Shown here piece by piece: positions 1-64,000 of a stretch of DNA of 64,000 nucleotides. Every line of letters begins with the position of its first letter. Position 1 is the first letter of the stretch. This DNA comes from Bifiguratus adelaidae. Taxonomy: Eukaryota; Mucoromycota; Endogonomycetes; Endogonales. The notes beneath the pieces are model-generated. The model was not told the DNA's origin, ran no database searches, and worked only from the letters and a program-made list of their open reading frames with translations. A program made the translations under genes and the position numbers. The stretch is from positions 62,001 to 126,000 of the forward strand of contig MVBO01000014.1 in the NCBI GenBank assembly GCA_002261195.1. The letters run 5' to 3'.

Positions 1-29
1 GCCTGTTCCCACTGATCACGATTGAATAG

Positions 30-1679
30 GTGTGAACAATGGGCAGGCGCTCAAATCCGAGGCTGTTGCCTATCGTTTCTCTCATGATAGCTCTGATCTG
101 GACTCGACTCGCTCACGTAGCTCCATGATTGATCAGTATCACGGTCGCAGTAGTGGTATCTTTGGATGTGATGAACACTTGGCCGGCTTGATGCCTTCTC
201 GTGGATCCGAACTGGTACGTCGTCGGCAGAATTGGATGCTCGATTTAGTGACACTGTTATCTTAGTGCACAGTCGTCGAGACCATGTACAGCTACGAATA
301 CATGTACACTGTCGCAGGCGACAACTCATTTGCAGACAAAATTGAACAGCTTGCTTATAACGGTACGTTGATAAGCCTATACCATCCAATGCTTACTCTA
401 CATATACAGCTCTTCCTGGTACATTGACGGACGATATGTGGGAGCATCAATATTTGCAACAAGTGAGTTTTATCCGGTCAGGAACGATCATTACTCAACG
501 TGTTATTCCACAGAGTAACCAGATTTGGTCAAAGTCTCAAAGCCCTTCTGTATTCGCGACAGATGGAGTATGTATAACGAATAATCCCTACAAATCAGCA
601 TGCTGATGAATGTCTTCTTTGCAGCCAGGTTCTTGTTTAAGATGATGGATTTTAACAATTACTAACCTCTTCCTTACGCCTACAGATTCCAACATCTTTG
701 GCCTTCAACCCAACTATGTAAGGGCTGCGTTGCCTCTATTTTGCTCATAGACACTAATCGTGCTTTGAATGACAGCCCTGTTGCACGGTGAACCATGGCC
801 AAGGTTGGCCAAAATTTGTGGTATGTCGGTTTGGTGCATGTATGGGTGACCGCTTACTCTCTGAACGATAGAGTCACGCTTACATGACCTCGTCCGACTC
901 TTCTACCATCTACCATGTCTTGCTCTCGCCAACCTCTGTTTCAACTACGCTTTCCGGCAAAAATGCCGTCTCCGTGACCGCAAACACCAACTACCCATTC
1001 AGCTCCACCATTAGCTATTCGATAAAGGCGAACAGTGGATTTAGCTTTGGCGTTCGCGTGCCTGGTTGGGTCAATGGATTGATAAGCTACAGTATTGATG
1101 GTGGAAGTGCCTTAAAGAAGAACACTGGTAAAAGATCGACCTCAGCGACTCCCAACAGTGCTGGTTATGTCATCATCTCTGTTCCTGGCGGATCTCATAC
1201 CATCAATGTCAACATTCCCATGTCCATCAGAACCGAGAAACGCTACAATGGAGCCACAGCCGTTTACCGAGGACCCTTGACCTATTCCCTCAACATCAAT
1301 TACAGCACGAAAGTGCTCAATACCTATGCCGTAAGTGCTTTGCAAGGCGACAATTGAAGCAGTAGCTAAAGTGTTCCATGCGCAGCAATCCTCCAAGGAT
1401 CTCGAATTTGATCCAACTTCAACATGGCAAAACGCTCTCGTTACATCCAGCTTGAAATACAATGGTGATGCCAATTCCTTGCCGCAGACTGTATGGCAAT
1501 CCTCCACGCCTCCTGTATCCATCTCTGCCAATGTCTGTCCTATCACCTGGAATGTGGTTACGAACTCTGCAGATGCTCCTCCAAACTCACCCGCGACCTG
1601 CACTGGCGGTGTTACGAGCGTCAACTTGATCCCTTACGGCGCTGCAAAGTTGCGTATCACAGAGATGCCTAGTTCTTAA
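30..1679 (+). CDS. GH127-family (DUF1680) glycoside hydrolase, 3' part
   Basis: The 5' end lies outside the window; a splice acceptor at 28-29 opens the first visible exon. Exons: 30-214, 266-362, 410-462, 514-567, 625-628, 686-717, 776-820, 872-1330, 1386-1679, all in phase. Translated motifs follow the GH127 (beta-L-arabinofuranosidase-type) plan: an alpha-toroid helix ending YHGRSSGIFGCDEHLAG, then CTVVETMYS, LAYNALPGTL, GPDSNIFGLQPNY, PCCTVNHGQGWPKFV, and a C-terminal beta-sandwich with FGVRVPGW, VYRGPLTYSL and a tail LIPYGAAKLRITEMP. The Glu of CTVVE and the CC pair match the zinc/catalytic region of the family. It probably cleaves arabinose or a related sugar from glycans; the substrate is not visible. 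The 625-628 exon is only four bases (ccag) but is needed to keep the frame and to restore the conserved GPDSN turn. Confidence 0.8.
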
Positions 1680-1823
1680 TCCGATGAGAAGGATAAAGGC
1701 GCTTTTTGAATGCTGTCGTTATCTTGTAGTCACTGAGCATACTTACTGTAACTAAGCTTTTAACAGTTCAAGTGTAAAGCAAGCAAGTAAGCCCTCAAAG
1801 AGCCAACTCAACCCTTGACCGAG

Positions 1824-2919
1824 ATGCATAAGGTCTATGTGCTTGTCAATCCACATAGCGGTGCAAGAAATGCTCCCGCCCTATGGGCATTCTGTGGTAG
1901 AACCGGCACTTTCGGAGCAGGTGGACATTGTGGAGGTCTGTCAGACAGAGCGACGTGGACATGCAAAAGACAAGACGATCGACTGGAGCAAGCAGTTTGA
2001 ACTCACGGCCACCAACACATGGGGGATTGTATGTCTGGGAGGTGACGGCTTGGTGCACGAGGTGCTCGCTGGCCTAGCTGAAGCCCTTGGATCGGATTTC
2101 TCGCGCTGGAACCAGTCTGTATGGGTATGTCCTCTGGACGCAGGCAGTGGCAACGCTCTATCGTCTGCCCTGAACCGTACATGTTCACAAGGCAGTATGG
2201 AAGGGATAATGGTATTACACACCTCGACAACCGTCCCAGAAAGCCTGCAACAGAGCCTTCGTCGGCTATTATCGAAGCTGAGCAGCGAGCACCATCACTA
2301 TATCAACATCCTATTGACTACACTAGACCATCAGACCGTTCTCGCTCATAGTGTCGTCTCCGTGGGCGTTCACGCGCACATTGTCTTCAATGCCAACGTG
2401 TTTCGCCGCATCCCGTTCATGAACGGCAAAAAGTTTCTCTATGGTTTCATGAAGACCATGTGGGAGTTTCCCCTACTTGCCATCCACTGGCGGTTAAAGG
2501 CACCGAAGGAGATATCCTTGGGGGACCGCGAGGCATCCGGTCAACCACACTACGACATAACACCCGTGGACGACATTGAAGCCGATAGCACGCTTTCCTA
2601 TCTGCTCTTTTCCAAAATTTCGCAATTGGAGCCGGGCTTTGTCATTTGTCCATGCGCAGACACGGACGGTATGGTGGACGTCATGACCGCAGAGTTTCCA
2701 CCCGGTACACCCTCGCGCTCGCATATCCAAGCCATGATGGGTGCGGTATGGAAGCAGGAGCATATTGGGATGGAGAATGTAAAGTACCGGAAGGTGTCAG
2801 GGGCATCGATCGAGTTTAGGTCGTCGTCGGACCAGATTGTTTGTGTCGATGGCGAATTGTATTCCACAAAGGCGCATCTAGAGATACAGGTGCTGTCCAA
2901 GGCACTATGGGTGATGTAA
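1824..2919 (+). pseudogene. Sphingoid long-chain-base / diacylglycerol kinase homologue with apparent frameshift
   Basis: The product resembles DAGK-catalytic-domain lipid kinases (sphingosine/LCB kinase type). The ATG at 1824 opens HKVYVLVNPHSGARNA, containing the conserved NPxSG. The rest of the homology (VVEPALSEQVDIVEVCQTE, GIVCLGGDGLVHEVLAGL, CPLDAGSGNALSSAL, and a C-terminal VDGE) runs in the next frame from about 1880 to the stop at 2917-2919. The change falls near the C-runs at 1874-1880; one extra base there, or two missing, explains it, and the spacing from NPHSG to VEPAL then matches the family. The enzyme would phosphorylate a sphingoid base or diacylglycerol at a membrane. It could be a sequencing or assembly error, a real pseudogene, or a gene using a 40-base intron (see findings). 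If intact it would have about 364 residues. Family assignment is good; functional state is unknown. Confidence 0.7.
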
Positions 2920-2971
2920 GAGGGGTATACGTGCTTCTACATGTATATATACAAGTCAGAATGGTCTGTGT

Positions 2972-4520
2972 TCATTCTACCGGAATTTTCAAACAATCAA
3001 TAGTGAAATCGTCTCCGGCCCAGGCGGCGACTTCTTTCAGAACGGCCTGCTTTTTGGCCATTGCCGTATCTGACCGTAATTCGTACAGCGTGCACAAGTT
3101 GAAGACGAGGGTTTCGCAATTACTGGCTGCTGTTGGATAGGTATCAAGAAGCTCCTCCAGGATCTTGACAGCCTGCAACATGGTTTTAGCGTGAACAGCC
3201 AGCCAGACACTTGGATAGATTACTCACCTCGTTGAGATTACCGAGATACAAGCAGCAGACAGCCAGATTGTTTGCAGCCACCAAACTGAGGCGATTGAGT
3301 TGCAGTACATCCTCGAATGCTTGTTTCGCGCCTGACCAGTCTCCGTCACCCAGTAACAGAAAGGCTCTATGAGCAGATAGAATAAGCATCGGCCATGATG
3401 ACTCATTGAATCCCCTACTTGTAGAGTCCTAGTCGCTCTTTCATAACCTTTTCATTGGCAGCCGAGTGAGTATCATCGGAACTTTGCCTTTTGCTCAGCG
3501 CCTCCAATTTTGTATATGCAGCATGCGCTGATGCTGTATCTCCGAGCTATTGGGCATCAGTAATTTCTCCGGCAGAATACCAACCCTTACCTGGAGAAAC
3601 AGCTTGAGTTGTGCCCCCAAGACATCCGCATCATCTGGTCCTGCAGCCGCTGCCACCTGATCTAGTATTTCGATGGCCAACGCATATTCCTAATGGATTG
3701 TGAGCCCATGCAAGCCAATATTCAGCCGCCTACCTTCTCCCGGATAAACTGATTGGCAATGATGAGAAACACTTGGAGCCGGTGAGTTTTCCATACAGCT
3801 GCTTGGGATTCATCTTCGCAATTCTCCGAATGCTAACCATGGCCTATTAGCCGTAATTCAAGCATATGCAATGACATACTTGTTCACACTCCATGATCAA
3901 TGACCAGAGGTCCGTCAATCCACCCTGAGCATCTCCCAACCAGATACGAATCCGAGCACTCAGAACCTTGAGTTCAAAAGGCACCATGGATCCTTTTTTA
4001 CCGGGATACAATCCCGGATGATAGTCGTAGAGTAACTCTGCTCGGTTCAGGTTCCCCAGCTTTTCCAATTCGGCCGAAGCAATCTGATAGAGTCTTAGCT
4101 GCGTCAGAGCATAGATCCGAAGATACCACAAGGACAGTATCTGGTCTGGATGCGATGGAGCTGTCTGCATAATCGTCGTTGCAGCATACCGAGCCAATGC
4201 CCGCCAAGAATGTAAGCTCTAAAACTCGAGTTGAGACTTGCCGCACGAGAACCTCTACATACCACTAGCTCCTTGATGACAGTGTCCTGACTACCATCCT
4301 TGAGCTCACTACCCTCCAGAAACTCCCGCGACGGCCGATCTCCAGGTGGAATGGTTGCTTCAATCGCTTCCGCCAAAGCATCCGACTAGGAACACCATGA
4401 GCATCCGCTCCAAAGCACAGTGTTAGTTACCAGTGGAAGGTCATAAAAGAGCGCAGCATCAGCCAGCGTTAAGCCAAGACTGACGCTGTTGGAGAATGAG
4501 CTCGTTCGGTGTCTCACCAT
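2972..4520 (-). CDS. TRAPPC12-like TPR protein
   Basis: Eight exons on the minus strand: 4431-4520, 4263-4385, 3880-4218, 3734-3832, 3591-3689, 3419-3546, 3228-3366, 2972-3172. They sum to 1,218 bases (405 residues) in phase. The protein is helical with TPR-like pairs, for example LSLWYLRIYALTQLRLYQ then EKLGNL, GSMVPFELKVLSARI, EILDQVAAAAGPDDADVL, and LLLGDGDWSGAKQAFEDVL followed by ANNLAVCCLYLGNLNEAV. The GSMVPFELKVLSAR stretch and the TPR layout recall TRAPPC12, a metazoan and fungal TRAPP-III subunit in ER-to-Golgi traffic and autophagy. No signal peptide or membrane segment is seen. The chosen start MVRHRTSS overlaps the probable start of the flippase on the other strand by 25 bases, so one of the two starts may be wrong. 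Function is inferred from family resemblance. Confidence 0.68.
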
Positions 4521-7500
4521 TGCAGACTGCTTTCTCTCTCTCTCTCTATTGCCAAGGTGGAGGGATACAACAGGAATCCCTTTGACGAGGAGGGGTTGGA
4601 TATCTTTGCCGACCCTCCTCGTCCACAGAGACAGCCAGCAGCCACAGCCGAGCTGATTGACTTGGACGGTTCCTTCCCGGCAACGAATGGGCATCCGAAC
4701 ACTTCATTTCAATCGTCTTCAATACAGCATGCAACCGGCGGGTACTCTGACGTCTCTTTGGTCAACGAACCAGGCGCAAGCTATCCTCGACAGACAGCCA
4801 AACGAATGGATAGCTTTGGTGACATGGGTAACGTTCAGGGAACGATGCTTGACTGGCGCTTGGCTTACATTGTTTGCAGGTTCCCTCTATGACGAGACTC
4901 CACAAGTCGATGAGGATGATGACCGACAACTCTTGGCCAACTCTGCGCCTATGGCTGGGCATTTTGATTTACAGTCGCTCGAAAACGGCCGAGACGACAC
5001 AATACTGCCGATAAGCAGACGTCCAGCCAAACCTGCGGCTGCCGGTGCCAAGTTCAGCCTTCCAGGAGCAGGATTATTCCGGGGCAAGTCCGTCCGTAGG
5101 GGAGGAAAGCCTTCAGGTCATATCGGTGCAGACTCGACACGATTCATTTACATCAACAACGAAGCCATGAACAAAGAACAACAATTCCTCCACAACCGCG
5201 TCTTCACCGCTAAATATACAATCATCACCTTCTTGCCAAAGTTCCTCTACGAGGAGTTTTCAAAGTACGCCAACCTTTTCTTCCTTTTCATTTCCGCCGT
5301 TCAGGTACGTATCTATTGCCAAAGACAAATGATTGCACACGCTAAATCCCACCGAAGCAAGTTCCAGGTATTTCTCCGACATCCCGATGGACTACATTAG
5401 TGCCGTTAGTCATTGTGTTGGCATTGACGGCGGTGAAAGAGATCGTCGAGGATTTCGTAAGTTGTCTATCGTGGCATGAGTCGAACACTGACACAGCTCC
5501 TGTTAGACGATACACCGTTCAGACAGAGAACTCAATGCAAGAAAAGTCAAAGTGTTGGAACATGGTCAATTTGTGACCAAAGCTTGGCGCGACGTATGTG
5601 TGGGAGATATCCTGAGAGTAGAAAGTGGGGATTCTTTCGCTGCGGATTTGGTATTGCTCAGCTCATCTGAACCAGAGGGCTTATGTTATATTGAGACGAG
5701 CAACCTTGATGGGTGAGTGCAGTGCCTTTGGCTCGACGAATGCCGACACTGACCGGGCTATGCTTAGCGAGGTGAATTTGAAAATCAAGCAAGCCCTTCC
5801 AGCGACGGCAAAAATTCTGGATCCCGTTGCCGCGTCGTCCTTGCGTGGGATATTGAAATCCGAGCTCCCGAACAATCGACTTTACAACTTCGATGGGACC
5901 CTATCGCTGGATACGAATGACACTGGGCGAACCCGTGATTACGCACTGGATCCCAACCAGCTCTTACTGAGAGGTGCTATGTTGCGGAACACCAGCTGGA
6001 TCTATGGTTTAGTTGTTTTCACCGGGCACGAGACGAAGCTCATGTTGAATTCAAGGTAAAGGGAGCATCGCCGTGCGGTTGCAAGGCTGACTTTTATCTT
6101 TAGCAAAAAACCGTCCAAGCAATCCAACGTCACCCGTATCACAAACAGAAATATCTTAAACCTCTTTACGATTCTAGTGGTGATGAGCATTGCGTGCGCT
6201 ATTGGCAACGTCGTCATCTCGGTAAGTCTACAAGGCGCACTGCAGAGCAGGTACTTACTGTATAACTTGTAGATCAAAGACGGTTCTCAAATGACCTATC
6301 TGCCACTAAACGAGATGAACAGGGGATCAGAGTTTGGCTATGATATTCTGACATTTCTGATTCTTTTCAACAGTTTCATTCCCATCAGGTCAGTATCATG
6401 GCTACCGCCGCGCTCTATTCTGACATTTGCTATAGTTTGATGGTCACCATGGAATTGGTCAAGTACGCCCAGTCTTCCCTGATTGATAGCGACTTGGACA
6501 TGTACTACGATGTGACCGATACCCCTGCGACCGCACGTAGCAGCAGTCTCATCGAAGAACTTGGACAAGTAAGCATCTACCCTATAATTCGATTCGCTCG
6601 TGCTCATTTCGAGATTAGGTCGGATATGTTTTCTCGGATAAGACAGGGACGTTGACATGCAATCAGATGGAGTTCAAAGAATGCTCCATTGCCGGTCTCT
6701 CTTATGCAGCCGAGGTAGATGCTGATAGGCAGGCGCAGCCGGGTGATGAGGGCCAAGGTCAATACAATTTCCGACAAATGCAAGAGCATCTCAAATCGCA
6801 TCCCACTGCGAATGTCATCAACGAGTTCTTCACCCTCTTGGCCACCTGTCACACCGTCATTCCTGAACGTGCAAATGGTTCGGATGAGATTATTTATCAA
6901 GCTTCTTCCCCTGATGAAGGTGCGCTCGTCAATGGTGCCAGTGCTCAAGGTTATAAGTTTCACACTCGTCGACCTAACAGTATCAATATCACGGTGAATG
7001 GCAAGGATCTTGAGTATGAAATCTTGAACATCTGCGAATTCAACTCGACGAGAAAGAGAATGTCTGCGGTGATTCGAGGTCCTGATGGCCGCATCAAGTT
7101 GTACTGTAAGGGTGCCGATACGGTAATTTTGGAGCGCTTGGCGGAGAACAATCCCTTCGTGGAGCAAACTCTCTTTCACCTGGAAGAATTCGCCACGGAG
7201 GGTCTGCGAACGCTTTGTATCGCTATGCGAGAGGTTTCGGATGAAGAGTATGCGCGATGGTCCCAAATCTATGAAAAGGCAGCCACCACATTGACCAATC
7301 GAGCTGTGGAATTGGACAAGGCAGCAGAAATGATTGAGCAGAACCTCTTTCTGCTTGGCGCTACAGCTATTGAAGACAAATTGCAGGACGGTGTCCCAGA
7401 TACCATACATACTCTTCAAGAAGCTGGTATCAAAGTTTGGGTGTTGACGGGAGATCGTCAAGAAACTGCCATCAACATTGGATACTCTTGCAAGCTTCTC

Positions 7501-9104
7501 AATGACGAAATGAGCTTGATTGTCTGTAACGAGGAGAGTCATTGGGAAACCAAGAGCTTCTTGGACAAGAAACTTCAGGACATTGAAACGGTTCTTAGTC
7601 GCGGAGATGATATGGAGGTAAGTCAATCAGATGCAGAATTCGCCCTATCTCACCTTTCGGTTCCAGCCACTCGCTCTTGTCATTGACGGAAAAGCATTGA
7701 CGTTTGCACTGGAGAAGGACATTGAGAAGTCCTTCTTGGATCTCGCTGTCAAATGCAAAGCAGTTGTATGCTGTCGAGTCTCGCCTTTGCAAAAGGCTCT
7801 CGTTGTCAAGCTAGTCAAAAAATACGTCGACTCCATTCTACTCGCCATCGGCGATGGAGCCAACGACGTTTCCATGATTCAAGCAGCCCATGTGGGCGTT
7901 GGTATCAGCGGCGTTGAAGGTCTTCAAGCGGCCCGTAGCTCAGATTTCGCCATCTCGCAATTTCGATTCTTGCGCAAGTTGCTTCTCGTTCACGGCTCCT
8001 GGGCTTACCAACGGCTGTCCAAAATGATCTTTTACTACTTTTACAAAAACATCGCCTTATATCTGACGCAATTCTGGGTAAGCCTCGTGCACAGCGCTCT
8101 AAGATCTCTAAATGTTGTTCGCAGTTTGCCTTCTTCAATGGCTTCTCTGGACAAACGTTGTACGAATCATGGACCATGTCATGCTTCAATGTCATCTTCA
8201 CCTTCTTGCCTCCGCTTGTCATCGGCATCTTTGATCAATACGTGTCTGCGCGCATGTTGGATAAGTATCCACAAATGTACATGCTCGGCCAACAGAACGA
8301 GTTTTTTAACCAAAAGAAGTTTTGGGGATGGTTTGGGAATGCAATTTTCCATTCTTTGGTAAGTTGTCGATGGTTGTTGTGACTCGTGCCATGAGACACT
8401 GATATTCGTATTAGCTTCTCTTCTTCACCGGTCTGCTGGCCTTCAGAGATGATCAGGTATTTGCAACCGGTTGGACTGGCGGTCTTTGGTGGGTCGGTAC
8501 TACGGTATTTTCTGCCACTTTGATTACCATCCTTTGGAAGGCCGTGCTAATCACAGAGTAAGTTTATATCTCAAATCATGAGGAGGCGGAGAGACTCACA
8601 CCAACCATGCAGCGTCTGGACAAAGTACACCTTCATTGCCATTCCTGGATCGGTTGTCCTGTGGTTCATTTTCTTGCCCGTTGCAGTTGGAATTGGGTCA
8701 AGATGGTCTGTCTTTACAGAATATACTGGCATCATTCCGCGTCTATGGGGTAACGTCAACTTTTGGCTCTACATTATCCTTGTCCCGTTCATGGCCAATC
8801 TCCGAGACTTTGCTTGGAAATAGTAAGTGGATGACGATAGTTTTCTCGCTTACTAGTGCTCACCGAATCATTCAGTGCCAAGCGAATGTACTTTCCCATG
8901 TCCTATCACTATGTTCAAGAAATCCAGAAGTACAACATTCCCGATTATCGTCCTCGCATGGACAGATTCCGACAAGCTGTCAACAAGGTCCGCAGAATCC
9001 AACGCCTCAAGCGGAATCGTGGCTATGCATTCTCGCAGAATGATAGTGGACAGAACAAGATCATTAGGGCTTACGATACCACACAATCGAAGCCCAAGGG
9101 TTAA
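4496..9104 (+). CDS. P4-type ATPase (Drs2-type aminophospholipid flippase)
   Basis: Fifteen exons (4496-4510, 4557-4827, 4880-5304, 5358-5456, 5507-5712, 5768-6055, 6104-6221, 6273-6388, 6436-6568, 6619-7617, 7667-8077, 8125-8358, 8415-8557, 8613-8822, 8876-9104) total 3,897 bases, 1,298 residues, all in phase. Diagnostic P4 features: ETSNLDGEVNLK actuator loop with DGE in place of TGE, SFIPISL in TM4, the phosphorylation motif [16 protein letters not shown] in the nucleotide domain, [11 protein letters not shown] at the hinge, and ten membrane segments. The N-tail carries [15 protein letters not shown] and the C-tail GYAFSQND, like the autoinhibitory GYAFS motif of Drs2/ATP8A. It would move phosphatidylserine/ethanolamine to the cytosolic leaflet of Golgi or endosome membranes with a Cdc50 partner (known for the family). 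The first exon is the weak point: a five-codon exon (MSSFG) before a pyrimidine-rich intron is my best reading. Confidence 0.93.
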
Positions 9105-9161
9105 CATATAAATAGAGTGACATTCCTATTGTTTGACGCTTTCTTTTGCTTTACGAGCACC

Positions 9162-10449
9162 ATGGCGTTCTTTAGCCCACCCAACTATGAGAGCTGGACT
9201 GACGTGACGCCCATTCCACAGGCCGACGGTCCTCATCCCCTCTGTCCTATTGCCTACACGGCCGAATGTAAGTGAATCAGAAACCGTGTAGTGAAATCGG
9301 CATGAACGCTTCGAAGCTCATGGTGCACATTTCTATCCGTCATTTTGCTAGACATACAAGCCATGGGCTACTTTCGTGCACTCTCTCGAGCAAATGAGCT
9401 CTCAGAGCGCGCACTCGCTCTCACAGAGCACATTATTCACCTCAATCCCGCTCATTATACGATATGGTGAGTTTGCTTGAATGCAAAGCCGAAAGGTGCT
9501 GAACGCTTTGGACAGGTTGTATCGTCAAAACATCTTGTTTGCCTTGAAGGCAGACTTTCAGAAGGAACTCGACTGGATCGATGAGATTGCCGAGGAAAAG
9601 TCAAAGAACTATCAAGTGTGGTGAGGATGCGCGTTGATGGCTCAGGCGGTGTGATCTAAGCAGTGTCTAGGCATCATCGACAGGTCATTGTGGAAAAGGC
9701 TAAAGATCCGTCGCGTGAGTTTGCCTTTATCAACAACATATTAGAAGAAGACGCCAAGAACTATCATGCATGGTCTTATAGGTAAGGATGTCTTGGACCT
9801 GCGACTCCTATTCACCTATTGCATAGACAATGGCTGCTGCAAACGTTCTCTCTTTCGTGGTCCGATGAATTACAATACACAGACGACCTCATCATCTTGG
9901 ATATCCGCAACAATTCTGCTTGGAACCATCGCTTCTTTGTCTTGTTTCAACGACCAGGAGGACTGGCTGCTTGGGCCAAGGAGAGGCAAACCACCGAAGA
10001 CCATGCCTTGAAGGAAGAAATAAGGTACGTATGATCGCTGTGTGGCTATCATTTGCTCACGTACGTTTTGTTACTGTGCAGCTATGTTGAGAACAAAATA
10101 AAGTCCGCACCCAACAACCAGAGTTCCTGGTATTATATGAAAGGGTAAGCGCCCACAATGGCTCTTCATTCCATCGTTAAACACATCACTGACCATGTGC
10201 TTGGTCAGAGTTCTCGAAAGGACCAACACACCCATCACGGCCCTCAAGGACTTTTGTACCCAATTGTTTGCGGCACATGCCCAATCCCCCCATTTATTGG
10301 CTGCCTGGGTCGACATTCACGAATATCTCACGCTACAGGACAAGAGCAATGCTCAGACTGTCCTTGATACATGCCATATCCTTGCTACCCAAGTAGATAC
10401 CATCAGAGAGCGTTATTGGGAATGGCGCGCTAGTCGCGTCAAGGCTTGA
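9162..10449 (+). CDS. RAM2: Protein farnesyltransferase / geranylgeranyltransferase-I alpha subunit
   Basis: Seven exons (9162-9267, 9352-9466, 9516-9620, 9671-9781, 9827-10024, 10082-10144, 10209-10449) give 312 residues in phase. The prenyltransferase alpha repeats are clear: [94 protein letters not shown]. These Trp-centred helix pairs build the crescent that holds the CaaX-prenylating beta subunit and supply the Lys and Tyr residues that contact the isoprenoid diphosphate. The shared subunit serves both farnesyl- and type-I geranylgeranyl-transferases in the cytosol, acting on Ras, Rho and a-factor-like proteins. The length is typical of fungal homologues. The gene starts 57 bases after the flippase stop, so the flippase 3' UTR and this promoter must nearly touch. 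Confidence 0.95.
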
Positions 10450-10506
10450 ATTCGGAAACTTATAATCCGTGTATAAATATGGTCGTTGCTTGTCCTTCTT
10501 GCACTC

Positions 10507-11072
10507 ATGGCGACTCGACTTGGATTGCATAGAGCTTATAGCTCAGTTGCCAGAGCGGTGAAAACGGACAAGGCTCCCGCAGCCATTGGACCCTACTGTA
10601 AGTCTTGACTATTATGGTGCGGCATTCATGTTCAGGTATATAGCTCAGGCGATTGTCGCGAACGGTATGGTCTTTTGCTCGGGTTCACTACCCGTCGTCC
10701 CTGGCACAGGTACACCATCCCCCTACGCCCCTTTGGAGCTTACTGACGGGAGACTAGGACATGTGATCTCTGAAAATGTGGCTGATCAAACGCGTCAATC
10801 GTTGAATAACCTAGAGAACGTGTTGGATGCGTCTGGATCCTCGCTGAGTGAGGTGGTCAAGACAACTGTGTTCCTCAAGGATATGAATCACTTTAACGAG
10901 ATGAACAAGGTGTATAGTGAGGTGAGCTGGGCGCCATGTGGGACGATTCGAGGGGTGACATTAGCACTAGTTCTTTCCTGATCAGAAACCAGCGAGATCG
11001 GCTGTGCAGGTGGCTCGCTTGCCAAAGGACGTATTGGTAGAGATTGAGGCAATCAGTTTGATCAAGTCATAA
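10507..11072 (+). CDS. RidA/YjgF/Mmf1-family enamine-imine deaminase
   Basis: Three exons (10507-10597, 10644-10921, 10971-11072) encode 156 residues. Family features: PAAIGPYSQAI at the start of the fold, [44 protein letters not shown], and the hallmark [21 protein letters not shown] near the end, whose Arg binds the substrate carboxylate. The first 20 residues ([18 protein letters not shown]) are Arg/Ser-rich and lack acidic residues, a probable mitochondrial presequence like that of yeast Mmf1. RidA proteins hydrolyse reactive 2-aminoacrylate formed by PLP enzymes and protect branched-chain amino-acid and mitochondrial metabolism (family knowledge). The second acceptor was placed at 10970 because it gives [10 protein letters not shown]; the alternative 14 bases later would drop these residues and break the frame. 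Confidence 0.92.
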
Positions 11073-11245
11073 AGTACATTAAGGTATTCTACTTTTAACC
11101 ATGGAGAACCGATCAACAGTATCCAATGAATATTTTTGCGGTGGTTGACCTAGAACGAGATCGCGTTGATCATTGAGATAGTTCTTGAGTCCGTGGGAAT
11201 AGGCCTAAAAAAGGAGAGACATCAGGATGTGATGGGTTCAATGCT

Positions 11246-13989
11246 CTACCGGACGCTTGCCTTTTCTTCCTTTTCCAATGCAGCCATTTCCTGGGCAACT
11301 TCATTTTCGACTTCTTCGCGCATCTCAATGGACGCATACCGTTTGTACGAGTATCCGAGTAAATTGATTCCCACAATCACTTTAAGGGCGACAAGACTAG
11401 TGCGCGAAAGAGTCAGATCGATGCACATAAAAGAATAGGAACATACCTAGCAAAGGCAACGGCAAAGACAATGCCGAGCGCCGCCAAACGAAGCGCGCCT
11501 TGACTCCAATTGTTGCCTGTCCAACGTGTTCGCCAATCAAACCCAAAGATGGTCCCTAAAGCGCCCATGATACCGCCATGAACAATAGCGTGGATAAGTG
11601 CGTCTACCCCAGAAAGCTGTGTTGATGTGACAAGGGGAGAAATGTTGGACGTCTTTGGCATTTCGAAATTGTCGATGGGAGGAGTAAAATCTATGAGGGA
11701 GAATGTTTGTAGCGTGAAGTAAATGATCTGCGATACCCGGTCAGAAATGCGAGTGGCAAAACGTCAGTGTCGCACACCTACCAGACAACACAATGGCAAA
11801 GTTGGAAAGCCAATGCGCCTCGAGACAACAGGGGACTGATCCACAAAGGTCTATGTGCATCGTGAATACACATTCTCCGGAGTGACGATGTTAATAACTC
11901 ACATTCTTGGCTCCACCCACACGCCCAGGACTGCCCACCACCAGATCTTTGCAGAGCACATCGATATATTTACCATAGACACTTGGTCGGATATGGTTAA
12001 ATTTGGTGATAAAGGCATGTTTCAACCAGTCTACCATGAGCTCAGAGGCAAGGACCATGAAGACAGGCGTCAATAGCGATTCAAAGGTAGTGGTAGTCGG
12101 AAGCTTAAGGAGAGGGACGAAATTGCTCGGCAATATGGAGAAGGGAGACGGTGGAGATTCGGCAAGCTCGATAACATTTCGCAATGTGATGATGGTGAGG
12201 AAGACGCATTGTTGGAATCGTTCCACAATATCTAATTCGAATGAGTGTTTTGCTAAAGACAGCCAATCTAGCCTTTTTAGCTCACCACTGCAGCTTAGTT
12301 GGAACAGATTTTCGCGTTCAAACCGTTTAAAGACGGAGCCTTTGATCTCCACAAATTGGTTTGAAATTAATAGTGAAAGCAGAGCGTTAGAGTAGAAATT
12401 GATGGTGACATTGAGAGTGATCATTTGGACAAAGAGGACCATGGTATGTGTAACTAGAAAGAGTCGTCAGAAAGGCGCAATCATACCAACGTGAGGCAAA
12501 ATACTCACGCATATAGATTAGTGCCAACAAGAAAAACGTAATAGGTCGTAGAGATTGCTTTGCAGCAGCTCTTCTGCTGGAAGCTGTTTTGGAGCGCCCA
12601 AGGGTGGACTTGGAGAAGAGCGCATCTAGAATGTCACCACCAAGAGAACAGCAAAGCTTATCACAAATCTAATGGCCCATATTCAGCAAGGCTCAATGGC
12701 AATCTCATGGTCGCTTGCTCATACCTCGAGGACATTGAAAATAACGTAAACTTTGATGCTCGATTGCCCGCGAATGGTGTGGTATACCTTGCTTGCGTCG
12801 ACAGATCGCATGACGAAGCATGCCACGAATAGCAGCAATCCTTTGAGCAGATCACATTTCTGTGATGCTTTCAGATGCCTATCCAATTGCCTCATGAGTA
12901 CGAAACAGGAGATAGGGTTGAAAGCAATGACACTTACATACGCTCTCCGCTAGAAAAACGAGACGCAAACGAGTGTAGACAGACTCGCACGAAGTGATAG
13001 AACGCAATAATAAGCCTGATGGGAAATATCGAAAACATATACAAGAGCGAATCAAGACAGACAAAGAAGCCAAAGAGCATGAGATGTTCAATGGCCGCTG
13101 GTACTTTGAGCAGATTGGTGACTCGCTCCCGCTTGAGTTCTTGCGACGAGTCGAAATCTGAAGCCATCAATTCGTCCTTCAAGTACGTCCACAATGAAAG
13201 GTTTGGTGAATTGCTTCGTTTTGATGCTTGTGGTTTGATTGCGGTGGTTTGGTTGGGCTCTCCAGAGTTTATTGGATCAGACACTTGGTGCAAGTTGTCC
13301 ATCATGGATAGGATTTCGGAGGGAGGCGACGTGACTGTAGATGAGCGTCGGTGGCGCTGGTGATCTGGCTGCAATACATCGAGCATTTTAGGAGGAGCAG
13401 TTTCGAGGGATGTCCGAGAGGTTCGCAGAGAATTTTCGCCCATGAAAGTCTCTGTTTGTTCATATAACGCACGAGTATCGACAGAGTGCTCCTCTGCATC
13501 TGTTGAAGGTCGCTGTCGCGATTCACCCTCTTCGTCTCTTTGCTTCACTTCGTGATTCGATTTATGCGTGCTTTCTTGGTCAACCAAGCCATTCATATCA
13601 TGGCTCAGCTGTGATAGTTGTCCCAGAGACGTCCTTGGCGATTTGGCATCTGACTTTGACTGTCGGTGCTTTTTCCGACGCCGCGGACCAGAGGTAGAGT
13701 TGGGTATTGAAGGGATGTCACTGTCGGTATGGTTGTAGCTGCCACCACTGTTAGACTCAGAGGTGTCCAAGATGGAGTAGACGTTGTTTGAACGCGGAGA
13801 CTTGGTGGTCGGCGAGGATGTACCACTGTTCATGCTCATGGGTGTCACTGGCTGCGGAGGGGATACGAACCCGCTTCTGCTGCTATGACGCCGGCGCGTT
13901 GTAAAACTAAAGTCATCTTCGGTCGTCGTCCGTATGCGCAGCAAAGGCGTGGAGCTAGACGGTGTTACCTGTGGTTCAAATGATGCCAT
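11246..13989 (-). CDS. TAPT1/Emp65-family ER membrane protein
   Basis: Eight exons on the minus strand (12938-13989, 12725-12890, 12509-12668, 12286-12453, 11903-12231, 11782-11850, 11447-11727, 11246-11396) total 791 residues, all in phase. Residues 1 to about 270 are Ser/Thr/Pro-rich and disordered. The family core follows: NLLKVPAAIEHLMLFGFFVCLDSLLYMF, DASKVYHTIRGQSSIKVYVIFNVLE, ICDKLCCSLGGDILDALF, NFYSNALLSLLISNQFVEIKGSVFKRF, CSDIVERFQQCVFL, ELMVDWLKHAFITKFN, and RRIGFPTLPL. These match the TAPT1 (transmembrane anterior posterior transformation 1)/yeast Emp65 family, integral ER proteins linked to SUN-domain Slp1/Emp65 quality control and to ciliary/ER functions in animals. Several membrane helices are visible. 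The start lies only 26 bases from the stop of the next gene upstream on the same strand, so their UTRs must overlap. Confidence 0.9.
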
Positions 13990-14015
13990 GAGACATGTTT
14001 CCACAAGACGACAAT

Positions 14016-14679
14016 TTATGGCAATGCTTTGTATGCGTGACCTTGTCTCCGTCTGGTGAATGTCCATACAGTAATAATAGCCCATACTACACACTGTATC
14101 CATGCAAATGCTATAGCTCCTTTGAGGCAGCCACATGCTGTGTTCATGGATCCTACCCATGGATATAAACTGGGATTGGCAAAGATGGTATCCCAGGAAA
14201 GATAATGGGTCCATTGGCATCCAGCAAACGAAGAATTGTCGGTCGTCATGGCATAGGTGTCGACGGTTGGTGTGAGTCCAGCGATAAAGAATGCAATGAT
14301 GAACAATGTTGTGGTGGTGAGAAGGTGATAGGTTGGTGTCCATGCCTTGTAGAATGGACTGATGTCAAAAGCTTGGACTAGACTGAACATCAAAGCACAG
14401 CATGTGGGTATGAACATGAAAATGTAGGATCCTGGCCATGTCCAAGCTTCTTGGTATGTATCCGCTGAGCCGAATCAAAGGATGAGTCCACCTTCCATGC
14501 ACTAGATAATAGCACTTACCAGCACCGAGCGCGCTTCCGCCTCCTCGAAGGAAGGCATAGACACTTGCCGCAATACCGATCAACAGCCCAAGCGAGATGA
14601 AAGACAAGACGCTTGCAGTAGCATAAAGCAGCTGTAGTCTACTAAATGACCGCAGTTTTGCCTTCAAGACTGCAAACAT
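14016..14679 (-). CDS. Four-helix membrane protein, MARVEL-like topology
   Basis: Two exons on the minus strand (14520-14679, 14016-14464) give 202 residues in phase. The ATG at 14679 is the first in the reading frame that leaves an uninterrupted product. I see four hydrophobic segments: about residues 14-40 (YATASVLSFISLGLLIG), about 62-85 (YIFMFIPTCCALMFSLVQAF), about 95-117 (LLTTTTLFIIAFFIAGL), and about 165-188 (FAWIQCVVWAIITVWTF). A Cys-bearing loop lies between helices three and four. The layout resembles MARVEL/tetraspan proteins of fungal plasma membranes, but I do not recognise a named family, so no function is assigned. It is tandem with the TAPT1-like gene downstream (26-base gap). 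Confidence 0.68.
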
Positions 14680-14868
14680 GCCAGACTCATTGGTCAATGT
14701 CGGGACGTTTAAAAGGAAGGGAGTGAGAGCCAAGAACTCCCAAGATAGTCCACAAATGGAAATTTACTCTTGGTTCTTTACCGCGCTCAGCACTCATTGT
14801 TGTTGCAGACAAGCATTGGTGAGAGGCACGGACATCGATGTCATCTTACTAACTCTGGATCTAGAGAC

Positions 14869-15455
14869 ATGAATGGCATATTGGAGCGCAAAAACAGGGA
14901 TTCATCGGATGGGGAGGATTTTATTCCCAACATTACATCGAATCGGATGCTTACCGTACTCTCGGTGAACGAAGTAATTACCATGGCCAAGCATCAATAC
15001 CGTACAAGAGTAACGCCTACCACAAGCAGTTCAAGTAACCTTTTGGAGCTCTTTGGTGAGATTTGCAAAGATTGCGCGCATATATGCATCTGATCTGACA
15101 TGTCATTAAAGGGATCGTCTTTTCGGTTAATCGATCCACGTCGCCCAATATGTTGAGCTTTTCCTTGACCAATACACAGTCGTCATTGTTGAAGCCTGGA
15201 CTGCTCCCAGTCGCTCACGCCGAACCTGTTCTGCAGTGCTATTATTGGCAAATGGACGACGAGGTGGACGTCGCCATGCTTATGGGAACAGAAGACGTTG
15301 TGGTGCGCGTCGTTGGACGAATCTATCCCTGGGATGCCAATGATCCTCTAATCGTCAATGCTCGTCATCAAGCAGCTTTTCAATGCTATCAAATCAAGCT
15401 TTCAAGTGCAATGGAAGCGCAGCGTGTGCATGAAATGACCGCACGTAAGCAATAA
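14869..15455 (+). CDS. Hypothetical protein with OB-fold-like pattern
   Basis: Two exons (14869-15055, 15112-15455) encode 176 residues in phase. The ATG at 14869 begins MNGILERKNRDSSDGEDF. The body alternates beta-like strands: LTVLSVNEVITMAK, NLLELFGIVFSVNRSTSPNM, LQCYYWQM, and EDVVVRVVGRIYPWDANDP followed by QCYQIKLSS. Patterns of the type 'xLxGxVxxV ... CYYW ... VVVRVVGRI' are typical of OB folds such as RPA32/Stn1/Ten1 single-strand DNA-binding proteins. That is only a pattern match; the protein could equally be another small beta-barrel. It is divergent from the four-helix membrane-protein gene (189 bases between starts) and lies 53 bases before the PIG-O start. Confidence 0.55.
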
Positions 15456-15508
15456 AATCCCCCTGAACGCATTGTGGTTTGCTCTCATGGACGTTCTATG
15501 ATCCTTCA

Positions 15509-18500
15509 ATGCGGAGGCATTGGTCAAGTTTTCTAGTTAGTCTATGGCTATTCTGCTGCCATGGCATCGCTATACATGTGCTTCTATGTGGATTCCTCTT
15601 AACACGGCAGACAACAGAAACAAGAGGCACATTACTGGGGGACCCATGGGCGGGCCTTCCACTCACCGATGTCAGCACACCTTTCTTTTTTAACAAAACT
15701 GCCTTGTCTACAGCTGAAGAAGAAGTCAGAGAAGGCAATGGGCAATTCGACGGGGAGAAACTCTTGCGCAACCTCTCGCTGCAAGTCGATGCAGCAAAAC
15801 GCGAACAGGGACAAAGACCGTTCAAGCGCCTTATCATCGTGCTGATTGATGCTCTCCGCTTTGACTTTCTGCTACATCGCGACAAGGTGCCAGAAGGTGC
15901 AGAGTACTATGTCAACCATGTACCGATTATTCAGCAGTTGATCGATGTTTATCCCAAACGCTCCTTACTTTTTCAATTTCGCGCCGATCCTCCAACGACG
16001 ACTATGCAAAGACTCAAAGCTCTCATGACTGGATCATTACCGACCTTCATTGACGCAGGCAGCAACTTCGCCTCAACAGCTATCGATGAGGACAACCTCA
16101 TTCGTCATCTCAATCGATCACATCCAAGAATCTACTTTATGGGTGACGATACTTGGCATCACCTTTATGGCGATGTCCTCTTTCGAACCGACAGAACATT
16201 TCCCTTCGACAGCTTCAAACTCAATGATCTTTATACAGTAGATAATGGGGTGAAGAACCGCCTGAACCCACTGTTGCAACAACTGAAGGAGAACCCTGCG
16301 GATGTGGGCTGGGACGTGGTGATTGCACATTTTCTAGGAGTGGATCATTGCGGGCACAAGTTTGGTCCGTCTCACCCTTCCATGGCATCAAAGCTCCAAG
16401 AGATCAATAGTGTCATCGAGAAGATTGTCAACAACGTGGACAAGGAGACGCTTTTTGTGCTTATGGGAGACCACGGCATGACCGCAGAAGGGGATCACGG
16501 CGGAGATAGCGAAGAGGAGCTAATGAGCAGCTTGTTCCTATACTCCAACAGGGACCTCACGCTAGGAAGAGGCCAAGAGCAATTGGCAGAAGAAGAAGTG
16601 TTTTGGAGCTCTTTCCACTCACAAACAAATGATTATCGGTCGCGCAAACTTGGTTACGACTTTGACTCTGTTACAGCTCATCTCCGCTACGACGCACGTA
16701 ACGCAAAGTATCCAATGATTACTCAAATCCAACTTGTACCCACGCTCGCTTACCTACTCAATCTACCAATACCCTACGGCAACCTTGGTGCACTTGTCCC
16801 CGATCTATTATACGGCTATCCACTGTCAAACGGTGCCAGCAAGCTTGAACAACATCAACATCGCTTATACAACCTTTTCCACGCTTTAGAAAGCATACGA
16901 CCTAACGCACTACAAGTATACAGATATCTATATAATTACGCCCAGCAAAACGACGATTTTGGCTTTCAGATGCCTCAGTTGACGCCATTATTTCACATCT
17001 TTCACCAAGCTGAACAAAATGTGCAACAGTGGACAGAATCACGGCTTTTTCAAGATATGATACAGCAGGAAGGCAAGATTGCTTCCGCCGACGACTTTCA
17101 ACAATTATGCGCGATGCTTCTCCGCTTATTTGCAGCCTATGACGATTTTATGACCACAACTCTCGAACATTGCAAGCACATGTGGGCCCAATTCGACGTG
17201 GGGTGCATGTACCTCGGGGTGGCGACACTTGTGCTTTGCTTTGCTGTCTCTCTCAACTTGGTAGTGGGGACCATCGACATAAAGGCCAATGAGACGCTCT
17301 TTGGACTTCAACGTGGTGGGTTGCTTGGCATTCTTATCGGATCCGGCCTGTTACTGGCCTGGAAGGCTGTGATTGCTGATGCTACTCGCGTCATACTCCC
17401 CGGCTGGTTTATGAAATTGGGACCTATTGCCGCCTTGTTCACCTTCACATCGATCGGTTCCATGATTGGAGTCGTGACCGGTGCAGTCTCTCGTGGAATG
17501 CATATGTTTTCCATCTCGCGGACGCCCTTTTTGGAACAAATGCGGTCTCATCAGCTGATTATCGCCGTCGCCGTCTTTTTCCATTCATTCTCCCTTGCCT
17601 CCAACAGTTACATCATCTTTGAGGACCGCGTTATTCGATACATCATCAATAGTCTCTCTGTCTACCTCGCTATCTGTCAACTTCGTTCAAGCGTGTCCGG
17701 ACAGCGAATTTTCAGCCTACAGCCTATCATTCTCTTGTTGTACACCCGATTGACAAGCATGACGGGAATTTGCCGTGAAGAGCAGTATCCGCATTGTCAA
17801 TACGTGTCGAGTGTCTCGCTCGGGAATTTCTGGAACGCTGCTGACACGATATCAAGCATAGCTTACATTGTCGGTACGGTCGTCTTCGTCGGTACGACAC
17901 TTATGTGGACATTTCGCACCGCTTCAAGCATGATGCACGGTCACGGCAAGGAATGTATCCCAACTCGATCCGCAGAGTTCGCTTATGGACTCGCACTTTG
18001 TGCTTTGACAACAAGATGGGTTTGGATCTTGTATCGGGATAGTGTGGATGTGTCTGCATCTGCGTTGACGCATACCGAGGATCCAACTTTGATTCTTAAT
18101 GGGACAGTACAAGAGGATCCTGCAATGGTAGCCGCCACGATGATCATGCAGCTTCATCCAAATTTATTCCTATGGTTGAGCTCAGCGTTCGAAATTCACA
18201 TTCCACGCCTACTGTATACGCTAACAATCGTCGGCATATTCACTTCCGCGTATCAGACTTTACGCCTGGGAGAAACACCTGCCGATGTACACACGAATTT
18301 CATGCAAGCGGCCTGGCTCGGCTTACTTTCATCAACCATCACTTTGGCGACGCTACAGAGGCCTATCGGCGGCTTCCTGATAATTACCACGCCCATCATT
18401 CTCGTTCGACTATTGGCTACACCGGAGATTCCTACGAGTTCCGCTCAGACACGAAAGTCAGTCTTGTACGTTCGTCTGGCCTTACTCCATTACCTCGGCT

Positions 18501-18970
18501 TTCACCTCTTCTTTACTACGGGTCATCAATCCATAATCACTGCCATACACTGGGATGCCGCCTTTGTTGGCTTTCGCGAATTGCACATGGAACTAGGAGG
18601 TATCCTAGTGGGACTTTCAACCCTGGCCGGATGGCTCTTTGGCTGGAGTGCGATGATTATTTTGGTTTTGGATACTTGGCAAGCCTGCTACGCTCCGGTT
18701 GAAAAGCCAAGATCTCCCAAAAAGGAAGATCTCTTGCCGCTTTTGCAGCAAATACTAGCGTTTCAAACGTTCATTACTGTCATGCCCACCGCCCTCGCAT
18801 CCGTCTTTATCACGTTACTCCGACGACATCTCATGACCTGGAAGATCTTCGCGCCAAGGGTCCTCTTGCAATGTCTTTTACTTTTGACAACAGATGTTTG
18901 CCTGCTTGGCATGCTCGTGACGGTGACATTTGTACTCATATTATGCTTTCCTGACCAGGTCGCTATTTGA
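15509..18970 (+). CDS. GPI13: GPI ethanolamine-phosphate transferase 3 (PIG-O/Gpi13)
   Basis: A single uninterrupted reading frame of 1,153 residues, starting at the first ATG in frame (MRRHWSSFLVSLWLF). An N-terminal membrane anchor precedes an alkaline-phosphatase-fold lumenal domain: LIIVLIDALRFDFLLHRD (metal-binding Asp), PPTTTMQRLKALMTGSLP (Thr nucleophile), VIAHFLGVDHCGHKFGPSHP and LMGDHGMTAEGDHGGDS. From about residue 570 there are a dozen or more membrane helices, ending with a PIG-O-like motif RRHLMTWKIFAPRVLLQ. The enzyme adds phosphoethanolamine to the third mannose of the GPI precursor in the ER, the group later joined to protein. It is notable that this 3.5-kb gene has no introns although its neighbours are cut into 7-15 exons. 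Confidence 0.95.
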   Translation: MRRHWSSFLVSLWLFCCHGIAIHVLLCGFLLTRQTTETRGTLLGDPWAGLPLTDVSTPFFFNKTALSTAEEEVREGNGQFDGEKLLRNLSLQVDAAKREQGQRPFKRLIIVLIDALRFDFLLHRDKVPEGAEYYVNHVPIIQQLIDVYPKRSLLFQFRADPPTTTMQRLKALMTGSLPTFIDAGSNFASTAIDEDNLIRHLNRSHPRIYFMGDDTWHHLYGDVLFRTDRTFPFDSFKLNDLYTVDNGVKNRLNPLLQQLKENPADVGWDVVIAHFLGVDHCGHKFGPSHPSMASKLQEINSVIEKIVNNVDKETLFVLMGDHGMTAEGDHGGDSEEELMSSLFLYSNRDLTLGRGQEQLAEEEVFWSSFHSQTNDYRSRKLGYDFDSVTAHLRYDARNAKYPMITQIQLVPTLAYLLNLPIPYGNLGALVPDLLYGYPLSNGASKLEQHQHRLYNLFHALESIRPNALQVYRYLYNYAQQNDDFGFQMPQLTPLFHIFHQAEQNVQQWTESRLFQDMIQQEGKIASADDFQQLCAMLLRLFAAYDDFMTTTLEHCKHMWAQFDVGCMYLGVATLVLCFAVSLNLVVGTIDIKANETLFGLQRGGLLGILIGSGLLLAWKAVIADATRVILPGWFMKLGPIAALFTFTSIGSMIGVVTGAVSRGMHMFSISRTPFLEQMRSHQLIIAVAVFFHSFSLASNSYIIFEDRVIRYIINSLSVYLAICQLRSSVSGQRIFSLQPIILLLYTRLTSMTGICREEQYPHCQYVSSVSLGNFWNAADTISSIAYIVGTVVFVGTTLMWTFRTASSMMHGHGKECIPTRSAEFAYGLALCALTTRWVWILYRDSVDVSASALTHTEDPTLILNGTVQEDPAMVAATMIMQLHPNLFLWLSSAFEIHIPRLLYTLTIVGIFTSAYQTLRLGETPADVHTNFMQAAWLGLLSSTITLATLQRPIGGFLIITTPIILVRLLATPEIPTSSAQTRKSVLYVRLALLHYLGFHLFFTTGHQSIITAIHWDAAFVGFRELHMELGGILVGLSTLAGWLFGWSAMIILVLDTWQACYAPVEKPRSPKKEDLLPLLQQILAFQTFITVMPTALASVFITLLRRHLMTWKIFAPRVLLQCLLLLTTDVCLLGMLVTVTFVLILCFPDQVAI

Positions 18971-20576
18971 TGAGAGAGCCTGGTTCATGGTTGTACAAAA
19001 AGAACGTATAGAGTTTTTCGAATGCTGAATTCCCAAATGAGGTGCACCTGTGTGACCAACATAAGGCGGGGGTCTCGTGCTCACCACGAGCAGGGCGTTC
19101 CTGTTTTGGCAATCAATGTTCAAATAATGATCGAGAAACATCGCCACCCCGCCCTTTGCCGAACCTGGTTCAAGGCGACACAAATGATCATCCCTCCGCT
19201 GACGCATCGTCCCTTTTTGTCGCGTCATGCGATCCATGTTCGGACGTTAAGCATTTGTCGGTCCATGAAATCTGCCGGTTCAGCCGTTTAGAGCCTAGTG
19301 CACACACGCTCCGAAACATGGCCATTGTTTTGGCATCGAGATTTGGTCTAGTGCTATAGTAGATAGAACTCCCCAAAGAAGTGCGTTCCGAAAATGGCTC
19401 CTCGACAGCACGGAAGATGAGCTCGCCAAGGGCCAACCACATCCAAGAATTCGGAGAATCAAAATCCTTACGGCAAAAAATGTGGGGTCAACGGATATCC
19501 CCAATCGATTGGATAACACTTTTTACGCATCTTGTTTATTTAGCACCTCAACTACAAAAGGCTAGCACCAGAGTACAATACTAACGATCTTGCGGTCATG
19601 GCGTTCAATAAAAGCCGGCCGAAGCCGGGTAACATAGCCGCTACTTTGGATAACCTCAGAGATGAAAAGAACTGTTTGAATTAGGCTCGTGGTACTAAAA
19701 GTCGGGTTGGTGGCTAAAATGTTAGACGTAACGATGTACAGACTTGCAGAGGGGGCAAATTCCAGAAACGCGCCGCTCCGCCGGCAAATTCTTACTGCCG
19801 ATTGTCACACAGCATCACACAATGATGAAGTAAAGTATTTTAGCCAATGAGCGCAATTCATCTTAGTCTTCACCTGACCAACTTTGGATGATGTGACATT
19901 TCGATTGGCGTGTAGCAGCATAACGCATCACAAATAGACTGCTTCCCGAACTCTCGGGCCCACGCACACCCCGCAAATTTTCGAGTTGGGCCCATCCAGA
20001 GACCTTTCTGTCTCGCTAGACGCATCTTTCTCTTGTTGTGGTGCCGTTCAACCGTGCACTCGGTATATCATCACCTTTTATTTCAACACTGCTCCGCTAT
20101 AGTCGTTCCTGACTTTAAGCGTCCGCAGCTCCTCACCTCACTTGCTATTTTCCTTCAACCACCATCTTGTGGGATTGTATCCAACCCTCTTGTACAGTTC
20201 TTTATTGTTGTTGTCAGTTGGCGTGCTTCCGCTTGATCAGATATCAGTCCATCACTGATAGGTGTATACATTTGGATCTTTTTATTACTGACAGGTAAGC
20301 ATTTTATTGGCGGGAGATGGCCATCTAGATGCGGTTGATTGACGGGATCTTGCCTATTTTGCTCCCTCTGCTCCCCGTATCGCCTCATCTTCACCGGTTT
20401 GCAACATTTCCTCTCGCTCTGCTACTGCATGCGCCGTCTTCCTGTCTCTTTCTCAGAACCATTTACCCGGCACTCGGCATCCTCGTTTGCGACTATTCTT
20501 TAACGCCACGACTTGACGTGATTTTGACGCATCGACTACACGCGCCAAATCCTAGAACCTCTTATAATAGAGGATC
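18971..20576. other. Long intergenic region / CSL-gene 5' region
   Basis: About 1.6 kb without a gene I can support. Reading frames here are short, lack conserved motifs and overlap on both strands. From about 20,000 the sequence is pyrimidine-rich on the plus strand (ctcgctctgctactgc-type runs), as expected for a promoter and long 5' leader of the CSL gene starting at 20577. No tRNA, repeat array or transposon ends seen. Confidence 0.5.
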
Positions 20577-23500
20577 ATGCTCACATCTCAAACTGCGACA
20601 TCCTATCACGCAAACGAAGGACATTTATATACACCCTCAAATTCATCGTTTATGAATGTGTCAAACGTTCAGCCAGTGTATAATGCGAGAAAGAGGAAGC
20701 CGGAACATGCTGTACCGACGGCGGATATATCCGGCGGCGAAAGTTTTAATACCCACTCGCAAACTGTAACAAGCGGAGAACTACGGCGAAACTCTATTGC
20801 GTACCAGGGTCAATACTCACGCAGAGCTGCACATGGATCCGCGAATGGTGCAGCTCCGTCCTTTCATTCTAACGACGAACAGAGTCATTCTCGACGGAAT
20901 AGCGTCGATATAGGAGCTGCTGCGCATCATGTGTCAGACATGAATAATGGGATCTTCAAGCACAACGGGTCGAATGATCATGGCTTGTTTGCCTCCATGT
21001 CGCTTACGAATGGCAATCAAAGTTGGTCCGACTTTCTGTTGTCAACTCCAACTTCGCCAGTCGGAGAGGCGCCGTCTACGCGGCGTGCTAGTAGCACGGG
21101 TGCCGGTCAGCACGCTCCATCATCGTCGTATCAAGTGGGCTCATTGTTTTCGACAGAAGGCGGTGACGGCGGGCATGGAAACCAATCGGATAATCAATTT
21201 TATTTCAATGTCTCTAATGGACATGCAGATGGTGAACATCGTCAGGAACAAGCCAACGAGCACGATTTGATGCCTACCCGAGTCAAGGCAGAAGATCAGG
21301 CTTCGAACGAACAATCCAGTAGTTATGTCGATCTCATCGACATTTCGGTCGAGGCTGTGCCAGATGTCAAGGCGATGTTAGAATCCGCGTTGGCGGATAA
21401 TCATCACCACACCCCTACCTCGCCGAATCAGCAAGACCCTGAGAAAGAAATGCAGCTCGAGCGGTTGCGTATGCTCCACACTCAGATTCTTGTTCAACAG
21501 CAAAGAGAAGCGGCTAGTAGACAACAGCAGGAAGGGCATTCATCGTTCCGCACCCACAGAAATGATACTTCATCGCATCCTACGCCGCCACCCTCTCTAT
21601 CATTTGCCTCAGGCGAGTCTTCGCGCCTCAAGCAAAGGTCTCAATCCTGGAATATTGACATTCGACCAAATACTGCAAACGGCTTTAATCAAGTCGACCT
21701 ACATATGCATACGCGGCATGATTCTATTGATCACACTGGAATGAACGATGCCTTCAATCACAACGCCGCTTCCGTACAAGGTTCCTCTCCGATGACTCCT
21801 GCCTTTTTCACTCCCAATTTCCTCGAAGCTTTGAACAGCCTCTCGGATGTGGATCCTGACGCACCCAGTTCGACAGCGTCTAGCGAGATGCAGCATCCTC
21901 TTTACACAATGTCCATGCCAGAGAACAGCGTCATGGCAAATGATCTTGGACTGCTTTCTCAGGATATGGAGCTGCTGCATGCTTTTCAAAATAGTTCTCA
22001 CCCTCCAGGAGCGGACGCAAACGCAATGTCAAGATCCGGTCATCAAATGCCTCACGGGATGTATATGCATTTGGGCATGCAAGGTTATGACGGCAGCAAC
22101 GGGCGATCATCCTCTGAGACTGGAGATGGTAGCGATTCGCAGTTCAATCTGATGGGCAATATGCAACCGAAATCTGAACCTCGGGATTTTATGGAAAGTC
22201 TACTCGACGGTACATCTCGCACCGTTTCCCGAGATTCTGCTCGCCAATCCCGACATCGCGCTCACTCGGTTGGAGGCATAATCATGAAGGGCACTCAACT
22301 CAATCCCTCCATGTCTTCGTCCCGGCTAGCCAATGAGGTTTCGCAGGCGCAATTGCATGGAAAGCCGACACCCTCCACTTCAACGTCTTCTAATTCTATT
22401 CTGATGACTCGGGCAGCGAACACAAACATGTCAACTATCTCGCCTTCCGATCTAACGCTGCGCCTACATCGATCATCATCACTGTGCTCCCTTTCGTCTT
22501 CGCTTCCGTCTACGTCATCGCCGTCTCCTCCAAAGACTCCTGTCACATATGTCAACAAGCAGTCTCCACCTGACTCGCACCACTTTTCTCAGCGCACGCC
22601 AACCATCATGGAAGAAGATGAAGATATGGATGGTGTTCTTGGTTCACACAATACGTTCGGTGTCGCGAGTGCTCTCTCTGCCTTCAAGGATAGCTTGCCC
22701 AATGTGCCGTATGGTCAATCATTTGCCTCCTTTCATGGTGCGCATCCCTCATTTCAAACGAACATTCCGGCAGAAATGCTCAAAGGGATGATCAAGACTT
22801 ACTTGATGTCGGAGGATCCGGTAGCCGCTGGGGAGCGCACGGTGATGGTGTTGACTAGCAAGGTAGCCCAAAAGAGTTACGGTACCGAGAAGAGATTCTT
22901 GTGTCCACCACCAACTACTCTGCTTCTGGGATCCACCTGGTGGACGGCGGCACAAAATGGTACCAGTTCGGGTAATCAGAAGGCGCCACTTACACTCAAT
23001 CCGCCCTCCTTGACCATCAATATCAGTGGCGAGAATATCAGCCAGACGGGTAGCTTGGAATGGCAGACATCGAAAGGCTCTTTGCTTGATCTCAGTTCTA
23101 GCACCACCACCTCAGATCGCGTGGTGAGTGGGCGCTGTGTCAGCAAGCATCTTTACATCAATGATGTCGACGAGAAACGGAAACGAGTGCATGTCTTGGT
23201 CAAGGTTGTAGAAGGGGACGGAAAGCTTACGGGCACTTTCAGCAGCCAGGGCATCAAGGTAATTAGCAAGCCTAGCAAGAAGAGACAGAGTGTGAAGAAC
23301 ATGGAATTATGCATTCATCACGGAACGACAATTTCGCTCTTCAATCGTATTCGGTCTCAGACTGTCTCGACCAAGTACCTGGGTGTATCGACTACATTAG
23401 GTCAATCCATCAATTATGGTGGAGGAGGTCGCCTTGACTGGGCTCAATGCAAAATGGCCATGTTTGGCGGTGGAATGCAGCCAAGTTCCACAGATTCAAA

Positions 23501-25067
23501 AAATGCAAACGCTGGTGGCGGTACTTGTTTTGTTGCAAGAACTGGAAGCTGGGATCCTTTCATCATCTGGATCGTTGACCAAAATAAGACGGCCACCGCA
23601 AACAGCCATAGAAACGACGAGGAATCATCCGTCAAACAGAAAGCGTTTCCGTCGCCACCAGCGGTCGCCATCAAAAGTAATCCACAAAATCCGATTCCCA
23701 TCCTGTACAATCAGCCAGTCGTCTTGCAATGCCTCAACACTGGTCTTGTTTCGCCTATCATGGTCATTCGCAAAGTCGATAAGGCCAGCACAGTGGTCGG
23801 CGGAGCGCACGTTTCCAAGGACAGCAATATTCCATGCGGTGGTGAATTTGGAGACGAAGCTCTTGGCGATCCAGTATCACAATTGCACAAGATTGCTTTT
23901 CAGATTGTCCAAGATCCACAAAATCCCACTGGGTCTCATTCTGCACCGGTTCCTCCACCACCGCTTGCCACCGTTCATGGTACAATGCTTCCGTCCACCG
24001 TCTCATTGGTTTCCTACTTGGCTTGCCTAAACGATATCGTTGGTATGAACAAGGTGACCGAACCTCGCAAGCCACTTCCCGTCTCTTTCCCCAACGCTCT
24101 GACAAACTCTTCTCCATTGTCTGCCAATGCCATGGGGGTGACTTGGGAAGACATGCAGCATGAGTTACTTGGTGGCGACTCACTTGCTGGCTTCGTAGAT
24201 CAATCTGAAGCCACTGCTGTAGCGTTTGAAGGAAGCAAAGTAACGCGTAAACGTCGAGTCTCCTGTGATGTGCCTACGAAACCCATGACATTGCCAGCAA
24301 AGCTTGCCAATAGCAAGAGCCGTCGCAGGGTCAACAGCTTGAATGATGTGCATCCAGAAGATTTCCCCGGTCATTTGGCGAGTGGTGGCCCAACCGCAAG
24401 CAGCGAAAGAAGGGGAAGCATCAGCAGTCAAGCCAATAATAATACCGCCTTTGGATGTGCCTGGACGGAAGATGTCACCGATGCGGCTGTCTGGACTATT
24501 GTTGGAACTGGTACGTGTTTGTTATAGCTTTGCCTTTATTGTCAATACTGATTGTGCCGACATTTAGATTGCGCAATCTATACCTATTGGGATCCTAGCT
24601 ACTGTCTGGCAAATCCTGTTCATTCAAATCAGCCTTACCGCCACTCTCCGTTGACATCTACGTCTTCCGAACAAGGAAAAGACGCCAACGATGGGTCTGA
24701 TGGATCGTCCGCGAAAACTGGTGCTGTTACACCTCTTCCCAACCTCAGAGAATACACGGTCAATCCTCCAAACGATGTGGGACAGACCTCGCTAACTCTG
24801 CATGGTGACAACTTTTCGCGAGATCTGAGCGTTTGGTTTGGCGAGGTCAAGGCACCAACGACTGATGTCCGCTCGCGCGAAGTCTGTAATTGCACTGTAC
24901 CGTCTTTGGAAGAACTCCACCAAGCCGTCGGCATGAATATTCCGTCCAACATCAAAATGGACGACAAATTTGGTCCAACCAATCACAACTATTCTCGCAG
25001 AGTACCGTTACTGCTCGTGCGAACCGATGGTATGGTTTTCAGGACGCGCATGTTTTATTGCTTCTAG
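20577..25067 (+). CDS. CSL-family (CBF1/Su(H)/Lag-1) transcription factor
   Basis: Two exons (20577-24510, 24568-25067) give 1,477 residues. Residues 1 to about 725 form a low-complexity Ser/Asn/Gln/His-rich extension with a short coiled stretch (LERLRMLHTQILVQQQREAA). The DNA-binding core follows: TVMVLTSKVAQKSYGTEKRF with LCPPPTTLLLGSTWW in the N-terminal Rel-like domain, and SKPSKKRQSVKNMELCIHHG with LFNRIRSQTVSTKYL in the beta-trefoil domain. The second exon carries the C-terminal IPT/TIG domain (YTVNPPNDVGQTSLTLHGDN, VPLLLVRTDGMVF). CSL proteins bind GTGGGAA-type sites; fungal members (Cbf11/Cbf12 in fission yeast) act without Notch in adhesion, cell cycle and lipid control. Loops within the trefoil and C-terminal domains are lengthened, as is typical of fungal CSL. 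Presence of CSL helps place the organism outside Pezizomycotina and Saccharomycotina. Confidence 0.94.
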
Positions 25068-25430
25068 GCCTCTCCTACAACAAGGAAGAGTTGTACATAT
25101 GGAAGCAGATCGGAGTTGTTATACAGCTACATTCGCATTTTCCTCTTTTGTTTCTGATTGTTTCAAGTACAATTGCAATCGTTGGTTGATCCGGCTTGTC
25201 ACATTAGCTTTGTATTATACAAATAGTGCCTAAATACACGTGGGGCCGTGGAAGTCTGCCATCCACTATTGCTCATGGTAGTCACAGACCATGTGCTTCT
25301 GTCACGCGACTAACTGAAAGATTCCCATATTGGGACAGGAAGTTCTGGTAAGCATTGTTTATCGACTTTGCTTCTCTCCTTCTAGAACGGGTTTTTTTTG
25401 GATCTGTCTAAGCGCATATACATAGGCCTG
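25068..25430. other. Intergenic region between CSL and polyamine-oxidase genes
   Basis: A 363-base gap holding the CSL 3' UTR and the promoter of the flavoenzyme gene. It has an A/T-rich stretch around 25,205-25,235 and a run of eight T at 25,392-25,399. No coding signal or repeat was seen. Confidence 0.4.
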
Positions 25431-27224
25431 ATGCGGTGTAATCTCATATGGCACATTTCCCATCTTTTGGCATGTGCGGAAGCTATCTTATTGGCTGCAG
25501 CAGACGCCCCTGTCAGAAAAACAAAGGTACGGTGCCGTTGGGTACAACAGGCCTCTTTTAGGCAGCGTGTTATTGAGAAGACCCCTTTTTCTTGATCCAG
25601 GTTGTCATACTTGGAGGTGGAGCGTCAGGCATATCAGCTGCACGAACCTTGGCCCTTGTACACAATATCACCGATTTTGTGATTGTCGAAGCGCGGGGTG
25701 AATTAGGTGGACGATTGATGAATGTTCACTTTGCAGGACATCAAGTTGAGCTGGGCGGTAATTGGGTGCATGGGCTAGGCAAGAATCCGATTTGGGCTTT
25801 GGCACAAAAGTGGGGACTCAAAACCCAAGTATCCAATTTTGACGATAACATTATGTACGATCAGCATGGGATCGTTGCCGGAAAGGCAGAAAGTCAAGAA
25901 TTCCTCAACGCCTATACGGAAGCAACGAAAATGGCAGGTAAGAAATACGCTGAGATAATGGCCGGTGGTGATTGATAAGTAAGTTCAGTTGAACGGCATC
26001 AACGGTCGCAAGTAGATCTGTCTGCAAGGACCGGGTACAGTATCGTTGGGTGGAACCCAGATACACCAGTCAAACGAGCCATTGAATACTTCAACTTCGA
26101 TTACGAGCTTGCGGAATCACCAGAGGTCTCTTCTCTTGACTATTCGATTGCCAATCATAATTGGACATTTAACGGTTTCAGTCGCGAGAACCATTTTGTG
26201 CTAGACGATCGGTAAAGGATCCAAGTTTGCTAGGGTTCTGTGTTAACCGAATGGTTGCAGGGGATTCAAGTACATTATAGAGCAGGAGGCATTGACGTTT
26301 TTAGAACGCAATGACGATCGCCTTTTATTGAACAGTATTGTCAAGGATGTAGCATGGTCATCAAATGGGGTAACGGTGACCACCATCTTGGGCAACAAAA
26401 TAATGGCTGATTACGCGATCTCCACATTCTCGTAGGTTTCGGGACTTCATAGTTACTTCTTTGCTGACATTGATACTTGAGCATTGGCGTACTACAAAAT
26501 GAGGATGTCACTTGGACACCGCCTTTTCCAGCTTGGAAAATTGAAGGGTGAGATACCGCTCAAACACTTTTCGACCCCTGCTAAAGCTTTGCACAGTGTC
26601 TTTGGATTCCATATGGCAACCTATAGCAAGATTTTTCTGAGCTTTCCGTCCAAATTTTGGGACAAGAATCAATTCATTCTCTATGCAGATCCACATCGAC
26701 GCGGTCATTATACTGTTTGGCAGAACTTGCACGCACAAGGTTTCTTCCCCGAATCCACTGACAAGTATCTCCTATTAGTCACGGTCACTGGGACCGAAGC
26801 ACACCGTATCGAAACCATGAGGACCTACGACGTCAAGCTCGAAATCATGCAAGTCTTGAGGAAAATGTACGGCAACGACATACCTTCACCCTCGCAGGTT
26901 CTGATGCCCAGATGGCAGTCCAATCCCTTGTTTCGCGGCACTTATTCCAATTGGCCTATTGGACAACTCACTCAGCACCACGATAACATGAGAGCCCCTC
27001 TCGGCGACGGTCGATTATGGTTTACCGGGGAATCCATGAGTCGGGAGTATTTTGGCTACCTGCATGGTGCATGGATAGAGGGCGAGAAGACAGCACACGC
27101 GGTCGCCGAATGCTTAACCACCGCATGCCCAAAAACAATCCATCACGAAATTTTGAGGACCTGTTCGCCGGAGCGATCATTTGTAGTTCAAGCATTAGAA
27201 TTACACGCACAGGGATGTGACTAG
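25431..27224 (+). CDS. Secreted flavin amine oxidase (polyamine-oxidase type)
   Basis: Six exons: 25431-25526, 25601-25964 (or ending 25937), 26016-26211, 26261-26431, 26482-26547, 26597-27224; 506 (or 497) residues, in phase either way. Residues 1-25 form a signal-like leader (IWHISHLLACAEAILLAAA). The FAD dinucleotide-binding motif VVILGGGASGISAARTLA and EARGELGGRL are followed by HQVELGGNWVHGLGKNP, the family's FAD-contact segment. Later come DLSARTGYSIVGW, TFSIGVLQNEDVTW, YSKIFLSFPSKFWD, QVLRKMYG and LWFTGESMSREYFGYLHGAW, the C-terminal FAD-binding GES region. These match fungal and maize-type polyamine oxidases that oxidise spermine/spermidine and release hydrogen peroxide. The second exon has two phase-compatible donors (25938 gtaaga, 25965 gtggtg), so isoforms differing by nine residues are possible. 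The stop is 89 bases from the convergent BTB gene. Confidence 0.9.
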
Positions 27225-27313
27225 ATGCTACATACTGTACTATACATGCTTTACATCGTCAAAGCAAGCAAAAAGCATTACAGCCGTGGCTGGACCATTA
27301 AAGGTATGTAGGG

Positions 27314-29639
27314 TTAAACATGTGCCATTACAATTGAAAATCGTAGCGAAGATTCCTTGCGTTCTCCGCTGTCCAGACCCGGTATAAAGGTCGCTAAAAG
27401 ATAGTCATCGGAGCAAAGGCTTGTGCTTCGCCATCCCTAACGGAAGTTGAATCGTTAAGGACTTGAGTGAGAGAGTGGAGATACTACGTGAGAAACGTAC
27501 CCAGCTTTGCATTACAGCAAAGAGATCAGGACTGCTTTGGAACATAGTCATGGTATGACTGGGACCGTTGGATGGGCAAAAGATCTTGAACCAGGTTTTG
27601 GTCATTTTTCGCCGGTCTACATATCGGGAGAGTGAGTAAGACCGATGATCATTGGCGTCCATTGACATATTGTCCATCTTCCAAATCAGTGTCTCCATGT
27701 TCTCGTCGTACCGATATGGCTTTAGTATTCGAACGTCGGTCATGCCTTGATCTGAATCCACACCCCGTGGAACGGCCTGTCGATGAAGATAGACACCCAA
27801 TTGCGTGCCTTTACGCGTCGTTTTGACCTTTTGGATATACGTGTTCCAAAAGGATCTGCAAAGGTTGCACATATTAGCCTACCGTTAGCGGAAAATACAA
27901 TGCCTGCAACACACCCTCCATAAAAAAAAGTCATAGAGTATACACGGACTTTCTCCTTGAGCTGGGCAACCCCAAAGAACTCAACAGAGAATCGAAAAGG
28001 TGCAAAGGTGGAGCAATTCTCGTAAATATCGTCCTTCTCATCATGATTATCTGGTGAAGAGGAATCCAACTCTTCTTCAATGTTTGAACCATCACTTTCC
28101 AGTGGAGGTGATTCCTCTGGTTGATCGGCAAGTCGCTTGGAGTAGGTTTCAATATCGGGATAACTGCTGACGTTCGTTGTGCGAAGAACTTCTCCTGGTT
28201 GTCTTTCTCGTTCATGTTCAGTACCTGAGCTATCAGTGGACGTTCCACGAGTGTGGGCATACGCCAAGACATCCTCACAAAGCTCGTGCAACTCTTCCGC
28301 AAAACCAAGCACTGATTCTCCAATGTGAGTTGTATCGTCTGACGGTATCAAATATAAGAATGGCGATAGCTTGTCCGTCGTTCCGTAACGGATGGTTTGC
28401 TTGAGCGTGCTGCTTGGCACATGGCAATCGCACGGCAACTTGAGACGTTTCGTCAAACCAAGTTCCGCCTGATCTTCCTTTGCGGTTTCGATGCGATGTC
28501 GGAGCTCCATTTGTTGCCAAAGTGCATTCCTTATGATATTGACGGGAAGAAGGGACCTATTGGACTTCTCAATGTCGGCCTGAATCTCCAGTAGCTGCCA
28601 AAAGGTCATGTGCATGTAATGAATACACTCTGAGAGTATGCGCGTGTACGCTTCTTCGCTGTCCCCCCAGTAGTGCAATTCATCAGGTGGAGTTAGATGA
28701 CAAAAGTCGGCGCTTTCCACTCCGTCAGCGCTAGAGTTGCCATCCGTGTCGCTAATCTGCGTTTCCTTGTGAGACTCTGTCGCATCCGAAGCGCGGGCTA
28801 TGTCTCCTGTCGCCGCTCGGACAGGATAAAGAGCTTGTCGTTGTCGAATGATATCCATCGCAAATTGATAACGGTGGTATTCACTACGCAACAAAGAGTC
28901 AATCCATCGGGCCAAGACGCATGTCTTCCTTGCAGACTTACGTTGATACCCAGAAAGCGTCACTACCAACCAAACGCTCCACCCATTCCAGCTTGCAATT
29001 CCAGAGTCCAGCCTTGAGCGGTTCATTTGCCCATGATTCACGACACAAGACGGTAAAGCAAGCGTCCAGGATACGTTTTGAGCCTGGCATCATGTGCGAG
29101 TCGGCAAACCGCATGTATCGAAAGGCATTTTCAGGACTAAGATATTGTAAAAGGTCATTGATGCACTGTTGCACCAGGTCTGGCAATTCCATGTAAGAGG
29201 CTGTCGCTAGGAGCGGTAAGAGTACGGGTTCTTCTAAACCGCGGAATCTGACATCCCAACCGACCACAACACGCATAGACCGAAGTTGAGCATCGTACCC
29301 TCCATATAGCCTTGCGAGTACGAGATCGAATGCTTCTTGCTGGATGTAAGGATCGTCAAACTGGACCGATATCTCCACATCCCGCGCTTCCGAAAAATGT
29401 CCGACAAGCATGTGTTCAAAGTAGGGAGACTGACTCAAGACGAGCCGATGCAGCCGATAACTGGCGTTCCATTGAGGACAGTGGACAACCACGTCGCTTC
29501 CCACACCCCTTATCAAACCTTTGATAAAGAGGTGATACGACGTCTGCCCCCAGCAACGTGAGACGTTCTTGTCGGCAGCTGCTGAAGCTTTATGAGGTTT
29601 GACCTTTTCTGCATCCTTTGCAAAGTATACAGGGTTCAT
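27314..29639 (-). CDS. BTB/POZ-domain protein (germ-cell-less-like)
   Basis: Four exons on the minus strand (28942-29639, 27915-28883, 27501-27855, 27314-27436) give 714 residues in phase. Residues about 35-165 form a BTB/POZ fold: LIRGVGSDVVVHCPQWN, LHRLVLSQSPYFEHMLVGHF, and a helical BACK-like region DLVQQCINDLLQYLSPENAFRYM. A long acidic linker (EEELDSSSPDNHDEKDDIYE) follows, then a C-terminal domain with PFRFSVEFFGVAQL, TFFYGGSFWNTYIQKV, GTQLGVYLHRQAVPRG and MQSWGWRSTSLCSDDY. This arrangement is like germ-cell-less/GMCL proteins, substrate adaptors of Cullin-3 ligases. The last exon (SWGWRSTSL to the stop at 27314) is inferred from splice phase and the conserved SWGWRS motif. Confidence 0.8.
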
Positions 29640-29970
29640 GCTCTGCACTGTCGATAAGAGTGCGGCGCCCTCTGTCAGTGGTGTGCCATAAGGTCAAGAA
29701 GAAAAAGCGCGCACCTTCTGTTCCTTGCCTTATTGGGTGACACAGAACAAACCAAGGTTACGATCCTTTGAACGTTGCTTTTGGCGAGTCTTGTGACAAG
29801 GCGTATGCTCTAGTCACCTTTCCTCTCACCTGATGTGGTCTTGAACTTCAGCGCCGAGACCTGCCTGCATCGGTTCCGAAGCAGAGCGCATCCTAGCGCA
29901 GGATGTTTGAAGTGAGACAATTTGACGCGCGGTTCACCTTTAATAATTCGACCTTCCTGCTTTCCCCACC
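29640..29970. promoter_or_regulatory. Shared divergent promoter region (BTB gene / WD40 gene)
   Basis: The 331 bases between the two divergent ATGs must hold both promoters. No clear TATA box was found; a short A/T stretch (ttaataattcg) lies at about 29,940, 30 bases before the WD40-gene ATG. Confidence 0.45.
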
Positions 29971-32022
29971 ATGCCAACCCTCACTCGAGCTCACGGAGAC
30001 GCATTACAAAGCTCTCCACGCTCTTGGGGTAGTCCCGAGCGGAAAAGTCCGAGGAAAAGACCGCGGCTCACCTCGCCGTCTTCACCTGCGGTTGATTCGT
30101 CTGGGTCACAGTCAACGCGTCTTGGAGTCGCAGGCCAAAGTTCCACAAGGGATCGTGACGCTGGAAAGCGGTCTAACGAGTCAGATCGCAGGTCCATCAC
30201 GGAAAGCGAGCACTCTTTGACACGACCACCACGTGCGCGAGGTGATCCAAGCCAACAAAGTCCTCGAAAGGTTGAGGCATCCGGCTCAGGCACGGTTTCG
30301 CGAACGCGTCGTACTGGCAGCGAAGAGGTTGATGCACTCCAAATAGCTCCAGCACAGCAGCCAACCAAGACCGTAGCGGATACCCCAAAGTCGTCGAAAG
30401 CGTCAGATAAAAGCAAGAACTCGGCCAATTCGACGAGGGAGCCACGACCAGCAGCAGAGTCAGCGAACAAGGCAACAGACAATCAACCACCCGTCTCCCT
30501 CCTTGGTAAGTATAGGATGATTATACGAGACCCTTTCCATGCCTCCTAATGCTTCGATAGACGCCAACTATACCCTCAGCTATATTCTCCGACCTCATTC
30601 CCTTCCCAAAGAGCATGAGAACGGTGATGACGAACCAGATGTATGGCAGTGCGAGTTTGCTCCACATTCTACGACAGGTAATGGAAGCAAGCATGATGCG
30701 AGAATAGCATAAACCCGCAATCACTTCAATTGCTAACCTATGACTGCAGTGATGGCAACGTGTGGAGGCAACACGATTACAGTTATCAACACCAGTAATG
30801 GTCGCATCCTCAAAAAGTACACCCATATAGAGCAAAACGAAGAGCTTCATTGCCTGGCCTGGACATCCATATCAACGCTCGTGCAGACAGGACAAAAGAC
30901 CGAGAACGAGTTGATTCAGCAGCCAATCTTGGCGTTTGGGGGACGAATAGGGTCCATCAAGCTCATGGACACGACTCAGAATGAAGTTTACGCTTACTTG
31001 TTCGGGCACAAGGAGGCTATTTCAAGACTGGAATTTACCAAAAAGTCACCCGAATTACTCCTCAGTACGTCTGTTCCTTCACATGCCGTTCGATACCTAA
31101 TGACTCATTTATGCATTGTCCAGGTGCCTCTTTTGATCGTACCGTACGGCTATGGAGCATTGCAATGCCAGAGCAAGGAAATGAGCAATCAAGGTACGAC
31201 TTGAGCTCTGCTGTGATCGGTGAGCCGACTAGCCAACCTGATCCTTAGCTGCTTGATGCAATTTGCCATTGATCGTATCGCCAAACCGACGGCAATATGT
31301 TTATCACCTAAAGAAGACGAACTCCTCGTCGGCTGTGATACTGGGCTCATGATGAAGTTCAAGATTCCCAGCAAAACTTCCGGTATCATCTCCAAGGCGG
31401 GTACAACTTACCCTGTGGGTGAAGAGTGGCATGAAAGCTACGTGGACGATATCAAGTGGATGCAGCGGGACGACCAACATGTGAGTAAGTGACGCCTGCT
31501 CTTGACCTTTGCTCGTCTCAGGCCTTGACTCACCGAATTCCCACAGTCTCGAGAGCTACCTCGGATGAGGAGATTTTGGTGTGGAATCCCAAGACTAGCA
31601 CAACCAAGGACGCTCAGATCCGCTGCTCTCTAAACTGGCCTTGGGGAGAAACGTCGTGTCTTCATTTCCATTTGCACGAAGACGCCAGTGAGTTGATGCC
31701 TGGCTGCACCTGCTGTTTGAATGCTTACAATTTACGGCCAGATCAAGCTGTTTTAGTGACAGGCAATTGTGAAGGTAGAATTTTATTTTACAATGTGCAC
31801 CGCTCTGTCAAGAGCCGGACTCTTGAGGATCTCAGCAAAGAATTATTGGAACCGGAAAAGGTAAGGCTAAGCTTGCCTGGTAACTGCTCATGCAATCTGT
31901 AGGTATTGAGTCACCCTCAATCGGCAACCGTCATTCGCGATGTCTGTGTCTCTGCAAACGGACAAACGATCGTTGCAGTAAACGCACAAAACATGGTATA
32001 CATTTGGTCGGTGTCAGAGTAG
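29971..32022 (+). CDS. LRWD1/ORCA-like WD40 protein
   Basis: Seven exons (29971-30505, 30561-30677, 30750-31064, 31124-31193, 31249-31484, 31547-31860, 31903-32022) give 568 residues in phase. Residues 1-178 are basic and disordered (SPERKSPRKRPRLTSPSSPA), likely nuclear. WD40-type blades follow: DVWQCEFAPHSTTVMATCGG then NTITVINTSNGRIL, FGGRIGSIKLMDTTQNEVYA then LFGHKEAISRLEFT, SFDRTVRLWSIA, PTAICLSPKEDELLVGCDTG and SANGQTIVAVNAQNMVYIWS. The order 'LWxCxFxP ... VATCGG ... VIDxxxGxxLxKY ... GHKxAI ... SYDxxIxLW' resembles the WD half of LRWD1 (ORC-associated protein), but the leucine-rich half is absent. A chromatin role is an inference. The 3' end converges on Ies6 with 68 bases between stops. 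Confidence 0.72.
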
Positions 32023-32090
32023 ATAGATATATGTACATTAGAAAGCGTCCCGCCGTGAACGAAAAGATAGACTTGAGTACCTTGTCCCAT

Positions 32091-32750
32091 CTAGCGTAAA
32101 ACGACCGCCGCACCTCGTGCACCAAGGTAAGACTGCACATAGGACACACCCAAACGCCTGATATAGGCGTAGATTTCCGCCGAATGGTATCGCAATCCTG
32201 TCTTAGGATCGGTATATTTTGCCTAACCACAGCTTTAAGTACGGCAATCAGCCACGATCTGTAACTTACCTCTAGCCCCGTAATGTCGCAGTACTTTTTT
32301 TGAGGTATCAATGAGGGAGGAGCCTCAATACTCGTGTCTATTCACATCAAGAGAGGGAGGTCAACACGATAGGCATCCATTGGTCGACTTACATGTAGCT
32401 ACACCAACGCCCGCACCGATACCATTCTCTCGCTCAGCCGTGAGGATCTGCTTCAAGTTTTTGAACTTTTTGGTTCCTCCCAGCTTCCACCTCGTCGACT
32501 TGAACGGTTTGTGGATAGTGCGAAGGTTGGTGATGGTTACGTTGGCATTGGGCGTCGACACGGGTGGCGTTGCTATGGAAGCAGGGATGGAAGAAATGTC
32601 GGATTCAGGAGAAAGTGGGGTGGAAGGCGTCAGACTGATCTGTTTGCGCACATGTGGGCAACCTTTAGCATCAGCAGCGCAATCAACTCGCTTACCTTGG
32701 CGCGTGGCAGGCGCGCGGTTAAGCCTTGCTTTTTGGAGTTTGGCTTTGTC
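32091..32750 (-). CDS. IES6: INO80 complex subunit Ies6 (YL1-C domain)
   Basis: Three minus-strand exons are clear: 32393-32750, 32270-32337 and 32091-32222, with phases that join. The translated core reads RTIHKPFKSTRWKLGGTKKF, KNLKQILTAERENGIG, then TYTSIEAPPSLIPQKKYCDI with TGLEAKYTDPKTGLRYHSAE and IYAYIRRLGVSYVQSYLGAR, ending in VVLR. The 'KKYCDITGLE.YTDPKTGLRYH' block is the YL1 C-terminal signature of Ies6, which with Arp5 couples ATPase motor and nucleosome in the INO80 remodeller. The first exon reads from 32750 after an acceptor-like ctag at 32751-32754, without an in-frame ATG, so a further small 5' exon must lie upstream between 32,760 and about 33,300; I could not place it. A potential in-frame 33-base intron lies near 32,660-32,695. 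Confidence 0.85.
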
Positions 32751-33356
32751 CTAGAGGTGCAGATGTGAGCATAAAGCACGCCAAGCAAGTAGCCACAATT
32801 TACATGCTACGAGACGTCTGTTGAAGTGAGTTTACGCTCAACTCCCAAATAGGACAATGTACGAATGCACGTACGAATTTGGCGGTGCATGCGACAACAA
32901 AAGCCGAAACCAAGGTTTCAAGGCACTTTTCTGCAAACTATTTTTGGGTGTTAGTCAAGACTAACACCTTGGAAGCACGCAGTCCTGTAGGAATCCTGAC
33001 AGGGTGATGCTCTTGCATGAACGCTTCGTGCCCTTTTCACGTTAAGCCCGCATTAATTTGAGAATTTCCAGTGGAAAACTCTCTGTTTAGAGCCCGAATG
33101 TATGCTGTCCTTGCCTTACCTTACCTTGTGCAAGAGTAAGCTTGCTTATCGAATGGAATACGGGTGGACAAGGTAAGTGGTCAAAATAATACAGGTCGTT
33201 TCGGCTATTTCCATCCAGGGACGCACATCCTATTTCGAGCGGGTTGAGATTACGGTCATTGGTAACATACTCAACTGTTCGCCTTGTACCTTCCCTTACA
33301 CTCTTTCCATGCCTCTACTCGTCAGGCAATACTAAAACAAGCAATCAGTTTGAACG
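32751..33356. other. Intergenic region with inverted repeat
   Basis: About 600 bases that should hold the missing 5' exon and promoter of Ies6 (minus strand) and the promoter of the secreted DUF4832 gene (plus strand). It holds a perfect 10-base inverted repeat (listed separately) and a short tandem ccttaccttacctt at about 33,113-33,127. No other coding signal was seen. Confidence 0.45.
32947..32968. repeat. Perfect inverted repeat, 10-base arms, 2-base centre
   Basis: The arms ggtgttagtc (32947-32956) and gactaacacc (32959-32968) are exact reverse complements around aa. It is too short for a terminator-type structure in a eukaryote and sits about 390 bases before the secreted DUF4832 gene. 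A dimeric transcription-factor site is the simplest reading. Confidence 0.6.
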
Positions 33357-35160
33357 ATGATGGTCAACACATGCGCCCTATTACGGTTGCGCCTTTTTTG
33401 CCTCCTATTCGCGTTCATTATCTTTCGAGAGGTGCATGGAGGTAAAGATATGTTCGGATATGTTCGCTACACATCAACACTTGTATTCTGATTCCCGGCT
33501 CTTTTCTGTCTCCCGTCTGGCTAATGGTGATGCAGATTCATGTCCAACCTATGAACTCACATTTAACGAGACGAATGTCAATGCTTCGTTTACCAATCCG
33601 GAGCGTGGTTTCTTTATACCATACATTATCAATTCCAGCGGCACAGTTAGCGCGGTCAACAATTTTACTCAAGTCGCCAGCAATAATTTCACGCTCGCTT
33701 TCCTCAGTTTTGTCTTGGAGCCGTGGGCATCGAGCACCAACGCCATCAGCACCACATGGTTCAGTACTACATTGGTCCCAATTTTGCAGCTTGTTCGCAA
33801 AAATGGCCTGAAAGTGGTCCTTCGCTTCAGCTACAACAATCCATCCATAGCATATTACAATGCGTATCTCTCTTCTTCCATTCGCACCAGCAATCAGCGA
33901 AATCCAAACGGTCTATCTCCCACACAGCTCTCAGATCCACTGGTCACACCCGTCAGTGACAACAGTCTCAAAGGGGTTCAAATACACACATCACAACTTG
34001 GTCAAACATTGTCCAGTTTTCAAGACATTATACTGAGCATTCAAGCTGGGTTTGTGGGCATTTGGGGGTGAGTCACAATTCCGAGTGATTTGACCCATCC
34101 TACATACTGAACATTTCGCAGGGAGTGGCATGACTCGACACACGATATAGATAAAAATGGCAACTCGAAACAGGCAGTAGTGCAAGCGCTGCAATCCTCA
34201 TTTTCATTCGCTTCTTTGCAAATGCGTTTACCGTCTGATATACTGGAAATCTTTGGTACAACGCCCATGACAAACACCACGCCTTCGTCAGGCGTGATGG
34301 GTTTCCACAACGATTGCTTTCTGTCGTCAGCCAACGATACCGGAACCTGGGGCGCAGGCCAGTACTCTGCTTCGCAAGAGCAATCCGTCATCGGCGTCAA
34401 TGGGAATGTGACAATTGTGGGAGGCGAGACTTGTGCCGCTGACCCAACCTATTCTACCTGTTTGAATGCGCAGAGCCAACTTGCTCAATATAAATTCACC
34501 TATCTCAACGGCGTTTACAGCCCAGATGTGATTTCATTGTGGCAACAAGGTGGATGCTTTTATCAAATTCGCGACTCTCTTGGATACCAATTAGCCATCG
34601 CAAACCTCAAGGTTCGGTTCGGCGTTGAGTTGGCAGCTTCAGGAAACACGAGCTTTGACTTTGAAATCAGCATTGGCAACAATGGATATGGCGCATTGCA
34701 TCATCCTCGCCCATCTTTCCTTGTCCTGCACAGCAATTCATCGACGGATACGGGTACGCCATTTGAAGTTGCCGGTCTAGACCTTACCCAAGTACCCCCC
34801 GGGGATCAGACGACCTTTGAAGCTTCTGTCCAATTCCCTTCAACTATCCCACCGGGCAAGTACGCCGCCTCCCTGTGGTTTCCAGATCAAAACTCCACCA
34901 TTCAATCCGATCCACGTTACGCGCTCCGACTCGTCAACCCTCTCGCCTATAATCCGCAGAAAGGTTTCAATCTTATCGCACCTGAATTTTACATTTCTCC
35001 CAATGGCCGATTTGATACCTCTACAGATTGTGGTATTGTTCCATCACCCAAGGGAGGATTCTATACCATCTCATGGGCTACCCAAGTACAACCCAGCTGG
35101 TGGACTATCCTCGCCTGTATCATCATTGTCTTAACAATGGATTGGAAAATGATGACGTAG
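33357..35160 (+). CDS. Secreted/membrane-anchored DUF4874-DUF4832 protein
   Basis: Three exons (33357-33441, 33536-34067, 34122-35160) give 551 residues in phase. Residues 1-27 form a signal peptide (LRLRLFCLLFAFIIFREVHG). The N-terminal half matches DUF4874: FTNPERGFFIPYIINSSG, FLSFVLEPW, LKVVLRFSYN, and AGFVGIWGEWHDSTHDIDKN. The C-terminal half matches DUF4832: GVMGFHNDCFLSSANDTGTW, VGGETCAADPTYSTC, FTYLNGVYSPDVISLWQQGG, FEISIGNNGYGALHHPRP, and NPLAYNPQKGFNLIAPEFYI. The paired domains look like a TIM-barrel glycoside-hydrolase-like fold with a beta-sandwich, with acidic residues (WGEWHD) at the strand end; activity is not established to my knowledge. Residues near 535-548 (WWTILACIIIVLTMDW) form a terminal hydrophobic helix, either a membrane anchor or part of a GPI signal. 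Many NxS/T sites fit secretion. Confidence 0.8.
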
Positions 35161-35208
35161 ACACTTTTTCTTTTTGGACCTTTTTTTTGCTTCTTGCTGG
35201 CTTGAACC

Positions 35209-38200
35209 ATGGGAAAGAAGAAGGCTGGAAAGAAGAAGGACGACTATTGGTATGTATCAGAGGGTGTTAAGGAGAATAGGAGAGAGTATAGAGTGAATGG
35301 TAAGCTGGAGGCTAGGCTAGAGCGCTTGGTGACGATGCGCCTCCGTGACATGGCTTTGTTGCACAGCACGCTGTTGGTCGGCCGTTCAGAGGGCAGTAGG
35401 ATGATTGCACCATACTGACGCGATATTGGGACCTTTAGGGACGAGGAGTTTGCACAAGACGCTGATCTGGTCGCTGGCGCTGGTGACGAGGACGACGACG
35501 TTGGTGTGAAGAAAGCCACCAATGGTTTCGCCTCGTTGGCCCTGGAGGACGCAGGGGTCGATGATGCCGAAGACGATGACGGCTTTGGAGGTCTCATGGC
35601 TCAGATTTCCAAAGTCTCCAAGAAGAACAAGAAGAAGACTAAAGAGGAGGTTGCGCCGATAGAAGACGAGGAGGAGGAGGATGTTCCGGCCGCCCCCAGT
35701 CCAAAAGAAGGTAGCGATGGACCGGTTGTACTAGATGCTGACGACTGGGGAGCTTTTGCGCAACCAGCAGCCAAGCAGAAGAAGAATAAGAAGGGCAAGA
35801 ATACGCCAGATCTATCACAAACTGCGACTCCGGCGGAATCAGATGACGAAGGTACCGATGGTCGCATCTTGACAAAGAAAGAAAAGGAAAAGTTGAAGAA
35901 GGAGAGACAAAAGGAGGCGAAAAAGAAGGCTGCCCAAGAGAAGAGGGCCAAGATGGCCGAAGCTGAACCTGCTCCTACACCGAAAGAGCCTGAGGAAACC
36001 GCACCCGTCCCCGCCGAAGAGCCAAAGGAGGCAGTAGAAGATGATGAAGATGAAGGAGAAGGAGAAGGAGAAGCTGGAAGTAAGGCCAAAAAAAACAAGA
36101 AGAAGAAGAAGAAGGGCGCCGAGAAGAAGGAGGAGGAGGAAGCTCCAACGAAGAGCAAAAAGAAGGGTGCGCCAGTTGCGGCTTTGCGGGTAAGACATCG
36201 GCGAAGTCTCGCTGCAACATAGGCTAACGCAATTTTGTCTCTTAGAAATTGATGGAGGCGCAAAAGGCGGCAGAGGAAGAAGCTGCACGCAAAGCAGAGG
36301 AAGAGCGAATCCGTGCCGAGGAGGAACAAAGGCGCATAGAGGAAGAGGAGCGTCTTAGAGAAGAGGCTAGATTGGCCAAGAAAGAAAGGGAGAAGGCGAA
36401 ACGAGAGCAGCTCAAAAAAGAAGGCAAATTCCTCACAAAAGCACAGAGAGAAGCGCAAAAGCGTGCTGAGCTAAAGCGTGAGCAATTGCTTGCCTCCGGT
36501 GTGAAGGTTGCTGGTCTGGCTGCTTCAGGAGAGTCTTCACCAGAAACGAAACCGACCCGAGTTGTATATGCCGATCGAAAAAGGAAGCCCCTAAAGGCCG
36601 CAGAGGACAATCAAAAGGCAAAGGAGGAGGAAGAGAGGAAAAAGAGGGAAGAAGAGGAACGTAAGGCGCAAGCTGAGAAAGAAGCTGCCGAAAAGAAGGC
36701 AAAAGAGGAAGCTGCTGCGGCCGCAGCCGCTGCTGCTGCTGCCTCAAAAGTGGATGAAGAGGACGATGTGGACGATTGGGATAAAGACACTGACGAAGAA
36801 GAGGAAAAGGAAATCGCCACACCAAAGGCGGAAGAGAAGGACTGGGATGAGTCTTCCGAGGAGAAAGACGACCCGGCTACTTCTGCAATGGACAGCAAGG
36901 TCGCCAACGGTAAAGCCGCCACTCCTGCCACCACTGCCGCTGCCCCTGCACCTACAATAGCTCCAGCAGCCACTAAGAAGGTCGAAGAATCAGAGGAAGA
37001 GTCATCTGAAGAAGAGAGTTCGTCTGAGGAGGATTCCTCCGATTACGATAGCGAAAATGATAGCGAAGAGGAACTCACAGTCGCCCAAAAGGCTGCCATC
37101 AAGAAGAAGGAAGAGGCAGCCGAACGTCGCCGAGTTCGACAGGAACAGGCGATGGCTGCTCGTTCGAAGGATGATCTTCGATCGCCCATCTGCTGTATTC
37201 TCGGACACGTCGATACCGGAAAAACGAAACTCCTCGATAAGATTCGTCAAACCAATGTCCAAGAAGGCGAAGCTGGTGGTATCACGCAACAGATTGGTGC
37301 TACTTACTTCCCCGCCGAAGCTATCGAGCAAAAGACGGCCGTCTTGGGTGACAAGAAAGTCGACCAACTCAAGCTTCCCGGATTGCTCGTCATCGATACA
37401 CCTGGTCACGAATCCTTCACCAACCTTCGTTCGCGTGGAAGTTCCCTATGTAACATCGCCATCCTCGTCGTCGACATTATGCACGGTCTGGAACCTCAAA
37501 CCTTGGAGTCGCTTCGTCTGCTCCGTGATCGCAAGACACCTTTCATTGTCGCTCTCAATAAGATCGATCGTCTTTTTGGTTGGAAGGAGATTCCAAACAA
37601 TGGCTTCCAGGACTCGTTGTCAAAGCAATCACAATCAGTGCAACGAGAATTCCAAGATCGTGTCGACAAGACAATCCTTGCTTTTGCCGAGCAAGGTTTG
37701 AATGCTTGCCTATACTACGACAACAAAAATTACGCACGTAACGTTTCCCTTGTACCAACCTCCGCCATCACTGGTGAAGGTGTCCCCGACATGCTCAACC
37801 TCCTCGTTTTCCTCACCCAAACTCGAATGAGTGACAAGCTCATGTACATCAGCGAACTGGAGTGTACAGTATTGGAAGTCAAGGTGATCGAAGGTCTAGG
37901 CACAACAATCGATGTTGTACTGGTGAACGGCTGGCTGCACGAAGGAGACAAGATTGTACTCTGCGGTCTCAATGGTCCCATTGTCACTACCGTCCGAGCA
38001 TTGCTTACTCCACAGCCAATGAAGGAATTGCGTATCAAATCAGCGTACATTCACCACAAGTCTGTCAAGGCCGCCTTAGGTATCAAGATTTCCGCCCAGG
38101 ATCTGGAGAAGGCTATTGCTGGCTCACGTCTATTGGTGTGCGGTCCTGATGACGATGAGGAGGATCTCAAGGAAGAAGTCATGTCCGACTTGAAGAGTTT

Positions 38201-39145
38201 GATGGGCTCCTTGGACAAGACTGGACGCGGTGTTTGTGTACAAGCGTCCACTCTTGGTTCCTTGGAAGCTCTGTTGGAGTTTTTGAAGGTTTCAAAAATC
38301 CCTGTCTCCGGTATCAATATCGGTCCGGTCCACAAGAAGGATGTCATGCGAGCTAGTGTTATGTTGGAAAGAGCGCGAGAGTAAGCAGTAACACGTGCGC
38401 TGTTATACATTGAATACTCATCCCTGCCGTTTTCATAGATACGCCGTTATGCTATGCTTCGACGTCAAGGTCGACAAGGATGCGCGTGAACTGGCTGATG
38501 AAATGGGTATCAAAGTGTTTGAAGCCGACATCATCTACCATCTGTTTGATGCGTTCACAAAGTACACTCAGGTAATTCTTTGTCGTATGTTGACCATATT
38601 GTAGTTCTCATATTGTGTCACCTTAGGATATTGCCGAGCAAAAGCGAAAGGATCAAGCGCCACAAGCTGTTTTCCCTTGTGTTATCAAGATGATACCACA
38701 GGCCGTTTTCAACAAAAAGGAGCCTATTATCATTGGTGTCGATGTGTTGGAAGGTCAAATGCGTACTGGAACGCCTCTGTGCGTGGTCAAGACGGACCCA
38801 GAAACAAAGAAGAAGGAGGTCGTCTACCTCGGCAAGATCACTTCCATGGAGCAGAATCACAAGTCAGTCGATATCGTGAGGAAAGGACAAGCTGGTGGTG
38901 GTATTGCCATCCGTATCGAGTGTGCTGCTTATGAGATGGCCAAAACGTACGGAAGACACTTTGATGAAGGCGACGAGATATATTCCAAGATCAGTCGTAC
39001 ATCCATCGACGTGCTTAAAGAGAGTTTCAGAAATGATCTCTCTAAGGAAGAATGGGCTCTCATTGTCAAATTAAAGAAGATTTTGATGGTAGGTTTTAAC
39101 TTGGTTATCAAGTCAGCAGGCTCATATTGTTCTCAGGTCGAATGA
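35209..39145 (+). CDS. FUN12: Translation initiation factor eIF5B
   Basis: Six exons (35209-35249, 35439-36189, 36246-38380, 38439-38571, 38627-39088, 39137-39145) give 1,176 residues in phase. The N-terminal half is highly charged, with Lys/Glu-rich tracts, an acidic DDDEDE-like region and an Ala run near 36,713-36,743. The GTPase domain has [19 protein letters not shown] (G1), [13 protein letters not shown] (switch I), [17 protein letters not shown] (G3) and [10 protein letters not shown] (G4). Domains II-IV follow, including VLDVK-like [19 protein letters not shown], a Rossmann-like [20 protein letters not shown], and a second beta-barrel [20 protein letters not shown]. The final exon encodes only Val-Glu and the stop. 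eIF5B joins ribosomal subunits and positions initiator tRNA. The gene begins just 48 bases after the upstream stop, with a T-rich stretch between. Confidence 0.95.
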
Positions 39146-39454
39146 GACAAATCGTTCCATTAGACTTGGTGTCATTCATACCAACAATAAAGCATTCTGC
39201 ATTCCCACATTTCTCCCATTCTTCAAATGCTCTTGATGCCCTAGTTCTTGACCTAAGGATGTAGGTTGCGGACCTTGGAGACTACTGAGAGGGAAAGCTT
39301 TTAGGAGTGATAATGGAGTCTAATTTTTCTTGTAACGCGCGCAGAGCCGCAACATATGTACAATACTCATGCCATGACAACAAAACGACCGAACCGGGCA
39401 TATACAACGGAAGCTGAAGTCAATCCAGCGATATTAAGGGTATCCATATGCAGC
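39146..39454. other. 3' intergenic region (convergent genes)
   Basis: The 309 bases between the stops of eIF5B (plus) and the forkhead gene (minus). An AATAAA-like signal (caataaagc) occurs at about 39,183-39,191, 40 bases after the eIF5B stop. Nothing else was seen. Confidence 0.5.
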
Positions 39455-41131
39455 TCAAAAAGCGTTCAGTAAGCCCAAACCATGGCCTTCCCAAGCTGTC
39501 GAGCGTAAGATGTCTTCCAGAGACGATCCGGTAATTTCTTGAGGTTGAACCAGCAAGTTGTAAGCACCATCCGAGGCCTTAAGATCAGAATTTACTTCAT
39601 AGGTATAAGTGCCATAGTAGGATGGGGAAAGATCATCTCCAGCAATGAAGGGATCGCGAGAGCCAGTGTGTGGTGAGCGAGGCGTGAATGGAGTTCTTGG
39701 TGTGGAAGGTTCCGATGAAGTGTATCCGAGGTCGGCCAAGAGCGAAGATTCAGCCAGATCCTTGGGCAAGACCCGCAGGACTTGGTCGTTTAGAAGAGGC
39801 AGGCAATCGGTGGAAACGATGTCTTCGAGAGATAGATCAGAAAAGAGTTGCTGTGAAGCATCAGAGATGACGGTTGAAACATCTTCATCGTCAGCCAAGT
39901 ACTCCGAAGTGGAAGAGGCATCTGAGTCGGTGCGAGTAATGCGAGGAGTGCGAGAGGCGCCTTTACCATAGACAGAACTCTGGACCGTCTTAAACCCATC
40001 GCGATCATCCAAACGGAATGTTGTGACAACCATGCCAGACTTTGCTTCTTCGACCTCAGAGTCATTGGGAAGAGATCCTTCGCGAGGTGGCCGATTGGTA
40101 GGAGTTCGGATCTCCAAGGTGCTCGAGGGTAGGATCTTTTGGCCACATCGGCGATTCTCAAAGTCTTCAGGAAGCATGACAGTGAGATTCGGCTTGTTGC
40201 TGCTTTGACGTTTCCTGTCCCGAGACGCATCAGAATCGGTACTTCTGATAGTCGTCATTGTGTGAGCGCGCTTGCGTGGAGGGGCGGAATCATTGACGCC
40301 GCAGGATTGCCGCTTGATGGGTCCACCTTGGCGATTGATATTCTCGATGAAAGCAGGCTCGGCCGCGGGATCAATGGTCCAGTAGCAGCCTTTACCTGGA
40401 TTCGCCGTAGTGGGGCGACGGTCGATCTTGCTGAACGCGGGATTGAGGGAGAGGTTATGGCGAATCGAGTTTTGCCAGCCGTGCTCGCCGAGATGGTAGA
40501 ATTTGAAAGTGTCGGATATCCACTTGTAGATGTCGCTCAATGTGAGCTTCTTCTCCGGAGCTTGAATGAGGGCGTAGGCGATCATTGTGGCATACGAGTA
40601 GGGAGGCTTCTCATCACCAGTAGTGGAGACCCACGGAGTAACAATACTTGTGCGGTTGCTTGCTCCCGTGGTTGCTTTTGGAGCCAACGCGTCGGAGCTT
40701 TTGGCCCCGGGAGTAGCGGAGTCATCTTCTTGGTTAGGATTAGGCGAGGATACAGGTGTAGGATATTGGCTAGCCGCGAATTTTGCTTTGGGATCTTCTT
40801 GAATGATGGAGAGGGTTGCCATCGGCTGGGACATCTGACGGCTATGACCCCGTTCGTTCGCCGGAGAGCTTTCGCGACGCTCTTCGTACTTGGAGGCTGA
40901 GAAGCGCGTGGGAGTGGCAGTGGTGATCTGGGCGAGGATGGATTGTTTGGGGGAGAGATGGACGTTCTGTTGCACCGTAGCCGTTTCTGCCTTGTCCGAT
41001 GGGATTTGGAAGAAGCCAACGCTAGGGCATGTGTTGCTTCGCTTCTTTGTGGGTACGACAGGCTTGGCAGATTCAAACTGGAAAGCAATTACGTTTCCAG
41101 TTGAAAGCGACGTTGTGGGTGTAGGTTGCAT
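39455..41131 (-). CDS. Forkhead-box transcription factor
   Basis: A single uninterrupted minus-strand reading frame of 558 residues; the ATG at 41131 is the first in frame. Residues 174-257 form the winged helix: [59 protein letters not shown] and [10 protein letters not shown], with the DNA-recognition helix [10 protein letters not shown] intact. Both flanks are Ser/Thr/Pro-rich and disordered, with many SP/TP sites suggesting cyclin-dependent or MAP-kinase control. In fungi, factors of this class (Hcm1/Sep1/Fkh) time S- and M-phase gene expression; which subclass this is cannot be told by eye. A TATA-like tatatatc lies near 41,281 on the upstream side. Confidence 0.93.
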
Positions 41132-42816
41132 AGCGTGCTTCTATTACCAGTCGCGTAGATGTGGTATGTACAAGTCGGCTGTGAAAGGACAAGCCGAGAA
41201 CAGACGTAACCAAGTCGTGTGTTGACTTTAGGTCGATAGCTGGAAGAAGTGAGCCGCTTTTCATGAGTTAAACCCCGCTTTATATATCTTTGTGGCAGCA
41301 CACCGTCGTAGAAAGCTCTCGCCTTACCCGGATGAAGGCATTTTTTCCTGGTTGAGGCACCCGAGCCGTCCGTATCACTTTTGTGCTACGTATGTCATTT
41401 AAAGTAGTCGATCACCTCCAAAGGCTCGAAAAGCTTCCATGTGCCGCAAATGATACATCATAGCACCACCTTTCTAGTCATCCGAAGTCCGAAAGCGGCA
41501 ACCGGAACAGTGTAGCATTTTGGCCATTGTGAAGGTTATCCTGGAAGCGTTCGTGGAGCATTTGGAATGAAGGTCGTTGTTGCTCCTTTTATTTCCCGCC
41601 TTATTGCGGAGATGCAGTGTGGTTAATCTCTCGTTTTTGGCGTGGCAACGAGTGCTCACCCTTTTGACCTGATCATATGGCTATATCACAGGGCTGCTGT
41701 TTTGCGAATGTTGAACGCTGGATGCAGACCCATATCAGGCTCGACACCAGATAGCCTCTCTTTACAGGGTAATATGCAAAAGGGGATTCTGGCGCGCCAA
41801 AAGTCGCTGTTGGCGCCAATTTGCCTCGAACATTAAGGGGCAAGAGCAACATTTTCCATAAATGGGAATAATTTGTTTGCATTGGCGCGTCTTTTTCATC
41901 TGCAAGGGCGGCCTGACTTGAAGGAAAGGTGTGGGCTTTCCGATACAGAGCAAAGGCACAGAGTACAAAGCTGCATGACGCCATGGTTACAGTGAAATCT
42001 TTCTATTCTTTTCTTAGTCGAGCCGTCACCGTTTCACAAAAACGTACTCGTGAAATCGAACAAATTACGCACTTTGCGATGGACCACACATCCAAATATC
42101 ACCTTCGACGTCATAGAGGAAAATAGAGCTCGAAATATGCAATATGACTCGTGTAAAATTGGATATGCTTCTCTTTCCCGAGGTGCTGCACAGTTTGGCT
42201 TCTGGTTGTCGCGGGGACGGCCGTTTGGCCGTACACATGGAAATGGAGCTGAGATGTAACCATTAGAAACCTTGTCTCATTTGGTGGCGGTGGCATTTGT
42301 CTGCGCCTCAATAAGGCGGTACGTAAAGTTTGCACTATGTGGCTGAATAGAGGCATCTCGGAAACGGTGCAGTCGGTGAAGCACCACATATACGAAGCGG
42401 AGGAAGCTGTGTCAGCCAACGCAGGACAAAGGGTTTCAGATACGTTTGCCCGCCAAAATGCTACAACGGTTACAGTCAGCCCACATGATGCCCATTCCAG
42501 CGCCTCCCGGAAAACGGGATTCGGCTAGTAGCAGTGAAATTGTTCCAGGTGTATAGCCCTTCGGCCCGTTCGGTGGAGATCATTACCCAAATTGACGTTC
42601 ATCTCCTTTCCAGATCTTGCGCTCCATAACCAGATTTGTATGTTGTGATGACGACGCAACCGATTTTATTAAGGTTCCCAATTTGTATTGCGCGGCTTTA
42701 ACACCTGTAGCAGCGGAATCGGCCATGGTGACACTGCGCCACTACGTGTAGCTTCCTCATGGCACGCACGGTCTCGGCTCCATACAGGACTGCGACGTCA
42801 TTGCGAATTCGGATTG
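41132..42816. other. Long intergenic region upstream of the forkhead gene
   Basis: About 1.7 kb. It contains only short frames; the best is a 63-codon plus-strand frame at 42337-42528 beginning MWLNRGISETVQSVKHHIYE, with a possible amphipathic helix, but no family resemblance or promoter supports it. The minus-strand TATA-like element near 41,281 belongs to the forkhead promoter. Confidence 0.4.
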
Positions 42817-44526
42817 CTACCGACCGTCCGGCCAAGGTAAGTGCCACTCGCCGAAACATTTTCGTTTGACTTGCATTTGCTCTTGCCGCGCAGGTATTTC
42901 CGGATGCTCAATGTACCACCGTATCTCTCTGAGAGCTTCCGTCTGCTCGGTTGCTATTCTTTGGGAGTGTCAGTCATACATGAGGAACCAAGCCATTTTC
43001 AGCCGCCTACTCACCTGAGGTTCTGATGTTTGATATACTCACAAAACTCGGAATCCCCGACAACAACAGACTGGGACAAGATGCTAACATCTGAATAAAT
43101 GTCGCCTTCATTTGAGAGACGCTCATCGGCTTCATCGAAAACCCGTTGCAAAAGCGCGCGCACCTCTTCTACGGACGCGTCCACAGAATGCATGAAATTC
43201 TTCCCTATCAAATATCTCTCCGAATTGCCTGGCCGCGACACTGGTATCTTGCAGAGGCATAGGGATTCAAATAGCTGATAGAACACGTAGATGGTGGAAA
43301 GTGTAAAAGGGTGAAACGTGTCGAAGAACTTGAGAGCGAAATTCCCGCCTGTTATAAAGGCAATGAAATCGCCGCGAGATGTTATGATGAGCCAAATTTG
43401 GATAGAATGCAACGAATGTTATGGTCAGACGTTACGCGTTCCGCTGTCCGGCCAATTTTGTACCCAATGCAACACTGACCTTTTCCCAAGCAACGTAAAA
43501 TAACCGATGACTGATCAAGGATGATCCGACGAGACGCCATTTCTTGATCCTTTTCATAACCGGTGAAGTCGAAGCCCTATCGCAACAGTTAGTATGCTTA
43601 CTGAAATCGCTCAAGTGCAAAGAAGGAACTCACGCCATCCGCAACCGCACAACGGACACCTTCGCCATTCGTAGCCTTCATAATCTGGTTTACGAAGTCA
43701 TCCCTGTTCATCTTCTTGTAAATGTCGCCTAAATGGACGTTAATCACTCATAGTAGCAGCGTGGCTGCACATGGACTGACCTGTTTGATCTCCGCCATTG
43801 AATATCTCCAAGCCCTCCTTGCTTTCTTCGCGAAATGTTTGCGTCCTCCAATTGGTGGCTTCATCTCCAGCGAGCGTGACTCCCCACCCCTTCGCATCAC
43901 CGCCGCCGCTTCTGATACGCCAAATGAGATACTCTGAAAACCCTCCCGGTCCACCACAAATATCAACGAAGGAAAATATCTTGTCATTGAAGGAACCCAT
44001 GCGCAAAGTATGCGATGTCAAAGAGAACGCATTATCCAAGCAAGCCATCTTGATAGCCGCGCGGTTGAGAAAGCCAGTTCTCCGGCCAACGGCATCAAAC
44101 ACAGACGAACGCGAGCGTGACTGTGTGAAGAGCTCGTGGCTGATGTCGCCGTCGGATAGGGCAGCTTTGGCTTTATCGAGGTTTTCAATTACCGCGACAT
44201 CGCAGATTGTATTATACCACTCTTTATCGATCTAGATCTCGGTCGTGAACATTGTGCATTTAAGGAAACATTGTCAGTCCTACCTTGATCGCTTCAGTAC
44301 TGGCACCAAGATGTTTGCTAAATTGTGCAAAATTCAGGCGATTTTTTACCGAGCATGAAACGTAATGAGATACAAAGCGAATATCTAGACCTGACTTCGA
44401 ATTACGCGGAAGCAATTCTTCTGATAATAGACATCTTGCGTTGGTTACTTTCGAGGTTGAGTGCGGTGTGCTCTCAGGATCTTCCAGAGAGGTAGCCCGT
44501 CTTCGCTTCTTTGAACGCCTTGTCAT
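42817..44526 (-). CDS. mRNA cap-1 2'-O-methyltransferase (CMTR1/FtsJ type)
   Basis: Six minus-strand exons (44284-44526, 43781-44231, 43634-43728, 43480-43576, 43015-43348, 42817-42928) sum to 443 residues, in phase. The N-terminus MTRRSKKRRRATSL is a likely nuclear signal. The RFM/FtsJ methyltransferase core shows FDAVGRRTGFLNRAAIKMA, the SAM-binding FVDICGGPGGFSEYLIWR, GVRCAVADGGFDFTGYE, and GGNFALKFFDTFHPFT with VSRPGNSERYLIGKNF. The Lys, Asp, Lys, Glu catalytic tetrad is visible: K of NRAAIKMA, D of VADGGF, K of NFALKFFDTF and E of GNSERY. The last exon, found by splice phase, ends with QMQVKRKCFGEWHLPWPDGR, matching the family's C-terminal 'KxxCLxxWxLP'. The enzyme methylates the first transcribed nucleotide. 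Most fungi of the yeast lineages lack it. Confidence 0.88.
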
Positions 44527-44574
44527 ATCACGCGAATTGAACTTTTAGACGTCAGAAACCAACCAACAAATGCA

Positions 44575-44862
44575 TCAACGCCTTTGTCTATTGTCGCGAC
44601 CGTAGTCGTAGCGTCTATCGTAGTCTGACCGACCTCCAGGCAGATACCGATCTCGCTGACGTCCCTGATCACTGAAGTCACTGCTCTTGCGCACCTGTGG
44701 AACAGTCTCGAGCGAAGGCGGCGGAATGGGCGATTTCAATGGCGTATTCTTGTAGTCTGGATCTGCGTCTATAGTCAAAGCATGAGCAAGCCACCCAAAC
44801 CGCATCTCCCTCACCTTACCCGTGTAGAGCTCCATGCTTTTGCGTGAGCGAGAGACGCGCAT
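44575..44862 (-). CDS. Small basic Arg/Ser/Gly-tail protein, unknown
   Basis: A 95-codon minus-strand frame starting at ATG 44862 (MRVSRSRKSMELYTGKVREM); a second in-frame ATG follows at codon 10 and may be used. The first half, with GKVREMRFGWLAHALTIDAD and PPPSLETVPQVRKSS, looks ordered and conserved in style. The tail is RNA-binding-like, rich in Arg, Tyr, Gly and Asp (DYDRRYDYGRDNRQRR). I do not recognise a family; a nuclear RNA-processing role would be a guess. The stop lies 48 bases before the CMTR1 start on the same strand. A gtaagg inside codons 13-15 could act as a donor, so an unrecognised intron is possible. Confidence 0.5.
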   Translation of the reverse strand: MRVSRSRKSMELYTGKVREMRFGWLAHALTIDADPDYKNTPLKSPIPPPSLETVPQVRKSSDFSDQGRQRDRYLPGGRSDYDRRYDYGRDNRQRR

Positions 44863-44940
44863 CAACAAAATGAATTAAAATGCATACGTCATCACCAACG
44901 TCAAAGCTCTTACGCACGCCGTCGTCTCTCTCTTGCACTC
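44863..44940. promoter_or_regulatory. Compact bidirectional promoter
   Basis: Only 78 bases separate the divergent starts of the small basic protein and proteasome beta-2. It contains direct pyrimidine runs (gtctctctcttgc) just before the proteasome ATG and no TATA box. Both transcripts must start inside or very close to this gap. Confidence 0.55.
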
Positions 44941-46036
44941 ATGGCGACAAAACTTACTCTACCCAAGGGTGGATTCAACTTTGAAAACGTCAATCGGTAG
45001 GTGATGGGGAAGCGGTGCGCTCTAGAATAGGTCGTGTTGCTTGAACTGACCGCATGTGCTTAGAAATGCGTTGCTCGAAGACAAGGGAGCACGACCTCCA
45101 AAGGCCACGTCTACAGGTACAACGATTGTCGGTCTTATATTCAAGGTTTGTACTCGCTGGTGGATTGAGCCTTGCAATGGCGGCTCATTAGGTTCTTCTT
45201 TAGGATGGAGTAGTGTTGGGTGCCGATACACGTGCGACTGAAGGTCCTATTGTTGCCGACAAGAATTGCGAAAAGATACATTATCTAGCACCAAACATGT
45301 AAGATTTGGCACCGCTAAGGCACTGCCGTTACTGACTTGTTTGATCAGGTACTGCTGTGGCGCCGGTACCGCCGCCGACACTGAATTCACAACTAATTTG
45401 ATCAGCTCACAGATCGAACTGCATTCTCTATCCACCGGCCGCCAACCTAGGGTGGTGACCGCCATGACCATGCTTAAGCAGATGCTCTTCAAGTAAGTAA
45501 TTGCTGATTAGAGCATTGCCACATTACAGGTCTGTAACCTTTGTCCCTAGATATCAAGGACATATTGGTGCGGCCTTGGTATTGGGTGGTTATGATGTTG
45601 AAGGTCCACACATATATACCATCTATCCCCACGGATCTACGGACAAGCTTCCATATGTTACAATGGGTTCAGGATCCCTCGCTGCTATGAGTGTCTTTGA
45701 AAGTCGGTGGAAGAAGGATATTGAGGTCAGTCATCTGGCACAAGAGAGACATTAGAAAGGTATTGACAACCATCACAGCGCCAGGAAGCCATTGATCTGG
45801 TAAAAGATGCCATTGAGGCCGGTATTTTCAATGACCTGGGATCTGGTTCAAATGTGGATGTGGTCGTCATTGAGAAGGACAAGCTTGATGTGCTAAGAAA
45901 CTATGCAAAGCCGAACGAGAGAGGAGTGAAGGAGAAGAGCTACAAATTTAAACGTGGAGCTACGGCAATTTTGAAGGAGGATATCAAGAGCTTGGTGCAA
46001 GTGACCGAGGGAGATGCCATGGACATTACTACGTAG
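44941..46036 (+). CDS. PUP1: 20S proteasome subunit beta-2 (trypsin-like site)
   Basis: Six exons (44941-44996, 45064-45145, 45204-45298, 45349-45492, 45551-45725, 45779-46036) give 269 residues in phase. A propeptide of about 36 residues ends at [10 protein letters not shown], before the catalytic threonine of [20 protein letters not shown]; the conserved Gly-Thr-Thr cleavage context, Asp17 (GADTR) and Lys33 ([12 protein letters not shown]) are present. Further family marks are [40 protein letters not shown] and [14 protein letters not shown]. The C-terminal arm that wraps around beta-3 is retained ([20 protein letters not shown]). This is the subunit that cuts after basic residues. Confidence 0.96.
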
Positions 46037-46150
46037 TAACCTGTTGTATATCAGAATACGTGGTAGACTGTATATTTGCCAGATTTTGCATAAAGTACGC
46101 AATGGCCCGTTTCACATCCTTCGCTTATCACGTATAGCATCCTCGCCGTC

Positions 46151-46315
46151 TTGAGCAAGAACGCATCGGCTTTTAGAAATGGCGCTGTAACCCAACTCTA
46201 TGCACTGACCAGCCCGGATATTACAGGCAAAGTGGGCGCGTACGTGGACAATTGCCAGATTGTTGAACCAGGCATGATCAATACTGAGATACGACGGAGC
46301 GCATCATTTGTATGA
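46151..46315 (+). pseudogene. Short-chain dehydrogenase remnant (C-terminal fragment)
   Basis: A 55-codon open stretch without a start codon reads FRNGAVTQLYALTSPDITGK then VGAYVDNCQIVEPGMINTEI before a stop. The 'GAxTQLYAATSPExxGKxGAY' pattern is typical of the C-terminal end of retinol-dehydrogenase-like SDR proteins, after the catalytic YxxxK. The Rossmann N-terminus and active site are absent from the preceding sequence, which is the 3' UTR of the proteasome gene, so this looks like a decayed or transposed fragment. It could instead be the last exon of a gene with far-off exons, but none is seen. Confidence 0.5.
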
Positions 46316-46485
46316 AGTCACTGAAAAGCTTGTGGCCGCTTAACGTCATCTGATGTCGAATACCTGACTTGAAAAGAATGTCTAATTTATGCCTTGTTGT
46401 TCCGCCGTAGATTGATCTAGCTTATATGTTTGACTCTATTGCATCATATATAATATATTTTACACCAATAGTAAAGATACACCCA

Positions 46486-49400
46486 TTAACATCTAGAGAT
46501 ATAATCATGATTGTCGTCCTCTTGCGTTTCAAAGCTCTGCACACGTAGCGCCCGGCGTGGCATAGCGTAGTTCTTCTCCCTTGAACCTCCTTCTGGATTT
46601 TCTGATTCTGTCTCTATCTGAGCGCTTCCAAAAACAGCTCGCTCCTCGATGGCTTCACCTTCCAAGTCCGAGTTCAATGTGATTACAGAGCCCACTGAAC
46701 TTTCTGATCGTTGATATTGTCCGGTGAAGAAATGGCTTAGTTCATTGGATAGACGTGAATGACGAATTTGTTTGGCGGCCTCGTTTTCTGATAATGAGAC
46801 ACTTGATAGGCTGGTGGGAGTTGCGGTCCCTTTGAGATGGGCAAGTGGCGTCGGAGCAACACCAGACTCAAGGCCAGCAACTGCACCCGAATAAAGACCT
46901 CCAAAACCAGGGGCTGGAGTTGGTGACAATAGCATGTCCGAGTATAATGGGGAAGACATTGGAATAGCCACATGTCTTCCATATCCACTAGCAGCCTTGG
47001 GACTTTCAAGTGCTTGGTTATATCTGTATTTGCCGATGAAGAGCATCTGCTCATGCTCGCGCAAATAGCGATCTCCCGAGAACTTTACCTGAACGATTTT
47101 CCGCAGATTCAACGCAACTTTACGTCGATGAGGCGATTTGTCGTACATGCGCTTTGTGATCCATTGTACATCGTACGAAGTAAAGTGTTCCGGAAGACGG
47201 GTCGGTGCATCTGCCGGGTCGTATTCATCATGCGCATATTGAGCCCAGTCGTCGAGCATTGCCAAGTACCGCAGTTGAGCTCGTGCCAGTTCATGAGGCG
47301 AGTTGGGAGGAACCGTCTCACCCCACATCTTGTTCGGATTCGATGGGTCTTGCAGTATGGTACTTGTGGCACCGACGGAAGTACAAACGATGGGTGCACC
47401 TGATAGACCAGCTTCCCCGAGTGCCAATGGAAGTCCCTCGGTAATACTGGAATTCATAAATGCCCAAGCGGTCGCCAATACCTGAGACGCATTTCCATAG
47501 CCGCGAAGCTTGACGTATTCGCCAATACCTTTCATAGCAATCAATTCTTGACACTCCACCGTGTACCAAGGTGTACGATCCACAGCACCGTAAATATCTA
47601 ATGCGTAGTCGCGGAACCCAAATTCATTCACAATGACATCGGTGGCCAAGATCGCACTGCAATGACATCTCAAATAAGAGGATAGTCGAGAACAATCGAT
47701 AAAGCATATACCTTTTTGGATCTTTGACTGGCATCAAATGTGAAAGCATCACTACAGTGGGCACTTTGCTGGTTAATTCCTTCGGAGGCTCGTATTTCTC
47801 CATGTTGGCAATTCCATTGACCACGGGATCAATTTTCTTTTGAAAGGTGCGACGGTGCATGATGCTGCCATTCCCTGTGCCGATCTCGGTCTCCCAATCA
47901 GGATTATAGAGGTTCGTACACGGCAAAACAATATCGGCGTGGTATAAAGTGAGCGTTGCAGCCAAACGCATCAATCCAAGCAAGCTATTTTGCACAAATG
48001 GACTTAGCAGGCATTGGCCAGCTGACAAGTAAGATGTGCACTCGCGCCAACTAATTCCGTGGTCCCAGATCATAAATGTGGAACCTCTTTTGAACTTGAC
48101 CACAATGCCAAACATTGCGCTGACGCTGTGATGGGTAGACTGGAAGACTGGAGGGACCACTTCGGGCACAGCGACTGAAAGAATAAACAGATATCTCTTG
48201 AACATTTCGAGACTGGAAGCGAGCGTTGTTAGTCCAGATCGTCAGAGCTGTAGGATATCTTACCATTCATCAAATTCTGCTTCTGTGGGGCACTCAATCT
48301 CTAACAATGCTGCTGTCGATCTGAGGTTTGGTCCATCCATAATCCACGCTTCTCTCCAAGCCTTCCGAACGGCGGAGTCATTCCATGTGCGGTTCCAATC
48401 GGCAGCTCCAAAGAATGTGTTGAGGGCAACTAATGACCTTGTAAATTGCTGAACATTCTTCTCCGTAAATGTGATTGTTCGACATCCCTTCACAAAGTCA
48501 ACGAGATGAGGGATAAAGTGCTCGATAACACGGGATGTCGTGTTGAATATCCGTTCCTCTACTTGACCGTCAATGAGATTCTCCACCACTCCGTGGGATG
48601 GAGTCAAGAAGTCGAGGCCCCAAAGTGGAAGAATCTTCACGCTCTGAACATTCTTCTCCACCTGAAATTTAGGCGTGCCCAGATCATTTGCGGCCTCCGC
48701 TATGAAGTGCCATCGGATATCCTTGAGTCCGTCCACGACATCACGTCGACAGTTGGACACACCACCGGCTTCAATGGGAAATGTACCGGTATCAGTGGCT
48801 AGCACTGACACCTCTTTGTCGTTGTTCAGAACATTCGAAAGGGGTGAACGAGTGTTTAAGTTTGTATCGCCACCCTAGATCACAAGCCATGAGCAAGACC
48901 TTACAAAGAAAGAACGGGGACCACTTACCGCACCCATGGCATACAGATCACTGATTTTGAACGCTAATAAGGTCATGCCACTCACGCTATCGTCAATGTA
49001 CATAGCAGCGACGATAGCCTCTTCGTTTCTCTTGAGAACAGAGCGGGCTTTTTGGATGGCCCCGCGATCCCGAGCTGCCCAATACTGTTTCAACAATGGC
49101 TCGTTGCGCAAAATCATCTCGTCCAAAATCCTTGCGTGAACTCCCTCAACGTTCTTCTCTGTCTGCCAAGTCTTCCAAAGCAATGATCGCGCATCATGGG
49201 TATTCACCTTCTTGTTAACTGTAAGCCTACCCCTTCGCGCATTGGTCGTGTGCCTTGCAAATTTGAGCAGACCCCGGTTTTGCGCAGGAGCATTCAGTGG
49301 TGCGAGAATGTCATCTTTGAGAAAGGAGACAGAATCCGGTTTGACGAAAAGTCGGTAGACGTCTTCAATGATATGATTTGGGGTTTCGATAGGCTGTCCA

Positions 49401-52400
49401 TCGCACAAGGTACTGATCTGCGGATGCCGCTTATGCTCATACACCCAAACCGTTTCGAAATTGCTGACTCCGTCGTTCCATGTCACTCGAGTGACCTTGT
49501 GAAATGGTATCCACTTTTGTTGTTTGTTGACAGGTTGTCCTTTCTTGACAGGTATAGCACACCAGTAGACTTCATAGGAGATGTGAGTGCCCAGAAATAT
49601 TGCCTTGATTAGATTGTCGCTGTTTTCTGGCTTGGGATGGTATGTATATCGAAAGGTGAAATTCTCCCTTTTACGATAAATGGAACCATGATTGACACGT
49701 CCGTATTCATCGTAAAAGAATGATTCATGACCACCATCCCTCATCTCGATCACTTTGACGTGAGGAAAGCGACGTGGGGTGCTTGCGTCGTGATCCCGAT
49801 AATAGTAGAACGCGTCTTCTTGCAGTTTGCCGTTGCTAAATTTGCATTGCCGCAGCAATTGTTCCTTTTTGTCATAGTATCCAATGGCTTTCAGATTCTT
49901 GTCATTCTTGGGTCTGCTTTTCAGGATACCCTCGTACTGGCGAAGAACCATGGCAACGCGACGATTGCCAAGGCCTTCCTTCGGTGCCGAAAGGGGTATG
50001 CTTTGAAGATCCAAAATGTCTGTTTCCGGGATGTCAAAGAACCCTGTCACAGAAGATCGCGGATCATGGATGGTTATGCAATCCGGTGTGCGGACTATTT
50101 TGATGCCAGATTTCACCGCATTGTTGAGCCTGCGGAGAGCGGGCCGGTAGTGCCAGAGCAAACGCTCTATCCAGAATCGAGTAAATGGCCTGCCAACCAT
50201 AGAGAGACGGGTGTGGAAGACGATGACAAATGCCCTCATCCAGTTGGGTAACTTGCGAGATGCAAAGTCTATCTCGCGGGGTAACTCAATGTTTCCACTG
50301 GTTGCAAAAAGCAGGAACTTGCTCGCGTAATAGCCAGTCGACAGGATGGATCCGTATGCATCTTGCACGATCGCAAGGAACTTTCCTGATTTGGCCAGAG
50401 CGTCAACGTGGTCGAGATCCTGGAACTCATAGTCGGGAATATCCTCCTTTTGGGTCCATTGGCCGTTGTAGATGGGAGCATCAGGCATCGTACGATCACA
50501 TTCCTGACATAATTTGGCGCGAACTGCCATCGCCAGTCGCACGCACGCGTCGTGTATTGCCACCAGACCTGTAGTTGACAGCTTGAGCTCGCCGGCCCTC
50601 TGCGCTTCCAAGACACCCTCCAGCTCATCTGTTACCATTGGCGAGTTGGCAGTCAGAGTGACCCGATCCACAACGACGCGACGCACGGTGCTTGGAAGAT
50701 TGTCCCAATCAGTGTCAATGTCGATACCCAGAGCCAAATGATTCAGAACGACGTTGTCAGTCCCATCGCTTAATGTGTTTGCAGTCATCCAGCTGATCTG
50801 CTCTGACACTCTTTCGGGGACATGAACATCTCCGTGCAAAAGCAGCTGCAATGGATCGAGTTTAGCCACTCCAAGCTCTCAGACTTCATCTCGATAATCA
50901 CTTACCTCAGACACGCAAGCAATCGTATGAGAAGTGCCGAGTCCCATTTCACATGTTTCATGAACAAGTGCTTCAGCTATTTGCATATGCGTGGAGCGTG
51001 CGAAATCGGATTCCAGCCACGACTTTGAGATGTCCGGTACGCCAGCATAGATGATCATGGCCTGAGTCACAGGATCGATGTGCGCAAGAGCAGAGTATTC
51101 AGCGCCCTTATAGGCAGCCAGGAGCGTGCGTGGAACAACCACTATCCGAGTGCGCCCACTTTTCCAATCTTCCAGGGATTTCTGGAAAATGAGCTTTTCC
51201 TGTCCATCAAAGGCATTGTGCAGTGTCTCCGATTGTTCGAGGCTGAGAGCATGCTGCAAGATATCGTCGAGTATGCAACCAAGGGTATCGCTTCCGTGAG
51301 GGGAGATCTCAACCTTCAAATGGGGGCGTAGTCCTTGAATGTCATCAAGTATTTGTGCTGCGCATTTTGGCCGATGAGCATTGCCGATCCATCGTTGTCC
51401 CGATGTCAAGTTGTTCTTCTTTGACCGCAAGTCCACGATATGAGGTGTTTCAGACATTTCGTCCATGTTCTTGCTACTTCCCAGCTTGAAGTCCGCTGAG
51501 AAGAAGTTGATCCCGGCAGCAATCCACGCGACAGCAATTAGGCAGATTACCTCCGTATAAAGGAAGGTGGGATACTTGGCGCGGAGAACGCAACCGATAA
51601 TCATGCCGGTAAGGACGGCCAAAGCAATGACATTAAATGTGGCCTTCCCCCCGGGCATAAAGATCCTATTGAATTGCATCATAAGGACTCCGGTATACCC
51701 AATTATGTAGAGGAAGAAGGCAATAATGGCCTCCGAATCCCTGAGAGAAAGCCAAGCCAAAAGAGTACTAATGGCCAATGCAAAGAATAGGGACCAAACG
51801 TACTCGAAGAGGCTGAAGATGTAGATGTGCAATCTTCTCCTTGCTTTCCCGTTAGTTGAGCGTGCGAGCTGGGTCTCGGTACGGATACGATCGTCACTCT
51901 TCTTCCAGATTGCCTTGTACACCGATATTGCATGTATCTCGAGACTGATAGACCCCAGAAGGTAGTACATTAGTCCAAACGATGTTGCCAAGGAATAGTC
52001 CACATGGCCATTGACAGCCAAGGATAAACCAATGATATCACCTCCGGTCAGAAGAACGATCCAGCGGTCCAGCAGTGCAACGAAGAAATAGATGATGCCG
52101 TACCCCATTTCGAGGTAGCAGTATCTCCACAACAGCCCGAGGGAATGTTGCTTGAGAGCTTGATTGTACTGGTACATGGTAGCCAGAGCAACCTTGAGTT
52201 GCAAGTTCCATGATGACGAGAACGGAAGTGGCATGGGCGCCGAGTTACAGCGACAATACCACTCGAGCAGAAAGCGAGAAAACGCAAAGCTCTCTGCTTG
52301 CTCTTTCACCAAAGTGTCGTCTGTTGGCTTCGAAAATCTGTCCCGCATTCTTTCCGATTGAACCTCTCGATTGAATTGTGTGCGCGCAACTTTGTTTGCG

Positions 52401-55400
52401 TACGGAACTGTGGCCTTGTCGAAACATTGCTTGTTTCCGTTGGCGTGTTTGGCGATGTACCAATCCAGAACAGTCTTGTTGTCAGTGATGTCGATTCGAT
52501 CAAGGTAGGAATTCCATTCTCGAAAAAGACGACGCATGAAGACGATGAGACAGAAAGAGAACGCCGATAATTGAAGGAAGTAGACCAAGATGATGAAGCG
52601 GGAGGGGAGAAAAGGACAAATGATTGGCGCGATAACGAGAATTAGCAGCGATTTTGCCATCCTTGATCTGCCAGATTGCATTGGAATATTGTCCATGTGA
52701 ATAGTACTCATAGTACCGAGAACTAGCAGGAAGAAGGAGAACACCGCAGTGTAGAATAACCAGATATAAGCTGCGACTATGCCATATTGACATCCACAAA
52801 CAATGCAACCGATAGCTGCGATTAAAAGGTTGATGAGGACACCTGAGGCGAACATTTGCACTAGAACGACGGACATTGTTGGAAAGACCATCGCATGCAG
52901 ATAATGTGAGCCTAATATGCCTATGCCGCCGTTGATTCCGCCAGCCGTTATGAGCGAAATGATCATTGTGTAGGAGGCTAAAGTGACATGGATGGGATCC
53001 ATTGCCACCGACATAAACAAACCATGACCATGAAAAGTCAAAAGAGCCACGTCGACAAATGCGGGTATGCAAAAAATACCCTACACGGAACGTTTCAGCA
53101 ATTGTAAATTAAACGCCGCCGTCAATCATACTTACGATAGATGTTAGGCTCACCCAGAACTTGGGAATGGGCCCGTAATCAGCTTGAACGCTCGTAGGTT
53201 CAGGATCGGTATCGGTGTTTGCGCTCAAATAAGCCCCCATAAAGTTGACGCCGTCGAATGCATCCGAGATCTCGTTGACGGACTTATCCTTCGCCAATTG
53301 ATCTCTCGCCATCAGATCATTTCTCGCACGATTGGAAAGTATCGTGCCTAACTCGGATGGGGTCATATCGAGATCACATTTAGATCCAATAACCCATAAC
53401 TCTGCGTACACCGCAGCCTGGTCAGAAAAAGGTGATAGAAGAGGATTGCGATCCGTCATCTCCACATAGATGTCTTCCAATGCATACTTCTTCAGCGTGG
53501 TGAAGAACAAAAAGAAGAAAAGGTTGAATCGTACGTCCAAAGCTTCCGATGAAGGTGTCGATGTAGATTGCATGTTCTTGAGAATTTGGGTCATTTGCTG
53601 TAGGGTCTCGTAACTATTATTCAACAAAACCCAATGCATCCAGTCATCAATCTCCTGTTGTAAGCGGATGGCATCGCTCATATCAGGTATCGTGAGACAA
53701 TCAAGTGAAGAGTACCACTCATATCGCTTTTGCAACAATTCTTGAAGAGTCATCCGTCCATCGTAGAATTGAACGAGGTACTTTCCGTTGACCTGCTTGA
53801 TTTCCAGTTGGTCCAAGAGTAGAAATTGACACAATTGCCGCAAATCTCCGATGGCAACATCATAATTTCCGGAGGAGGAGCTGGCATTGGTTGACTTTGT
53901 GCAACTTGTAGATAGTTTTCGGAGTATGCTAAGCAATCCCCTTGGGCTCGATTTAGTGAGCTGGTCAATAACGCGAATGGAGAGGTGTGGATATTTCTGG
54001 CGCATAGGTGACGTTGGCGTTTCAAGCATACTTTCAATTAAGAAAGCTCGTTGTGGTGATACGTCAGAGGCGGATAGATAGCATCCTAACACCGCCGCTG
54101 CAAGATGTGGCGCTTTCAATGTTACGTAAATGTGCATCTTGTGTGTATGTTGCCGAACTTCAAGGGAGAACGGAGCAAAGGCGTGCAGGCCTGCACGGAT
54201 AGGTTGCAAAGGTGCAATTTGATCAGAATGAAAAGATGAGGGACGAGATGAGATGCTGTCCATTGGGTGATTGTGCTCCACAGTCCTGGAATTATGCTCG
54301 CGTTCGAAGACGCTAGAAAAGTGCACTCTGCCTTGTTTGAGCCAGAAGGCTGAGTCCAGCCCTTGCCATACGCAAATGCGATTGCTTTCAAGCTCACTGA
54401 TCAAGGTTCTTATGCTTGCGAGCTCATCGTGAAGGATATAAACATCGCCCCTAAACCGCCGTTTGTTGCTTTCGCAGCAAAGGACGCTCAATTCCGCGAT
54501 GATTTGATCTTTGATGGAGGAATCAATAGGATGCAGCAAATTCTTGGCACGCAGGTCAGCTTGGATGTCGACCAAGCGATTAAAGTCGGTTACTGTCGGC
54601 GCGTGTCCAAGGTCATAAACACCGTAACTTGATTCATCACCAAAGAGCGCATTCACGCGTATTCCTTCATATGCTGACTGGGTATTGGAGCCAAGTGTGG
54701 ATGTTGTGCTAGATCGTGATCTCTGTGAGCTGGGTATGGAGAGGATACTGCTCGATCTTAGTGTCTTGGCGCCGGTATCGTGATTAACGTGGCTATGCCC
54801 TAATCGGTCAGCCACATTGATGTGGGCACCAAAAAATGACTGGAAAGTCGGAAACCAATGCGACAAGATTTGATTGCACTCCATAGGCAGAGCCTCATGC
54901 ATTTCGTACACCGTAACATTGGACAACCATTGATTTTTGATTTGTAATAGATCTGCCCGTCGTAACCATTCCAAGGCACTCATGGGTACGCTGGTTGTTC
55001 TTGGAAGGTGCGATGCTGGCTGGTATAAAGCGAACTTTGGAGCAACCCAAGTAATACCTTCGTAATACTTTGACCATTTGAAAGCGCGTCTCCAAACAGC
55101 GATATCGACATCATCAATGTTTGAGACGAGTTCGGCGAAGAAGAGTGTAAAATCTTTTCGAATAGAGGACTGTTTGATGGCAAGTTCGATAGTGGCTCGA
55201 AGGGCCCGCAAGTCAAAGTAGTCGCGACGTTTGCCCGTCTCCGGCATGATTGTCGCATTGTGTATGAGGAAGCCTGAGACCCTTCCAAGTTTGAGTAATT
55301 TGGCATCGTTCCTTCTCACAAAATCCGGAGGTGTGACTTCGAGATATAGCTTGAGATTATAACCCCTGGGTATACTTGTGATAAGCAGATTGATAATGTT

Positions 55401-56085
55401 GATCGGTAGAGATTCCCATCCGGCCAGAACCACTCCATCATACAGGATCCGAGCATGTGTAGTGCTTGGCTTCCAAAGAGCATCTAGCCGCTGAAACAGC
55501 TCTGAGATGGCGCTCTTGTATTTCTCCGCAGAGGAATCCTCGATGGTTGGAATTTCAATACGTCCCAGCAAGCTTGATCCACGAAACCATTGTCGAAGTT
55601 CTGTTGCAATGACGGCCTGCTTCGGATCGATCACTAAGGTACCATAGGAAGATAAAATGCGCTGAATGTGCTCATCTTGCTCGAAATATAGAAAAGACCC
55701 TAGATAGATTCCAAAGCTTGTAGGTCTGTTTGTGACTGGTCTCGGTATTGAGAACGGTGATTTTCGAAGAAAGAATTTAGTAAACGATTCGAGCCGCCGT
55801 AAGGAGGTTCGACGCCAAGGCGACTCGGTTGATGCTCGCTTTCGCCGCCTAAAAGTTAGACGTATCAGGACTAAGAGCAAGTAGATGGCAGAGAAAATGA
55901 AGCTGATACCGAAAATCACACCAGTCGCCTAGGTACAGGTTAGCAAACACGGCACACCGACACGCATATAAGATCTTCACCTTTACAGCGGGTGTGGACC
56001 ATAGATTCGAAGCTGGTCTCAACAAATCACCCATGTAGTAGTCCAAAGGTTCCTCTGATATGACGCTGTTACGCGACTCGGCCAT
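46486..56085 (-). CDS. gtb3: Giant membrane-embedded PelF-like GT4 glycosyltransferase (GAG synthase Gtb3-like)
   Basis: Seven minus-strand exons (55981-56085, 53136-55928, 50906-53080, 48929-50845, 48264-48874, 47712-48212, 46486-47656) total 9,273 bases, 3,090 residues, all in phase. A membrane helix lies at about 38-61, then an 800-residue soluble module of unknown fold. About 12 membrane helices span roughly 950-1,550 (e.g. VTLASYTMIISLITAGG), then a 700-residue region. The GT4 domain starts near 2,355 with TGTFPIEAGGVSNCRRDVVD and PLWGLDFL, then IWDHGISWREC, VMLSHLMPVKDPKSAILATD, WYTVECQEL, and the EX7E pair at E2774/E2782 (SITEGLPLALGEAGLSGAP). This order is that of PelF, the Pel polysaccharide polymerase. 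In Aspergillus the GT4 Gtb3 with Uge3 and Agd3 makes galactosaminogalactan; the neighbours here are the same. Polymerisation and export is inferred. The Ser/Thr-rich C-tail is probably cytosolic. Confidence 0.85.
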
Positions 56086-57806
56086 GCGGAATGAAGGAAG
56101 GAGCCAACAGTGTTAGACTTATTTGCATTGACCAGCGATCCGAAACATTGTGCTTCGCCAGAATTTCCAAATTAAGGACTGTGCTTCGCAGGTTAACACT
56201 CGTTACATGAGAGTGACACCGATCCCAACGTGGCACACCTGGTGGATTCTTGGGTTGCATTGTTGGAAAATTATTTTTGGTACTGGGCGCTGGTGCATAC
56301 ATAACTTTCCCGGAGAAAATGGTTATTGCAACGTCTGGAAGGTCACAGTTTTGGCCTTGCAATTGATGGTCTTTGAACAGACAAAGAGGCGATGGATTAC
56401 TTCTGGGCACGGTCTATTTGCTCGGTATTAGATACTTCAGATGCCACCTATAGTCGACCTTACTCTATTCAGAGCATTGCATTCTGCGGCAAAATGGCAT
56501 TACTTAAACGGAATGGTAAAGTCTGCGCTAAAAATACTTCCAAACAAGACGCCAACAGTGCAGCGCATCTTTGACGATCTCTCCTTCCCGTTACCTGGAA
56601 ATCTTTCGGGTAAGGTTGCTCCAGAGAAAAAACGTGATGCGATCAGATATCCCAAAGTGGAAGTCTGACAAATTTGGGAACCCCTGCGACGTCGGCCTGA
56701 GGATGGCAACGGGTACAGAAGATATGTAGATGGCTTTTGAGCTGGCAAGAGATGATGGCGCTATTGTGAGATATACACGGAACACAATGCGTCTTCGAAT
56801 TGACGTCACTGCCATGTTTTGGATATGCCATGTCAGGGGTACAACGAAGATGAAGGCTGCTTTAACAGTCCCCGGAGGGCGTGCGGATCGTCGATTACTT
56901 GCTTGGATATGAGCATTGAGCGGAGCATTTGCCAACAAGAAATAGTGATGGTCTACGATCGCCGGAACAAGTGCGAGATTGCCAGATCAAAATGACTTAA
57001 ATGTTTGGTAACCGGTTCATGCACTCACATCAAGAAGAGCTAATGAATAATGGCGTAGATTGCGCCATGCGCATAGCTTAAATGTCGATCATAAAGCTAC
57101 ATGAGCGCATATGCAGATAGGACATTTGCACAGATCCCCTAGGGATGGTCCCCGCATCTATGTCTTGGAGTCGTCAGGTTCGGTGCAAAGCGTGGCCGGA
57201 GGTCAGGCGTCGATTCCAGAACGTAACCGCGAAATTTAAGCGTAACAGAGAGGATCGGTAAGAGCGCTTTCTCGCAATCCTTTCGGTACCTTTCCAAAGA
57301 CACCGCACGTCGATCATTGTTGACCCAGAATACAGAGATGCATATACACAAAGCATCCGTTATACTACCCACTTCCTCCATCGTCACACCGCAGATATAA
57401 TGCATCTCACGTTTCATCGTCATTCATTTTACTCACTGGCATGAACAGGCCACGCCAAAATCTTTGAACAGACTATCCATGGACGACGACATCCACCCCA
57501 GATTTCGGGAGGTACCCAGCACTGGATCAAGGAAGTTTTGAAGGAGAAACTGGAAATTTCCTGCTCAGCCTATGGTTTGAGACACTCCGAAATTTCAAAA
57601 AATAGGCCGTGGAATTTTTATCACGGTGCCGAGGTCCACATTTGGAATCTTGCGCCGCTGAGCAAACAAAAACCCTTATAACCCTTATAAGATGCTAGTC
57701 TTCGCTTGAGAGAGCGACATTTTGCTGCGCGGTTATATAACTGAATTTTACCAATTGGACTTTCGCGTATCCAATTAAGGCACAATTTACCAACCTGTAG
57801 ATCAAC
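56086..57806. promoter_or_regulatory. Shared 1.7-kb divergent regulatory region (gtb3-like / uge3-like)
   Basis: The synthase and epimerase genes are transcribed away from each other from this region. It has no supportable gene; the longest frames (minus strand, 57139-57423 and 56591-56938) lack motifs. On the epimerase side there is a TATA box, two CCAAT-type boxes (ccaattgg at 57751-57758, ccaatta at 57771-57777) and a short tandem acccttata at about 57672-57690. Common control of both genes is an inference. Confidence 0.55.
57733..57740 (+). promoter_or_regulatory. TATA box of the epimerase gene
   Basis: The sequence ttatataa sits 67-74 bases before the ATG at 57807, with CCAAT-like boxes just downstream. 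Position and sequence fit a fungal core promoter. Confidence 0.6.
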
Positions 57807-59101
57807 ATGTCGCACGTTGCTTACAATTCACCTCTTCCATCGCCTGAGCTCACACCAGCGGCGTCTCCAGAAGCATCTGTATGCTTATTCGGATTGAGCG
57901 ATCTGAAGCGGCGACACATCATTGTGACCGGTGCGGCCGGCTACATTGGATCACATTGCATGCTGGGACTGATCCAAGACGGCTTTCAAGTTGTTGGTAT
58001 TGATGATTTGTCGAACTCGAGTATAGGTAAGCATGAGCTCAATCAAACATTGTGCACATGACTGATATGATTGCAGAGTCCCTCGAACGTGTAGCGCTAC
58101 TGACTAAGACGCCATTCATACCTTTCTACAAGGCGTCCATCCTCAACACAGCCGCCCTACGTAAAATTTTCTCAATCTACAATGTAGCTGCCGTTATTCA
58201 CTTTGCTGGCCTTAAAGCTGTCGGTGAATCCATCAAAAACCCTGAGGCTTACTATCAAACCAACGTTATCGGCACGATGCGATTGTTAGATGTCATGAAG
58301 GAATTCAATGTTCAAAACATTGTGTTCTCGAGTTCAGCGACAGTCTATGGCGGTAATGCAGACAAACTCAAAATTGGCGAGCAAGTTAGAGAAGACTTTC
58401 CACTCAAAGCCACCAACCCGTATGGTAGAAGCAAGTTATTTGTCGAAGAGATTCTTCGGGATTATGCCGCTGCGTCTGATCCCAATTGGAAACTCAATGT
58501 TGCAATATTACGATATTTCAACCCTGTCGGTGCACATCCTAGTGGCCTCATAGGCGAACATCCCCAAGGCACTCCAAGCAACCTTCTACCGTATATCACT
58601 CAAGTTTGCGTCGGTCAACGACCTTACTTGGGCGTCAATGGAGCCAATTATCCAACACCAGACGGTACAGCAATGCGCGATTTCATACATGTTATGGACC
58701 TGGTTGACGGACACATCCTCGCGCTTGAAAGACTCGTCAATGATGAACCAGGTGTTGTGACTTACAATCTGGGAACTGGCAAAGGCTACTCTGTGATGGA
58801 CATGCTAAAAGGCATGGAGAAGGCCAGCGGTAAGCGCATACCCTTTAAGTTTTGTCCGGAACGACCTGGTGATGTCAGTTGCCTCGTTGCGGATCCAAGT
58901 AAAGCCTATGCTGAGCTCGGTTGGAAAGCGAAACGTGACATTACCCACATGTGTCATGACGCTTGGAATTGGCAACGGAATAATCCGCATGGGTATTGTA
59001 AAGCCGAAAACAATAACTCTGGTAAATCAAGCAGGAGGGACACCCGGCGCTCGTTGCATTCAGGAAAATTACTCCCATGGTCATCTTCATCGAGTGCCTA
59101 A
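57807..59101 (+). CDS. uge3: UDP-glucose/UDP-GlcNAc 4-epimerase (Uge3-like)
   Basis: Two exons (57807-58026, 58077-59101) give 414 residues. An extra N-terminal 35 residues precede the Rossmann motif VTGAAGYIGSHCML. The SDR catalytic residues are present: FSSSATVYGG and Tyr189/Lys193 in NPYGRSKLF. Other epimerase marks: VIHFAGLKAVGESIKNPEAY, ILRYFNPVGAHPSGLIGEHP, DGTAMRDFIHVMDLVDGH. By my alignment the substrate-gating residue (Tyr299 in E. coli, Cys307 in human GalE) is Leu343 in GDVSCLVADP, a smaller side chain that should admit UDP-GalNAc. It would therefore make UDP-galactose and UDP-GalNAc for the neighbouring synthase. The usual end NPHGY is followed by about 34 extra Ser/Arg-rich residues, which may be an unspliced intron (a gt at 58,991) or a real tail. 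Confidence 0.93.
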
Positions 59102-59466
59102 TCATAGACTCAAACGTATCCAATTGTCGCAGGTTTCTCATATTTGTATATTCTTCTCATACAATTCAATAATTTCCCAAGCTCTAAACATAGCCAGGCA
59201 GTACTGTTTGCATTGGCATGTATTCGGCGCAGCAACGATAAAATTAGCTAGAGACCATGGCATTAGCTGTTTCTACTGCGAACATCAATCCTCACAATTC
59301 GAGACAATGGAAGGAAATTTGTAATGTTAGTAGTGCTACGCCCTATTTCTGGATTTGTTAGCCGCATTGTTTGGTGTCAGCTATTCTTGCCTTCTTGTCT
59401 CGGTTGGCCAAAGGTGATACATAAATAACAGGCTGCTTCTTGTCGAATTGATTGTACTTTACCATC
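59102..59466. promoter_or_regulatory. Promoter region of the deacetylase gene
   Basis: The 365 bases between epimerase stop and deacetylase ATG contain the A/T-rich acataaataaca at about 59,419-59,430, some 40 bases before the ATG and a candidate TATA element. Nothing else seen. Confidence 0.45.
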
Positions 59467-62067
59467 ATGTATCGTCCAGCATACGTAGCGACGATTTTGG
59501 TGCTTGCCTTGGTGCTATTGCATCAAGAAGTAACTGCCGTGCCGGCTTCCAATGGCAACCGATCTAACAAAACCAGAAAAGGCGGTCACCAACATGGTAT
59601 CATCCATTCTGCGCCTGTCATGACTTTGGCTCAAAAGCCAGGTCAACACGGATACGCTGTGACTCAGCAGGGAAATCGCTGGGAAGACTCATCCAAAGCT
59701 GGTGTTGGTCAATTCCCTGGCATCTTGGCTGTTCCTGAAGTGTACATCCCTGATACATCCAATTCGACCAACGTTATTCAAGCTAACGGCACTGGCGGCA
59801 CCCTAACTAAGAGAGCACTCAATTTCACCCCTCTTCGTCCGACGGGTACTACTACATCTACCCGCTCACCCGCGCGCACTTCGCCTTCTTCAAGGAGGCA
59901 CCGCTCTTCTGTAACGCGTATGATCACTGGTGTTCCTTCCACGAAGACCGCGACTCCGTCGGCATCGGGGTCTGCAGCGCCCAGTTCGAGTCCTGGTAAC
60001 GGCACCATCGTCCCACCATCGTCTATCTCGATCGACAACAAGGTGTTGATCATTGCTCCAAAAGATGGCTCCGAAGCTTCTCCGGGTCTCACGCTTAAGG
60101 GCTACGGCATCCCTTATGACATTCTCTTGGTGGATGCCTCTGGTATTTCTGGCAATCTTTCGTTGGAGGACAGTGAAAATCATGGCAAGTATTCATTGAT
60201 TGTCTTGTCGGCCGATGCCTCGGTTCAACATGCTGATGGCTCATGGAGCTCCGCCCTTACAACGGACCAACAGACCCAGTTGAACCAGTACCAACAAAAG
60301 TACCGGGTTCGCAGGGTATTGTACAATGTCAGCCCGTCTCCTGCCTATGGTGTTAACCCAGTGTCGATTGCTGGCTGCACTGGTTCCAGCGATGCTCAAA
60401 ACATCTCGTTCACGCCCGAAGCTACCTCCAAATTGTTCCCCACTGCGGAGCTCAAGCCGAACGTTGGTCTCAACGCTGCTGGTTTGTGGTGGTACTGTGC
60501 GGTGCCTGCGTCCACCAACGGTACTACTGTCACCCCTGTCCTTTCAGTCCATGGAAAGAATGCCTATGCTGCTGTCGCCGTGACTTACCCTGACAATACC
60601 GAATCCATGATCTTCTTCTTGGGCTTCGGTGACTGGTCGACGACCTCTGCGTTTGTTAATCATGCATGGATTCAATGGGGTCTCCGTGGTACTTACTCTG
60701 GTTACCGTCGCATCCTGCTTAACACCCAGATTGATGATCTCATGCTATACACCGATCCTTATCCCGTCATTGGCAATAACCCGGACAACCCGGACCCCAA
60801 CAACCCCATCGGTCGTATCGTGCCCGAGGATTTGGATGGTCTAGTTGCTTGGCAAAAGGATTTCAACTCTCGCTTGCCTGCTGGTTCTGCCTACAAGCTC
60901 GAATGGGGTATCAACGGCAACGGCATCCCCGCCGCTTGCCCACCCGACAAATGCCCCAACGGTGATACCTCCCTGAGCTGGGATGATTTGCCCGAGTTCC
61001 CTCCGGGAGTAGAGTACAAGAAGCCCCTTGGTACTGGTCTTCAACAATGGCCCCAACCTGCTCCGAAATTTATTTGGTCCTTGACCGACTGCCAAAACGA
61101 TGCCCTGTGCTCTTGGTTCTTGCAAGCTTCCAATGCCGATGAGTTCAATATTCTCTCGCATACCTTTACGCACGAGTACCTTACCAACGTCACCTACTGG
61201 GATTGCGCTCAAGAGATAATCTTTAACCGCCAGATGTTTGCTGTTCTTGGTTTTGACAAATTCTCCGGTTACTCTTCAAAGGCATTGATCCCTCCTTCCA
61301 TTTCGGGTGTCACCAATGGTGAATGTATCCATGCTTGGCTCGACAACGGTCTCACGTCTATCGTCGGGGACAACTCGCGTCCCATCCTTCTGAGCAAACA
61401 AAACCCTGGTTACTGGCCGGAGATTTCCTCCTCGGCTGTCAATGGCTGGGACGGTATGGAGATCATTCCTCGTAACCCAACGTCGATCTACTACAACATT
61501 GGTACTCAACAAGAGTCCGAAGCCGAGTTCAATGCCATCTACGCCGGCAAATTCCCGCAAAACCAGACCTTTGAGGACATTCTCAACAATGATCTCAACT
61601 ACTTTGCACCCAAGCTTCTCAACTTGCGTCAAGACCCTTACATGTTCCATCAACTCAACCTTCGCAACCATGACTTGACCCCTTCAACTCTTCCCAATGG
61701 CCAAACTGGTCAATACGGTCTATTGCAACGCTGGGTCGAGCACATGACGCACTTTATGACATCGGTAGCCAACTGGCCTATTCTATCCAACAAGCAAGAT
61801 GATCTCGCTGTGTTCTTCATGGACCGCATGAACCGCGATCAATGTGGTTACTTGGCGACCAACTTGATCGACAATGGCAAGCTGACCGGTATCACCGTAT
61901 CGGCTAACGGTACCTGTACTGTACCCATCACTATTCCCAAGGATGCCTCCTTTAGCAATACGGGTGGATGGAAGACAGAGCAGTTGGGTAATGATCCAAT
62001 CACTATCTGGGTGCCTGTGTCTGCTGGCAATTCGGTGACTATTCCCTTGTCAGGTGTATCTCTTTAG
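59467..62067 (+). CDS. agd3: Secreted polysaccharide deacetylase (Agd3-type, CE18)
   Basis: A single uninterrupted frame; the ATG at 59467 gives 866 residues and a good signal peptide (MYRPAYVATILVLALVLLHQ, cleavage near VTA-VPA). Residues about 115-180 are a Ser/Thr/Pro-rich linker. A Rossmann-like domain follows (KVLIIAPKDGSEASPGLTLK, YSLIVLSADASVQ), then the deacetylase barrel: ILLNTQIDDLMLYTD with the metal-binding Asp pair at 423/424, and the His motif LSHTFTHEYLTN at His565 and His569. WIQWGLRGTYSGYRR and VNGWDGMEIIPRNPTSIYYN further match the Agd3 family. In Aspergillus, Agd3 removes acetyl groups from GalNAc in galactosaminogalactan, making the polymer cationic and adhesive. No GPI signal is seen. 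Gene order beside the epimerase and GT4 synthase supports the same job here. Confidence 0.9.
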   Translation: MYRPAYVATILVLALVLLHQEVTAVPASNGNRSNKTRKGGHQHGIIHSAPVMTLAQKPGQHGYAVTQQGNRWEDSSKAGVGQFPGILAVPEVYIPDTSNSTNVIQANGTGGTLTKRALNFTPLRPTGTTTSTRSPARTSPSSRRHRSSVTRMITGVPSTKTATPSASGSAAPSSSPGNGTIVPPSSISIDNKVLIIAPKDGSEASPGLTLKGYGIPYDILLVDASGISGNLSLEDSENHGKYSLIVLSADASVQHADGSWSSALTTDQQTQLNQYQQKYRVRRVLYNVSPSPAYGVNPVSIAGCTGSSDAQNISFTPEATSKLFPTAELKPNVGLNAAGLWWYCAVPASTNGTTVTPVLSVHGKNAYAAVAVTYPDNTESMIFFLGFGDWSTTSAFVNHAWIQWGLRGTYSGYRRILLNTQIDDLMLYTDPYPVIGNNPDNPDPNNPIGRIVPEDLDGLVAWQKDFNSRLPAGSAYKLEWGINGNGIPAACPPDKCPNGDTSLSWDDLPEFPPGVEYKKPLGTGLQQWPQPAPKFIWSLTDCQNDALCSWFLQASNADEFNILSHTFTHEYLTNVTYWDCAQEIIFNRQMFAVLGFDKFSGYSSKALIPPSISGVTNGECIHAWLDNGLTSIVGDNSRPILLSKQNPGYWPEISSSAVNGWDGMEIIPRNPTSIYYNIGTQQESEAEFNAIYAGKFPQNQTFEDILNNDLNYFAPKLLNLRQDPYMFHQLNLRNHDLTPSTLPNGQTGQYGLLQRWVEHMTHFMTSVANWPILSNKQDDLAVFFMDRMNRDQCGYLATNLIDNGKLTGITVSANGTCTVPITIPKDASFSNTGGWKTEQLGNDPITIWVPVSAGNSVTIPLSGVSL

Positions 62068-62150
62068 GTTAGGTTGAATGATTGTAGGTCTCATAGATTG
62101 GAATATAGTGTTATTTTTGCCCACGGTGGCCGAAGGATGCCGACAATGAC

Positions 62151-62157
62151 TATAAAT
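62151..62157 (+). promoter_or_regulatory. TATA box of the formamidase gene
   Basis: The sequence tataaat lies 45-51 bases before the ATG at 62202 and within the 134-base gap after the deacetylase gene. Confidence 0.55.
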
Positions 62158-62201
62158 GGCATTCTACCTCTCCGAAGCTACGCTCCGTCTCCGGATTCAC
62201 G

Positions 62202-63249
62202 ATGGCCTCTCACTCCATTCACACCATAACGCATACTCACCTGGCATGGGACAATAGTATACCACCCGTACACAGAGTCAGTTCAGGTTCCCTTGTGCAT
62301 TTCGACTGTGTGGACGCATCCAACGGTCAAGTGCAAGCGGACTCGACGATCGCTGCCATTCATTCTTTTGACTTTAGCAGACTGGACCAGGTCAATGGTC
62401 CCGTGTATGTAGAAGAAGCAGAGTCAGGAGATGTGCTGGAAGTCGAGGTTGTGGATATCGAGACAGCCGAGTGGGGATGGACAGGTATCATTCCCAATTT
62501 CGGCCTGTTGGCCGATGAATTCACCGAGCCTGCGTTGAAGATTTGGCAGATTGACCGCAAGGAAGGTGTTGCCTGGTTCAAGGAGGGTATTAAGATACCT
62601 ATTGCTCCATTCTGTGGAGAGATGGGGGTGGCTCCCGGTGAACCTGGCCCTAAATCCACCATCCCACCTTATCATCATGGCAAGTAGATTGATAAAGGTT
62701 ATGAATGGCAACATTAACCGTCCATTAGGCGGTAATATGGATACAAAGCACATCACCAAGGGATCACGTCTGTATTTGCCCGTTCAAGTCAAAGGTGCCT
62801 TGTTTTCCTTGGGAGATGGACATGCCGCTCAAGGTGACGGCGAATGCTGTGGTAAGTGCGCCTGCGCTCCATTTTGCATCTTGCAGAACTTGACGGGTGG
62901 CATTTGACGCACAGGCACCGCTATTGAAACTCCAATCAAGGTAACCGTGCGACTGACGGTTCATAAATCATGGAACGTCAAGGAACCCGAATTCACAACA
63001 GCTGGACCACTCGCAACCCATACCAATACTGGCCCATATCATTGCTGTACCGGTGTCCACGCAGACGTTGTCGAGGCGACCAGAAACGCCATCCGCAACA
63101 TGATGGATTACCTGCAACGTACAAGACATCTCACTCGCACCGAAGCGTACATGCTCTGCTCAGTTGCAGTTGACCTGAAACTCTGCGAAGTCGTCGATAT
63201 GCCTCATTTTGTCGTCGGTGCCTTTCTTCCTCTCTCCATCTTTGTCTGA
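62202..63249 (+). CDS. Acetamidase/formamidase (FmdA_AmdA family)
   Basis: Three exons (62202-62679, 62729-62851, 62915-63249) give 311 residues in phase. The first intron starts with gcaagt instead of gt. Family marks: HLAWDNSIPPVHRVSSGSLV, GPVYVEEAESGDVLEVEVVD, GIKIPIAPFCGEMGVAPGEP, GGNMDTKHITKGSRLYLPVQ, GALFSLGDGHAAQGDGECCG, IETPIKVTVRL, and CSVAVDLKLCEVVDMP. These include the conserved Glu, His and Asp residues around the active site of FmdA_AmdA proteins. The enzyme hydrolyses formamide (or acetamide) to ammonia and the acid, in the cytosol. Its position between the deacetylase and UAP1 may be chance; a link to N-acyl or amide recycling is only a thought. Confidence 0.92.
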
Positions 63250-63414
63250 TGTATCCAGCTGTTAGATTTCTCGCCTTCTGATTAGCTCATCTGCTCAGCC
63301 TTACAGAGTGGGCTAGTTCAATGAATGTCTCCTTTTGTGGAATAACCGACCCTCAACAAGCTATTTTTATCTTGAGGCTTCTCGTCGGGCTTGAAGCGTT
63401 TGAGCTTCTGCACA

Positions 63415-63440
63415 TCTCTCTTTCTCTCTTTCTCTCTCTT
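63415..63440 (+). repeat. Pyrimidine tract upstream of UAP1
   Basis: A 26-base CT run (tctctcttt-type) ends 13 bases before the UAP1 ATG. Such tracts are common near transcription starts of highly expressed fungal genes. Confidence 0.5.
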
Positions 63441-63453
63441 GTCATCACCACCA

Positions 63454-64000
63454 ATGGTCTCACTAGATACTCGAGTACAAACACTGCAAGCCAAGTGGGA
63501 GGCCGCCGGTCAAGGTCACGTCTTTGCATTCTGGGAAACTCTCTCGTCATCAGAGCAAGCACAGTTACTGTCACAGCTCGAAGGCATTGATGTGGATAGA
63601 GTCAATAGAGTGTATTACAAGGCTACCGGAGGTCCGAATGGAGATGAACCGCCCAGATCGCCTATTGTCAAGGATGATGCCGCGCTGGCACCTTTGCCCG
63701 ATCATGTTTTTGACTCGGTTTTGAGCGCGGGGGATAAGGTCGACGAGTGGAGGAGTGTGGGGCTGCAGGCTATTGCTGAGAACAAAGTGGCTGTAATCTT
63801 GATGGCGGGTGGTCAAGGAACACGTCTGGGCTCCTCCGATCCGAAGGGATGCTACGATATCCATCTCCCCTCGGGCAAGACTCTGTTCCAACTTCAGGCC
63901 GAACGTATTCTCAGGCTGCAGTCGTTGGCTCAGGAGGTTGCGCAAGCCGGTACAGAGGTTGTTATTCCATGGTATATCATGACTAGTGGGCCCACCAACC
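63454..64000 (+). CDS. UAP1: UDP-N-acetylglucosamine pyrophosphorylase, 5' part
   Basis: The ATG at 63454 opens a frame that runs uninterrupted to the window edge (182 codons), so the 3' part is missing. The N-terminal helical domain (VQTLQAKWEAAGQGHVFAFW, LLSQLEGIDVDRVNRVYYKA) leads to the pyrophosphorylase signature VAVILMAGGQGTRLGSSDPKG, then CYDIHLPSGKTLFQLQAERI and PWYIMTSGPTN. This is the uridylyltransferase that joins UTP and GlcNAc-1-phosphate to UDP-GlcNAc in the cytosol, the precursor for chitin, N-glycans and GPI. Its product is the substrate for the nearby epimerase to make UDP-GalNAc. No intron is visible in this part. Confidence 0.95.
   Translation, partial: MVSLDTRVQTLQAKWEAAGQGHVFAFWETLSSSEQAQLLSQLEGIDVDRVNRVYYKATGGPNGDEPPRSPIVKDDAALAPLPDHVFDSVLSAGDKVDEWRSVGLQAIAENKVAVILMAGGQGTRLGSSDPKGCYDIHLPSGKTLFQLQAERILRLQSLAQEVAQAGTEVVIPWYIMTSGPTN

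What the first reader, a model, noticed from the sequence alone, without database searches (positions are those of the whole stretch)
46486..64000. Putative galactosaminogalactan / Pel-like exopolysaccharide locus including UAP1
Three neighbouring genes match the gtb3 (PelF-like GT4 membrane synthase), uge3 (4-epimerase) and agd3 (secreted CE18 deacetylase) core of the Aspergillus galactosaminogalactan cluster. The next but one gene is UAP1, which makes the UDP-GlcNAc used by the epimerase. The locus thus spans precursor synthesis, epimerisation, polymerisation/export and deacetylation. I know of no description of UAP1 or a formamidase in this cluster, and the host appears to lie outside the Pezizomycotina in which the pathway was defined.
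Basis: partly seen in the sequence, partly recalled or inferred. Interest (0 to 1): 0.93.

Follow-up and report, generated by a model that had tools for sequence, protein, structure and literature searches.

The report
Galactosamine slime gene cluster with UAP1
A fungus, probably outside the main ascomycete/basidiomycete group, carries a compact gene cluster that looks able to make a sticky galactosamine-rich coating like that of Aspergillus, and beside it lies a second copy of the gene that makes the sugar precursor.

Summary
Window 46486-64000 carries a giant synthase gene (Gtb, 3071 aa, seven exons, 10-11 hydrophobic segments, PelF-like GT4 domain), a divergent GalE-type epimerase, a secreted CE18 deacetylase (Agd3, aligned catalytic residues kept), a formamidase and UAP1: the synthetic core of a galactosaminogalactan (GAG)/Pel-like pathway.

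New here: UAP1 is one of two copies in the genome (69% identical), and the linked copy is slightly the more diverged. GFA1 has one main locus. A dedicated UDP-GlcNAc supply is plausible, not proven; other genes are duplicated too. Sph3-like (GH135) and Ega3-like (GH114) genes lie on other contigs. The formamidase is probably a bystander.

Host: a CSL transcription factor argues against Pezizomycotina and Saccharomycotina. Two small rooted trees place it outside the Dikarya sampled (support 89 and 91). Agd3 homologues were already reported from chytrids (PMC7229062). In my open-library searches I saw no linked synthase/epimerase/deacetylase locus outside Dikarya, and within basidiomycetes only Trichosporon asahii. 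Verdict: a new variant of a known system, of moderate interest.

The parts
46486..56034 (-). gtb: giant GAG/Pel-like synthase, 3071 aa; N-terminal hydrophobic segment, unassigned domains, a multi-TM block at residues about 940-1480, C-terminal PelF-like GT4 at residues about 2312-2900. Introns 55929-55986, 53081-53135, 50846-50905, 48875-48928, 48213-48263, 47657-47711
   Evidence: Exon joining; hydropathy; Pfam/NCBIfam; relative P0003 at 30-31% over the TM exon
46486..48874 (-). GT4 (PelF-like) catalytic region of gtb with DUF3492 in front, exons 5-7 (includes introns 48213-48263 and 47657-47711)
   Evidence: NCBIfam PelF 73.9 bits (cut-off 100), Pfam DUF3492 29.4, Glyco_trans_1_4 47.1 bits
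56035..57806 (.). 1.77 kb intergenic region between the divergent gtb and uge starts, candidate shared promoter
   Evidence: Coordinates; no significant shared motif found
57807..59101 (+). uge: GalE-type UDP-hexose 4-epimerase, intron 58027-58076
59467..62067 (+). agd3: CE18 deacetylase, 866 aa, signal-peptide-like start, CBM87 + CE + C-terminal domain
   Evidence: Pfam; 6nwz alignment with catalytic residues kept; only match in the genome
62202..63249 (+). fmdA-like formamidase/acetamidase gene, introns 62680-62728 (GC-AG) and 62852-62914; probable bystander
   Evidence: Pfam FmdA_AmdA 211.9 bits; gene model
63454..64000 (+). UAP1 paralogue, UDP-N-acetylglucosamine pyrophosphorylase, 5' part; coding match continues to contig position 126947 (window-equivalent 64947)

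Best explanation
The locus makes a partly de-N-acetylated, GalNAc-rich exopolysaccharide of the galactosaminogalactan/Pel kind. UAP1 makes UDP-GlcNAc; the GalE-type epimerase converts it to UDP-GalNAc (and perhaps UDP-Glc to UDP-Gal); the giant membrane protein Gtb polymerises the sugars with its PelF-like GT4 domain and passes the chain through its membrane block; secreted Agd3 removes acetyl groups so that the polymer becomes positively charged and sticky. The UAP1 beside the cluster is a second copy kept for this pathway, while the copy on contig C273 serves chitin and general glycosylation. Shown by sequence: gene identities, linkage, conserved catalytic residues of Agd3, the existence of two UAP1 genes. 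Inferred: every biochemical step, sugar specificity, export through Gtb, co-regulation, and the dedicated role of this UAP1. The formamidase is taken as a bystander.
For: Agd3 has all three Agd3-specific Pfam domains. Its alignment to the solved Aspergillus enzyme 6nwz (458 bits) keeps the DD pair, HxxxH, the CM3 arginine and the M-F-H motif that PMC7229062 (passages) reports as needed for activity; I mapped these by motif and spacing. Gtb is one 3071-aa chain. Simple hydropathy gives 11 peaks: one at the N terminus, one weak at residue 181, nine between residues 942 and 1476. Its C-terminal domain's best NCBIfam match is PelF. VdGtb, shown to be needed for GAG in Verticillium, is 2856 aa with 11 predicted TM (passages of PMC13245733). 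A metagenome protein, P0003, has the same TM block and, by eye, the same preceding motif. The epimerase is GalE-like. UAP1: two copies, 335 of 488 aligned residues identical. Of nine solved UAP-type proteins listed for both copies, eight score higher with the C273 copy (for example 4bma 556.5 vs 535.4 bits) and one (8qh2) 0.8 bits lower. Both keep the GTRLG..PKG motif. GFA1 gave one main locus: four of six match rows on C53, the other two weak, 22.7 and 23.6 bits. uge, agd3, fmdA and UAP1 are co-directional with gaps of 365, 134 and 204 bp (from the coordinates). With roughly 7,000 genes (my assumption for 18.6 Mb), a UAP1 copy falling within three genes of the trio by chance has a probability of about 0.2%, or about 0.7% if about eight precursor-supply genes are allowed.
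Against: PelF score is below NCBIfam's own equivalog cut-off. No informative library model matches the N-terminal, middle or TM exons of Gtb, so export by Gtb is unproven. Sph3, whose loss abolishes GAG in A. fumigatus according to PMC7329490 (passage), is not linked here, nor is Ega3. Other genes are duplicated too: two calcineurin A loci, TPS-like matches on five contigs, and two more GalE genes, so a second UAP1 is not unusual in itself. The three UAP1 residues that may set GlcNAc selectivity do not differ between the two host copies (M/A/A in both). The chance estimate was made after seeing the result. No expression data; no relative with synteny could be examined.
Confidence: 0.82

Rival explanations
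1. The Gtb-Uge-Agd3 trio is a real GAG-type locus, but UAP1 and the formamidase are ordinary neighbours with no role in it.
For: Several other gene families are duplicated in this genome. Known clusters have five genes without UAP1 (PMC4817252, PMC11356417 passages). The formamidase between Agd3 and UAP1 has no obvious step in the pathway.
Against: Chance adjacency of a UDP-GlcNAc-making gene to a UDP-GlcNAc-using cluster is under about 1% by my rough count; tight co-directional spacing; the linked copy is the more diverged of two by most comparisons.
Confidence: 0.4
2. The product is a Pel-like homopolymer of GalNAc/GalN or another HexNAc polymer rather than galactose-containing GAG.
For: GT4 domain is closest to PelF among NCBIfam models; a UAP1 in the locus points to HexNAc supply.
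Against: CE18 plus CBM87 Agd3 and one giant chain are GAG-type features; bacterial Pel uses a multi-protein inner-membrane complex and the PelA deacetylase domain (PMC9030451 passages).
Confidence: 0.35
3. The host lies inside Dikarya (Basidiomycota or a basal ascomycete) and the cluster is another case of spread within Dikarya, as in Trichosporon asahii.
For: Acetyl-CoA synthetase scores highest with the 5ifi protein (883 bits, which I recall as Cryptococcus) and the unrooted quartet groups host with it, 17 vs 6 vs 4 sites; that grouping fits a basidiomycete as well as a host outside Dikarya. TPS1 is closest to 6jbi (75.1% identity) and is not decisive. PMC13245733 reports Gtb relatives in basidiomycetes (passage).
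Against: Rooted ACS tree puts host outside (5ifi,(7kdn,11km)) with support 89. Calcineurin A rooted on an animal puts host outside (6tz8,(5b8i,6tz7)) with support 91 and 5 vs 2 vs 0 informative sites.
Confidence: 0.25
4. The locus was acquired by horizontal transfer from an ascomycete or bacterium rather than inherited.
For: Patchy distribution; transfer was argued for T. asahii and, from bacteria, for the cluster's origin (PMC4817252 and PMC7229062 passages).
Against: Agd3 is distant from the one fungal Agd3 at hand (458 bits over 683 query residues); Gtb has six introns. I did not search for mobile elements beside it. None of this excludes an old transfer.
Confidence: 0.4

Closest known systems
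Aspergillus fumigatus galactosaminogalactan cluster (uge3, sph3, ega3, agd3, gtb3)
   Same: Linked epimerase, TM glycosyltransferase and CE18 Agd3 with CBM87
   Different: Here sph3- and ega3-type genes are on other contigs; a formamidase and a second UAP1 follow agd3; the host is not Pezizomycotina
Trichosporon asahii GAG cluster (basidiomycete)
   Same: GAG locus outside Pezizomycotina
   Different: T. asahii Agd3 nests in Sordariomycetes and is read as recent transfer (PMC4817252); no relation to Sordariomycetes could be tested here, as only one fungal Agd3 was at hand
Agd3 homologues of Chytridiomycota (anaerobic gut fungi, Gonapodya prolifera)
   Same: Agd3 in early-diverging fungi, reported in PMC7229062
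   Different: The passages that I read give no linked synthase/epimerase for them; here the trio is linked
Verticillium dahliae VdGtb
   Same: Giant chain (2856 aa) with 11 predicted TM, needed for GAG (PMC13245733 passages)
   Different: 3071 aa here; its sequence was not at hand, so not aligned
Bacterial Pel system (PelF GT4 in an inner-membrane complex; PelA deacetylase)
   Same: PelF-like GT4 domain with DUF3492
   Different: Single fused eukaryotic chain; CE18 deacetylase; no Pel membrane-protein model matched
Fungal UAP1 (AfUAP1)
   Same: Same enzyme family with catalytic motif kept
   Different: Two copies here, one beside the GAG trio

Membership tests
CE18 / Agd3 | Three-domain CBM87-CE-C architecture | tested here: met
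   371.7 (CE), 169.2 (CBM87) and 48.4 (C) bits, cut-offs 27.6, 27.6 and 27.5
CE18 / Agd3 | Catalytic D377, D378, H510, H514, R613, H668 (A. fumigatus numbering) | tested here: met
   All aligned identical to 6nwz, mapped by motif and spacing from PMC7229062
CE18 / Agd3 | Falls inside the fungal Agd3 clade on a tree | not tested
   Only one fungal Agd3 sequence available; the protein search (7999 candidates scored) gave 2 proteins at 25-31%
Gtb3-type GAG synthase | Very long chain (2856 aa in V. dahliae) with about 11 TM segments | tested here: met
   3071 aa; 11 hydrophobic peaks, one of them weak, by simple hydropathy
Gtb3-type GAG synthase | Orthology to A. fumigatus Gtb3 | not testable with these tools
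   No Aspergillus Gtb3 sequence found at hand; the N-terminal exon search (7998 candidates scored) found nothing
PelF (GT4) | NCBIfam NF038011 equivalog cut-off of 100 bits | tested here: not met
   73.9 bits, E 1.3e-20: PelF-like, not filed as PelF
Pel membrane proteins (PelG/PelD/PelE) | Pfam or NCBIfam match in the membrane part | tested here: not met
   No family at E up to 1 (NCBIfam) or 5 (Pfam) for exons 2 and 3; exon 4 gave one chance-level NCBIfam row, PgfA, E 0.13. I did not check which Pel models the libraries hold
Uge3 bifunctional epimerase | GalE-family epimerase | tested here: met
   Pfam GDP_Man_Dehyd 152 and Epimerase 146.6 bits for the long exon; solved UDP-glucose 4-epimerases, best 389.9 bits
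Uge3 bifunctional epimerase | Acts on both UDP-Glc and UDP-GlcNAc | not testable with these tools
   Specificity residue alignment was ambiguous
Five-gene GAG cluster | sph3 (GH135) and ega3 (GH114) in the same locus | tested here: not met
   One GH135 match on C265, three GH114 exon matches at one place on C242; cluster lies about 108 kb and 90 kb from the ends of C46
Cluster definition used in PMC4817252 (GT, epimerase, deacetylase and either hydrolase) | At least one hydrolase in the cluster | tested here: not met
   so it looks like a GAG locus but is not a complete cluster by that definition
UAP1 | Catalytic Thr140, Arg141, Lys148 of AfUAP1 | tested here: met
   Motif GTRLGSSDPKG; residues from PMC3888555 section 9

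The most novel reading that the evidence does not exclude
GAG synthesis is not a Pezizomycotina invention. A linked synthase-epimerase-deacetylase locus, with its own duplicated UDP-GlcNAc supply enzyme, exists in a fungus outside Dikarya. The pathway would then be ancient in fungi and lost many times, or repeatedly transferred, and the linked UAP1 would be the first precursor-supply gene of this kind seen in a GAG locus, possibly adapted to feed UDP-HexNAc to it.
Probability: 0.33. Interest if true: 0.75.

Novelty: new variant of a known kind. Interest (0 to 1): 0.52.

Why it matters
GAG is a main adhesive and immune-masking polymer of moulds, and its origin is open: PMC7229062 supports transfer from bacteria to an ancestor of Pezizomycotina. 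A linked core locus in a fungus outside that group, and probably outside Dikarya, makes that origin directly testable. A cluster-borne UAP1 would show how the pathway might secure UDP-GlcNAc without competing with chitin synthesis.

Tried and rejected
Tilletiaria anomala as host was considered because its genome is 18.7 Mb in 289 contigs (whole text of PMC4056295); rejected because its G+C is 56% and this window is 46-51%. Thamnocephalis was considered and not supported: the co-assemblies in PMC6784888 have 478 to 8,398 scaffolds (passages); this genome has 286 contigs. Lipomyces and other Saccharomycotina were considered and set aside because of the CSL factor. A 5.8S rDNA pattern gave one match with two mismatches, which I took as chance. 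The radial-spoke search as a test for zoosporic fungi gave nothing and none of its 14 controls rang, so it says nothing. The paper search for 286 scaffolds with 18.6 Mb gave none. Protein homologue searches, each scoring about 8000 capped candidates: Agd3 gave 2 proteins, the TM exon 1, the N-terminal exon none. The genome-contig scan with Agd3 (22 pattern hits) confirmed no relative. The plasmid scan gave 6 records at 21-24% identity; of these I opened one, which has no glycosyltransferase annotated within 8 kb. A single-sequence structure of the Gtb N-terminal region was useless (mean pLDDT 31.3), so no fold search was made. Shared promoter motifs: one 11-mer shared by the gtb-uge and uge-agd3 stretches and one by gtb-uge and fmd-uap1, about what chance gives by my estimate. 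A substrate-specificity residue in the epimerase was looked at and dropped as ambiguous. I considered a role for the formamidase in handling released acetate or amide and found no evidence for it.
Full report
What is there. The window is part of contig C46 (62001-126000) of an unnamed 18.6 Mb fungal genome in 286 contigs. At 46486-64000 lie five genes. gtb runs leftward; uge, agd3, a formamidase and UAP1 run rightward from a 1.77 kb divergent region. The spliced gtb protein has 3071 residues. A simple hydropathy scan finds an N-terminal hydrophobic segment, one weak peak at residue 181, and nine further peaks between residues 942 and 1476. Its C-terminal 587-residue piece has DUF3492 and GT4 matches, and its best NCBIfam match is PelF, at 73.9 bits against a cut-off of 100. 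Exons 2 and 3 match no family in either library; exon 4 gave one chance-level NCBIfam row (PgfA, E 0.13).

Agd3. The 866-aa single-exon protein has the three Agd3-specific Pfam domains. phmmer against solved structures gives one protein, 6nwz, at 458 bits. The aligned catalytic aspartates, the HxxxH pair, the CM3 arginine and the M-F-H motif are identical. The residue list is from passages of PMC7229062; I placed the residues by motif and spacing. It is the only Agd3 match in the genome. A start of the form MYRPAYVATILVLALVLLHQEVTA suggests a signal peptide; this is my reading, not a prediction by a tool.

UAP1. The gene continues past the window end. A second copy lies on C273, with 335 of 488 aligned residues identical; third codon positions are 34.6% identical while first and second are 79.4%. 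I read this as an old duplication with both copies under selection. Nine solved proteins are listed for both copies: eight score higher with the C273 copy (4bma 556.5 vs 535.4 bits, human AGX1 498 vs 483.4), one slightly lower (8qh2 453.4 vs 454.2). Catalytic motif residues are kept. At the three positions that PMC3888555 (section 9) ties to possible sugar selectivity, both host copies read M, A, A, so these do not tell the copies apart. As a check on specificity of the duplication, GFA1 gave one main locus (four of six rows on C53, two weak rows elsewhere), but calcineurin A has two loci, TPS-like matches lie on five contigs and GalE-like genes number three including the clustered one.

Hydrolases. 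One Spherulin4 (GH135) match lies on C265 and one GH114 gene (three exon matches) on C242. The cluster sits about 108 kb from one end and 90 kb from the other end of its 216.6 kb contig, so neither is closely linked. I did not check these two genes for membrane anchors or catalytic residues. By the cluster definition of PMC4817252 (transferase, epimerase, deacetylase and at least one hydrolase; passages) this locus would not count as complete.

Host. The window holds a CSL (LAG1-DNAbind) factor at 20571-24527. A 2007 survey found CSL genes in Taphrinomycotina, basidiomycetes and a zygomycete, but in no Pezizomycotina, Saccharomycotina or chytrids (passages of PMC1973085). Acetyl-CoA synthetase: unrooted site counts group host with the 5ifi protein, 17 vs 6 vs 4. 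With two bacterial outgroups the host branches before (5ifi,(7kdn,11km)), support 89. Calcineurin A with an animal outgroup: the host branches before (6tz8,(5b8i,6tz7)), support 91; informative sites 5 vs 2 vs 0. TPS1 has no outgroup and is not decisive: the host is closest in identity to 6jbi (75.1%) and 5hvm (73.0%) and less so to 8fhw and 5hut (71.6% each); site counts favour host with 8fhw in two of three quartets (10/6/3, 9/5/5) and are flat in the third (7/6/7). I conclude: not Pezizomycotina, fairly firm; outside Dikarya, likely (about 0.75). Each tree has five or six sequences and support under 95, and the organisms behind the PDB codes are recalled, so this is moderate evidence.

What is known. 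GAG clusters were reported in 28 species among more than 250 fungal genomes, all Pezizomycotina except Trichosporon asahii (section 14 of PMC4817252). Agd3 homologues were later listed from 311 species, including five of Chytridiomycota (passages of PMC7229062). PMC13245733 reports Gtb relatives in ascomycetes and basidiomycetes (passages). So Agd3 outside Dikarya, and Gtb in basidiomycetes, are not new in themselves. My searches of the open library for GAG with early-diverging fungi or other groups and for GAG with UAP1 or formamidase listed no report of a linked locus in a fungus outside Dikarya or of UAP1 in a GAG cluster. I saw only the top rows of long lists and opened 13 papers, most as passages; subscription journals are missing and supplements could not be read.

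How it most likely works, and how sure. UDP-GlcNAc from UAP1, epimerised by Uge, polymerised and exported by Gtb, deacetylated outside by Agd3: the last three steps follow the Aspergillus model as told in PMC7329490 and PMC8224951 (passages). Confidence 0.82 that the locus makes a GAG/Pel-like polymer; about 0.55 that the linked UAP1 serves it. The chance of a UAP1 copy within three genes of the trio is about 0.2-0.7%, assuming about 7,000 genes; this is a rough estimate made after seeing the result.

Limits. No relatives of the host, no expression data and no second fungal Agd3 were available. The fold of the Gtb N-terminal and membrane parts is unknown; the one structure attempt failed and a second was not accepted.

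Noticed in passing
window 33361-35160 +: Two neighbouring open frames match DUF4874 and DUF4832, perhaps one gene of unknown function.
   Followed up: no
window 20571-24527 +: A 1318-aa open frame with LAG1-DNAbind and BTD domains: a fungal CSL transcription factor, used here as a taxonomic marker.
   Followed up: partly
window 62680-62728: The formamidase gene model that keeps the PPYHHGGNMD stretch in frame needs a GC-AG intron.
   Followed up: partly
G000 C68 and C217: Two calcineurin A catalytic genes.
   Followed up: partly
P0003 (metagenome protein, 1011 aa): An unnamed Gtb-type protein with the same membrane block and, before it, a DRNPL...FSDQ stretch also seen in this Gtb near residues 840-860; that part matches no family in the libraries.
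   Followed up: partly
L038 (Burkholderia stagnalis plasmid), 7920-10043: An Agd3-like protein annotated as hypothetical, with no glycosyltransferase annotated within 8 kb.
   Followed up: partly
window 6604-7626 -, 12934-14364 -, 27740-29089 -: Long open frames of 340-476 aa without Pfam match.
   Followed up: no
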